DNA of 64,000 bases from Zanthoxylum bungeanum (Eukaryota > Streptophyta > Magnoliopsida > Sapindales > Rutaceae), in the NCBI GenBank assembly GCA_019454045.1, contig SKCR01015055.1:1-64000 (forward strand). Direction: 5' to 3'. The notes beneath the pieces were generated by a model. It saw nothing but the letters and a program-made list of their open reading frames with translations, did not search any database and was not told the origin of the DNA. A program made the position numbers and the translations under genes. Within the stretch, counting starts at the first letter, position 1. Each line of letters starts with the position of its first letter. Positions 1 to 64,000 of the stretch are shown piece by piece.

Positions 1-894
1 TTGACACTAACTCTAATGTATGTCTATATCCAGCTTTTTCTTTCGTAATAACTGCTGATTTATTACTTGTTTTTAACTATTTGATAGTGAGCTATGTTTA
101 AATTTGGTGTTTGTGTTGTCTCAGCTAAGGCTATGATTATTATCTGATTTACTAAACTAGATATATAAATTATTCGATTCAACTTTGAAATGAAATCAAG
201 CAAACTTAGAAGTCATGTTTACCAAATACCTATCAACTTTCACTTGACAGTTATAGCCAGGGGCAGAGGGCACCTAAGACCAAAGGGCTGCGGGCCGTGT
301 AGAATTTAAAATCTTTTAATTATAGTGCCATAAAGTTTAGAATTTTTTCAATTTTAGTCTTTAAATGAATATTTTTATGGTTTGGCCCTCCTATATTTGT
401 GTTTTGTTATTAATTTTAAGCTTCCATTTCACAACCCACAATAACAGAATACTACCAATCGAAGCCAAATAACAGTGAGGTGTATGATTTGGTTTGGTAG
501 GTTCAATGGTATTGAGTGATCATGTGTTCATTTCTAATCATATGATACCTGGTATAAGTTTAACTAAAAGTAGTGCTCCCATGTGGGTGGATTATGCTTG
601 CTTGTTTCCCTCGTTTTTGGAAGATATTTTTCCTTATGGCATTTTGTATGTATATTTAGAATGATATCCATAATTTTTCACATGTGTTCATTTCTAGTCA
701 TATGATACTGGTATAAGTTCAACTAAAAGTAGTGCTCCTATGTGGGTGGATTATGCTTGCTTGTTTCCCTCGTTTTTGAAAGATGTTTTTCCTTCTGACA
801 TTTTGTATGTATATTTAGAATGATATCCATAATTTTCCACGAGTGTTCATTTCTAATCATATGATACTTGTTTTTTTTCTTTGATGATGTGTAG
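1..894 (+). other. VDAC intron sequence with 160-bp tandem duplication
   Basis: Non-coding sequence upstream of the first visible VDAC exon, ending in a TAG acceptor at 892-894. I see no exon here, so the first three exons should lie upstream of the window. Positions 521-680 and 681-839 are a tandem duplication (unit about 160 bp, few mismatches). A third copy starts at about 840 and is cut off after roughly 30 bp, just before the acceptor. Confidence 0.7.
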
Positions 895-1990
895 GTTTTG
901 ACAACTATCACTGTCGATGAGCCTGCACCTGGACTCAAGTCAATCTTTAGCTTTATTGTTCCTGATCAGAGATCTGGCAAGGTAAGAGGTTTTTCTTCAA
1001 GTTTTTTCCTTGTCAATTAAGTTCATGACTTCACGTTCTTCCTGTTGTCGTTTAAACATTTTCTTGTGTATGACTGGTGCGGAAGTACATGCGGTTCTTT
1101 GTTTGTGTGCATTTATTTGTTCCGTCATTAGGGACATCTTGGTTCATTATTAGCTTATGATCTCATTTGTGGTGATTGTGGTTACAGGTGGAACTCCAAT
1201 ATCAGCATGAATATGCTGGAATAAGCACTAGCATAGGATTGACTGCAAGTCCCATTGTTAACTTTTCTGGTGTGGTTGGAAACAATTCTGTTGCTCTTGG
1301 GACTGATCTCTCATTTGACACTGCCACTGGGAATTTCACCAAGTACAATGCAGGGTTGAGCTATACACATACTGACCTGATTGCTTCCCTCACATTGTGA
1401 GTTGTTCTTTCTTCGTAAAGCAATTCCTTTTTTTCCTAGACCATATTGTCAAATACAACAATTAATTGTCCAAAGATGGAGATTTTTCCTTGAAACCAAT
1501 TGCTTTAGCCTTTAGATTGTTTTACTGTGATAAATTTTTTGTTCAAATGTGTTGAATAGAATCAGAGATGGCTTGGATCCTTTGTTTATTCAACATTTTT
1601 GATGTCTTAATTGAATGATAATAGCATTAGGTTTTTTCCTTCTGCAAGGCTTTGTTTTACTTTCTGTTTTTGAACGAGTGCAGAAATGACAAAGGTGATA
1701 CACTGAATGCTTCGTACTACCACACTGTAAGCCCACTGACAAATACTGCTGTTGGTGCGGAGTTGACCCATAGCTTTTCAAGCAATGAGAACACTCTGAC
1801 GATCGGAACTCAGCATGCACTTGATCCTCTGACCTCGGTGAAGGCCCGTGTGAACAACTATGGGAGGGCAACTGCTCTCATCCAACACGAGTGGCGTCCA
1901 AAATCTCTCTTTACAATCTCAGGTGAGGTAGACACCAGGGCCATTGAAAAGAGTGCTAAAATTGGACTGGCATTGGCACTCAAACCATAA
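895..1990 (+). CDS. Mitochondrial outer-membrane porin VDAC, 3' three exons (partial)
   Basis: Voltage-dependent anion channel of the mitochondrial outer membrane, which passes metabolites such as ATP/ADP. Exons are 895-981, 1188-1396 and 1684-1990 (stop 1988-1990). All introns are GT-AG and phases join cleanly (0, then a Leu codon split TT|A). They encode 200 residues, starting [16 protein letters not shown] and ending IGLALALKP, the typical plant VDAC C-terminus. Recognisable blocks are [20 protein letters not shown], the GTDLSFDT strand and the C-terminal [11 protein letters not shown]...HEWRPKS. Plant VDACs are about 276 residues and usually have six exons, so about 76 N-terminal residues (helix and first strands) are outside the window. 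The protein is expected to form a 19-strand beta barrel without a cleaved signal. The reading frame is intact. The isoform number cannot be assigned. Confidence 0.95.
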
Positions 1991-3390
1991 GCCTAAGCAA
2001 AGATTCTCGGCACGAGGGTAAGGATTTATAAACCTTGCTTTTGATTGAGTGGTTGAGAACTATAATTGTTAGAAAGAACCGAGAACGATGTGAAATTTCT
2101 TTTTTTGGTCAAAACTTTTTCTTCTCATCATGCGGTTTCCCACGAATGTTGTGGCTACGGATTGTAAAAATAAGGTTTCGTAAACCAACCTTGCCCATTT
2201 CTTCATTAGATTATTGGTAAATTTACCCGTAATGAGGGTATATTTGTCATGAGCAATAATTTTTTTCTTATTGTGGAGGTTTTTGTGCAACACACATGAT
2301 CCACGCTGTCTTTCATCTTTGAGCAGAGGAAGCTTCTTTTCCTTCTTTTTGACTTGGGAGGCAAACTGGGGTCATAATTGAAAAAAAAAATTGTTTAAAA
2401 TGATTTGGAGTACTAAGTTCTCTGGAGTTTTAACTGTAACTAGATGACAACCCGCGAGATGCGTGAGTTTGTATTGATTTCATTTTTTTTTTATAATTTC
2501 CTTAAAATAATTCTGAGATATGAATTATTTTTCATATATTTTACGTTCTCTCATAATTATATAATTCATATCATTTCATCTTCTCCGATAATAGGATTTA
2601 ACAATATAGGATAATACGATTTTTTTTTTTTTTATCCGAAAAATTAGAGGACTGAATTGATATGATTTTTTATCTCGTTTATAAACGGGACTGATTTGGG
2701 ATGGTCTGTCTCGTTCCATTATTAATCCTAAGCCACCTCAAATTTATTGAATAATGAAATGTACATACACTTGTGATACGACCCAAAAATCTTCCAAGGT
2801 GATTGATTGTTTGCTATCTTGATTTCAATTTTTATTCAGCTTAAAATCAACAGTAAGAAAAAAACATAGAGAATGAGTGTTTGATCCTTGAGTCTTACTT
2901 TCAAAAACATATATAGTGTTTCAATCCTGAGAAAATATAATTAAGATAACAATCAAATGATTATTAAAATTCGGATAACACATTTTTTTTTAAATAAAAT
3001 AATTGAAAGAGGTGAATATAATGAAAATGCTTACGGTTAATTATAAGAAATTAATCAAGAGCTTCATAAATACCAATAAAAGACTAGAGACGATGAGTTT
3101 CTGTATTTGAGAGTTGAGTTATGAATGCATTAGCCGAATGGTTTGAGAGATGGCAAATCAAGAGTTTTTCACCCATAAATTAAGGATATGAGATGGATTA
3201 TAAATATAATAGTTGAACGGTTTGAGAGAGGAGCAAATCAAGAGTTATTGAAATATTAAATAAATTTAATTTTCACCCCTAAATTAACGAGAGAGAGGCT
3301 CAAAGCTCCTATAATGAATGTGAGAGTTTTGAGTTTTGAGGATATGATAATCCGTCATGTGTTTTAAGACATGAGTTTGAACCTTCACGC
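1991..3390. other. VDAC 3' UTR and AT-rich intergenic DNA
   Basis: The first few hundred bases after the VDAC stop probably hold its 3' UTR. The rest is AT-rich with short homopolymer runs. Around 3130-3310 a phrase built on 'ggtttgagag...caaatcaagag' occurs twice in degraded form. I see no gene. Confidence 0.5.
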
Positions 3391-3982
3391 GTTTAAAAAG
3401 ACTCATTACAAGAAAATGAATATTTGATTATGTGAGATTAAACTATCGGTTTCATTAGAGGTGACAATTTGGGTTAAGATTCGTTTATTCGTTTAATATA
3501 TAGATTTGAAAAAATAGATTCGAATACAAATTTAAGCTCACTGGTTCGTTTATTCATTTATTATTTTTCTTTATTAGTTATCATTATTTTTCAACTAAGA
3601 TTCAATATATCATTGCCAATTATCATAAACAAAATAATATTATATGTATTTGGTAAGTTATTTTTAGTAAATTTTTTAATTGCATCCCCAAAGTGCGTGA
3701 CTTGATGGTGTAGGTGCTAGAAAAACATAATCAATAAAGTTGCAGAAAGCTTTGAACGTGTATTCACCGTCCTTAAAGGAATTATGCCCCCACTATGTTG
3801 CTACTGGATTAATGACAATTCATTCAGGATATACAAAGCCACACAGAATTTCTAGATAGCAATTCTAGAAATTCTCCCAAGAACATATAAAGAATATATT
3901 TATTGCAATAGAGAGATTGAGAAGAAATTGGATTGCTTTAAGAATAGAAACACATGTATTTATAAAATCTCAAACCTAAAGT

Positions 3983-4210
3983 CACATCCATTGGTTAGTG
4001 AAATTATATTATGTGTCGGGTGTATATGTAATCTCTCTCACAGCAGGCGGGCCCCACACAGTCACATCCCTTGGTTAGCGAAAATTATATTATGTGTCGG
4101 GTGTATATGACATCTCTCTCACAGCAGACGGGCCCCACAACTGTGTGGGGCCCGCCTGCTGTGAGAGATATGACATATACACCCGGCACACGATATACCA
4201 CCTCCTTGGT
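3983..4210. mobile_element. Palindromic MITE with duplicated arm
   Basis: A near-perfect hairpin. The left arm (about 4068-4137) reads through 'gtgtcgggtgtatatgaca' and 'acgggccccaca'. The right arm (about 4143-4208) is its reverse complement, ending at 'ccttggtta'. An extra copy of the left arm lies immediately upstream (3986-4056). The phrase 'cacatcc(a/c)ttggttag' starts each left-arm copy. There is no coding capacity. This fits a foldback or MITE-type element that suffered an arm duplication. The superfamily cannot be assigned. Confidence 0.65.
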
Positions 4211-4469
4211 TAGGACGCAACCATACACTTGGAAGCAGTTTTTTTATTTTAAATAAAAAACTGTCAAAAATAAATTCGAAAATTCGTAATTTACAAACAA
4301 GCCCAAGTGCCAATCTTTGACTTTAAATATTATCATCAAATATTTGTGTTTCCCTCCAAATCTTCCAACACCAATTTAAATTATTAGGTGTGAGAAAACT
4401 TATAAACATAATATATTATATATGCTCTTCCTATGTGGGATATGAAATCTCACATTTTATCACTAAATA

Positions 4470-4612
4470 TTGCCAACAGTAGGGCTCAAGATCTGGCCTG
4501 CAGATCTTGGGTTCAAATCCAAATGGTGTGTTTCTTGTTAGAGTATGGGACAGTCTGCTCCGCTTAAGTTTGGGTAGGGTGGTTTAGAGGCCGAGTTTCC
4601 AATTTTTTTTTT
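4470..4612 (+). mobile_element. SINE-like element
   Basis: A short sequence with a pol III B-box-like motif (GGTTCAAATCC at 4510-4520) about 40 bp into it, ending in a run of T. Its 3' half ('ctccgcttaagtttgggt' and 'gccgagtttccaat') resembles that of 14131-14295, which suggests a dispersed tRNA-derived SINE family. A convincing A box was not found, so the call is tentative. Confidence 0.4.
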
Positions 4613-5029
4613 ATTAATTGTGTATTTCATATACATACATTTATGAAGAATTAATGTAAATAAATTATGTTAATTTGTATAATTAAATAATGTAATGACT
4701 AAATGAATATTCATATTCGATTTAAACGAATCGAATACGAATCATGACATCAGTATTTGTTTAGTTTACGAATCGAATTTGAATCCATCACATTTTGATT
4801 TGATTCGATTCATTAAGGATTCGAAATAAGTTCAATCTAGATTTTATCACAAAAAAAAATCTAATATTCACTTTATCTGCCAAAATATAAAAAGACTCAT
4901 TACAAGAAAATGAATATTTGGTTATGTGAGATTAGACTCTCGGTTTCATTGCGAAAAAAATAAATATTCTAATTTCACTTTATCGGTCAAAAATGTATAG
5001 AAATGTGGATTTATAGGTATGTGAGTATA

Positions 5030-5355
5030 TCCGGCAACGGTTCCGGTTCGGAATCGAAATCGAACTGGATGGAACCGTAAGGTTACAATTCCATCCGATT
5101 CCGGTTTCAAAACCGGAACCGAACCGAACCCCCAAACGGTTCGGTTACGGTTCCACAAAATTTGGAACCGTAACCTTAATGTTCGGTTCCGGTTCCGGTT
5201 CCGAACCGGAACTGAACCGAATTTTTCGATTTGGTTCAATTCTGCGGTTCCAAAAAGTTGGAAACCGAACCGGTTTTGAACTGGTTCTGTTATAGTTCCA
5301 ACAACCTGGAACCGTAGAACCGAACGATTCGGTTCGGTTCTGGAACCGAACTGAA
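5030..5355. repeat. GGTTCCG/CGGAACC-rich low-complexity repeat
   Basis: Irregular alternation of 'ggttcggttcc' and 'cggaaccgaacc' on both strands over about 320 bp. It can fold on itself. A second block of the same type lies at 21690-21880. The open frames on the minus strand (R/F/G/S-rich) are products of the repeat and are not genes. Confidence 0.8.
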
Positions 5356-5461
5356 TTTAACATCTCATCTTCTAGATTTGTTGTTTCTCTAATTAACAGT
5401 AAACAAAAATATATAAAAAAAAAATGCTTGTAGTGTTCCCTAAATTAGGAAAAATTATACT

Positions 5462-5668
5462 AGTTGTGAGACCCAACTATTGTGAGAGAGATGACATATA
5501 CACCCAAAATATGATATACTATCTCCTAAATTAGAGGACACTCCAGAGACAGGAAAATTATATTATGTTTTGGGTGTATATGACATCTATCTCACAATAA
5601 TTGGGTCTCACAATTATATGTGACCCAATTACTGTGAGAGAGAGATGACATATAGAGCCTGAAATATG
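5462..5668. mobile_element. Palindromic MITE, same family as 3983-4210
   Basis: Contains the arm signature 'gggtgtatatgacatct' and its complement 'gagatgacatatacaccc'. The hairpin centre is near 5613-5620, where 'tgggtctcaca' meets 'tgtgacccaat'. An additional right-type arm lies upstream at 5467-5535. It is diverged in sequence from the 3983 copy but has the same layout, so both belong to one foldback family. Confidence 0.6.
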
Positions 5669-6160
5669 ATATATTATCAAAGGGGAGGATGTGCCAAACT
5701 CCAAAGCCTTATCAATACAAAGACGTAGCACAGTTTCTTTCTGACAAGTTCTTATCCAAAAAGCTACTTCCACAATCAGGCGATGTTTTGATCTTCTTGG
5801 TTTTTTTTTTTTTTTTTTTTTTTTAATTTCAACTCATAACCTACAAAATAATAATAGAAAAATATTTTCAACAACACTCTTTATTTTATTTTACAGCAAC
5901 CCCACTCTGGAAAAAAGTAATAATTTCTTACAAATAAACAGAATGTTTTATTATCTAAAATATTTACAATAAAAGAAGCGCAAAAGGCCATGTTGTCCCA
6001 AATTAGAGAATATATATTCGAGTTTATGTAGACGCATGAATTCAATTTTCTCTATTTAAGAGTAAATTTTTTTTCATATTTGAATAGGATAAATATCTCG
6101 TCTTTAAATACGCATAGGATTTGTATGGTAATAATAAAAAATATATTGAAAAAGGTAATG
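5669..6160. other. Intergenic AT-rich DNA
   Basis: Upstream region of the DUF1338 gene. It holds a poly(T) run at about 5801-5824 and several A/T-rich stretches. No gene is supported here. Confidence 0.5.
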
Positions 6161-6161
6161 A

Positions 6162-6175
6162 TGACGTGGCACGTC
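6162..6175. promoter_or_regulatory. Tandem ACGT-core (bZIP-type) site
   Basis: TGACGTGGCACGTC holds two ACGT cores (6164-6167 and 6171-6174) three bases apart, about 90 bp upstream of the DUF1338 start codon. ACGT cores with GGC flanks are the classic ABRE/G-box-like targets of plant bZIP factors. Spacing and position make a proximal promoter element plausible. Its function is inferred only. Confidence 0.4.
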
Positions 6176-6265
6176 TGCAATTGTGAATTTGACAACTGAG
6201 AACCTTGGGGATTATTTCTTTGATATTATAATGATGGTCAGTTTTTTGTAAGTGAACAAATCGAC

Positions 6266-9200
6266 ATGAAGCTAAAGCCGTTAACGATGATTTCCTCATA
6301 CTCATCATCAACCATCAAAAGCGCTTCTCGTTCATCAACTTTCCCATATTCGCTTCACTCTTCATCATCTTTTCGTCTGCAACCCAAGTCCCCTAATTTC
6401 ATTTCTGTCAAGCCACCATCACCCTTTCATGGCAACTCATCAATCTCTCTTCAAAAACGAAGTCTCTGCATCGTCTCTGCTTCCGAATCAGATCATCGAA
6501 ATCCCGTTTCCTCCTTTCAGGTATTCACAAATCACAAATTTTCACTAACTTTGATGATTATTATTTATTAATTGTAGCATTTTCCATGTGTGATTTTCAT
6601 TTTTTTTACATTTAAGAATGCCCATTTACTTGTTTCTGTATTTTATTTTTCTTTGATCTTGTTGGCTTTGTGGGTTACAGGGAGGTGAATCATTTTTCAG
6701 GAGTGTATTGCAAAGTATGGAAGCAGTGTATTTAAATAGGAACCCAACTGCAAAAGCTGTTTTGGAGCTTGTCCAGTCATCTGGCAACAATCAAATATGC
6801 TATGATCATATCGCATTCAGGACTTTTGGGGTACACTTAATTTGTCAAGTTATTTGAATAATTTTGTTTTGATTTGAGAAATTAAAAGAAAAAAAGTAGC
6901 TATTAGCCTATAGGTGTCATTGATGTACATTTACTTTGGATTTTGTAATGTTATAGGTTAATGGCCATGGGATTGATTCAGTTGCAAGTTTTTTCCTGGA
7001 TTATGGCTATACAAAACAGGATGAGCTGAGATTTCCTGCTAAAAAACTTAAGGCATTCTGGTTTTCTCCACCCAGCATTCATCATCCTGATGATGGTGGC
7101 AGTGGTATTCATGGGCCTTTGCCTAGAGTATTCATATCCGAGCTTCTTGTAGATCAGATGAGTCCACAAATTCAGGTGTGTTTTGGTTACTAATCTGTTT
7201 GAGATGGTACTGATATATAAGTTTGATGATTTTAGTGTGAATTTAGGTAATATTTACTTGGTTTGGTTTTGTTTCCTTCCCAAAATCTTCGCAATGCATT
7301 ATGTTGAGATCCCTGTACTCTGTCTTGCACCTTATATATCCAACTTACTGTCATGTTGATGGAGGATTAATGATGGATTGGTGACTCATATTTGAAGTTC
7401 CATATATGATTCCGTAGCATGAGTAGAGTGAACTTTGATTCAGCTTCTAAATCCTTATCGTCTCTCAAATTGATGAACAGTTAGGATAAACAAATTAGGA
7501 TTTCAAACAAATTAGGATTTCATTTTCTCTACCGAGAATGTTCTTGATATTGAGACTGATGCGAGAAAGCCACATGCAACATATGTTGCCTAATTGATCA
7601 TGGGTTGTAAATTCATCCATGGGAGTTTTTTCATTGACATCTACTCAACTGTAAATTCTCTTTATGATAATCAGTTTCAGCTTTCAATGATACCATGCTT
7701 GAAACTTTTGTTTTTTTTAATTCAGGGAATAATTAGAAAATATATTGAAACATCTGGTAGTGGAAATAAACATGCAGCTCTTGCAAGTGCTCTGGGATCT
7801 TTAACATGGGGGAAGCCTTCATATTCTGAATTTCAACAACTGGCAAGGTACTAGTCTTTGTTGCTCATGTTTTTGATTGCATGTTTATTGTTCAGACAGA
7901 TTAAAAATTATCAGTGTTGTTGTTTTAATGATTAGAGTATGTTGTCTGAAGTGATTGAATGGATCGCAGTGTTCTAAAACGCGCTAGGTGCTAGTCGAGC
8001 GGCAGCTTGACGCCTAGCGCCTAAGGGCCTAGGCGGGGCCAAGGAAATTCCTCGGAAATTGGGGATTTCTAAAATTAAGGTTAAGATCTTGTGGAATTTG
8101 GACAAATTCATATTAAGAAAATATGATTTGAGTGTTGGGTAAGCTTTCTAGAGGTTCAATTTGATAAAAAGAACAATTGAAGAAATTATGGTTTTTATAA
8201 AATTAGGGTTTTTGAAAATTTGGGGATTTTCGAAAATTTGTGTAATTATGAAGAAATTAAGCATGGAAATGGTCAGAAAACCCAAAAATCAGCACTGATC
8301 CACTACTAATTTTGAAATTTAAGGTGGTCGACAGTCGAATTTGGCGGCGAAAATTCGCTGGAATGGGCAGAAAAAGCCGCCCATTCCGGCGACCGCCTAG
8401 CCCCAATGAGGGGCCAGGCGCGGTGGCCTAGGGCCGCTGAGGCGGCATGTTTTAAAACACTGATGGATCGACAAGCTTAGGGGGATTCATTGTAGGATGC
8501 TTATGTGTAATTTGCTCTATTTAGGGAAAGTGAATATGCTGCCTGGACCCTCGTCAATGGGTATGCAGTGAACCATGTTACTATTTCCATCCATCGACTA
8601 AAATCTCAATTGAACAACATCAAAAGCCTCAATCAGTTCATTGAAGACAATGGATTCAGGTTGAATTCTGAAGGGGGAGTTCTGAAAGGTATCTTAACAA
8701 TTTCGCAAACTCTCTACTCAATTTTATTATCTCCTTGTTTTTCTAAAAAATAATATTTAGCAGCCAGACCCAGATGACCTCCCTAAATCTTGTAGAAATG
8801 GGAGATTTTATATCTTATATATAATGCTAGAGTTGCTAAGTAACATCCCAGGATTTTGATCTCAAGTGAGATGGATGTGATTGTTGATCAGAGGTGGCCC
8901 TGGGGAGAGTCGACACATGCGGTCTGTTGGGGGTCCTAAATTTGAACCAAATTTAGGCTCGAATTTGGAGAAATTTTAATTTTTGTATAATATGACTTGT
9001 ATATTTTTACAAGGGCCCCATTTCAAAAACTCGTCTAGGGTCCCATAAAATTTAAGGCAACTCAATTCGTCCCTGTTGTTGATTCAAATGGATAGTGCGG
9101 AATTCATAGTTTTAACAATTTAATTTCTTCTATTTCAGTGAGCCCTGATGGTCTTTTGCTGCAAAGTTCAACTGTAGCAGATTCATTTCCTTTCTGTTTT

Positions 9201-9532
9201 TCTGATGGTGTCACTGAATCAGTCCCCTGTTCATACATTGAATTTGCTGAACGACTTGTGTTGCCTCAATATAAGAATCTGCCCGAACCAGAGGTAACAG
9301 CAGCTTTTTACTTGTTGATTGAGTCCAGTTCATCCAATTGACTAAACAATCTCACAAATCTAACTCCCGTAGCCATCAAGAATATTTGTTTCATTCATTT
9401 CTGAAAAATTAACGATGTCTGTCACTTGCCCAGGTTAAGGAATTTCACAGGCGAGATGGATTTGAAGTTGGAAACGCAGATAAGATCTTTGAGAGCACAT
9501 CTAAGGAGCAGCTAACCAGAAGAGCTGCTTGA
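6266..9532 (+). CDS. DUF1338 / HglS-type 2-oxoadipate dioxygenase/decarboxylase (FLO7-like), plastid
   Basis: A complete seven-exon gene of 387 residues: 6266-6520, 6681-6830, 6957-7175, 7726-7847, 8525-8688, 9139-9293 and 9434-9532. Every junction is GT-AG and in phase. Residues 1-85 are Ser-rich and basic, as in plastid transit peptides. A second ATG at 6287 could also serve as the start. The DUF1338 domain follows. In bacterial HglS the iron ligands are two His and one Glu plus a substrate Arg. Matching residues here are H128 and R132 (in YDHIAFRTF), H266 (NHVTISI) and E338 (SYIEF). Family members convert 2-oxoadipate to D-2-hydroxyglutarate with CO2 release in lysine catabolism. The rice homologue FLO7 affects endosperm amyloplasts. 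Intron 4 carries a 496-bp hAT MITE. Family assignment is strong; the reaction is by homology. Confidence 0.9.
7967..8462. mobile_element. hAT-type MITE (496 bp) in DUF1338 intron 4
   Basis: The terminal inverted repeats are CAGTGTTCTAAAAC at the left and the complement of CAGTGTTTTAAAAC at the right. An exact 8-bp target duplication ATGGATCG flanks it (7959-7966 and 8463-8470). Subterminal regions are GC-rich ('ctaggcggggcc', 'ggccaggcgcggtggcc'). There is no ORF. An 8-bp duplication with a CAGTGTT end is diagnostic of hAT elements. The perfect duplication suggests a fairly young insertion. Confidence 0.9.
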
Positions 9533-10056
9533 GCTAGAATGAAGTCGTAATCAATCTTTAAGAAATAAAACTGGACCTGGTTCAAGTTTCTATTAAACTG
9601 TTCCTGAGTCTCGTATGTTGATGTAATTATGTAAATGATCAGTTGCTGCAACTACAACTAAAAGCTGTTGAAACATGTAGACTTATTTGCTTCTTACAAT
9701 AAAAAGAATTTATTTGAATGAGTGGTTTGCTGTGTTGTGTGAATCAAGTGAGAACTTGTATTTATCATGAAGGGAAAGAGCAAGAGATACCAATTTCTTT
9801 AATATTTTCAAATAGATTAAAGCAACATATCATTGAGATAAGAAAATTTTCTCCATGAGCTTCACATGTGCTCATGGCCTCCCCTGCTGGGCCATGGGGG
9901 CCAGTTCTAACCACAACATTAAAGCATGTTCCCTCTGTTGCTTTTTCAGTTGTCCAAAAGAACAAATGCTTTGACAGAAATTACATCTATACTGAGAAAA
10001 AAGGGGCAAAAGAAATAAATGAAGAGGGGTCAGAGAAAGAGACAATTAACCCAATG
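9533..10056. other. 3' ends of two convergent genes
   Basis: About 520 bp separate the stop codons of the DUF1338 gene (+) and the PBL kinase gene (-), so both 3' UTRs must lie here. 'aataaaaagaat' near 9700 is a possible poly(A) signal for the + gene. No further gene is seen. Confidence 0.5.
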
Positions 10057-12894
10057 TTATGGTTTACCATTGGGATTCGGTGATCGATGGGGAAACTGAT
10101 GGTGATATGGAGAAGCATAAGAACCATTTGGAATAGAAAGGCTCCTATGTCCATTCCTCGAAAGTGACCCAGCCTGCGCTCGGATACCATTTCTAGTATT
10201 TGGGCTTGAGAGTGACCCTATCCGTTCAGCTTGCATGGTCTGGAAATAATATGACGAGCTCGCCATGTCCTTGAGGTTAGGTAGAGGCTTCAAGGCTTCG
10301 ACAACTTCACTCATAAGGGGTCTGGCTTTTGGATCACGGCTAAGGCAATGAGCAGCCAATTGTGCAGCTTTCTGGGCACCTTTGATTGAAAAATGACCTT
10401 CAAGCCGAGGGTCAATCAATCTGTAGAACCTTCTTCTCTCTCCCAGATGTGGCCGAGCCCATTCAACAAGATTATGTTCTCCATTGGGTCGGTTTTTGTC
10501 CATGGATCTTCTGCCAGTCAGCATTTCAAGTAGAACTACACCAAAGCTGTACACATCACTCCTTGATGTAAGATGTCCTGAGCCAGAAAATTGTCATCCG
10601 ATCAGACCAATTGAAGGAAAGAAGAGAGTTCTGTTTAAGATAAGCACAAATACCACCACAGAATTCCTTAACAAGCTATTCTGAGTTCTACTAAGTTACA
10701 AAACAAAATTGTGAAGAATGAAAGTCATGAAAGGCACACTCAAAACAAAATTGTGAAGAATGAAAGTCATGAAAGGCACACTAACTGCTACCAAGAGCTT
10801 CCTTTTTCTCATTTCCATTTTGGGTTTGAATTATATTGGAAAGGTGAAGCAAAAGGAAGAAGGGACAGAACTCATATGAATTTTCTTTAATTACACCTAC
10901 CAGTCATTACATATTCTGGGGCTGCATAGCCATATGTCCCCATTACACGGGTTGATACATGGGTTTTATCTCCCTCTGGACCATCTTTTGCGAGTCCGAA
11001 GTCAGAGAGCTTCGCATTATAATCCTGAAACAGCATATTATTAAAACCACAGACCATAATAAAAGTGAACACCAAATTTTCCATATTTTTTTTGTCACTC
11101 ACTGCATCTAGTAGGATGTTGGAGGTTTTGAAATCTCGATATATCACTGGCCTTTCGGCTTCCTCGTGAAGAAAAGCAAGACCCTTTGCAGCACCTAGAG
11201 CAATTTTCATTCTTACGGACCATGGAAGAGGCAAGGACCCTGCATATGACAACATGTGAAGAAAACATCAAACTCCAATCAAAAAGCAGAAACCAAAAAA
11301 ATCAAACTAGTTTCTAGCCATACTAAAGAAAGTTACTACGATCCAACATCAGCACAACACTGCATGGTTAAGGACAGAAAGACAGCCACTTACTTCTGAA
11401 AAGGTGGTTCTCCAAGCTTCCTCGAGGCATAAACTCATATACTAGCAGCCTTTGATCATCTTCGATGCAGTAGCCAATTAATTTAACCAAGTTGGAATGA
11501 ACAAGATCACCAAGAAAATTCACTTCAGCCTGCCACATAGATAAACCAAGATTCAGAAGAGGACTTTTAACAGAACCAAAAAAAACAATACAAATTGATG
11601 ACATCATATATACGAAGGAAAAATTAGGGACGGTGCCTACCAGCCATTCCTTATGACCCTGAAGACCATCATGGTTGAGGGTTTTAACAGCAACAGTAAG
11701 CCCTGTGCCAGGTTTAACAGGAGCAGTTCCATTTTCTTCTATCCAGCCCTTGAAAACACAGCCAAACCCACCTTCTCCAAGAAGACTCTCAGGCCTAAAA
11801 TTTCGTGTTGCCAGCTTAAGATCATTAAATGTGAATTTCCGTAGCCGAGAAGCAACTTTAAGCTCTTCTTCAAGCTTAGAAGTGGATGAATTACTTTCTG
11901 CATTACTAGTGGTCGTAGATGAAACAGCAGCAGCTGCTGGTTGGTCTCTGCTTGTATCATTCGTAGATTTACTTTCTGCTGATCCACAAACAGGTATAAC
12001 AATTTAGAATGCAAGTCACACGCATTAAAATTATCTATTCAATGCATCCTCAGAACTGCAATATTCTACAAATAGGTTTACCAACAACTATCAACAATAT
12101 GATTTCAAAAGAGTGGTTTGCTCCAACAAGGTCTGGGATATAATTAATCACTGGAACCTACCAGGCAAATAGACATGAATTTCTTTGTTTCCAAAGATTG
12201 TAGGGTTTGGCAGGGCCCCAAATCCGCTAATAGAGAAGAAGAAGAGATATGAATTCAGAATACAAATCCATACCTGACCCAAAATGTACTTTATTCATTG
12301 ATTCAAACTTTACCTAATAGAAACTCTTTCACTCTGACACAACCCCATCAAGGATTTTTCAAACCAAAGAAATATTTATCCTAATTTTTATAGATTATTC
12401 AAAATTCAAGAGAGTCAGAAACTAGTTAAACTCCACTAAATTTTGGTGATTTTAAACCAAATTAAAAGTTTAAACAATAGCGCACCAATCAAGAGCATAA
12501 CACACTGCAAAAGTTGTTTCTGTTTATGAAAAACAGTATCCAGAAAAATAATTAAAATTAACAACAACAATGATGTTTATATCCCCAGAAAAAAATCCTT
12601 GTAAGTTACAAGTCAACAATGAAAAAAAACTTGAAACAAAAGGAAATTCAGAGTAGGCCTAGAATTATTACCATAATGGGTACTGGTGCCACTCACAGAG
12701 CTATCAACTTTGGATCTTGAAGAAATGCAGCTTCCAAAAAATCTCAACTTGACCCAACACCCAGTTTCTTCTTCTTCTTCTTCTTCTTCTTCTTCAGCTT
12801 CATCTTCAACTTTCTTCTTCTTCTTCTTTGCCTTTGATTTGCTCACATCCCAATTAGCCTTCTTCACTTTCCCATTTTCACCATCAAACTCCAT
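10057..12894 (-). CDS. Receptor-like cytoplasmic kinase VII, PBL34/35/36 type
   Basis: A six-exon Ser/Thr kinase. In genome order the CDS is 12894-12672, 11978-11641, 11529-11394, 11239-11103, 11024-10901 and 10577-10057, giving 491-492 residues. Residues 1-75 hold a Lys-rich stretch and a poly-Glu tract encoded by a CTT repeat (12771-12799), followed by [14 protein letters not shown], whose Cys residues could be S-acylated. There is no Gly2 for myristoylation. The kinase domain shows GEGGFG, VAVKTL, the RD-type loop [19 protein letters not shown] and the APE motif. The sequence around [18 protein letters not shown] and [17 protein letters not shown] matches RLCK-VII. PBL34-36 relay signals from plasma-membrane receptor kinases, including chitin and lipid-elicited immunity. 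No transmembrane segment is present. Exon 2 begins at a CAGCAG tandem acceptor. The frame is intact. Confidence 0.93.
10699..10782. repeat. Perfect 42-bp tandem duplication in PBL intron 5
   Basis: 10699-10740 and 10741-10782 are identical 42-bp units starting 'caaaacaaaattgtg'. They lie within the last intron of the kinase gene. Perfect identity points to a recent local duplication. Confidence 0.9.
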
Positions 12895-15368
12895 TCCTTT
12901 TTTAATCTCTCAAAAAACCCTAAAACTCATCAACCCCCCTCAATATCACTTCTATACTCTCACACCCCACTTCAGAACCACCCAAAACTTTCAAAATTTA
13001 AGCTTTTTCTTTCACTTCAAACCCCACCAAAAGTTCAAAACCAAGTGAAAAATGGAAAAATAAATGAAAAAATACAAACAAAAACAAAAACACACAAGCT
13101 AACCCAGTTGAGATAAGAGCTAGATCACATGAACTAGATCAAAAAGGTAAAGTTGAGATTGATCAAGTTTTTGTCTGAACTCAAAACTAAAGTACTCGGG
13201 TATCTACAAAACAAGCTTGGCACAACAACAGAAATAAAATAAGCACAGAAACAAACAAATCTCAGTTAAACCCGGTCTGCCCGAGAGTGCTGACCGTACA
13301 AAATTTTGTAGTGGAAAAGACGAAAAAGCAAAAAAGAGGGCAGGGGACGGGCAGATCGGGCAGAAGGGAGAGGGGAAATTTTGGGCAGTTCGGGTGAGAG
13401 AGAGAGAGAGAGTGAGAGATATGGGACCCACTTGAATGGTGACGTGTCTATCTTCGGTGGGCGGACGCCAACGCGCGCGTCATCTTGAGGTGAGCTCCTT
13501 CTGTATGCTATGCATCTTCCCTTCTTTCATTTTATTTTTAAAAAAAATTAATTTTTTCCCCATTATTTTTTTGAGAGGACTTTCATTTTTTATGTTGAAT
13601 TTTTAATTGATAAATTTACACCTACATGAAAACATTCAGGCTAATAATATTTATTTATTTATTTTTATATCTGATTTTAATATTGATGAATTTATAATGT
13701 AATATTAAATAAAAAGGAGAAAAAGAAATAATCAACATCCTACACCATCAATGTCCTAATAAAAATTAATATCCAATGTTCTTTAATTGTGATAGTATAT
13801 TTAAGTGTGAGGTATAAATATAATCACCAAAAAAAAAAAGTGTACTCATGTTTTTGACTCTTAAATATCATATTTTGATGTATTGGTCATTGGTATTACT
13901 ATACAATTTGATGCCCAAATGTTTTTTTTTTTTTTGGACTTTTGTTACATTTGATAATGAAAACTTTTCTTTTATTTTAAAGAAAGGGGAAATCAAATGA
14001 ATCATCATCATCATCTTCCATGGAATCGGCCTTGTCTTTTGAATACTAGAATGCTCTTCATCGATTCAAGACTGATTTTTCATGCTAACTAATCACTTTT
14101 GATTTGTTAAAATTTAATTGGTAGCTATACTTTTTAGGGTGGTTTGGTAGTAAATAAATTGGAACTTAATTGTCAAGTTCTCAATTTGAGTCCAGAAGTA
14201 TATTTTTTGTAAAAATCTGAGATAGTCGGAAGTTCCGCTTAAGTTCAGGTCGAGTGATTTTACGGCAGAATTTTCAATGTTTCTAAAAAAAAAAAAAACT
14301 ATGATTTTTAGAAATTTTTTTTTACTTATATAAAACACTAAAAGCTATATATATATATAATAAAAATATTTGTTTGTAATATTTTTGTATAAATTTTTAT
14401 AATTTTATAATTTGTTATTTTCAATGGAGGACAGTAGCGAGGGCAATGTTATAATATAATGTCAGAATTTAATTATTTAATAACAAAATCGAAACTAAAA
14501 ACTGATCTATATACGAATACACGTGTTTTTTTTTTTAATCACTAGCCCCGCATTCGTATTTGCCAGGTATCCATGATAATGCCCCGCAGTTCCTGATTTT
14601 GTTTGTGTTAGAAAATTTTGCTAATGCTAATCATTTTCGGATTAATATTTAATTGAGGTGTCAATAATTTAGTATGAAATGATTACATATTAATTGATAC
14701 GGAACAAATGTCATGACTCATCAACCAAAATTCACCCTTCATGTTTTCCACTCTCTTCATAATAAACACACTCTTTCTTATTGTGTTATCTTTATTATTA
14801 CAAAGGGAAAAAAATCATTAATAATCAAAAATTGATAATACAAATCAAATAAAATAGTTTCCCTTAAATTGACACTATCGTGCTTTATCCAAAATTATTA
14901 TTTCATTAAACTCCATAAATTCAGGTCTCCTTTTGTGATTTCTGCCTCACTAGACATATGATAATATCATTTGTTTATCTCTTTTCTTCATCGAAGCACT
15001 TAAAAGATCTACGATAGGAGGAAAAAAGAAAATATGTCCAACAAAAATCAAGAATAAATTTATTAACTCGAGCCACAATTCAGCTAAAAAACTATTAATT
15101 TCGCAAAAAAATTCTTCTGTAAACTAGGAGTACAATTCCCACACAAGGATTCAATCAACAAGAAAACGTTTTAATTTTCTTTTTCCGTTCAAGGGTGATA
15201 TGAGGGGTATGTATATTGTTGAAACAAATGAACATGACATTCTCACTAAACTAAAGGGAAGAAACCATACACTTTGATGCTACATGCCTGAAAACAATCT
15301 GCCCGAAGTTGAAATCTCGATAACTGATTGAATTTGATCTCGGCGTTTTGTGTGAGAATAATTACATC
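12895..15368. other. PBL kinase 5' UTR/promoter and intergenic DNA
   Basis: On the coding strand this is a pyrimidine-rich leader followed by promoter DNA. A (GA)n run lies at about 13394-13412 (CT-rich on the gene strand). TGACGTGTC at 13440-13448 has an ACGT core like an ABRE. A GC-rich patch 'acgcgcgcgtca' lies at 13472. Farther out is AT-rich DNA, a SINE-like sequence at 14131-14295 and the 3' UTR of the next minus-strand gene up to 15368. No other gene is supported. Confidence 0.5.
14131..14295 (+). mobile_element. Second SINE-like copy (degraded)
   Basis: Shares with 4470-4612 the 3' module 'ttccgcttaagtt(c/t)(a/g)ggt' and 'gcagaattttcaat' before an A-rich tail (14286-14299). The B box is poorly preserved. 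It is weak alone; the pair supports a common family. Confidence 0.3.
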
Positions 15369-18300
15369 CTAAATAATCCTCGTGGAAATGCTGGTAGTTG
15401 CATTTATCCTCAACGAATGCTCTGGGATATATGTGGCACCTGTTATATCAAAAAGAAATTGAACATGAGAACCTCAGCTGTAAGAGCACTGCATTCGAGG
15501 ATAATTGTCAAACTAAATGAGGGAATTTGTTTTAAACACGTTCAGTGTGACTTTTTGTGCGTCAACATCCATGAAGGGATTGAATTTCAATGTCGGATAT
15601 AGACGTATCAGAAAAACAATAATTCATCTATAAACATCAATGCATTTATTAAATTCAAAAGTAAAGGACCATGCAGTGGAATGCATAAGAGAGACTAAAG
15701 TAATGGCTAGAACAAACATAAAGGAATCAAGCAGATGGGTACCTTTCTCCTTAAGGTCTATCTGTAGAGTATCAAGGGTGATTATGCCATCAGTCAATGG
15801 AAGCAACTCGAGCTTGATGGTAGCTGTAGATTGAGAAGGAATACATCTGTGGCAACCAAAGAAAATCATAATCACCAGTGTAATTACAAATTTAAGAAGA
15901 AGAAGAAGAAGAAGAGACAGGAAAATTACCCTAATGGAACTCTACTTTGCAGCCACAGATGTGTACAACCCAAACCAGAACTTGGAATTACATCAGATAA
16001 AGTAGACTGCTTATTAAGTGACATAGACCGAATTGTGCAATCGCCATTCTGCTTCTGATTCTCCGATACAAGAGGTGCTGTGCTCACCCCATGCAATGCA
16101 CCACGCCGCTCATCATTTACTCTTCCCGTAAACTCAGAAAAACCAAGAAATGGGCTCATTGGTGAAGAATTCAAGGACACCACTGTAGGAGGAGAGGTAA
16201 ATGAGGTCGGAGCAAGAACTGTCAAAGTTAGATCTTGGGATGTCAAATTTGATGCCTGAAGAGTTAAGACCTGATATTTGAACCACTTAGATGAGGAACT
16301 AACCAAGAGAGGCGTGTGGGTGTGTGCGTGTGCGTGTGAGGTGGGGATGGGGTTGATAGATAGAGACTCAAATTATTTAAAAAAAAAAAACCTGAACTGG
16401 AAGCTGAGTGACTCTTTCATTGGCCTCAGAAGATTGTCCTGATATTTCAGATGCAACAGAGATCATGAGATCTCTAGAGATCCGTGGTCGCCAAGTTGTC
16501 CGTTTCTTGAAAAACAATCTTGACTCTACATTCAAGATATAACATTATATTATAAGCGCAAGGAAACATTAACTTATTAAAATATATCAGATGATGAGGT
16601 AAATTAAGAGCATTATGGATACCAGTGTAGTTGCACCGACAAGATACCATAATTGCATACTGATCAGCAGTTGAAGAACTCCCCTTTCCTTCCAAAGTCG
16701 TAGAAGGAAGACATAAACTTGATGATTGGGAACTTTTTTCACCATAAGCTTTGAGATTCTTCAACAACGAAGCCACTGGTTTTAGAATAAAAGAGTGCTC
16801 TTCACCCCTCCTGAGATAAAAAAAAACCCTCAATAAGTTATTGGAAGAAAAAAAAAGTAAAATAAAAACCAAAAAAGAAGTCTTTTCAATAGCATAGCTT
16901 TCTCAGTTACAAGCAAATATCCTTCTTGCTTTATCAGTATATGTGTCCAAGTACTCAAATGCTTTCAGTTCAATTAATATGAACAAATCAACCAAACTAC
17001 ACCTGATTCGCAATTCATGGACATTGGCAAGCTATACCTCACAAGTTATATGATTTCTTGACAGCAAACACATGATAATCGGGCAATCAATTACTGATAC
17101 AACCTATCTCGTAACTTGATCCCAATGACATAATTGACATTTGCATGGGGCTCATCTTGGTTGGTTCTAATTGTCCAGCTACCCTTTTGTCATTGACATT
17201 TAAAGTCTTTTGGCCTAACTAATCTGACTCAAGGATAATCAATTACAAGCCAAACTATACGATCCCGTAATCTTATTTGAGTCAAGGTAATTTCTATAAA
17301 GCAATAAATATTAACAAATAATCCCACCTAACTAATCCAGATATCATGCAATGCAACAAGCCACCCCTCCAGCCAACCTTTTAGCATTTCTCTCTTCATT
17401 TCCTCTAAATTTAAAAGAAAAAAAATGATGAAAAACACTTGCTTAAGGTCACACCAATATCATCAATTGAACTCTTTACCTTGTCTAAATTAAATTAGAA
17501 TGAAATGGTTCCAAGAGGGTCTCTCAAATGGACAAATCATGATTTAGCTCTCTCAACTTGCCAGTGTCTTGCTCATATATATATATATGTATTATATATT
17601 AGAGAAACCTTGTTCACTACATATCACCGACATCTAAACATTATGGTCCAAGAATTCACTTTCAACTATCCCTCAACAGATTAATATCAATGTCTGTCCA
17701 CCCATAGAAACTCAATATGACCTTTATTCTGGGAATAAACTAGAAGTGACATGAAAGATTGAAATTCATTATTTTCATGCATGTAACTAATGCATTGTCC
17801 CCATTTAAAAACAAACAGAAATCAGTGAGCCTTAAACTTAACCTAACTAACTGGGATTGCCACTGCAAATAATGTATTACTTCTACATTTGTATGTCAAC
17901 CACCACCAGATCCAGATATTGAAATACTAAAATCAGCAGAATAAAATGCAGGGTAGCAACATACAACTGAATAGTAATTTAAGACACCTAGAGTGAAAAA
18001 CAACCTTAGGGCTAAGTTTGGCAAACTGTGGCCATTGCCAGCTTCAATACATGCAATCGGCAATGATGAAGATGGTCCACCTTTTGATGCCTCCTCAAAG
18101 ACAATTGTTATAGCATCTATATATACGACAATATCTGGGGCATGTGCTGAAGAAACATTCTGCATGATATAACTCGGTGAAGATTAGACCAAAACCGAAG
18201 GAAGAACCTAATAAGCAATTTGACATCAATTATGTAATTAATTTTACATACTTTTGTGTGTGGATAAGAGGAGTAATTATGGCATGGCCAGTAAAAATCA

Positions 18301-21061
18301 TGATATATACCTTTAGCTGAACGCAAAGAAGGTCATCTGTATTGCAGTCAGCAGCAAAAGAATGAATTTCAACAGGTTGAATAATTTCAAGCTTCCTCCT
18401 CCACCTTCTTCCTGGAACGTAGATGCCTTCCAATCCACAACGAACAGAAAATCTTTCTCGCTCTAATGACACACCTCGAAAAGATAAAAGTCCTTCATTT
18501 CCAGTTATTTGACCCTTGAACAGTTTTTGAGAGGAGTAGTGATCCCAAGTTTCGACGTCAAACGCTGGCTTAGAACTTTGGGCTTTAGGGGGAACATAAG
18601 GAGGTGTGGGACTTTGAGGAAGTGATGACATAGAGTAGCTTCTAAAATGGCCAAATGAGAAGATCTGAGAGCCAGAAGAGGCAGACTTCTGATGAGTACT
18701 GCTAATTCCGGAACCAGAATTTATGCGAGGAGGAGATAACGTACGGGCTGGAGGAGGAACGTGTTATCCAAAGGAAGCAACCATTTTAACAATTCTCCAC
18801 ATGGGTCTGGATTTGCATTGACTAAGTTATCCTGATTCTCAGAAGGCAAACTTCTTTCTCTATATTTCTCAAATTGAAGAATTTCAATAACAGGGTCTCT
18901 CAAAAAATCAACACCAACATTCACTTGTAAAAGCACCTGCATCCTTCCAAACACAGACGCAGAACGAGAATCAGTAGTCTGTACAACAGCTCAACCAGAA
19001 ATAAACATAATAAATATAAAGTTTCATGACTGAAAAGTTTTAAGAGCTAAATTTGGTTGAGCAACGAAACTTCAGGTATTGAACTTCTGGGAAATGTAAC
19101 ATCGTACAGCCAAATTACTGAACCAGACCCAGCTAACAAGATCAAATAGTAATCATGGGAATTTGTACAGTATGATAATTAGGATCAGTGGTGACTTCAA
19201 AATGCAGGGATAACTAAACTTGATGAATACATATTAGGATCAGTGTAGCACATCCTACATACCCGAGAGAAATACTCGACTTATTTAAGCTTCAATCCCA
19301 AGTTAGTTTCATTTCAAACTGAAAATATCTAAAACTACAATACATCCAACTTCCAGATGCTATATTGGCAAGTTTATATAGTGAAACAAAAACTAAAAAT
19401 CAGAACTTCAAATGTATAAGAAGTAACTAATGACGCAACGTACTTGACCCATACTATCATAAAAAATAAATAAATAAATAAATAATAAAAAATTAAGCAG
19501 ACAGATGAATCCTAGATGAGCAATACAGAGTGCTCTTTGTCACATACCACTATGTCTCCATTAGAAAGAGAACGGCACCTCACAGTATTCCTAGCGACTC
19601 CACCAGAGAGGTTAGCATCGTAATTTCCTTTGTCAATGACTGCAGCAACGCTGGACGTGTTCTTTGCAGTTTTTTTGCCACTTGCAATGGACTTTTGACT
19701 CTCTGTCTTGGCAGATTCCAGAGAAATCTCAGGAGCAGTTTTCTTTGACCAAAGTGACTCACCTGACTCTGCAATCCTAACTAAAAAATGGGAGTTCTTG
19801 AATTTGTGCAATAATGTTTCAGTTTGTCTTTTATGATCTTCCATTCTGAGTAAAGATTCACTAACAGAAACATCCTTTTGTAAATCGATCTTCTCTTCCA
19901 CCAAGTTTTCACCATTCTGATGTATAACTTGAACATCATGATCCAGTTGTCCCTCTCCAGCTGCTGAATTCATCTTGTCGTCTATGTTTCCATTGTTTTC
20001 CTCAGGGCTTTGTGCACTACTAGCTCCTCTCATCACGGCAGCAACTTTAAATGGTGTGATAATTTCTGTATCCTGCTTACAGGCAGACAAACATGCCAAG
20101 ACATGTATTTGTTCACCTATAATCATAAAGGAGTTCAGTTCTCATGATAGAAACAACAATTCACACATGAGGAAACAACAAATGAAATCCAAACATTGAA
20201 AGAAGCAACAGATTCAAGAAAGATTCATGTACCAGGAAAAACAAAGGAGCGGTCCAGAGAACATAATGATTGGATATCCGGTGCATCAAACCAATTTTCA
20301 GGGAGTTCCTCTACAAAAATACATCAAGCATTAAATATAGCAAAAGAAAACTGCTGTCAAATGTATGGAAAAACTCAGTAAATACACGACGTTCATGCCC
20401 TAAGGAAAAACTTTCAATGAAACTAAGGAAATGTATGTCAACTGTTATGCTTCGGATTAATTTTGAAATAAAACCAACTTTCACATGGCAGCTAATTTTT
20501 ATCAACCACTCACCCGCTTACACTTGACAACTAGTGATTACAGTCAACAACAGCAGTGACTTAAAAGACAAACACCTCAATCCTAAACGTACCTAAACCC
20601 TGGATACTATTTGAAAACTAAATTCGGTGATGTATAAAGGTTTCAAGCTGTACACCTATCAAGCAAAGATATGGATCCAAGCGACAGTAAATTCAGTAAG
20701 TTTCCACAATTCAGCAACAAACCAATGAAATCTTAAAAGTAAACAGAGATTAAGAGTGTATACTGTATGGAATCGTAATCCATCCTTCTTCTTCAGAAAC
20801 ATCAGTGTGATTTTCTACAACAGAAGAGTCATTCTTCCCGCTGGAACTTGCAATGCCGCCAGTTTCACTTCCAAGGCCATCGCTCTCTCCAGCGCGATCA
20901 TCAGGTGTTGAATATGACGGGAACGGATCCTCCGCTATGAGACTTTGAAAACTCGATGTAGGTTTCGGTTCAAAACTCGTGTCCGCAGGAGATTCCTGCT
21001 GCATACTAAGCTGTTCTGCCGCCACGTGTTGCGTAGGAGTAGACCGCAGCAGAAAATTCAT
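15369..21061 (-). CDS. TRIPP-like TRAPPII-associated trafficking protein (single-base frameshift)
   Basis: Ten exons in gene order: 21061-20764, 20310-20233, 20116-19548, 18936-18311, 18159-18005, 16810-16623, 16525-16392, 16270-15930, 15846-15743 and 15439-15369. The protein is about 854 residues, starting MNFLLRSTPTQ and ending in YIPEHSLRINATTSISTRII. I match it from memory to the plant-only TRIPP family (Arabidopsis At3g17900 type), a subunit associated with the TRAPPII tethering complex in post-Golgi traffic and cytokinesis. The N-terminal third is acidic and low-complexity; the C-terminal two thirds look like beta-sandwich repeats. No transmembrane segment is seen. Exon 4 is 626 nt where 627 are needed. 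The frame breaks at about 18757 (LDNTF|PPPARTLSPP), where one C seems missing from a C/T run. All other junctions are in phase. Intron 5 (16811-18004) is non-coding. Confidence 0.8.
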
Positions 21062-22242
21062 CCCCCTAATCGAACTATACAAGCCTCCGAAAATATACTA
21101 ATCGAAAATGTATTATCAAATATCGATCCATCCAAACAGAGCGAAGTTCAGTTAATAAATTAAAATTGAATAATGGAAACTGTAAAGTTATATTCAGAAA
21201 CAAATTGCGAAAGTTAACTGATTGAGGATCAAATCGGAACTTTCTGTGCCTGGGAATTTGGAGATCCAATTAGAATAACAGAAGCTAGTGTGCTTTGAGT
21301 TTCTCGGTTTCGATCTGGTTCTGGCCTCAGAATTTTTATTTTTCCCTGGTTTTTTTTTTATTAATTTTTTTTAATTTAAATTATTAGAAATGTCAAAATG
21401 CAACGTCTTGATTAGTTCGCTGCAAAAGCTAAAAATGTAATTTCGCGGGATTCGTGGTAGTTATTAGTGGTGTTTCTTCAAAACCCATACGGGTCGGGTA
21501 CATGCTAAATTTTAATTTGGAACCTAAAAATGGAGAGGTGGTTTGCCACGGTCGGGTCGGGTCGATATGTTTGAATCAGTATCACTAATTCACTACTCTA
21601 ATTGTTATGGCTTCATGACCCATGAATTAACCTGAAATTATGTGAAGAAAATATCAATCATCCGGCCACTGTTCCAGTTATGTGAAGAAAATATCAATCA
21701 TCCGGCTACGGTTTCGGTTCGGAAACGAAATCGAATTCGGTTCCACATAATTTGAAACCGTAACTGTAAGGTTCGGTTCGGAATCGAAACCAAACCATAT
21801 CTTCTTTTTTCTCCCAAAAAATAAAGGATCGAACCGGTTTTTCCGATTCGGTCCGATTCCAAAAAACTAGAACTGAACGGTTGACTAGGTATTCATATCC
21901 CCATACAAAACCAATTATATGTGTTTTAATATTAATACATGATTAAAAATAAATTATATTTAAATTATTATTCAATAATTATTAATCATAATTTATAAAA
22001 TAATCAACTCAATATCAAATTCAAAACCGTGAAATAAAGTCTTTGCAATTTCTTCCAAATAATGCATGTGGCAGACAAAAAGAAATTTAAAGGCACACAA
22101 ATATTCTTCAATACGTACATTTTGGCGAAATAAAGTAGGCCTCATATGCTTCATATTCAATTTTTTTTTTGGATACTCTACGACCATTGCTAAATTCTTC
22201 TTGTCTATGAAAACAATGATTGGTATAATAAATTATGGATTT
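21062..22242. other. TRIPP promoter side and repeat-containing spacer
   Basis: The first few hundred bases upstream of the TRIPP start should hold its 5' UTR and promoter. 21490-21565 contains GGGTCGGGTCGGGTCG. The phrase 'ttatgtgaagaaaatatcaatcatccggc' occurs twice (from about 21637 and 21679). A (GGTTC/GAACC)-rich block follows at 21690-21880, like the one at 5030-5355. The rest is AT-rich. No gene is seen. Confidence 0.5.
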
Positions 22243-22265
22243 GTACACTACAAGAATTATAACTT

Positions 22266-22765
22266 TTAGCGACCAAATATTTAGCGTCGAAATAATTTTC
22301 GACGCCAAAAATCACTTTTAGCGTCGAATTTCATTTTCGACGCTAAATGTCATATTGTTAGCGACGAAAATAATGTTCGACGTCAAATATTCAACTTTTA
22401 GCGTTGAAAAGAGTTTTCGACGCTAAAATTAATACTATAGCGTCAAAAAATATTCGACGCTAGATAATTTTACTATTCCACAATAATTTTTGGCGCCAAA
22501 TGTTAATTTTTAGCGTCAAAAATATTAGTCGACGCCAAAAGCTAGACATTTAGCGTCGACTATATAGCGTCGCTAAAGGTTTATGAAGATTCCACCGACA
22601 ATCCTTCAATCTTTAGCGTCTAAATTTATGTCGACGCTAAATTTCGGACATTTAGCGTCGAAATGGTTGTTTCGACGCTAAAAACGACAACAATTAGCGT
22701 CGAAATTGAATATTCGACGCTAAAAATAAAAAAATTAGCGTCGAATATATTATTTCGACGCTAAA
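22266..22765. repeat. CACTA subterminal repeats (TTTAGCGTCGAA family)
   Basis: More than a dozen copies of TTTAGCGTCGAAAT and its complement TTCGACGCTAAA alternate over about 500 bp, often paired as inverted repeats of about 30 bp. Such arrays are the binding sites of the TNPA-type protein in En/Spm elements. CpG-rich cores (GCGTCGA) are largely conserved, with a few CpG-to-TpG changes. Confidence 0.85.
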
Positions 22766-23190
22766 TATAGATTAAAATGCAGAATGCCACCAACCTTTCT
22801 CCCCCATCTGTTTTTTTCTCTCATTCTCTTCATTTTCATCCTCTGAAATCTGAGAATTTCTCCTCTACACTACGCTTCACAACTCTCCTAAAAAATTTCA
22901 ATAAAATTGTAATCAATTTCCGATAAGGTAAATCTTCTTTCATATTTCTTTATTATTTTCAATTTTTATGATTATAATGTTGTTTATATGCTTTTTGTTA
23001 GTGGTTTATGATTCATATATGTAGAGTAAGTTAATTAATTAACAAAATAAAATTTTTCTGTAAACTATTTAATTTATTAACCAAATATATATATGTATAT
23101 GCTTAAATAAATTATTAATGAATTAGTAATGTTGATTACTGTAATATGATATCTAATAATTATATTATTATATTTAGGTATTCTGCTGAA

Positions 23191-26100
23191 ATGGATAGAA
23201 ATTGGATGAGCTCGCTGGATAGATTGAGTGTTGAATATCGTAATGGAGTGTATGAGTTTATGGAAGTCGCAAAGCAACATATTGATGCAGAAGGTCGTGT
23301 TCGTTGTCCATGTACAAATTGTTTGAATTGGAAAATGAAGCGGTTAGATGAAGTTCATATTCATTTATACATGCCAGGAATATCACCAACTTACCGTACG
23401 TGGATTTATCACGGTGAGCAGTATCATTCTCAGTCACGGTTTATTGATTCCGGCGAAGGGAGCAGTAGTTACAATCAACCTGCAAACGATGAGATAACCG
23501 ATATTTTGCATGACTTACAAGGTCCACAACTTGGTCATAGTGTTAGTGGTGACATGCCAGTGTTAAGTGGAAATGATCAAAATTTATTTAGTGAACTACT
23601 TGATGAGGAAAAAAAATTCCATTTGAAGGTGCTGGAATGTCAATCTTGAATTTCGTTTTGAAATTATTACACATTAAAGTGATCAACATAATGACCAACA
23701 AAAGTATCGATATGATGTTAGAGTTACTGGCCCAAATGTTACCGGTTGGAAGCGAATTGCCTAAGTCGTACTATGAGGCAAAGAAAATGTTGCGTGATAT
23801 GGGAATGAGGTATGAATCCATTCATGCTTGTAAGTTTGATTGTGTATTATTTCGTGCCGAGTATGAATCACTTGAACATTGTCCGATATGTGGTGAAAGT
23901 CGGTACAAAGTCCGTGGTATGGGGAAGAAAGTGCCTCAAAAGATATTGCGATATTTCCCTTTAACGCCCAGGCTACAGAGATTGTTCATGTCACGACACA
24001 CAGCGACTGATATGATGTGGCATCATGAAAATATGATCGGTGCGGAGGGCATACTTAGACATCCTGCGGATGGAACCGAATGGAAGGAATTTGATGACAT
24101 GTACCCCCGTTTCACTGAGGACCCCCGTAATGTCAGGTTAGGTTTTGCCTCTGATGGTTTTAACCCATTTGGGAATATGTACAACTCTTATAGCATGTGG
24201 CCCGTTATTGTCATTCCATATAACTTACCTCCATGGAAATGTATGAAGGATCCTTTCATGTTTATGTCATTGCTTATCCCTGGTCCACGTTCACCTGGTA
24301 AAGATATAAATATTTACTTGAGACCGTTGATCGAAGAGTTACAAACATTATGGAATGTGGGTGTGCATACCTATGATGCAGCTTCCGAGCAGTATTTTCA
24401 AATGCATGCCGCATTATTATAGACCATTAATGATTTTCCAGTTTATGGTTCATTATATGGATAGAGCACTAAGGGATACATGACATGTCCAGTTTGTGCG
24501 GGTCAAACACCTTCGCAACGATTACGGAATAAAATCGGATACACAGGGCACATAAGATTTCTTGAGTTGAGTCATCTTTGGCGGAGGAGTAAATTATTTA
24601 ACGGTCAACATGAACCTCAGAGTATGCCCAGTACATTGTCTGGATTCGACATACTTTGCCAACATCAACATCTCAGAGACAACACACCAGGTAAACATCC
24701 TAATAATAGAGATAAAAATCGAAAACGCTTACCTGAAGAGTTGAATTGGACAGGAAAGAGTATTTGATTTGAGTTAGAATATTGGGGGACTCTGAGTTTG
24801 CGACATAATTTGGATGTAATGCATATAGAAAAAAACATTTGTGAAAGTTTAGTGGGCACACTATTCAATATTTCGGGTAAGACAAAAGACACTGTAAAAG
24901 CTAGATTGGACCTACAAGATCTTAGAATTCGCAGTGAATTGCATTTACAAGTCACCTCTCGAGGTCTTATTAAGCCTCCTGCCAGTTATGTGCTCACTCA
25001 ATCGGAGAGAAAATCATTATGTGATTGGCTGAAAATGGTTAAATTCCCTGATAATTATGCATCGAATATTGGGCGTTGGGTCAGAGATGATACAATAACG
25101 GGATTAAAGAGTCACGATTGTCATGTCCTTCTCGAGATTCTCCTTCCTGTTGGCATTCGACCTTATCTCCCCCCAAATGTATGCGACGTCGTACTTGATC
25201 TATGTGGCTTCTTTAAACAATTATGTCAGAGGACATTAACCACATCTGTTATTGACGACCTTGAGCGAGGAATCGTGATAATCCTATGAAGCTGGAGCGA
25301 ATTTTGCCACCCGTTTTTTTTTATGTCATGGTACATCTGGCTGTGAATTTACCGGCTGAAGCTAGAAATGGAGGTCCTGTCCATTACAGATGGATGTATC
25401 TCATTGAGAGGTACTATATATATATACAGTTTTATATAAGAAAATTCTTAACTTTTTTCATGTGCATAGAATTTAGTATTAATGCAAACTTGTTGTCATA
25501 TCTGCAGAGCTTTGGGAGATTACAAACAATATGTGAAAAACAAGGCACGCCCTGAAGGGTCAATAGCTGAAGCTATTGTAATAAGTGAAGCAATAACATT
25601 TTGTTCGATGTACATGCAGAATATTGAAACTCATTTTAATCGTCGGCCACGAAACTATGATAGAGATGCAAGTAATAACCAAGATATCACAGTATTCCGT
25701 CAAAATTGCAGACCATTTGGAGCAGTAGGTGTCAAATTACTAACCCTTCAGGAAGTTCAACGTGCACATTGGTTTATATTGAGTAACTGTGATGAAGTGC
25801 AACCGTATTTAACGTAAGTTTTTCTGATGCATAACTACTGTATTTTCGCCATACATTAACCGTGATATTGTGCTATTGTAGGCAACATCTAACAATGCTA
25901 CAATGTGGTGGTGACCATAATGTTGATGGAACACACAAAAAAGAATTTCCTAAATGGTTTGAGACAACTGTAAGGCCAAATATTTTATATTTATTTTTAT
26001 CCTAACATTAAACATTTCAGTTTGTTATATTAACACATATATTTCTCTCATTGTTAGATTAACAACCAAGTGCAAAATGGTCAATTGGACTCGCAATCCT

Positions 26101-26792
26101 CATTGGTTTCTTTGGCTTATGGGCCTCAAAATCAGGCTTATGAGTACAGTGGATGCATTGTCAACGGAGTGAGATTTCATATCGAACAGCGAGATGTTAC
26201 TCATGTCACTCAAAATTCTGGAATTGTAGTCCAAAGAGAACACGGCTCAGATTTTATTGACTTCTACGGCGTATTGCAATCGGTCATTGAGTTGATATAC
26301 CGACCCAGACGACATATTGTGTTATTCGACTGTAAGTGATTTGACACAAATGCCAGAAAGATGAGAATTCAAGTTAGTAATCATCTAACGTCAATTAATG
26401 TTCAATGTTTTTGGTACAAGAATGATCCATACATTTTTTGTACCCAAGAACGTTCAGTGATATATATATCTGATCCAAAGTTAGGAACTGGATGGATGGT
26501 GGTCGAAAAGTTACAACATAGGGCCATTTGGGACACGCAGGAGACAGATAGAGTTGACATATCAGATGAAACACAAGAAGTCTCCGGGAACTTTGAAGTT
26601 CCTGAACAAATATTTTTTGGACCAACTGTCACCATTCCTGAAAATATCACATTAACACGAGATAATACAGACGTTGAGATAATTCCTCATTCTGAAGTTA
26701 GCGTGGAAGTAGCAAGTGAAGAAGAATTTGACACTGACGATGACTTCGATTCCAGTCACGAATCCTCAAATACCGAAGATAATAGTGATTAA
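23191..26792 (+). pseudogene. TNP2-type CACTA transposase, pseudogene
   Basis: The first ORF (23191-23649) gives a Transpos_assoc domain: MDRNWMSSLDRLSVEYRNGV, with C-P-C-x2-C and a YRTWIYHGE segment. A frameshift at about 23630 moves to a second frame running 23628-25289. That frame holds the Transposase_21 (TNP2) core: LPKSYYEAKKMLRDMGM, CPICGESRYK, LASDGFNPF-type block and HNLDVMHIEKNICESLVGTL (DUF4218 start). Later pieces are 25286-25416 plus 25508-25814 (DUF4218; intron with GT-AG) and 26070-26792 (DUF4216, acidic tail). Stops interrupt the frame at 24420, 24462, 24765 and 26337. Three of them replace conserved Trp codons. Normal TNP2 proteins run over 1000 residues; this copy cannot make one. 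Confidence 0.9.
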
Positions 26793-26969
26793 TGAAGTTA
26801 TTATAATGTATGGTTCTTATTTTAAGATGTGATTGATGAATAATTTTTATTATTATAATGTATGGTTCTTATTTTGAATTATTATTAAATATGGTTGAAA
26901 GATTGTCGTAATTTTAATATATAATTATAATTATCATATATTTTCTTTATTATTTTTTTAATAGTATAT

Positions 26970-27190
26970 CATTTAGCTTCGAAAAAGAATAGTCGACGCT
27001 AAATGTATACCATTTAGCGTCGAAATAATAATCGACGCTAAATGTCAATCATTTTAGCGTCAATATTATATGTTTCGACGCTAACCAAAAAATTAAATTT
27101 CCCCAAACACTAAACCTAATTTTTTCATAAACCGCCAAAATTTTAGCGTCGAAATATTCGACGCTAAAAGCAAATAATTTTGACGCTAAA
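26970..27190. repeat. Internal block of CACTA subterminal repeats
   Basis: Several copies of TTTAGCGTCGAAAT / TCGACGCTAAA, as at 22266-22765, lie between the TNP2 pseudogene and the second transposon gene, directly upstream of that gene's 5' UTR. Either this block is the promoter of the second gene, or it marks the original end of a first element with a second joined to it. Confidence 0.75.
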
Positions 27191-28195
27191 TGTCCATTAA
27201 ATCCCTAAAATCAATGCCTTCTTCATTCTCGGCTCAGACGACCAAAAAGCCCCTCACTGTCGAATTCATCTTTCTCGGCTCCTACTCATCAATTCTTCAT
27301 CAAATTCATCGAATTTGAAGGTAAGTGTTATTTGAATTTTATTTTGTTATGGCATGAATTGGATTTGAATTTCATTTTCTTGATGATGATGGTGGTGGGT
27401 GTTTGGATATGGGGTTTGAATATATGCTTCACTGGAAAATTGACACGGTTTAAGCATTATTTTTTATGATTGCCCAATGTTCCCTAATTAAAGGACATGG
27501 CCGAATAGAGAGTTTGTTTTGGAGGGTTGAGTTTTTGATTTTGAGTAAGGATTGATGATGGCTTACAATGTTGTTATAACATGAGTTGGTTGTGAATTGA
27601 TTAGAAATTCTATAAGTTATAAATTCCTTAAATTAGCTGAATCAGTTGGTTGATGATAGGGAATGATGTTGTGTTTTGTTGATGGTGTGGGTGATGATTA
27701 ATGCTTAGAAATATGGTATATCTTGAATTGTATATGATTATAATTGAAACTTCCAATGTTGTTAATTAGAAGCATAGCTCGAATGCATAGCTTTAGGTGG
27801 GGATATGGAATCTTGTGTATGTTGTGATAAGAATTATGCTTAATATGGACACTGCACCAACAGATTTTTTAGGCTCAATTAAGCAATCGATTAATTAAGA
27901 AAAACAATCGATCAATTAAGCAAAACACATATCATTTAACCATCAAAAGAAATGTTTCACATTAACGAAGATGCACCCAGAACAGCGGCAAATTTGCTAC
28001 TGTTCTGCCCAGAACAGCAGCACATTACTGCTGTTATGCCCAGAACAGCAGCAATGTAGGAACTCTGTTTTTGTTCTCTAATTGTACACCATGGTCTCTA
28101 ATTGGACAATCTCAATTAGGTCTCTAATTGTCAAAACTTATGAAGCTTTAGAACTCCATTTGGCTTGCGTATGTGAAAATATGTTCTTTTCTCAA

Positions 28196-28625
28196 TTAGG
28201 TCTCTAATGATCCTACTTTGATGATCATGATGTTATACTGTGATTGATATGATGATGTTATACTTTGATAATGATGATGATAGTTTGATGAGGATGATAC
28301 ATTGATGTGATACTTTGATGATGATGATGGTTGTTGATGATGATGATACTTTGATAATGATGCTACTTTGATGATCATGATGTTACTTTGATTGATATAT
28401 GATGTTATACTTTGATGATGATGATGATGATGATGATAGTTTGATGAAGATGATACTTTGATAATGATGCTACTTTGATGATCATGATGTTATACTTTGA
28501 TTGATATGATGATGTTATACTTTGTGATGAGGATGATACTTTGATGTGATACTTTGATGTGATACTTCGATGATGATCTTGATGATGAATCTGAATTTGA
28601 TGATGAGGATGAATTTGATGATGCT
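28196..28625. repeat. TTTGATGATGATG-type minisatellite
   Basis: An irregular array built from 'actttgatgatgatgat', 'gatcatgatgttatac' and 'actttgataatgatgct' phrases with runs of (GAT)n. It lies in the first intron of the second CACTA gene. The antisense H/S/Y-rich frame is a product of the repeat. Confidence 0.85.
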
Positions 28626-28645
28626 AAATCGACGGGTTTTTGCAG

Positions 28646-30067
28646 ATGGCACCGGGCAATCGCAAACGGGCTAACGCGACTCCATCTACATCAGCAAGGA
28701 CAACTGGCCCTGGTGGAGTCTTTGCCAGCACAAGTGAGTCCAGTACAGCGAATGGTCGAGGACGCACCCGTGGCCTGGGGTTGGCTAAGTACGTTAAGGC
28801 TCACAGCCGTATCCGGAGAGAGATATCAGATGATGGACACAGTCAAGTCGGACAACATAATTCAGCGTTTAATACAGCCATAGGAGCTACAGCTCGATAT
28901 GAAGCTCCCCAAAACTACGTTTCTTGGAGAAAGATACCGTGGGAGACGAAAATCAACCAGCTATTCTCTTCGCTACTTGTAAGTTTTTGATATTGTTTGT
29001 TAGTTAACATTTTTATTTTATTCTTATTTTAACTCGAATTTTCATGTAGGAGCGGTTCGACTTCGATCTGACCAAATTGAATGTCCAACAATATATGTCA
29101 TGACTACCACATGAGGAAAAGTTATAAAGATTATAGGACAAAAGTCCTGAAACCAATATTCGACGAACATGGACCTTCAGATGCTCTACAACACAAGCCT
29201 GATTTTATAGAGGAACAAGACTGGACATTCGCTTTGCTCTAGCAAAAAACACGAGGTAAATTTTGAAATAAACGGAAATTTATAATTTTCTTTGTTTTCG
29301 GTACTTACAGTGTTGGTAAATGCAGGATAAATGTCACGCAAATGCGAAAAATCGAAGTCACTTGCGTTTTAACCACCGTGGAGGTTCGAAACCATTTATC
29401 CAACATCGTGCCGAACATTCTGAGGTAAATATATCATAACGTAAAATTTAACAGTTCATTATTTTTACTAATGTAGAATAATATTGAATTTATTTTCTGT
29501 TTATAACAGAGTAGCACATGTGAGGTGCAATCATTTCCAGATTTATTCCGTGTGACGCATTACAATGAGAGGAACAAATGGATAAATGAAGAAGCTGAAC
29601 GCTGCTATGTAAGTTTCAGTTTTTAAAATAAAATAATTAATATTATATATGTTAATTTTTTTTCTCAAATTCTAATATTAACTTATTTTTTGAAACAGAA
29701 CGAAATGATGGAACTCAAACAGCAAACTCATGAGACAGGGTCCGACTCGATACTAGATGAGCAGTTGTCGCAATTGGTTTTCAAGAATCAGACAGCTTAC
29801 AACGTTGGCCTTGGCACTCGTAAGAAGCCGACGTCATCTGCACGCAATACTGTTAATTCGGACAATGCCTCTCTTCGAGACGAGTTAGTCACCACCAAAG
29901 ACGAGCTAGCCACCACCCGAGACGAGCTGAAGCAGACTAAGGAGAAGCTACAACAGGTCACGGTGGACCACGAGAAGAAGATGGTGGACCACGAGAAGAA
30001 GATGGAGCAGTTGGAACAGCAAATGCTCACAGGGAGGCAACCCATGCAATTTGTGTATATATTGTGA
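28646..30067 (+). pseudogene. Transposase_24-like (Ptta/En/Spm) CACTA second gene, pseudogene
   Basis: The 5' UTR exon ends at about 27321 (GAAG|gtaagt). A 1.3-kb intron follows, and the ATG is at 28646 right after TTTTTGCAG. Exon pieces are 28646-28978, 29050-29255, 29326-29427, about 29511-29609 and 29699-30067. The product has a basic Thr/Ser/Gly-rich start (MAPGNRKRANATP), then LLERFDFDLTK. After a frameshift near 29100 it continues as HDYHMRKSYKDYRTKVLKPI, EEQDWTFALL (stop at about 29242), and HRGGSKPF, matching the plant Ptta/En/Spm Transposase_24 family. The end is a coiled coil of repeated TKDELATTRDELKQT and DHEKKM units. In En/Spm the second protein binds subterminal repeats. At least one frameshift and one stop break it. 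Confidence 0.75.
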
Positions 30068-30121
30068 TTTGGTGTGATTTAATTTTGTGTGTTTAGTTTT
30101 TGCAGATTAAGTCATTTCAAG

Positions 30122-30670
30122 ATGGAAGAAGCTCTCGCAAATCTTCACAAGCAATTTCCTTCTCTCCCTCAAAAATCTCTGATGAAAGTCTACAAAGCTC
30201 GCTTGGAACGGATGAGGTTACTAACAATTCACGGTGTTCCTAATGATATTCGTTGGGTAATTGAAGCACGGGTCCGATTGGCAAGTGAGTCTTCTGACTC
30301 TTTTATTTCACATCTGCCTGGTTTTGGAAGAAGCACCTATGCAAAGAAACGTAGAGCTAAGAAAATGAGTGTTTGTTACAAATGTGCACGATGGAATTGC
30401 AACACTCGTTGTCGTTCTTTAGGAATGGTGTCTGATAATCGCGAAGACAAAATTAAATTCATTAGGGATGGCTTGAGTAAGGAGTCTGTAGATGAAATAT
30501 CTTCAACTCTTGAGACGCATCCCAGTGGATATGTTCATATAGCCATTCGCAAATTACATACACAATTTCAAAAAGAAAGACAACAGTTAAGTCTCGGGAA
30601 TCTGACTCAAAAAGACCCTGTCTGCCAATTTATAAGAAAATTGGATGGGAAGCTTGTCCCTGACGCATAG
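30122..30670 (+). CDS. Unrecognised ORF with CxxC-x4-C-x3-C motif (182 aa)
   Basis: Intact ORF starting MEEALANLHKQF (ATG 30122, 14 bases after a TTTTTGCAG acceptor-like sequence) and ending KLVPDA. I do not recognise the family. The first half is helical and basic (KSLMKVYKARLERMRLL). The middle has GFGRSTYAKKRRAKKM followed by four cysteines (CYKCARWNCNTRC), a possible zinc site. The C-terminus is amphipathic. A shorter relative, with the four cysteines kept, lies inside the foldback element at 59308-60094, so the sequence family has moved in this genome. It sits between the broken CACTA element and a LOG copy, all on the + strand. It may be a transposon gene, a captured host gene, or an exon of a larger gene. 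No function is proposed. Confidence 0.5.
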   Translation: MEEALANLHKQFPSLPQKSLMKVYKARLERMRLLTIHGVPNDIRWVIEARVRLASESSDSFISHLPGFGRSTYAKKRRAKKMSVCYKCARWNCNTRCRSLGMVSDNREDKIKFIRDGLSKESVDEISSTLETHPSGYVHIAIRKLHTQFQKERQQLSLGNLTQKDPVCQFIRKLDGKLVPDA

Positions 30671-30933
30671 ACGTCAACCAAGCCGCTACTTTTCTTGTAA
30701 ATATTATATCTCTTTGTCTTTTCCTAATAATTGTAATTTGTTTTGTTGTTTTCTTGTATTTTCTCCGACAGGATCCAGCCCTTTTTGACTAATCACGATA
30801 TTATTTCGCTACTAATCGTCCTCTGGAAGATACTTGTGCTATTTTTACTCACCCTTTTCAGGTACTATAAATTCAGCTCGTCATTGTACTTTTGAAGGCA
30901 TCCAAAGTTGAGAAAGAAATACATAAAAAAAAA

Positions 30934-31586
30934 ATGGAAGCCACTTCAAGAAGACGAGTTGAAAACATCTGTGTATTCTGCGGTAGTAGTGTTGGTACTA
31001 AGCCATAATACATAGAAGCAGCACATGAATTGGGTCGAGTCTTAGCTGCGAGGAATATGCACTTGATTTATGGCGGAGGAAATCTTGGACTTATGGGGAT
31101 CGTTTCAAAGGCTGTACAGGAAGGAGGCAGTCACGTTTTGGGAATCATCCCAAAACCATTGGCAGAGGCAAATCTTATTGAACCATCAAACGGAGAGGAA
31201 CTGATTGTGCCAGGTATGTCTGAACGACTAGTGAAAATGATTAACCGTGCTGATGCTTTTATTGCTTTGCCAGGTGGCTTGGGTACATTGGAGGAAATTT
31301 TTATTATGTTATCTTGGGCGAACCTGAACATACACCAGAAACCAATTGGACTGCTCAACGTTGATGGATTTTATGATTTTCTTTGTGTGTTTCTTGATGA
31401 TGCTCGGAGAAATGGGTTCGTGTCGAAACCTTTAAAAGAACTCCTCTTTACTGCCAGAACTGCTCGGATCTAATAGACCAACTCATAGCCTATGAACCAC
31501 GAGTTGATCCTATTCTTTCAAAGATAAATTGGTCTGAGGACGATCGTGGTAAGAGGCGTAGGATTAATCTGGATCTTAACCTTTAA
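30934..31586 (+). pseudogene. Intronless LOG-like cytokinin phosphoribohydrolase copy, broken
   Basis: LOG enzymes release active cytokinin bases from their riboside 5'-monophosphates. This copy reads MEATSRRRVENICVFCGSSV, then has a TAA at codon 25 (31006-31008). It continues in the same frame with ELGRVLAARNMHLIYGGGNLG, the signature PGGLGTLEE (31267-31293), and KPIGLLNVDGFYDF. A frameshift near 31468 separates the tail (DLIDQLIAYEPRVDP...RRRINLDLNL, stop 31584-31586). Plant LOG genes have several introns; this copy has none over its full length, so it is a retrocopy. It resembles the LOGL10-like branch (SERLVKMINRADAFIALPGG). It lies just upstream of an Athila-like 3' UTR in the same orientation, as if carried by that retroelement. 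Confidence 0.85.
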
Positions 31587-31639
31587 TTTCCTGTAGATTT
31601 CAGCTAACCAGGTACGACCTTCGTAACTCTCCTTTTACT

Positions 31640-34498
31640 GTTTAAGACATTGGGGACAATGTCTCATTTAGGTTTGGGGGAGGGAATTAGTTGATCAGTA
31701 CCTTGTTTTTAGTTTGTGTGTTATTTTTATTTTTAGTCCAAAATTTTTCGAAAAAAAAAAAATTTTGAAAATTTTTCAAAAATTACAAAAATATTTTGCG
31801 TTTTTGTGTTTTGACTAAAAAGGTGAAATTGGTAAGAGATAGCTGAGTAAGAAGTTTCCACTCCTGATACGTATCTCAAACCATTTTCGAAACAAGTTAA
31901 CTTTTGTTTATTTCATTTTAAATTATTTAATTTGTAAATTCTCCATAATACTGACTAAAATGGACGTTCATATGCTCAGTTGGCAGGTATTATCAATATG
32001 CATAGTAACATACAGACATGAGCGGTAATTGAAAAGTTTGTAATATTCAGTGCTCTAGTTTAATTGGAGGAAGCATCTCAAAAAGTGATGGCGTAAGAAA
32101 AAAAAAAAAAAGTCTGAGATCCGAGTTATTAAGTCTGTAAGGGTGTTTTAACACCTAGTGCCCTAAAGTCAACTGGTTTGGGAGTCACTGGCCCAAAGCT
32201 CGTTACATGGATCGAAGATGCTGCAAAAATATATATATATATCTGAAGTCTGAGTAATTAAGTTCGTAGGGGTGTCTTAACACCTGGTGCCCTAAAGCCA
32301 ACTGGTTTGGGAGTCACCGACCCAACACTCGCTACATAGACGGAATGTATTGTATATAAATAAAAAAAATAGTGAAAAAAAAAATCAAAAAAATCAGAAA
32401 AATTATTCCATTGGTACAAAAAGGTGTGAAATCTGATAGAACTTTAGGACAAAAATATTATTCTCTTATCAACTGCACTTATGACTGTTGTGGGCAAAAA
32501 TGAGTTGATTAATATTTTGTTGGCTGTGTATATGGAGAATGGTAAAATAATCGGAGAATTTACTTATTCGATAATTTAAAAAGAAACAAAACAACTAATA
32601 ACTTGGAGTAGAAGTTTCACCTGATTAGTCACTAACTTCTATTTTCTCTTGTCTTTTTGCTTTTGTGTGCATTAGTTTTAACTAACTTTTTACTTTTGTA
32701 AAAATGTTTGTGGGTATCATTGCTGTAAGCCCTCACGAGACTACAACTCGTCCACTAGGGACACCTAGGGGTTTAAAGGCTTGTTGCATGCGCTAAATGC
32801 AACCGTGATCCTTACGAAAGTGGCTTAGTTAAATTTTAATTATGTTATTTTATTTAATGTTTTGCTCGAGGACTAGCAAAATGTTAGGTTTGGGGGTGTG
32901 ATGAGTGGTATTTATATCACTATTTCCCACTCATTTATCCTAATATTTTGTATAGTTTCTTGAGTCTTGTGAATATTTTGATGTGTTTTGTGTTATTTTG
33001 TAGATAAATAAAGTTTCAGGACATTCTGGAGGTGATTTGGGGCAAAACAGTGAAAATTGGACAAAAAGGGCAAAATCGTCATTTCAGCGTCGCGACGCTG
33101 AAGCCTTGCGCGTCGCGACGCCCAGGATGCGCCGAATGTGCTAACATGCGCCGTCTGCCACGTGTCAAAATCTGATAGGTTGGACTTGCTAACGTGCGCC
33201 GGATCTTGCTAACGTAATAGTAATTTATCTTGTTTTTACTGTTTCAGTTTTACTATTCAACCATGATGAGGTAACTTCTCCTTGCTAAGGTGAAAGGTAA
33301 TTCTTTTTACTGTTACTATTTAGATTAATATCCCTTAAATATAATATATTTACTATTTAAAATTTGACTTAATACGGATACCGCCATATTGGTCGGTTGA
33401 CTATTAAATTTAAATTGGTTTAAACCTGACTAATCCAGGATACCGCCTATATGGCTGGTTGATAATTAAATTTTCTTACCGCCTATATGGCAGGTTCATG
33501 GACAAATCATACCGCCTTTATGGCTGGTCGGACTTAATTTGAATTAATCAGGTTACCGCCTATATGGCTGGTTGGTAATATTATCACAAGTTTATATATT
33601 ATTTTATGGGAGATATCTAAAATAGTAAATAGTAAAAGTAATTCATTTTACCTTAGCATTTTATTTTATTGTTATTTACTTTTCAGTATTTACTTTACCG
33701 CATTTACTATTTCGCATTTTTACTTTATGGCTTTTACTTTTAAGTTTTTACTAGCCCTAGCCATGTGTCATAACTAAGTTAGTTATCTAGGGTTGTGATG
33801 AATTTCAATATCACTGGTTTATAAGAGTTAGATTATAGTTTGGGTAATATAAAGATTTATTTATTGAGTCTTAATCTTAATGTTTTTTATTAACTGGCCA
33901 TTAATAAAATTGATTAGGTAAACTTAAAATGAACTAGACATAGAGATTTTAAGTTTAAGACCTTAGACTCAATAGCCCACGATTTTCCTTGAGGATAGAT
34001 AACTCTTTTAATAGATTTCCTTACAGGATAGGAATATACCTGTCGGGCATGGGTAGCCTTAATTGGAACTTAATCTTAATGAATCTAGGTAATTTGGTTG
34101 ACATAGACATATGGTTCAATTGGATTATACTAGGTATTTGTAATTGACCATCAGAAGAGGCTTTCACTTAATTTAGTGTTCTAGGTTAATAAATCAATAT
34201 ATTACCCAACTATAGGATAACCACTTCATCTTTAAATAATATTGAAAAGATTCACAACCCTAGATAGTTTTTAATATTGAATTTTCTTAAAACTTACTTT
34301 CGAACAATTTTATTTACTTGTCTTTAAATTTAGAATCGTCGCCATTTCAAATCAATCAAACAACCTGTTAGATACTAGTAATCATTTGACCTCATAAAAT
34401 TAATAGCTTAGGTATTAAGTCCTCGTGGGATCGATATTTTTTTATACTACTTGAACGATACGTACGCTTGCGTTATACGTGTGTGTTTACGCCGGTCA
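31640..34498 (+). mobile_element. 3' part of Athila-like Ty3/gypsy retrotransposon with LTR
   Basis: 31650-32896 is a typical 3' untranslated region: 'gacattggggacaatgtc', 'aggtttgggggaggg' and a final polypurine tract 'ttaggtttgggggtg'. An LTR follows from about 32897 (TGTGATGAG) to about 34498 (...GGTCA). Inside the UTR, 32113-32213 and 32243-32340 are diverged tandem copies. Inside the LTR, five copies of 'accgcctatatggctggt' lie between 33379 and 33573. No gag or pol was found, so the 5' part is missing or replaced by the sequence upstream. LTR ends are approximate because the partner LTR is not in the window. Confidence 0.65.
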
Positions 34499-34608
34499 AT
34501 CCTCCAAGGGTGAGAGGAATCAAAGCTCACGTAGTTCCATTATAATTTTAAGACATATCCCCTTTGTAAATTACAATTTTACAATTATCAATCATCATTA
34601 TCAGTTGA

Positions 34609-34778
34609 TCATTCGGCTCCGGTTCCGCTTGCACTTGTTGTTGCACTTGCAGATGCATTATCGAACAATTCTTCAAAATCATCGGGGGCATCTTCTTGTT
34701 GTCTCAGATCAGCTCGAGTCCAATCATCCACACAAGCTGTTGCTTCTAGAGTGCTTGGATGTAATGAAGATCGCCTAG
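34609..34778 (-). pseudogene. hAT transposase C-terminal fragment, cut by LTR insertion
   Basis: The minus-strand frame reads RSSLHPSTLEATACVDDWTR, then an acidic DDFEELFDN and a Ser/Thr/Ala tail to a stop at 34609-34611. This resembles the C-terminus of BED-type hAT transposases (after the dimerisation domain: 'R.SL.P.TLEAL.C..DWL...EDFDEL'). The frame ends exactly where the gypsy LTR begins (34779), so the retrotransposon landed in this gene. The other half should lie beyond the LTR at the right but is not found, because that side is rearranged. Confidence 0.5.
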
Positions 34779-37406
34779 TGTGGGAACACAGGAAATCTGG
34801 GGCGACGCATGCTGTCCCGGGCTCGCGGCCCGGTCGGAGTACGGAGTAGCCACGGGGGACTAAACCGGAGAATAATGGAGTCGCCACCCGGTGTGAACCG
34901 GGAAAATGAGATTTAAGGCCGCACTCACCCCTCGCAAGGGAAGACCTCAAACCGTTGGGTTCGGAATGGTCCCTTACTTATGCCATTTGTAATGAAAGGA
35001 TTTACATAATAATTTAATCAGGCTTAAGTAACACTTATTCCTAAGAATATCATGCTTCTATATTCATGGGTACAAAATAACACTCATACATACATTTCGC
35101 ATATATCTCATATCTAATAACACATGTCTAACAAAATACCTCAAAGTAACAATGAACATACGACTTCATTCAGCATATCATATTCATGAAAACACAAGCA
35201 TACATAATATTCGCACAAGCATACATGTGAGCACTCTTCCAAGTGATACGTGTAATTGTATCCCAAGTACAGACCGCATTACCGTCCATTCGGAATCGGC
35301 TACGGAATTTATGTCTGGGTTTCCATCCGATATATCACAAGAAATAATACTCCAAAGTCATCATGGCATAGGCATATGAATCGTAATGCGTTAAATCAAG
35401 ACCAAGGCAAACGACACAACCAATGGAATAAACATGCTTTTCATTATTATGTGCACAAAGATAAGAATGACTATGTGTGGTTCCATAAAAAATCACCTAA
35501 GAAACAATTATACATGGCATGTGATGAAGATATCTCAATTCAGTGTGTTCACGTTCGTGTAGCGTTCGTAAACGCGCTCGAACGGAAATGAAACAGAATG
35601 CTCGCGTTTGAGTAGCGTTCGTAAACGCGTTCGAACGGAAATGAAACAGAATGCTCGCGTTCGTATGGCGTTTGATAACGCGTTCGAACGGAAATGAAAC
35701 AGAATGCTCACGTTCGTATGGCGTTCGTGAACGCGTTCGAACGGAAATGAGACCTGATGCATGATAAGGAAAAAATGCATGCGCGTTCGAGTTGCGTTCG
35801 TAAACGTGTTCGAATGGGAACAGACCTGATGCATGAAATGGGACGCAATACATAAACAACAAAATAAAGGGGCGCGGCGAAGTACTGCCGTAAAGGTGGC
35901 CTTTTGGGGCTCTTGATCTCTCAAAGAGAAGACCTTTAGACCAACATACTAAGCCCATGCGCGTCACATCACATCATGCATACAAACATAAAGGCAATCA
36001 TATTATTCTAAGTATGTCCGATTGAACGTGTCTTGCATCCAACCGAACACACATCAACCGGCGCGGCAAAGCATCGTGGTAAAGGGCTTTAACCCCTCCC
36101 CATAGGGGATCTTTCATTCCACTTACTAAGCCCATGCGCTCGATTGAGTCATGCATAAATAAGCAACATGCAGAATTTAAGTGACGAAAAATAAATAAAT
36201 AAAAGCAACACAAAACAAGAGAATGTGTCGTTTACTCAAGTGGTACGTGGAGTTGTATCCCAAGTACAGATCGCACTACCGTCCATTCGGATTTGGCTAC
36301 GGAATTTACGTCTGGGTTTCCATCCTATATACCACAAGAGACGACACTCTTCCATTTCATTCAAGCCACAACATGAATCCATAAACGACTCTCATGCTAA
36401 TAGAATTCAATAATAAAAAAAAAAACGAATATAAACTAATAAAAAGGTACCCTCAGGTCTAACCTTTTAAATCACCTCTCGGATGTATGGTACACGATCG
36501 TCGGAAGGGTGGATGCTCCGCAACTCTCCTGGTTCACTGGTTCACTGTTCTCGTTCGTTGTCTTACTGTTTTGAGTCGTCGTTTTCCGTCTTTTGCTACT
36601 GTTTCCTTGTGGTTTCGCTGCCGTTTCCTCTTTATCTTTTGCTTCCTGTTTTTGGGTGTGTTCTTCCTGTAATTTTTCTGTGTGTTGTCTATGAGCTAGG
36701 GACTAGGGACTAGGGTTGAGAAGGTTGGTGAAGGGTTCTTTTTATAGGCAAAGGGTTGGGCTTGACAAGGAAAAGGATTTGGCTAATTAAAGAGGGATTT
36801 GATTTGGTTTGGTTAAGGGAAGTCAAAGATTGAGGGGGGGACAAATCTTGGCTAGATAGGGAAGGTTGAATATTTGATTGGCTTGGTTTAGGAATACAAT
36901 ATTTTAAGTTAGGAATAATATATTGGTTGATTGATTTTAACTTGGTATGATTATATTTTTGATTTAGTATGTGATTTGTCTAAATTGGGCATGATTTTAG
37001 TTTAAGTTGGTAATTGTTTATTTTATGTTTGGTATATGTTTTATTTAATTATTTAATTAATTTAATTATTATCTTATTTAGTTAATGTTTTAATTAATAT
37101 TTATTTATTTAAATTGGGATGTGTTTTATGGGCTTTGGGGGGCTAATTGGGCTGGATGTGAGGCTAGCAGCAAAACCAGAATTACCGACACCGTTCGAAT
37201 GCTTCCTCGAACGCGGCATGAACGCCCGCAATCCGTTTGACGTTCGAACGTAAACACGAACGCAGCACTAACGAAAACAGTGAACCTTGTTTATTCTGAA
37301 TTTCCCCTTCCGATGTCCGTTTCCCGTGACCTCCGTGACTTAAAAGGTAGTGTCTCCAAAATGAGACTCATCATAGGGACTTATGTGTAAAAATACAGTG
37401 CCTACA
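34779..37406 (-). repeat. Ogre/Tat 3' LTR (complete, 2628 bp)
   Basis: In element orientation it starts TGTAGGCACTG and ends TGTTCCCACA. A TATA box (TATAAAAAG on the minus strand) lies near 36738-36747. 35540-35835 is a tandem array of about 55-bp units, most carrying the palindrome CGTTCGAACG. A segment of about 115 bp (from 'atacgtg(t/g)a(a/g)ttgtatccc') occurs twice inside the LTR, at about 35237-35355 and 36243-36352. Compared with the 5' LTR it has 335 extra bases (35909-36243). Confidence 0.85.
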
Positions 37407-37419
37407 GTCGGCCCCACTT

Positions 37420-38570
37420 TGATGGGACTTGTGTAATGTGCAACAGTGACAATCCTATCAAAGTTATGCAATGCATTTCTACTTACCTGGCTCGCCAGCT
37501 GCCACTTGACTTACCATGTGTTGAGTTGATTTGGGTGGTGAGGTGTTGTGACCCATGGTTCATTCCCGAACCGTGTTGTGATGTGGTCCATTCCCGAACT
37601 GTTGCCGTAAGGTGGTCCATTCCTGAACCGTTACTGTAAGATGGTTCATTCCCGAATCGTTACTGTGAGGTGGTCCATTCCCGAACCGTTACTGTGAGAT
37701 GTCCATTCCCGAACTGTTACTGTGAGGTGTTCATTCCCGAACTGTTATCGTGAGGTGGTCCATTCCCGAACCGTTACTGTGAGGTGTCCATTCTCGAACT
37801 GTTACTGTAAGGTGGTCCATTCCCGAACCGTTACTGTGAGGTGTCCATTCCCGAACCGTGCTTCCATTTCTTGGAGTGCCATTCCCGGCTTGTTCATTCC
37901 TGAACTGTATTTCCATTCTTGGAGTGCCATTCCCGGCTTGTTCATTCTCGAACTGTCCATTCTCGGACTATATCTCCATTCTCGGAGTGCCATTCTCGGC
38001 AGAACTGATCTGATGTAATATGGGCCTCGCCCCCAGAATGCCGTACCCGGCAATGCTGATACTGATGTAATGTGGGCCTCGACCCTGGGACTCATTCCCA
38101 AACTGTGTTTGATGTAGGCCTCGACCCTGGGACTCATCCCCAAAACTGATTGCTGAAGTGGGCCTCGGCCCCAACTGCTACTGACATGGGCCTCGCCCCC
38201 AGATTGATGCTGATGTGGGCCTCGACCCTCAGGATTCATCCCAAACTGTGTTTGATGTGGGCCTCGACCCTGGGACTTATCCCCAAAACTGATTGCTGAA
38301 GTGGGCCTCGGCCCCAACTGCTACTGACATGGGCCTCGCCCCCAGACTGATGCTGATGTGGGCCTCGACCCTCGGGATTCATCCCACTGATACTGATGTG
38401 GGCCTCGGCCCTCGGGATTCATCCCAAACTGATACTGGTGTGGGCCTCGGCCCTGGGACTCATCCTCAAAACTGATAGTGATGTGGGCCTTGACCCTGGG
38501 ACTTATCCCCAAAATTGATACTGATTCGGGCCTCGACCCTCTGCGATTCATTCTCGAAAACTGCTGATAT
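37420..38570 (-). repeat. Two tandem arrays in the 3' UTR of the Ogre/Tat-type element
   Basis: 37550-37860: about ten units of 'ggtggtccattcccgaaccgt' type, about 33 bp each. 38010-38540: about a dozen units of 'tgggcctcgaccctgggac' type, mostly 30-60 bp. Both are on the element's 3' side, where Ogre/Tat relatives commonly carry variable tandem repeats. The G/P/R/H-rich frames through these arrays are not taken as genes. Confidence 0.8.
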
Positions 38571-39059
38571 TGTACGGTTACTGCTTCTGGTTGGCTTGTA
38601 TTTGACGCTTTCTCTTTTTCTCCTTTGAAACCTGTTATTACAAAACAGAACAAACACAAAAAGGATGCGAATATGTTATGTGTATGCATGCATGCATGAT
38701 TGGGTTTCCTATCCCGTCGGGTTAGGTCTTCTGTCAATTCTCCTGGTGACTGCTTAGCCTTCTCTTCCTCAGACAAGCTATCTCTTCAATCTGTCTACGT
38801 TGATCGGCTCGGTGAACTAATTCCATTCCAAGTCTAATATCTTCACTGGCTATATTTCCCAATTTCTGAATGTCTATCTTATCTTTTCTGTTTGCTTATT
38901 TCGAAGGTTCCCCGTGTTCATCACTGGATTCCATAGTACCAAGGTTGAATACTTTTCTCAAATATACTCATATTGCAGAAGAGCTTCAGCGAAATGAACG
39001 TCTTTATTATTGTTGAGGAAAAGAGTTCGAAAAAGTAACAAAATCAATGCCATTAAAAA

Positions 39060-40341
39060 ACTGGATCAAATAGACTAGGAGGAACATCTCCATCATCCGC
39101 AGCACTGCCTTCTTCCTCGGCCTATGGTTCTTCACTGTCATCCATGTGAGAAGCTTGGTGGTTGAGGGTTTCTTTTCATGGGTTGGGTATTTTATGGGAA
39201 TCTATAAGATCTTGAATTTCATGCCTGAGGCGGGTGCAGTTGTCGGTGTCATGGCCATGTAGCTGGTGGAAGTGACAATAAAGGTTCACATTTATGTGTG
39301 GTGGTGGGGGTGCGGAAGTGGCTTGCCTTCTAAGGGTTTCAAGATTCCTTGTCCCTGTAACTTTTCAAATACCTTCGACAAATGTCTACCAAGGTCGGAG
39401 AATTGCCGGTTCCTGATGGCAGCAACCTCGACAGTAGCGGGCTTAGTTTCAGAATACCCCCCAAGAGTCCGCCTATTCTGGCCATAGGACTTTCTGTTTT
39501 CAGCCTCTTCTTCCTCAATATCCATGACAGTTTCCCTCAACTGTCGAAAATCAGAAATCATTGAAGTCATCCTCCTCAGCTTACTATAAATAGAGGACTT
39601 GGTGCCCTTGATGATCATTTAGATTTGGTCCTTCTCTGAGGGCCGAGTCTGCATTTTCAAAAGCTGGCTTCTCCAGCGATCCACATACTCATTGAAGCTT
39701 TCTTCCGGCTTCTGCTTAGTGTTCTCCAAATCACGGAGTGACAAGTCAATTTCCAAGTCTGTAACATACTGCTTCAGAAAAGCATCAGCTAGTTCCTTCC
39801 AATCTTCCTTAACCTTCTTCTCAAGGATATGATACCAAACCACAGGTGCCCCCCCGAGTGACATCCCAAACATCTTTTGGACTTGGCGCTGTGATAGGCC
39901 CATTGAACTCATGACTGAGACATATTGCTGCAGATGGACCCTCGGGTCTCCGTTCCCATTAAACTTGGCCATGTCCGGCATTTTAAACTGAGTTGGGAGC
40001 TGTTCTCCGAAGGTCATTGCCTCATAATCTAACAACTCTTCATGTTTACCCCTCATTTTGCGGGTAACTGTTTCAACCTGATCCCGAAGCTTCTGAAATT
40101 CTGCCTGAGACCCAATCACTTTGCCTGTTGCATACCCTGCTATGTCATCATCAGAAGTGGGGATATCATCCCCCAACCCATTCGGAGGCTCCCCGCGCCT
40201 CACATTCTCAGAATTTCCCCCAGCACGGGGCACAACCTTATTTTCCATGGCAGTGGTCATGGCTTGCAACTGTTCGGTGACCTTGGCGAGACTGTTTTCC
40301 AACTGATCAATACGGGATACCTCAATATCTGATTCACTCAT
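39060..40341 (-). pseudogene. Ogre/Tat gag, interrupted
   Basis: Starts MSESDIEVSRIDQLENSLAK (ATG 40339-40341). A coiled-coil start is followed by a Retrotrans_gag domain: MPDMAKFNGNGDPRVHLQQY, GGAPVVWYHILEKK, FLKQYVTDLEIDLSLRDLEN, KPEESFNEYVDRWR. An in-frame TAA (39619-39621) follows QTRPSEKDQI. The same frame then continues MIIKGTKSSIYSKLRR to 39292. A one-base shift near 39300 leads into NLYCHFHQLHGHDTDNCTRL, the C/H-rich knuckle that precedes protease in this clade. Beyond it are further stops. Gag packages element RNA. The protein is not intact, although the single TAA could in principle be read through. Confidence 0.8.
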
Positions 40342-40499
40342 GTCTGTTCTCAGTATTTTGGTGAGTCTTCCCTTTTCCCTAACCCAACGGGAATCTATGA
40401 TGGCTTTCAGAACACAAGGGTTAACATGATGTATGTATGCATGGGGTGCATGAGGTGTATATAACATATATAACATATTAAATCAATTATAACTCTCAA

Positions 40500-40980
40500 G
40501 CAAATCGGCCCGTTATCATTTTAGAATCCTTCGGGCTAATTGTCATAGGAGTGAACCCATCCCAGTTTAAATGGCCCAATGAGTTCACATCTCATGACAA
40601 GGTGCCCGACTAACCCAAATGGTAACGTTCCGAACACAATCACAAAGTGGCCCATCAATCACTTAGAAGCTTTTGGCCCAATAGTCATGAAATACGTTCT
40701 TGTCCCGGTTTAAATGGCCCAACAAGCCCATATCCCATGATAAATGGTCCAAATGGATCCAAACAACGATGTTCCCAAACACAAGCATAGAAGATAATGC
40801 AAACATGACATAATAATTTCTACACAATGGCCCATCGACATTTTAGAAGCTTTTGGCCTAATAGTCATGAGGTGCGAACTTGCCCCAGTTTAAATGGCCC
40901 AGCAAGCCCGCATTTCTGACAATAGTCCAACTGCATCCAAATGAGGATGGTCCACAAGCACATACTCAAGGAAATAATTG
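40500..40980 (-). repeat. Imperfect tandem repeats in the gypsy 5' leader
   Basis: About three copies of a unit near 180 bp containing 'agaagcttttggcc(c/t)aatagtcatga' and 'ccggtttaaatggccca'. They lie between the PBS and gag of the Ogre/Tat-type element. The rest of the leader (40981-41486) shows no ORF worth calling. Confidence 0.7.
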
Positions 40981-41486
40981 TTACTTTAGCCAACCCGGTC
41001 TATGGGTGGGTTAGTAAGAGTATAGACAAAGGCTCTCACAGGCGAAGGATGACCCACAACTAGGTCTCCCCACTCAAGGGTTCGAGAAACCAAGTGAGCG
41101 CACCCTTTTTTATACACTAAGGTACGTGCCAATGAGCTATGGTGTGTGACGGACTGTCAAATGGATTTCCCGTTGTAGATTCCCCAGAGGGAAGGTGGAG
41201 CGAGGCTCACTTAAATACCCAAGCCTCTTAGGCTTTTATCGCTTGGTGTCAGGAATAAACAACGAGTCCTCCAAATTAGTCCATCACAATAGGCTACAAG
41301 TAGATGGCTATCTAGGTGCCTTCACAGCTTTTCCTTCAAGAAAGGTAGTGAATGAAGGAAGACACCAAACCATTACCTAGCCTTAAAATGCATTTGATTA
41401 AACCCTCACTTTATCCACTATAGACACGGTCAATTAAAACATAAATCCAAACATCACAAGACAATATTTCGAGGCCGATTCTCTAT

Positions 41487-41503
41487 CCCCAGTGGAGTCG
41501 CCA
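41487..41503 (-). other. Primer-binding site, Ogre type
   Basis: On the minus strand TGGCGACTCCACTGGGG follows the LTR terminus (...CCCACA, GTC spacer). It is the tRNA-primer site known from Ogre elements (tRNA-Arg type by memory). It fixes the element's orientation and the LTR boundary at 41507. Confidence 0.85.
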
Positions 41504-41506
41504 GAC

Positions 41507-43314
41507 TGTGGGAACACAGGAAATCTAGGGCGACGCATGCTGTCCCGGGCTCGCGGCCCGGTCGGGAGTACGGAATAGTCACGGGGGACTAAACCGGAGA
41601 ATAATGGAGTCGCCACCCGGTGTGAACCGGGAAAATGAGATTTAAGGCCGCACTCACCCCTCGCAAGGGAAGACCTCAAACCGTTGTGTTCGGAATGGTC
41701 CCTTACTTATGCCATTTGTAATGAAAGGATTTACATAATAATTTAATCAGGCTTAAGTAACACTTATTCCTAAGAATATCATGCTTCTATATTCATGGGT
41801 ACAAAATAACACTCATACATACATTTCGCATATATCTCATATCTAATAACACATGTCTAACAAAATACCTCAAAGTAACAATGAACATACGACTTCATTC
41901 AGCATATCATATTCATGAAAACACAAGCATACATAATATCCGCACAAGCATACATGTGAGCACTCTTCCAAGTGATACGTGGAATTGTATCCCAAGTACA
42001 GACCGCATTACCGTCCATTCGGAATCGGCTACGGAATTTATGTCTGGGTTTCCATCCGATATATCACAAGAAATAATACTCCAAAGTCATCATGGCATAG
42101 GCATATGAATCGTAATGCGTTAAATCAAGACCAAGGCAAACGACGCAACCAATGGAATAAACATGCTTTTCATTATTATGTGCACAAAGATAAGAATGAC
42201 TATGTGTGGTTCCATACAAAATCACCTAAGAAACAATTATACATGGCATGTGATGAAGATATCTCAGTTCAGTGTGTTCACGTTCTTGTAGCGTTCGTAA
42301 ACGCGTTCGAACGGAAATGAAACAGAATGCTCGCGTTCGAGTAGCGTTCGTAAACGCGTTCGAACGGAAATGAAACAGAATGCTCGCGTTCGTATGGCGT
42401 TTGATAACGCGTTCGAACGGAAATGAAACAGAATGCTCACGTTCGTATGGCGTTCGTGAACGCGTTCGAACGGAAATGAGACCTGATGCATGATAAGGCA
42501 AAAATGCATGCGCGTTCGAGTTGCGTTCGTAAACGTGTTCGAACGGGAACAGACCTGATGCATGAAATGGGACGCAATACATAAACAACAAAATAAAGGG
42601 GCGCGGCGAAGTACTGCCGTAAAGGTGGCCTTTTGGGTACGTGGAGTTGTATCCCAAGTACAGACCGCACTACCGTCCATTCGGATTCGGCTACGGAATT
42701 TACGTATGGGTTTCCATCCTATATACCACAAGAGACGACACTCTTCCATTTCATTCAAGCCACAACATGCATCCATAAACGACTCTCATGCTAAAAGAAT
42801 TCAATAATAAAAAAAAATAATGTAAACTAATAAAAAGGTACCCTCAGGTCTAACCTTTTAAATCACCTCTCGGATGTACGGTACACGATCGTCGGAAGGG
42901 TGGATGCTCCGCAACTCTCCCGGTTCACTGGTTCACACTGTTCTCGTTCGTTGTCTTACTGTTTTGAGTCGTCGTTCTCCGTCTTTTGCTACGTGTCCTC
43001 CTTGGGTTTCGCTGCCGTTTCCTCTTTATCTTTTGCTTCCTGTTTTTGGGTGTGTTCTTCCTGAATTTTTCTGTGTGTTGTCTATGAGCTAGGGACTAGG
43101 GACTAGGGTTGAGAAGGTTGGTGAAGGGTTCTTTTTATAGGCAAAGGGTTGGGCTTGACAAGGAAAGGGATTTGGCTAATTAAAGAGGGATTTGATTTGG
43201 TTTGGTTAAGGAAGTCAAAGATTGAGGGGGGGACAAATCTTGGCTAGATAGGAAGGTTGAATATTTGATTGGCTTGTTTAGGAATACAATATTTTAAGTT
43301 AGGAATAATATATT
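41507..43314 (-). repeat. Ogre/Tat 5' LTR, truncated at its start
   Basis: Near-identical to 34779-36924 except for scattered substitutions, small indels and a 335-bp gap where the 3' LTR has 35909-36243. The gap has GG microhomology at its ends. Homology stops at 43314, where the sequence switches to the tail of a copia element, so the first roughly 480 bases of this LTR (in its own orientation) are missing. Confidence 0.85.
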
Positions 43315-43403
43315 ACGAAAACCTTTTCTCAGCAATTTGAGCGAATTGTACATAGTTCGGGTGTTAGACACTCGAGTGACTGGCTATGTGCCAAGTGGGA
43401 GAT

Positions 43404-45424
43404 TGTTGGATAATATGACCCATAGCGTCACTATTTGAACAGATCATTGTGTTGTTGTAGCAAATAACTATGTAATAAGAAATTGCACTCTCATCATGTG
43501 TGATTAGATCACCATAGATATATAAATGAAGAGAGGTCCCTATGATTAGTTCCTGGATTGAGATGATATGAGACAGTATCAGTCCACGAAGGATTAATCA
43601 TTAAATATCCCTAGCCGTAGTATTATCGAGACTGGACATCGATAATGCGGAATAGGCTAGTATTGCACTTGTGTGCGTTGTGAGGGCACAACGGCATAGT
43701 TCTCATATATATAAGTGTTGGATACTTATGCAAGTGCGATAGGAGGTCGTGTTTCACACTCACCGATGGTACGGGAAACAGCTTCGCTCTGGATAGACCC
43801 CTCGGAATCCCATTGGTATTATGAATATGTGTCTATGGGAGGCCGAAATCAAGGTAGGTGTGTATAGTCTTAACCTGAGACTTACATCGCTAATGCTTAC
43901 GACAATCGATATACTTTAGTTGAGGTCGTCTAGGACTGTAACCGGTTCTGTGTACGCCAATGCCGGGTATATTGAGAATCGTAGTGTATTGGATGTGATG
44001 TCAAGACGGATGTCACTCCAGTCATAATGGAGATGATGTCACGCAGGATACGGTATTAGTGCTCTTAAAGTGATGCGCATCCAATCGTGATATTATGACC
44101 AGGTCATGAATATCCGATTAGAGAGACTAGTTACCAGACATCCGATATGTGTTTCGGACGGGGCAGACACTTATCCAGCCCCAGCCCTAGCACGTGATTA
44201 TCCGATACTGGGCCGATATGCACAATACATTAGTATACTACGCTTGATACAGATCTTAATATTCTTTAATGGATATGTCCGGAGAATTAGGTAGACTTGG
44301 TGCTTTGCTAGGAGTCGACCTTGTCTCGTAAATCGGTAGAACGTAGTACTTGGTACGTACGTGATTCGGATACTCCGACGACCGTATTTACTGCCAGATT
44401 ATCCGGGGATCTCATGGGTCGCTTCCCGATAATCCACCGATGACGCACAACTCGCACTCTTGAATAATCTGGGATTATACAGAAGAGAGAGAAAATTAAT
44501 CTAGGATTAATAACGGAGATATTTTATCTGGGATAAAATGTCGTCTAAAGAGAGAGAACGATTAATTCGGAATTAATCGATGTATTAATATATTCGATAT
44601 AATAGAGACGAAATTAGATTTCGACGCGGAATTAAAATCGGATTTTAATTCGGGCAAACGAGTTAATTTAGAATTAATTCGTTAGCGACGTAAATAATAA
44701 TTTCGCCAGGCGCAATTATTTATTTAAATTCGATTGAATTAACGTCGCGACGTAAGCTCGGTATTTCGGAAATATCGAACCCGAACGCGTGAGTGCACGT
44801 GGGCCCACTTTCATTTGGAAACGTGTGGGGCCCACATGACACATGTCATTCTAATGCTTTGCATGTAGATTGTGTACATTGCACTCAATGTCCTTGCATG
44901 GAGTTTGAGTGTTTGACACTCTAAGCCATTGCATGTTATGTGTCATAATTTTATTATTAATTTAATGAAAATTATGGCATAAATATAATTGATTTTTGGT
45001 AAATCATTTTAATAACTTAATACACAATTTTATCTCTCTCAATTCTCCTCTTCCTCTCACGCAATGGGGCCATTCTTCACTGGTTTTGAACCAGTTGGGC
45101 GTGAATAAGGGAAGCAAGAGTGGTTTCTCATGGTGAGAAATCAAGTGCTAGCACACTTTCAAGTCTTGCGAAGGTGGTAGGGAGGTTCGACCATGAGGCG
45201 GGACTCGTCCGATGGAGTTTGGAGCTTCGTTTTGAGACCCGAAACTGCCAAGACAGTGAGCATGGACTGGTTGCAGTAAGCTTACCAAGGCAGTGCGTTT
45301 TTGGGCATGATTCGTCTTCAAATCGACATAACCGATCAATGTAAGTATTCCGCTATCTTCATTGGTGTATTCACGCATGTTTTCATGTCTTGATTTGATC
45401 TTGGGACCTTAGAAATTACCAACA
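43404..45424 (+). repeat. copia LTR1 (2021 bp)
   Basis: Terminal TGTTGG...CCAACA. It differs from LTR2 by only scattered substitutions and small indels by eye (for example a 6-base 'cactca' insertion near 43758 and a small change at 44007). It holds the Y-R-G-centred inverted-repeat array at 44464-44778. A 74-residue ORF (45120-45344) is preserved in both LTRs but looks like chance. Confidence 0.9.
44464..44778. repeat. Array of inverted repeats with Y-R-G spacers (LTR1; copy in LTR2)
   Basis: Stems and spacer in order: ATAATC/TGG (44464), TTAATC/TAG (44496), ATTTTATC/TGG (44521), CGATTAATT/CGG (44559), CGAAAT/TAG (44609), GAATTAAAAT/CGG (44629), GAGTTAATT/TAG with one mismatch (44660), CGC/CAG (44704) and TCGGTATTT/CGG with one G-T pair (44758). 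Each stem is followed, after the three-base spacer, by its reverse complement. A spacerless ACGTCGCGACGT lies at 44742. The same set is intact in LTR2 at 52318-52632. Confidence 0.85.
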
Positions 45425-47143
45425 ATGGCATCAAGAGCTAATGTTGCAAGCATGAAAAATTTTAGGGCTTAAAATTTGGGTAAATGTTTGTTGAGCATGA
45501 TTTGAATAAATTGATTGTTTAAGTATGCTTATAACATGTTTGATTGCATTTTGGTTGGACCAATTTATTGAAAATTGATTTGGAATAATTTTCCCCCCAT
45601 TTATCATGTTGGCCGAATGTTAGGAGTCTTGGAGTTCTTGGAATTTTTCATTTTAATTCATTGGATGAGTTATAATGATAGGATGATGTTAATTTGAAGT
45701 CAATTGGATTGAATTTTGAATTGAACAAAAATCCCCAATTTCCTTCACCTTGGCCGAATGTATAGCCCTATTGAATGTCTTGGTAATTTTGATTTTTGAA
45801 CATTGGATGTGTATGAAATCATTCGGGAAGTTAATACGTTGTCATTGTGTAATTAATCGGATTAAATTCAAATCGGACAAAATAACCTTCCTTGGCCGAG
45901 AGCATTGAAGCATGTTTATGGGTTTGATTTTCAATTTGTGTGTTGGACATATGATAATGAATTAAGCATGATTAATTGGACTAATTTGGTGCTTCGGAAA
46001 TATTGATTTAGTCGATTAATCATATAATGCACTTTAGGTAATTGAATTGCGTAATTGGATTAGTGTAATTTAATTATTTAGGCTTAAATTGGATTTGGGC
46101 TTGAATTGTTGTAATTGGGCCTATTGGGCTTGATTTATCAAGTTTGGTTTAGGCCAAATGGATTGGATCCAATTGGGCCCAAAACCTTGACCATAAAGCC
46201 CAAATGCGACTTAATGAACCTTTAAAGTTCAATTGGGCCTAATGGGCCAAGATTGATTTATGGGCTTATGGGGTAAATCCCGGATTGGACTTTGGTTATC
46301 GGTTTGACCCGAGTTGACCAAAAGTCCACGCCTTAAGAAATCAATCAAAAGCCCATTGGACTTTAATTGAATTGACGTTGGACGTTAATCGGTCTTTGAG
46401 ACGCGTTACGATTAGATTTGGAATTTAAATCGTAAAAGGTTTATTAAATAAAAGTGTAATATTTAATTTGGAATTGAATAGTAATTAGTATTAAATACAT
46501 GTTAAATTAGATTTAATGATGTAGTTTAATTTAATTCATGAATTCGTACTTTAAGTACTTATTCGCAAAAACGAGTTTGACTCGAACAAAATCAAATCGT
46601 TGTTTGAACATTGGATGATCACTTAATTATCAGATTAATTAATTTGATTAGATTGATTGATAGCATGCTTATGTGTGTGAATACGTGGTTGTGTTGAATG
46701 AATAATGTATATCGGATGGATATTAGTCGGGTGGGCAATTTTAGAAATTGTTGTAATAAATTCGATTTATTAAATTGGACCTGCGTGTCCAGCCTTATCA
46801 CCTCTATTCTCTTTGTATTCTCTTCTCACATATTCCCCTCTATGTATATGAGGTTTCTTTAGAAGTGTAGTGTAACGGGTAGAAGTAATACTAGTGCTAG
46901 CTTGAGTGAGAAAGGGAGAGATTTGATCTAGGATCAATGTGTTAAGTATCCATCCGCATATCATTATTATTTATTTTCATACTCGCTTTATTATGTATTT
47001 AGAATGCATGTTTAAGGGTGTATGAAGATGAGACCTTAACGAAGATAATTAAATTGGTAGCCAATTTGCACGCGAAAAAGCCCTCATCAAATATCATGCG
47101 TTTTTTCCTTCCATTGAGTGATTCTTACTCAAGATCCTAGATT

Positions 47144-47540
47144 GGCAGGGGTTGTTGGCCAAAGTCAAGCCCTTGTCCTTCGAAGATGTGTTTTAATCAC
47201 GAGGCTTTGTTCCATATCGGTGTCGTGTCCAAGTTGTGGTTTGTTGGCCAAAGTCAATACCACTTCTTGTCCATTGACATTGATTACGAAGCTTCCATGT
47301 CAATGGGTCCGCGCTTGACTGGGATCACTAGGTTTGTTGTGCCAAAGCCAAGGCCTAGTTGATTCAGAGGAAAAATGTTAGGGTATATATTGGATATATA
47401 GGCATATATAAGATATATGTTTAGGACTTGGATGTCCACCTACTGGATCTAGGAGTTGGATTAGATCCAATTGATCTTAGAGATCTACCTAGTTAATTAT
47501 CATACAATTTGTTGGCCAAAGTCAAGATTGTGTGATATTT
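47144..47540. repeat. Hairpins with constant 17-base loop and different stems
   Basis: TTGTTGGCCAAAGTCAA occurs at 47152, 47241 and 47509, with a variant at 47334. Each copy is flanked by its own imperfect inverted stem: GGCAGGGG with CCCTTGTCC; CAAGTTGTGGT with ACCACTTCTTG; ATCACTAGG with CCTAGTTGAT; ATTATCATACAAT with ATTGTGTGATATT. A separate perfect 10-bp stem (CCATTGACAT and complement, 47271-47306) lies among them. It is in the non-coding part of the copia internal region. Confidence 0.75.
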
Positions 47541-47956
47541 AACGGGATCCTAGCCCACTAGGAAACACGGTTTCCCGAGTACTCGACAGAGGGTTAGAGG
47601 CTCGACGAAAAATAGTGGGAGGCAAGTATTGAATTTGCAACATTCGTTCGAATACTCGCTAAACGCGCTCATCTATATTTTACTCGTCATATTAATCAAA
47701 AGTATTAGTTGGACTAATATTTTATGTTGTTTTAAATACATATATAGTTGGACTATATACAAACTCATTCAATATATAGTTGATTTTATAATTGGATTAT
47801 AGTAATCAATATAATTGAATTAAAATGATAGTTGATTTTATAATTAGATTATAGTAATCAATATTAAAATTATAGTTGATTAAATAATTGGATTATTGTA
47901 ATCATTATAATAAATAGTACCTTATTAAATTGATTAAATAGTTGGACTATTAAATC
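47384..47956. repeat. Series of hairpins centred on TGG/TAG in the copia interior
   Basis: Stems around a TGG or TAG centre: TATATAT (47384), AGTATTAGT (47701), TATATAGT (47741), TATAAT inside a longer GATT...AATC stem (47782 and, with TAG, 47833), AATAAT (47878) and AATAGT (47932). The innermost pair is T-A throughout. The next pair alternates between G-C and A-T with both sides changing together. Similar isolated hairpins occur at 48104-48127 and 48434-48466. Confidence 0.75.
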
Positions 47957-48859
47957 AAGAAAGAATTGAAAAGTTGAAAAAATATAATCATTGGATTAAA
48001 TGCTTTAAATGATTTAATTTTCATATTGGGAACAAATAATAGGTTAATTTATTTGATAAAATAACTTATTATGACTAAGCCCATAATTAAGCAAATAGTA
48101 GAGCATAAAGTCTTTGGAAGATTTATGTGATGATGACTTTAGTGCTTAATTAATATACTTATAATAAATCTATCTTTAGATTTAAAAGTATTAAAGTTGC
48201 AATTAATTGACTATTCTAGTGGAGAAAAGTCAAAGTTTGCAATTGGGCATGTAGCACAAGGTGCATATCATTTCGATATTCTAAAACCCAAGGCTTGGCC
48301 AAAGGTTTATGAAATATTGAAAAGATAATTGACATATCCCAAAGTGACTACCATTTGGATATGGAAGACACGAAGGAATTAAAGATAGGGCGAGGCTCTA
48401 ACTTTAAAAATATTTGTCAAAGTTATGTTTACTACTAGTATTGAAATTGGATTTTGAATACTTAGTGTGGTACATAATATATATATGTATTGACGTTCAG
48501 AATCCGCTTTGAGCTGGATACTGGCTTCAAGCCGAGATTTCTCTGCGAATTGGAAACGGGACGAAAGTCGCTGTTTCGACCGTAGATACCTAAGTTTAGG
48601 AACTACCCTTTGGGTATGTACTTAAATTAGGAAATGTTATAATGTAACTAGTTTGACTAGAGACATTATCTCTATATCAGTGTTTAATCCGATTCGGATA
48701 AAACCTTTATATTCTAGAACACTAAAGTGTTTCATTATATAAGATGATACTGAGATAAATACATTGGATGTAAATAACAGAATTTATATTTTGAATATAA
48801 TAAAATCTCAAACATATAAAATGACAAATAAATAGCTTAAATTGATTTGATCAATGGAG

Positions 48860-51170
48860 ACTTATTTGTGGCATTGTTGTCTATGACACAATTAAACAAG
48901 ACTTGTATATCCACACCTTTTAAGAGTGGGTACTAGGACTGATTTGACTATTCAAATAAGGTATACGAATCTAGTTTATTAGGTTAAATACCTAAAATAC
49001 TATTTACTTGGTAATAGTATCAGGGCCACCGATCTGTTAGCCCTATTCATGGTGAATTAAGTGGGCCCATATCTAGCTAGGCTAGATGTGAACATGAATA
49101 TTTCGTGACCTTAACGGATGTAGCATCACGTTGTGGTTATGTTTCTTTTGAAGAACACAGATCGGAAACTTTTGAAGTTTCGACACGAAGAAAACAAACG
49201 GATCGGCTATAGTGTTATTCCGCCACGGTAAGACCGAAATGGAAAATACTTAAGCAGTAAGTTTCATATATAAATGAAAGAGTACGGTGTTCTTTCATGT
49301 GAGGACTCCTCCCGAGACACGTCAGTTAGACGGTGTGTCTGAACTAAAACCGAATTTTTGTTGGACATCATAAGGTTTATCACGAGTCGCTCTGAGCTAC
49401 AATTTCCTTCAAACAGGATATGTATTAACAGTGCAAAACTTATTTAGAATAAGGTTCCATATAAATCTGTTTGACAGATATCATATAGGATATGAACAGG
49501 GAAGAAACGAGGTTTCTCATTCCTGATAATTTGGGTATGCGAGGCATAGCGTTTGAATGATACCAAACTAAGGACCCAAATTGGATAAGTGCCAATATAA
49601 GTTATCCTAAGGGAAACCTTAAATATAGTACTTATAAATCCCACATGAGAACAATGTAATTGTTGCTCACCATGCGGTTTTCCTGAGAGGAATACCGATA
49701 TGCAGTGGTAAGTGGGAGGATAGTGATACTCGATGAAAATCGGAGTGATACTGTTCTAGGCACGAAGTCCGTAATGGAACACAAACAGTTCATCTATGAT
49801 GAAACTATACCATTAATCTTCAAATACACAAGAAACTAGTAGATCGGATAGAGTCAGAAAACAACCTAGGTATGGGTTTCTGATCTAACCTCATAAAGAT
49901 GTCAATCTTATGGAGGTGTACCATCCGACTACGTTATGAGGAAGTGATACAGGTATCGACTCCCTGTTATGGCAAAGTACCATGAGTCCGATATGGATTC
50001 CATGTATAACGACTATTATGGATACTAGTTGTTGTACCACAAGGTGTTGTGCCTATGGTACATTATACGTCTTCAAGGAAGACATACATGGATGACAACA
50101 TACCAACTTACAAAGCTAGGCTTTTGACGGAAAAGTATCGTTATCAACATTGTGTTAATAACGGTTCAACCTTTTACCTGTTGCCATGGTAAGTCCATTT
50201 TGAAGATGCTTGTTGATAACTGTATATTTCATTTATGAAATATGTCAGTTACAAATCAAAATCGCTTTCCTGAAAAGGAAACCTTTTGGAGGATGTTTAC
50301 AACATCCTGACGATTTTGTATAACCGACAAACAAGGTTTGCGGGTTATTCGATCCATGTTTGGATCAAAGCAAGCATAAGGTTCTTGGAACTGACGTTTT
50401 GAAATAATCATAATGGTTTATGATTTAACTCAAAACGAAATAATTCTTGTGTATATAAGGAGGTTAGTGGGAGAGCGCACTGACAGTGAAATTCCCATAA
50501 AGCAATTGGTGAAAGCTTGGCTTTCATAGATATTCTTTCAATAGAAATTCTCCGTAGAATTCTGGGGAGTAACAACCTTTATTCAAGGAATAAAATCTAC
50601 TGGGATAGATTTGGAGTTGTTAAACACTCTCTGGGAAATTGTACATTTAAAAAGTACTTGTATTGGTGTCTCATACGCTTCGAGCATATGGAGTCACAAT
50701 CGGGTCAATCAAGTGATAGTCACTGGATTGAAGTTAAGAACATCTGTTAGTATCTCTGAGAACTAAAGATGCTATCTTTTACTATGGAGAAGGAGAACTT
50801 GAAGTGACTGGGATCACTGCAGCAAGTTTCCAAACGATTAAATACTACGGTACTATAAAGTTTGAACACCGGGACAGTGAGCTGGAAATCTTCCAAGCAA
50901 GATAACTGTTGCCGAATAAACAACAAATGTGGATTATTGCTGCAGCTGAGGCAGCAATAGAAGCCATTTGGGTCGATAATAAATCTAATTAGATTAGATA
51001 TAGTTCTGTTAGCAGATGAGCTAGGCGTCAGCACAAGGCTAAAGAATTAAAGGTCTCATCGACGATCCAGATATATACTTCTATATTCATCTGATTCGTT
51101 CGGATCATACATCGTGGCGATGTGATGATCGTATATATCGCGTCAGACGATAATCAAGCAAATCCGCTGA
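48860..51170 (+). pseudogene. copia integrase-RT-RNase H remnants
   Basis: Broken frames with many stops still align with copia Pol. At 48870 a LWHC-type GAG-pre-integrase start is followed near 49030 by RATDLLALFM and VGPYLARLDV. 49330-49700 resembles the integrase end (LDIIRF, NKVPYKSV, TGKK, ERNTDMQW). 49980 has ESDMDSMYND. 50350-50400 has RSMFGSKQA then GSWN, the YGLKQASRSWN region of RT. 50935-50980 reads IAAAEAAIEAIWVD, the RNase H motif. No open frame exceeds 100 codons, so the copy is non-functional. Confidence 0.75.
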
Positions 51171-51258
51171 CGAAAACCTTTTCTCAGCAATTTGAGCGAA
51201 TTGTACATAGTTCGGGTGTTAGACACTCGAGTGACTGGCTATGTGCCAAGTGGGAGAT

Positions 51259-53284
51259 TGTTGGATAATATGACCCATAGCGTCACTATTTGCACAGATC
51301 ATTGTGTTGTTGTAGCAAATTAACTATGTAATAAGGAATTGCACTCTCATCATGTGTGATTAGATCACCATAGATATATAAATGAAGAGAGGTCCCTATG
51401 ATTAGTTCCTGGATTGAGATGATATGAGACAGTATCAGTCCACGAAGGATTAATCATTAAATATCCCTAGCCGTAGTATTATCGAGACTGGACATCGATA
51501 ATGCGGAATAGGCTAGTATTGCACTTGTGTGCGTTGTGAGGGCACAACGGCATAGTTCTCATATATATAAGTGTTGGATACTTATGCAAGTGCGATAGGA
51601 GGTCGTGTTTCACCGATGGTACGGGAAACAGCTTCGCTCTGGATAGACCCCTCGGAATCCCATTGGTATTATGAATATGTGTCTATGGGAGGCCGAAATC
51701 AAGGTAGGTGTGTATAGTCTTAACCTGAGACTTACATCGCTAATGCTTACGACAATCGATATACTTTAGTTGAGGTCGTCTAGGACTGTAACCGGTCTGT
51801 GTACGCCAATGCCGGGTATATTGAGAATCGTAGTGTATTGGATGTGATGTCAAGACGGAAGTGTCACTCCAGTCATAATGGAGATGATGTCACGCAGGAT
51901 ACGGTATTAGTGCTCTTAAAGTGATGCGCATCCAATCGTGATATTATGACCAGGTCATGAATATCCGATTATAGAGACTAGTTACCAGACATCCGATATG
52001 TGTTTCGGACGGGGCAGACACTTATCCAGCCCCAGCCCTAGCACGTGATTATCCGATACTGGGCCGATATGCACAATACATTAGTATACTACGCTTGATA
52101 CAGATCTTAATATTCTTTAATGGATATGTCCGGAGAATTAGGTAGACTTGGTGCTTTGCTAGGAGTCGACCTTGTCTCGTAAATCGGTAGAACGTAGTAC
52201 TTGGTACGTACGTGATTCAGATACTCCGACGACCGTATTTACTACTGCCAGATTATCCGGGGATCTCATGGGTCGCTTCCCGATAATCCACCGATGACGC
52301 ACAACTCGCACTCTTGAATAATCTGGGATTATACAGAAGAGAGAGAAAATTAATCTAGGATTAATAACGGAGATATTTTATCTGGGATAAAATGTCGTCT
52401 AAAGAGAGAGAACGATTAATTCGGAATTAATCGATGTAATATATATATTCGATATAATTAGACGAAATTAGATTTCGACGCGGAATTAAAATCGGATTTT
52501 AATTCGGGCAAACGAGTTAATTTAGAATTAATTCGTTAGCGACGTAAATAATAATTTCGCCAGGCGCAATTATTTATTTAAATTCGATTGAATTAACGTC
52601 GCGACGTAAGCTCGGTATTTCGGAAATATCGAACCCGAACGCGTGAGTGCACGTGGGCCCACTTTCATTTGGAAACGTGTGGGGCCCACATGACACATGT
52701 CATTCTAATGCTTTGCATGTAGATTGTGTACATTGCACTCAATGTCCTTGCATGGAGTTTGAGTGTTTGACACTCTAAGCCATTGCATGTTATGTGTCAT
52801 AATTTTATTATTAATTTAATGAAAATTATGGCATAAATATAAATTGATTTTTGGTAAATCATTTTAATAACTTAATACACATTTTATCTCTCTCAAATTC
52901 TCTCTTCCTCTCACACGGCAATGGTGGCCATTCTTCACTGGTTTTGAACCAGTTTGGGCGTGAATAAGGGAAGCAAGAGTGGTTTCTCATGGTGAGAAAT
53001 CAAGTGCTAGCACACTTTCAAGTCTTGCGAAGGTGGTAGGGAGGTTCGACCATGAGGCGGGACTCATCCGATGGAGTTTGGAGCTTCGTTTTGAGACCCG
53101 AAACTGCCAAGACAGTGAGCATGGACTGGTTGCAGTAAGCTTACCAAGGCAGTGCGTTTTTGGGCATGATTCGTCTTCAAATCGACATAACCGATCAATG
53201 TAAGTATTCCGCTATCTTCATTGGTGTATTCACGCATGTTTTCATGTCTTGATTTGATCTTGGGACCTTAGATAATTACCAACA
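51259..53284 (+). repeat. copia LTR2 (2026 bp)
   Basis: Partner of LTR1, preceded by the polypurine tract 'aagtgggagat' and ending CCAACA at 53284. CGGGG (53285-53289) would be the 5-bp target duplication, but the left flank of the element is lost, so this cannot be checked. Confidence 0.9.
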
Positions 53285-55348
53285 CGGGGATCAGAACATA
53301 AAATTTTTTCTACCTTTCTCTCCTTAATGCCGAAAGTTACCAACACCAATACTGAAATTTTGCTTCTTTTTGGACAAAATTTCAGTCCCGAAACAGCCCC
53401 TTAACATCAATGGATGTTTGGACTGTTTTGGACTCGAAAAATGCACATCTCTATGCCCAAATCGGTCCTTATTTGAGTCAGTTCTCTCTGAGTTTCAGGT
53501 CTGATTTTTCTGTAAAAATCAGCCCCAACATAACCCCAAAACACCCCTTAATGTTCCCTAAAAATCCTGGATTGAAAACAAAACAAATCGAGCCCCGTAA
53601 CATCAAAAATATATGCGGCAGTGAGCAAAAACAATGCTCACTGCCGTGGGTCAAGAGAAAGAGGATGAAGATGAATTTTGGTTCAACACCAAAATGACTT
53701 ACGTGCTATGTCTCACAACCAACGGAAACTAGTGTGGGCTAGACTCACAAAATAAATCCCTAAATTTTTTAGAGATTAAAATCACACTTGTTTTCTTATG
53801 GATTTTGTTTTTCTTTTGTTCTTCTTTTCTTTTCTCAACACTTGAAAAAATTGTAAGAACAATAGAAGTGACTAGGTTTAGAATGAATTACGTTAGGCAA
53901 AAAGAAAATCATATTTTCTTTTTATACCTAAGGTTATTGTTTCCAAACAAATCAAAACCCTCCCATCCCCCAACTCCAAAATTTCGGTCATATTAGGGTT
54001 ATTTTAAAAATTTGTAACATTAAATTTTCAATTACCATAATTGAAAAGATGTTACAAAAATTAATAAGTTATCACCTTATAAAAGGTGTAACTTCCAAAA
54101 CCCAAATTTGGAAATTCCAAATTTAACCTTTATTGAATTGTATCATATATAATTTAATAACATGTGTTTAATTATCATATAATTATAAAAATTATATATT
54201 AAATTTAACATATAGTTTAAAGTGTGACAAAATAATATTATTAATCATATTAATAATATTTACATATGTGAGTATATAATTTGACTATCCAGTTATATTA
54301 ATCTGCTACAGTATATCGAACTAACACGGGACCAAATGGACCTATGGTTCTGAGCTCCAATAATCCCGGAATATTAATTAAGCTTTTAATTAAATATTCT
54401 GAATTATTAACTCCGGGTAATTTCACTAAAAATCTGAAACTGCATTATCTTTGCCGCAGATAGATAAATTAAGTCGAAACACGTCGGTGTCCATCGATAT
54501 AGTCATTTCATACGGATTGACCATTCATGAGTATCTCGTAATTAGAGCCAGGTCATAATGTCTGTTATACTCCTCTAATTATTTTTACCTTAAGTACTAT
54601 TGATTTTATAATGAACGATTTATTCATAACCATTATGAATGTTAATCTTTTTATTCGTAATAGAAAGACTTGAGCGCTCCAACCGTTTAAGTACCGAATC
54701 AACCCTTAAGGAAGATACTCATTTATTTCTCACAATAAGGAGTGAACTCCATATCTATGTAAAACTTCCTCAGCTACACACCAGATCATGTCCCTGAAGT
54801 ACTTAACTATTGGACAAGATTGCTACATCAACCTCATCTCTGTAAATCAAAGGATATAGCCCGTCATGCAGGAGTTCGTAGTACACTCAGGATTAATATC
54901 AATCCATATATGACCATCTAGTAGATCAAAATGAATTTTTTATTTAACGGATATTATAAGAAACTCATTTTCATATGAGTCCAGTCCTATATGACCACAT
55001 CATACAATGTGCCTCTATTCTCATGTTTCCATATTGACGATCCCGGATCAAGGTCTCCATACAATTATAGAATGGACCGCAGCTATAGATAAACCACAAA
55101 TAAAATACATGTTTTGTTTGTTCTCTATGGATTATTTTATATTACTAATTTTATATTATTTTATTTTATATTGTATATGACACTCATACACTAAGTCTGA
55201 AGACACGTGAGTAATTTATGGTAAACAATATAATTTACAATATGCGATATTAAAACAAACACTTTGGTAAATGAATAATGCATCATTTTATTTCATAAAA
55301 TATGATACTGTTTACATTACATGAAGCTTTAGGGCATATGTCCCAACA
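53285..55348 (-). mobile_element. Probable solo copia LTR, minus strand
   Basis: Read on the minus strand it begins TGTTGGGACATATGCCCTAA (at 55348), a start typical of a large copia LTR class, and runs toward TTCTGATCCCCG at 53285. The proximal end is not a clean ...CA terminus, perhaps because the copia element at 51259-53284 inserted there. No internal domain is attached. Short frames inside (for example 53410-53697) are not convincing genes. Confidence 0.5.
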
Positions 55349-55349
55349 A

Positions 55350-55836
55350 TATATCCAGATTATTTGCGATATTATTTAAAAAGTTATCAGATAATATAAT
55401 ATATTTTCTCATTATATAATATTTTTATTTTTAGATTTATTAATTTGATTTTATAATTTATTAGTAGTATTTTTTTAATATAATAGTCTAATATGTTTTC
55501 TTATTATAATATAGCTCTTATAAAATTATAATATATTTTTATTGCAATAGGGTTTTTATTTAATAGATTTATTAATTTAATAGTATTTCTTATTTTAATA
55601 GGATAATATACTATATTTTATTATTATAATAATGTTATTATTTTTAGATTTATTAATTTAATTTTATAATTTTATAATTTAATAATATTTATTATTTTAA
55701 TGGGATAATAGAATATATTTTCTTATTATAATAGAGTTCTTATAAAATTAGAATATGTATTTTTTATTATAATAGGTTTTTATTTAATCGATTTATTAAT
55801 TTAATTTATAATTTAATAGTTAGTTGTTAGGTGGGG

Positions 55837-55906
<70 letters not shown>
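55350..55906. repeat. AT-rich irregular tandem repeat and (TA)n microsatellite
   Basis: 55365-55830 repeats phrases such as 'tttttagatttattaattt' and 'ataatagaatatattttct' in an irregular array. 55838-55906 is an uninterrupted (TA)n run of about 34 units. No gene is present. Confidence 0.8.
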
Positions 55907-55908
<2 letters not shown>

Positions 55909-55910
<2 letters not shown>

Positions 55911-56719
55911 TTGATGGTATTTTCAGATCCTATGATATTTAAGCAGTACGGCAGAGGTAAAAAGGTTATTCCCTTCTCGGTCAAGATCATTAATGCCGAC
56001 CAGACCACTAAAAGCCAACAGTAAGGGGCCGAGCACTTTATGATCGGTAACCGACCACTACAGACCGGATGGTCGGGCATTATCAGATCGATAGCAGCCT
56101 TCTCAGTTCAAAAGACCATTGTGACCGACCTCATGAAGGCCGAGGATATGGCGAGATATGCTCCAGAAGATAAGACATCATATTTTTACGGATAAGAAGA
56201 TAAGTTATCATACTTTCATGAGGAAAATTGATAAGTCAGTGTCCTAATATGATATGGGAAGTGAATGTAGTTTCGACTAGGAATTCTTATGGGAAAATGA
56301 AAATTGTTTCTTTGCTATTATAAATAGGAGGGGAAAGCGTGCTTGTAGGTAGATGATTGAGAACATTGTAGAAGAGAGAGGGTTGAGATGATTGAGAACA
56401 TTGTAGAAGAGAGGGGGTTGAGATGATTGAGAGCATTGAGAGTTGAGAAGAGAACAAGAGAGAATTAGACTTGTAAACACAAAACAGATCAGAGAAACAT
56501 ATTTCGGTAATAAAATATCCTCTGTTCTGTGCCCGTGGATGTAGGTTGGATCTTATCCGCCGAACCACGTTAAATCTCTTTGTTGATTGGTGTATTTATC
56601 TATTTTTTGCCATATTTGCTTTTGATTTCCCATAAACAAAACAAATTCACAGTTGGAGGATGATTATCTCGGGAGTAAAAAACCATTATTGTCCCTGAGA
56701 CCAAAATCCGCCGTCAACA
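55909..56719 (+). mobile_element. Solo LTR (811 bp), family uncertain
   Basis: Termini TGTTGA (55909) and TCAACA (56719) are inverted repeats. A TATA box TATAAATAG lies at 56319-56327. A 37-bp unit ('gattgagaacattgtagaag' and following) is repeated about 2.5 times from 56355. The 3' part has 'cccgtggatgtaggttgg' and 'gccgaaccacgtt', the leader end of many plant LTRs. ATATT occurs just inside both flanks, one base out of register, so the target duplication is doubtful. Confidence 0.6.
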
Positions 56720-57589
56720 ATATTATTTGTTCTTAACGTGTGAAAAAATCTGAATGCCATAATAAATGTAAAAAGGTGAAACAATAGATAACTTGATGAG
56801 TCTACACTCCCTTTTTCAATTAAATAAGGTTTTAAATTCAATGCTGAATTGAATTTTAAATTTTTGTATTGAATTTTATATAAATTTTGATAGATAATTA
56901 TAAAATAATAGTTTAATATAATTAAATTTTAATCATAAATTATTTTTAAAATACGTGTAGTATAATATTATGAGAAATTTAACAATTTCAATTCATCACG
57001 AATTCTAAATTCATTAAACGACACAAATTAAGTTTGATTATGAAAGTTTCAATCGTCTAATCATATATAATTCACAGAAATTCTATATGTAAACAATAAT
57101 AATAATAATAAAAATAATAAAATATAATGTTAATTGTAACCTGTCACTTATAAAAAAGCATGGAATTATTTTTAAAAAAAAAATCATTTCCATCATTATT
57201 AATTTTTAAAATGGACAAACACTTAATGACTTTTATAAGTAATCTTATTTTTCTAAAATTCTTCCAATTTAATATAAACTATAGACACTTATGTGTTTTT
57301 AGGGTTGAATATAAAATATATGTTTATGAAACTATTCACGTAAATAATGAGTTTTTTCAAAAGTTATAGATGTTCAAATATATTTTAGATATATAATATT
57401 ATAACTGTGATTGAATATCTGTAACTATCATTTTAATTGAGAATTGTGTATGTAACATATATTGTGACCGAATCGTATGTGCGAATGTGACTATGACTTT
57501 GACTATGACTGTGCATTATAATTGTGACTGTGACTGTGATTATGTGATTGTGACCGTTGCGTCATAGTTATTTTGGAGTTAATTTTGAC
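56720..57589. other. AT-rich DNA without recognisable gene
   Basis: Low-complexity A/T sequence with a TGACTG/TGATTG-type microsatellite at about 57480-57555. I see no gene or clear element here. Confidence 0.5.
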
Positions 57590-58740
57590 ATTGTATAATG
57601 ATCGAGATTTTATACCACATGTATCGTTCAAGTAATACAGTGACAAAAGTCGGATATCAATATCAAGACTAATCTACTTAACTTAACTAAGCTATTGGGC
57701 GTGAGATAGATTGATTAATATAAAATTAATTGAAAATAAATAACGAGCAGACAACAATTTTGGAGATAAACTTTATCTGTTACACATTTATCATTCAATT
57801 GGATTGTTACGAATCATTAACCTGAAACACTATACTATTTATCAGTCTCTTTCGATAATCATGTACAAATATATTAAGATTAAATCAATTAACTATACAT
57901 TTATATTAATTAATTTAAATCAAATTCTTTAAGATCATGTTCTAATAGTGGCTACACATGCCCTGCATGTATATTTATATCTTGAAGAGAAATATATTCA
58001 AAAAAACTAGATCACGCACTATTATTCGCACGGCTAATTCAAATTCCCTCCGTCGAGTTCCTAAATATTTACCAAAACTATTCTATTATTGGCCAAACAA
58101 ATAAAATATGCATCAAAGCACAAAAAATAATAAACAATAAATAACAAACCCAAATGAATAAAAATACGCAACTTAATTAAATATAGTACTTAAGATCCAT
58201 TACAACCATAAACGAATGATTTAGCTACTAATGATAAATAATAAACACAAGCTAATCATTATTGATACAAAATAAGGATCCATAAGAGATAAACTAGAGA
58301 GAAAATAAAAGAAAGAACTATTGTTTGTAGTATTCGCCTTCAAACTCTAACAACAGTTGAAGCACTCGTCATTGTGTTGCTCTAGGCGTTCTTCTATGAT
58401 ATGAGACTCCAAAGTTGTGTTATGAGATTTTTTTTAGGAGTTGGGACGAACTTGTGCTTATATAGGAGGTCATGTGGATCTTTCCATCTTAAAAATCGAG
58501 TTCCTGACGAATTGAGCTTTTTTCTCCCGTGCACGTCTCGCCACTCATGAAATTCATTGTCGCGTCGCGAAGCGCCACCAGGTACACCTTTCTGTCGTGA
58601 TTTTGTGTTGACGCATGTCACAATGCGCTTACAATATCGGGACACTCGTTTTAACTCTGAAATCTGGCCCAATTCTTCTCCAATTTTGTGGTTTTCTCGC
58701 TCGTTAAGTCTTGGTAAATCTTAATATTCTCCATGGCCAG
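57590..58740 (-). mobile_element. Gypsy (Athila-like) LTR remnant, minus strand
   Basis: On the minus strand 'gtattacttgaacgatacat' near 57640 matches in style the end of the LTR at 32897-34498 ('tatactacttgaacgatacg'). A TATA-like 'cctatataagc' lies near 58460, and a 'gcgtcgcgac'-like phrase near 58560 resembles 33090-33120. Ends are not defined. It is probably a solo or truncated LTR of a related family. Confidence 0.4.
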
Positions 58741-59298
58741 TATATTTATCATGGATGAAACCACTGCTTTCTTGCTTCTGCTGATTCAACAGCATCTTTT
58801 GAAATGGCACAATTCTAACAAGTGCACATTTAATGAATGAAACACAAAGATTCTGTTTGAATACTGAAAAGTGACGATCAATTTTTTTAAAAAAAAAATC
58901 TCCAAAAGGCTTCTTAATACTTATATGATGAACGTTTGTATTCAATATTTCAGTAGATTTCAGATTATATATCTGTAGATTTGAATTGTAAAAAAAAAAA
59001 TACTTATATGATGAACGACTAATATATAAGTATTAATATGAGATAGATTTATTGATTGAAGGTGTAAATGTGAATATTAACTATATATTGTATTCTATAA
59101 ATTATGTTTGTAATTCGAATGAATGAAATATGAATCGTTGAAAATCATTGATGGGTAACTTATAAATGTAATGATTATTTTATATTTTTTTATCGAAATA
59201 TATCTGTCATGACATTTGTTTTAAAGTTTATGATTTATAAATTAATAATGTGTTAATTTTTTTTTAAATACTTTATATTTTGGGAGATGTTTAATATT
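58741..59298. other. AT-rich DNA without recognisable gene
   Basis: Nothing recognisable apart from a short local duplication of 'acttatatgatgaacg' (about 58919 and 59001). Confidence 0.5.
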
Positions 59299-59307
59299 CA
59301 AATTTAA

Positions 59308-60094
59308 GGAAAACCCCACCTTGAGGCCCATGTACTCTCAATGTTTTTTACATTGCATCCCTGTACTAAATTTTCTACACATTGCATCCATGTACTCTCA
59401 ATGTTTTTTACATTGCACCCCTATACTAAATTTTCTACAAATTGCACCCTTACACTCTCAAAAAATTGACATTTCACCCTTATTTTAACGGCAAGTTAAC
59501 AGAGTTGAGAAATATTCTGACATCACCCACCCTTATTTGTGTCATATCTGTCTGGTTTAGGAAGAAGCACCTATGCTAAAAAGAGAAGAGCTAAAAAAAT
59601 GGGTGTTTGCTATAAATGTGCACGCATGACATGTAATACTCGTTGTCGTTCTTTAGGAATGATGTTTGATAACTGTGAAGCATATTTGTTTGTTTTTTGT
59701 TGTTCATTAATAACACTCCAAGATCGTAGTTTTGATCTAATTTTTGCAATAAATTAGTTCAATTTTTGAATGTATCAGAAGGAGCATAATATTTATGCGC
59801 CCTAACATATAGTTATGCGCCCTAGTATAACTTCAAAGTAAAAAATTTGTTCGGTCCAATCTGAAATAAGGGTGGGTGATGTCAGAATATTTCTCAACTC
59901 TGTTAACTTGCCGTTAAAATAAGGGTGGAATGTCAATTTTTTGAGAGTGCATGGGTGCAATGTGTATAAAATTTAGTACAAGGGTGCAATGTAAAAAACA
60001 TTGAGAGTACATGGGTGCAATGTGTAGAAAATTTAGTACAGGGGTGTAATGTAAAAAACATTGAGAGTACAGAGGCCTTAAGGTGGGTTTTTCC
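59308..60094. mobile_element. Mutator-like foldback element with captured gene piece (Pack-MULE-like)
   Basis: Inverted arms of about 230 bp (59308-59538 and 59864-60094) are near-identical. They start GGAAAAACCCACCTT-like and contain repeated 'ctctcaatgttttttacatt' phrases. A 9-bp target duplication matches at 8 of 9 positions (CAAATTTAA at 59299-59307, TAAATTTAA at 60095-60103), as expected for Mutator elements. The 325-bp centre carries a fragment related to the ORF at 30122. No transposase is encoded. Confidence 0.8.
59539..59690 (+). pseudogene. Captured fragment related to the 30122 ORF
   Basis: Translates to SGLGRSTYAKKRRAKKMGVC, then YKCARMTCNTRCRSLGMMFD. It is clearly related to 30302-30445 (GFGRSTYAKKRRAKKMSVCY and onward), with all four cysteines conserved. 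Before and after this segment the similarity stops: the left arm begins directly upstream and the downstream part is unrelated. It covers about 50 codons of the 182-codon parent. Confidence 0.85.
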
Positions 60095-60112
60095 TAAATT
60101 TAAAGTTGAAAA

Positions 60113-61745
60113 TGTATGGGCCAAATTTGGGCCAAGGGCAATTTGGCATTTCGCTTCGAGCCCAATAACTAAATACACCCAAAATAAGATCAAAGCCCAA
60201 TTAGTCATCTCAAGCCTACACCCCCATAAAGAAGGTCCAATATCCTGCAATCATAGGACCCAATACTCTCAAAGGAAGCCCAACTTTATAAGTGAATATC
60301 GGCCCAAATATATTACACAAGCCCATGCCCAGTAAAACACCATACCCAAACCGCAACCAAGACTCACCATATGCCAGCCCACGAAACGCCCGGACTCATG
60401 AATATCTCTCATGACTCGGCTGTTTCCAGCATCCAACGGACAAGCATAACCACCCTTCATGAATCAGCCGTTACCAGCATCCAACGGACGAGCAATCAAA
60501 TGCAATAAATACACATGTTTCCTGAGAGTGTATATAAAAGAGAAGAAAGTCTACGAGAAAGGACACACAAGCTCTACTACTCATAACTTAAAAATATTAA
60601 CTCCAGAACTCTTAGAACCCCTACCTACCGCCCTCACGGCAGCTCACGGGGATCAAGGTAAGATCTGACCTTGCTCCTCCTTCTACGGTATTTACAGCTC
60701 ATTTCCACTACTGACTTGGGGCGTCGGACTGCCTTCGGCATCCACCACACCGGTGGCCAATACTCCCCGCTAGGGGTGTTCATAGGGTCGGGTCAACCCG
60801 CGACCCGACGTGACCTGACCCGACCCGCGCGGGTCCAAATTTTTTTTTTTACAAATTTTCAACCCGACCCGAAATTTTCGGGTTGAGTAACGAGTTTGAT
60901 ACTAAAACTCGACTCGACCCGACCCTATAGTATTTATATTATTTTTCTAAAAAAATTATTATTATTTTTCTAAAAAAATTATTATTATTTTTAAAGTTTT
61001 TACTTTTATTTCATTTGTTTATTATTTTTATTGTATTAAAAATTTATATTTTTGAGGTGGCTTCATTGCACGGATCTCTGGAGTTTTATTCTCTTAGATT
61101 TTGATGAGGAATTTGACATTGGTTTGCCAGTATTATATATGCAGGTAAGATGTGGAAGTTGTAGAACACTTGTTGTTGCATTTCTCAGAAGCAAAGTAAT
61201 ATTGTTTTCTTTGGTTTTATTTACTTTTGGTAAATAAGCAGCAATGTCTTTCATGTTTTGTGGTTTATTGGGAGGAAAAGAGTATTTGATATTTGAAGGA
61301 CCGACATTGTGTGTCAATTAAATGGTGATATTTGAAGTACTGAAACTCTTGAAACCTCTCCATCTTTCTTTGTTGTTTGCTGTTGAATGATTCTCATGTA
61401 TGAGAGATGCACAACTTTTCATTGTACCGTGCTTTTTAATTAAATATCTTGAGACATAAATAATAAATATTTGTATTTCAAATAATTAATTCATTAAAAA
61501 AAATATTTTTTTTTCTGCCGATCCGACCCGACCCGAACCTGATCGGGTTCCACCTTCGCGTGACCCGACCCGCGACCCGAACTTCTCGTGACCCGAACCA
61601 ATCGGGTCTCATAAAATTTCAAAAAACCCGATCCGACCCGTAAACACCCCTACTACCCGCTCACTCTACCTTCTTGTTTTGCAGGATCACTAGTGCCCCA
61701 ACCAAATTCTCGATTGTGGACCTCGGCCGAAAACCAGCGTCTACA
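60113..61745 (+). repeat. Tat/Retand-type 5' LTR, interrupted by a hAT element
   Basis: Begins TGTATGGGCC and ends GCGTCTACA (TGTA...TACA). TATATAAAAG at 60531 is the likely TATA box. The primer-binding region follows (TTTGGCGCCCACCATGGGG from 61747), characteristic of Tat/Retand relatives. Without the 882-bp hAT insertion and its 8-bp duplication the LTR is about 740 bp. The 3' LTR lies outside the window or is lost. Confidence 0.75.
60771..61652. mobile_element. Non-autonomous hAT element (882 bp) inside the LTR
   Basis: Terminal inverted repeats TAGGGGTGTTCA / complement of TAGGGGTGTTTA. The 8-bp target duplication matches at 7 of 8 positions: CTCCCCGC (60763-60770) and CTACCCGC (61653-61660). 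Subterminal regions are packed with GGGTCGGGT / ACCCGACCCG motifs. Two small ORFs (61052-61237 and its complement) are unremarkable. No transposase. Confidence 0.9.
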
Positions 61746-61824
61746 ATTTGGCGCCCACCATGGGGCCTTAGCGATTTATAGTAAACAAACCTCTATTCAG
61801 TCTACGGGACTTGCGAACATAATA

Positions 61825-62985
61825 ATGGCTTCGAGCGGCGAGCCTTCGGATCTACTAGCAAACCAATTAGCCATCCTTCAGGAACGATTACAGATTTTGG
61901 AAAAAGAGAATTCAGTCATGAAGAGTTCTAATAGCGACCTCCAAAGACAGTTGGAGCATATTTCATCCACTTCCAGACGATGAGGATTCCCAGATCCTCT
62001 CAATCGACCTGACCACCAGCTCAACTTCATAGAGACACCCGGTAATGAAACGTGCAACATTCCCACACTCGAAGACCATCCAACAAGTCACGAGAGGATC
62101 AGCAAATACCACCAGTCGAACAGACTCCAAATATAGCCTCCTCCATGCGGCGGGGAGATTGAGGAATTCAAGGAGGCAATTCTGTCCAACCTACCCGGCG
62201 CCAGGCTACCACTGAAAAGAAGCAAAACATCTGCCATTTCAGACACGTCTTCATCGAGACGATCAACTCATTTGAACTCTCGCGAAAATCAGTCCACTCG
62301 ATATGAAGTTGTACGATGGATCAACCGAACCAGATGATCATATAATCCATTACAAGTACAAAATAATGTCCACAGTCCTATCTTCGCACCAGAAGGAGGC
62401 TGGTATGTGTAGGGGATTCAGTGAGATATTGGTCGGCCCAGCCCTTACATGGTTTATCAATCTACAGTACCGATCAATTGGATTCTATAAAGAATTGGCA
62501 GATAAGTTCGTGGAATATTTTGCTAGTTCTTGCAAATTCGAGAAGACCACAAATGACCTAAACGCCATACAACAACGGAATGGAGAATCTCTGCGAAGCT
62601 ACGTGTCACGCTTCAACAAGGAAATAATCATTATCCCATATCTCCACCAACCAACGGCAGTGGAAGCATTTAGGAATGGGTTTTTGGCTAACAGCGAGCT
62701 CTACAAAAATCTGACGAAAAACCGATGTTACACTATGGACCAGGCAATGGCCAGAGCCCGAACAGAATTAGATGGGAAGAAGATAAAAGGAATAAAAAGA
62801 TGGAGAGCTCATCCAGTCTACAAGAGAAGACGATATATCCATCCAAACGACTGAAAGAATTCGGTAGGAATGGCCAACAATCAACCGACCAGAGAACTTA
62901 TCGTGGTAGGGATATCCGTCCCTACGACAAAGCTCCCAATCGCAGACCAACTTCATTCGACAAGAGAGAGGAAAACTCCTTATAG
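61825..62985 (+). pseudogene. Tat/Retand gag, frameshifted
   Basis: Starts MASSGEPSDLLANQLAILQE with a coiled coil (LQERLQILEKEN) and stops at 61981. The gag core resumes at 62303 in another frame: MKLYDGSTEPDDHIIHYKYK, GPALTWFINLQYRSI, ELADKFVEYFASS, LRSYVSRFNKE, the Retrotrans_gag pattern. A shift near 62790 moves the basic tail (KRLKEFGRNGQQ...TYRGRDIRPYDK) to a third frame ending at 62985. No zinc knuckle, protease or RT is seen. It is a decayed gag of the element whose LTR is at 60113-61745. Confidence 0.8.
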
Positions 62986-63223
62986 CACCCCCAGACTCCC
63001 AGACTAAAACTTTACCGTATCATCGGTGTCACGTCGAAGCTGCGATTTCGATCAAGCCTACAAGAGAAACAATCAAACGACGATTAGAATTTAATGAGTC
63101 TTGGAGAGAATAAAGAGGATGAGAGAAACACTCACTCGTTATATCCTAATACTCACGGATTCGACCAGACCCAGTCCTCCCAAATACACCATATCCTATC
63201 ACAAAGAAATATACCTTTTGCCA
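62986..63223. other. Unassigned junction sequence
   Basis: Follows the gag remnant and precedes the 3' end of the opposite-strand ORF. No motif was identified. It may be the border between two elements. Confidence 0.4.
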
Positions 63224-63892
63224 TCACATTCGATCATTCGTAGTCAACCCTGTGATCAAATGCTCTCTCTTATGTCGAAGGAATATGTGGTACATTCCCT
63301 TCTCGACTACATGCTCCTTCAAATAATATGTATACAAGATATCTTTTACTCCAAATCTAACCCCCAATTCGAATGATAAAACATCAACCGACATCAACAT
63401 CCTCCATGTGTTTGGCATTAGTTGGGAATGAGCTATCTCGTAGTGATCTAATACTTCCCACACAAGGTTAGGAATGGGAAACCTAAACCCATCCACGAAT
63501 AGGTGCTCGTAGAATCCAGTCCACCTAGGGATTTTAAAGTTAATTCGTTCACTCGAGGAGGCCAATCACACAAGAACCGACTCAGGGAAATAATATTGTA
63601 TCTTAATTTCCCTCATGAACTTTTCGGTCACTCGACTATGTGGATTTTTTGTCAGTATATTGGTCGACTCGCTTGTACTGGGTTGTCCACTCGACTCTGC
63701 TGGAATTACTCGAAGTGGTGGCACGTCTTTGGGAATACCTAAGAGGGGTTCAACTGAGGCGACAGTCAAAACATCTTCATCAATACTAATTCCACCTTCA
63801 TACATCCTATATGGGGAGATAACCCGCAAGGGTGAATCTACATACATCTCCACCACTGTTTCACTTGAACTCGTGCAGCCCTCAGACGACAT
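63224..63892 (-). pseudogene. Gypsy-type Transposase_28-like ORF with internal stop
   Basis: Minus strand. An acidic, Ser-rich N-terminus (MSSEGCTSSSETVVEMYVDS) leads to KFMREIKIQYYFPESVLV, an in-frame TGA (63566-63568), then ASSSERINFKIPRWTGFYEH, LFVDGFRFPIPNLVWEVLDHY, QLMPNTWRMLMSVDVLSFEL and GMYHIF. This matches from memory the plant 'putative gypsy type transposon' domain (PF04195), with its FY...G.RFP, ..QL.PN.WR and W/Y..F pattern. It normally belongs to large gypsy elements and is often followed by gag. Here it is antisense to the preceding gag, so it may belong to another element running leftward from beyond the window. Confidence 0.65.
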
Positions 63893-64000
63893 ATCGAATC
63901 ACTCTAAAATAATGAATCAACTAAAACCAATATGACAGAAGATCAAAACCCAAAATTCTCACAAACAAAACCCCAAAAAACCCTTTACGATTTTAAGATT
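63893..64000. other. Unassigned window end
   Basis: A/C-rich sequence upstream of the minus-strand ORF; nothing recognised. Confidence 0.4.

Follow-up and report, generated by a model that had tools for sequence, protein, structure and literature searches.

Short inverted repeats with an N-N-G spacer are dispersed over a copia LTR retrotransposon clade of Zanthoxylum bungeanum

A clade of copia LTR retrotransposons in Zanthoxylum bungeanum appears to carry short hairpins, about 50-60 in each copy, in the LTR, the leader and gag-pol; non-autonomous relatives have them in a non-coding internal domain as well. Each predicted hairpin has a stem of roughly 5-10 bp, largely free in sequence and usually closed by a Y-R pair, and a three-base loop reading N-N-G on the sense strand (typically UAG, UGG, UUG and similar). 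That the hairpins are under selection is well supported by the comparisons among copies given below; that the selected molecule is the sense RNA is also supported, more weakly. Our preferred reading, at a probability of about 0.45, is that these would be sense-RNA hairpins whose loop G is recognised, most likely by the Gag of the element, as dispersed packaging or assembly sites. Among the best matches in the open-access literature there was no earlier description of the NNG hairpin feature.

The element lies at 43404-53284 of the window, the 64,000-nt stretch of contig SKCR01015055.1 (assembly GCA_019454045.1) that was analysed, on its forward strand. The left LTR copy (43404-45424, TGTTGG...CCAACA) and the right copy (51259-53284) are 98.4% identical by BLASTN and enclose an internal domain at 45425-51258 that has no ORF of at least 200 residues. 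Searches with tblastn located a decayed gag/protease remnant at 48480-48847 (42-52% to a related Gag piece) and decayed RT/RNase H remnants at 50341-51241 (pieces 50341-50595 and 50759-51241); ten ORF pieces from this internal domain gave no convincing Pfam match. Related copies encode copia-type gag, integrase core and RVT_2 (Pfam PF14223, PF00665, PF07727), and their Gag has one CCHC zinc knuckle stretch by Pfam. We call the window element copia because of these domains together with the decayed remnants. A PPT-like AAGTGGGAGAT adjoins each LTR on its upstream side (43393-43403 and 51248-51258), within a stretch of about 90 bp that precedes both (43315-43403 and 51170-51258). The left LTR therefore looks like the end of another element, and the arrangement looks like part of a head-to-tail LTR-internal-LTR series truncated on the left. 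A second pair of long repeats upstream (34779-36924 and 41507-43314, two aligned pieces of 98.7% and 96.5% identity) possibly represents the LTRs of a different element. Next to the right LTR, on the reverse strand, is an LTR of a second copia family, called family K here (53285-55348, starting with TGTTGGG at 55348), whose own 3' end was not found. Rfam had no match above gathering score in 43315-55400.

An array of inverted repeats occupies 44464-44778 of the left LTR and recurs at 52318-52632 of the right one. All nine repeats listed in the preliminary description are found there, and eight are perfect over at least 5 bp; the CAG repeat (44707) has only three perfect pairs. In order along the forward strand the hairpins are ATAATC[TGG]GATTAT (44464-44478), ATTAATC[TAG]GATTAAT (44495-44511), ATTTTATC[TGG]GATAAAAT (44521-44539), CGATTAATT[CGG]AATTAATCG (44559-44579), TATAT[TCG]ATATA (44589-44601), CGAAAT[TAG]ATTTCG (44609-44623), GAATTAAAAT[CGG]ATTTTAATTC (44629-44651), TTAATT[TAG]AATTAA (44663-44677, where the outer pairs continue past one A-U/G-U pair), CGC[CAG]GCG (44704-44712, where a mismatched extension follows the three perfect pairs and most other aligned copies have TAG) and TATTT[CGG]AAATA (44762-44774). 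A repeat with a TTT spacer at 44522 looks like chance. The spacer had been described as always Y-R-G; the conserved TCG hairpin, with its loop at 44594, widens the rule to N-N-G.

Comparison with shuffled sequence, proposed at the outset, leaves the array standing: it has ten perfect spacer-3 stems of 5 bp or longer, where 1000 dinucleotide shuffles average 0.92 and reach 6 at most, and seven of 6 bp or longer against 0.28. Spacers of 0, 2, 4, 6 and 8 are at expectation. The excess is specific to spacer 3; the stems counted with spacers of 1, 5 and 7 are the same spacer-3 repeats recounted. Directly downstream of the array, 44786-44860 contains a G-box, GTGGGCCCAC-like palindromes and ATGACACATGTCAT, which we take to resemble promoter elements, and a TATA-like stretch follows near 44980.

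The feature had been placed in the LTR. The LTR array is real, but 28 of the 48 NNG stems of at least 6 bp in the element lie in the internal domain. With stems of at least 5 bp, the LTR has 20 spacer-3 stems against 2.46 expected, 14 of them NNG (0.57 expected), and the internal domain has 62 against 8.97, 47 of them NNG (1.84 expected); expectations come from 200 shuffles of slices 43404-45433 and 45434-51264, and the exact ends give the same counts. One LTR plus the internal domain (43404-51258) thus holds 61 NNG inverted repeats against about 2.4 expected. The opposite orientation, C-N-N, occurs four times in the LTR and once in the internal domain (a CGG, beside 47 NNG), and all five are C-N-G, hence also N-N-G. 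Over the whole window 52 NNG stems of at least 6 bp were counted, 48 of them in 43404-53284, and the flanks have no NNG excess (8 against 8.8 expected in 1-30000, 2 against 3.4 in 30000-43403, 0 against 2.2 in 56000-64000). Chance in AT-rich sequence, to which the low GC content of the stems (23%) would lend itself, has a negligible claim, since neither the dinucleotide shuffles nor the neighbouring sequence yields the feature.

Loop triplets in the LTR and internal domain (stem at least 5 bp) are led by TAG (18 at 140 sites), TGG (15 at 153) and TTG (12 at 239), followed by CGG (4 at 55), AAG (4 at 142), GAG (3 at 102) and TCG (2); most others occur once or not at all. The closing pair of the 61 hairpins is T-A in 39, C-G in 14, A-T in 6 and G-C in 2. 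The stems were first described as unrelated to one another, and the 61 hairpins do have 48 different 5-base arms, although several LTR stems share a core, ATTAATYTRGRATTAAT. The internal domain also has a mild excess of stems with spacers of 4, 6 and 8. The hairpins have no regular spacing (coefficient of variation 1.09 against 0.97, sd 0.12); a dense internal cluster at 47384-47951 has TGG, AAG, TAG and ACG hairpins, then six TGG/TAG hairpins at 47710-47943. Elsewhere in the window, 22280-22768 and 26964-27169 are arrays of TTTAGCGTCGAAA...TTTCGACGCTAAA-like inverted repeats beside ORFs resembling those of a CACTA-type transposon.

Other copies of the family, where the feature might have been missing, carry it in those compared. 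The array was aligned in 12 copies, including three window-type ones that are 97-100% alike, for nine hairpins chosen in the window copy. Leaving out the hairpin at 44707, the third loop base is G in 105 of 105 readable loops, beside a second base that may be A, G, T or C and a first base that is T or C. Seven whole-element comparisons had changes at loop positions 1, 2 and 3 in 63, 85 and 42 of 357 cases; position 3 is not the least changed everywhere, with 7, 9 and 8 changes of 42 from copy A to copy B, and from copy E to the window the counts are 11, 6 and 8 of 55. Per-site change over whole elements is 0.06-0.16 in stems and 0.145-0.195 in the rest. The loop G is kept in 276 of 298 cases with intact stems and in 106 of 131 with damaged stems (pairs counted both ways; loop-1 change counts from this tally are symmetric by construction and are not used). 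Family K keeps the G in six of its seven window hairpins, the one that lost it having a broken stem, and reading the comparison in the opposite direction gives 10 of 11 alignable cases (of 12 hairpins).

Changes on the two sides of the stems are coupled. With base pairs defined in the window copy (70 in nine hairpins, that at 44707 left out), eight pairs have both-side changes against 3.6 in shuffles (reached in 1 of 500), or 14 against 4.3 when counted by cell (0 of 500); further pair types number 14 against 11.1 (18 of 500). The real structure pairs in 95.2% of cells, and control structures slid along the alignment have 1-3 both-side pairs. The hairpin at 44762-44774 reads TTAATT[TGG/TAG/CGG]AATTA in most relatives, with changes on both sides. 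In four of the seven whole-element comparisons, Watson-Crick pairing survives a double change in 17 of 24, 10 of 11, 5 of 7 and 17 of 23 cases, and over eight comparisons pairing is kept in 117 of 158, against 2803 of 6844 at control pairs.

The hairpins are kept inside coding sequence as well. The coding parts of three gag-pol copies, A (C50243:174115-178020), B (C50243:318286-314312) and C (C33376:127737-131714), have 15, 22 and 22 NNG hairpins against 1.20, 0.97 and 0.95 expected, and family K pol has 8 against 0.67. By tblastn, copy A and the gag of copy C are spread over more than one frame; copy B has open pieces of 438 residues for gag and 410 for RT, and its gag and RT frames were used to sort differences by codon position. 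In the order B-A, B-C, C-B, C-A, A-B and A-C, third positions differ in stems at 4/60, 3/61, 3/52, 2/51, 1/41 and 4/41 sites, and outside stems at 189/770, 130/769, 132/781, 206/779, 193/794 and 204/791, which is 2.6 to 10 times less change in stems. First and second positions have no clear difference between stems (8/119, 3/119, 5/100, 11/100, 5/85 and 5/85, same order) and outside (160/1546, 75/1543, 73/1568, 161/1567, 163/1590 and 169/1586). The six comparisons draw on shared sequences and so are not independent; at third positions all point in one direction. Density is 7.5-8.3 hairpins per kb in non-autonomous internal domains, which are under no coding constraint, and 3.8-5.5 in coding regions.

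Neither protein constraint nor scars of replication readily account for the protection of third positions. Such scars were among the origins first offered, as the scar of a recurrent template switch: the clade's reverse transcriptase would fold back and copy one arm into the other, making or re-perfecting the repeats. Copying of arms could give the polarity, the restriction to a clade and the joint arm changes, and perfect stems are indeed common, yet it does not predict a third loop base that is G in every readable array loop beside a free second base, nor fewer substitutions in stems. A pure scar leaves both the array loop G and the protected third codon positions unexplained, and we consider this origin improbable.

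Which strand forms the hairpins can be approached through wobble pairs, because G-T pairs in sense RNA and A-C does not. Among single changes in eight between-copy comparisons, 94 give G-T and 45 give A-C, where control pairs give 9864 and 8242 (p 0.002, a value that is overstated since the comparisons overlap; in one of the eight the counts are 8 and 9). Within copies the preference for GT over AC is weak, with composition-corrected p of 0.45, 0.02 and 0.15 for 6, 7 and 8 pairs. The between-copy bias, the clearer of the two, is modest evidence for the sense strand. In folding predictions for 100-base pieces, energy improves as much on one strand as on the other, with no sense advantage. Folded alone, the 321-nt array has z -2.76, with five of the triloops in the minimum-energy structure and six in the centroid, and its first two hairpins pair with each other. 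Hairpins in the minus-strand cDNA, with a C-N-N loop and a role in reverse transcription, cDNA protection or integration, would have the same symmetry and satisfy the polarity; the excess of G-T over A-C in the sense reading is the wrong wobble for them, a bias that is itself modest, and we regard them as quite improbable.

The interpretation in the preliminary description is partly supported; of the roles suggested in it, RNA hairpins fit best. A dimeric protein bound to double-stranded DNA, another role named there, leaves the sense-oriented asymmetric centre and the location in gag and RT unexplained. As sites for a dimeric transcription factor, or for CHG methylation, in a Sirevirus-like LTR enhancer, the repeats would suit the position of the LTR array upstream of the TATA-like stretch and the core shared by some LTR units; the sense-oriented rule nevertheless extends through the internal domain and gag-pol, and a dimer on DNA is not favoured because it has no reason to orient the centre with the element. 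The spacers TTG, AAG and GAG are not CHG relics. Descent of the loops from CRG, a CHG context, by deamination had been proposed, and as a general account it fails, since T or C can also stand at the second spacer position, and A or G at the first. It fails too at 44568, where CGG is present only in the three window-type copies and the nine others have TGG or TAG; a single-site C-to-T change is possible at 44639 and 44767, where several subfamilies have CGG. DNA sites could be an added role in the LTR. As a general account they are contradicted, and we hold that reading to be very improbable.

The nearest published likeness is in Sireviruses, whose LTRs have palindromic boxes upstream of a TATA-like region (passages of Bousios et al. 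2010, PMC2829016), as does this copia LTR. In the parts of PMC2829016 used here, each Sirevirus element has one motif built on a CGG-CCG core, located in its LTR and in the env-side linker; stems here vary and have no CGG-CCG core, and the hairpins also lie in the leader, gag and RT. The Sirevirus PPT octamer is AGGGGGAG and here it is AGTGGGAG, with the following AT/TG present here too. As octamer, single motif and CGG-CCG core all differ, we do not class the repeats among Sirevirus motifs. Of the 13 published motifs, five (Osr10, Osr8, HOPIE, OPIE-2 and PREM-2, in Table 3 of PMC2829016) can be read as C-N-G-centred with a three-base spacer, though a perfect C-N-G palindrome has no orientation. 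Maize copia LTRs have hairpin structures likewise: passages of PMC10760457 print their commonest consensus, CACCGGACNNNGTCCGGTG, with a three-base spacer. Those C-N-G centres and this spacer make a common origin with the Sirevirus palindromes possible. The maize palindromes are one sequence, studied for small RNAs and methylation, and the same passages of PMC10760457 mention no loop-G rule and no coding-region hairpins.

The distribution was followed in the same genome. A search of the 3.96-Gb assembly gave 741 candidates, of which the 40 matches scored are 98-100% identical, two being the window's own, and 240 kb of further sequence (200 contiguous kb from a different contig and a 40-kb sample) were examined. 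The 200-kb stretch has 481 spacer-3 stems of at least 6 bp, 188 NNG, 180 CNN and 19 both, arranged in strand-pure blocks of several kb with near-empty stretches between; the 40-kb sample has 159 stems (98 NNG, 42 CNN), again in blocks. Outside the blocks, the NNG counts of three stretches match or fall short of expectation (3 against 4.5, 8 against 7.7, 1 against 3.0); having been chosen after the block map, they describe the contrast and are not an independent control. BLASTN assigns most blocks in the 200 kb to copies of a single copia lineage, whose LTRs are 76-98% identical to those of the window where they align. Its sister family K carries NNG hairpins too, seven in its LTR (slice 53294-55345) on its own strand against 0.74 expected. 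By BLASTN its likeness to the main family is limited to 0.5 kb of pol, at about 67%, and to a 38-bp piece, the LTRs having no significant match, and the RTs are 61% identical over 100 residues. A third, non-coding block, M, has 32 NNG against 2.27 expected; in block M/N (L129/L130 at C50243:213541-220790 and L133 at 250848-252981) repeats centred on TTA/TTG overlap one another, and by BLASTN it resembles neither of the two families.

In the four copia ORFs of other lineages that were compared, the hairpins are absent or nearly so. Four of the 150 RVT_2 matches listed, chosen for long open frames and with RT 32-49% identical to that of the main family, have 0, 2, 4 and 0 NNG hairpins in their ORFs against 1.00, 0.96, 1.47 and 0.99 expected; the slight excess in the third is reached in 5 of 100 shuffles of the ORF and in 1 of 100 of the whole 4 kb. 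Two of the four have a CCHC knuckle above the Pfam cut-off, one has it below and one has none. The clade with the hairpins may belong to a lineage such as Angela or Tork. Pattern scans of IMG/VR and GTDB yielded loci of which six were viewed (L001-L006); none of these has an LTR pair, a copia-like ORF by eye or a clear NNG excess: spacer-3 stems number 8 against 2.4 in L005 and 7 against 3.1 in L006, few of them NNG. A 57-residue query found no relatives in the IMG/VR and GTDB contigs.

What would read the hairpins is suggested by three points taken together. The related Gag has a CCHC knuckle; passages of PMC3759924 describe CCHC knuckles of HIV-1 NC and Lin28 that bind loop guanosines; and passages of PMC6281560 describe RNA-virus packaging signals as dispersed stem-loops with a common recognition motif. 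From these we propose that an RNA-binding protein encoded by the element would read the exposed loop G, that Gag with its zinc knuckle is the best candidate, and that the dispersed hairpins would let the element and its Gag-less relatives load their RNA into particles. The irregular spacing of the hairpins, and the zinc knuckles found in copia lineages that lack them, count against this reading. The likeness to HIV-1 NC and Lin28 is in a CCHC knuckle and a loop guanosine, with binding putative here; those proteins use paired knuckles on GGAG-type loops (passages of PMC3759924), and the related Gag has one CCHC stretch. With the viral signals our hairpins share their number, varied stems and a common loop motif, in an LTR retrotransposon rather than an RNA virus, and are known from sequence alone. 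A case of shared packaging is BARE1/BARE2, in which the RNA of a Gag-less copia subfamily is packaged into particles of the autonomous one; passages of PMC3735527 mention conserved packaging and dimerisation signals, and in those passages no genome-wide triloop feature is given for BARE1/BARE2.

The same sense hairpins might instead be selected for another reader or for their structure as such. The reader could be a host RNA-binding factor, or reverse transcriptase or integrase; the structure could matter for RNA stability or through an interplay with RNA silencing. The evidence for selected sense hairpins fits this and names no protein, zinc knuckles are wider in distribution than the hairpins, and palindromic LTR regions of maize Sireviruses are reported, in passages of PMC10760457, to draw small RNAs. 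A strongly kept loop G on a largely free stem argues for recognition of the loop rather than for bulk structure. The stems, at 5-10 bp, are also short for Dicer, which counts against the alternative, and we consider it unlikely, though it deserves weight beside recognition by Gag. Recognition by Gag has a further, somewhat doubtful extension that we put forward tentatively: a genome-wide triloop code would be written through gag-pol, fixing third codon positions, Gag would select and pack RNA by it, and non-autonomous relatives could compete for packaging.

To our knowledge, how plant retrotransposons choose RNA for packaging, and how Gag-less elements parasitise them, is poorly known. The hairpin rule is visible in the sequence and is kept inside coding sequence, which makes the packaging question testable with short RNAs and Gag, and a simple strand-specific scan for a three-base spacer ending in G can be applied to other genomes. 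A palindrome in a copia LTR may be an element of the RNA and not of the DNA and, if the proposed reading is true, this clade would have a dispersed packaging code in an LTR retrotransposon.
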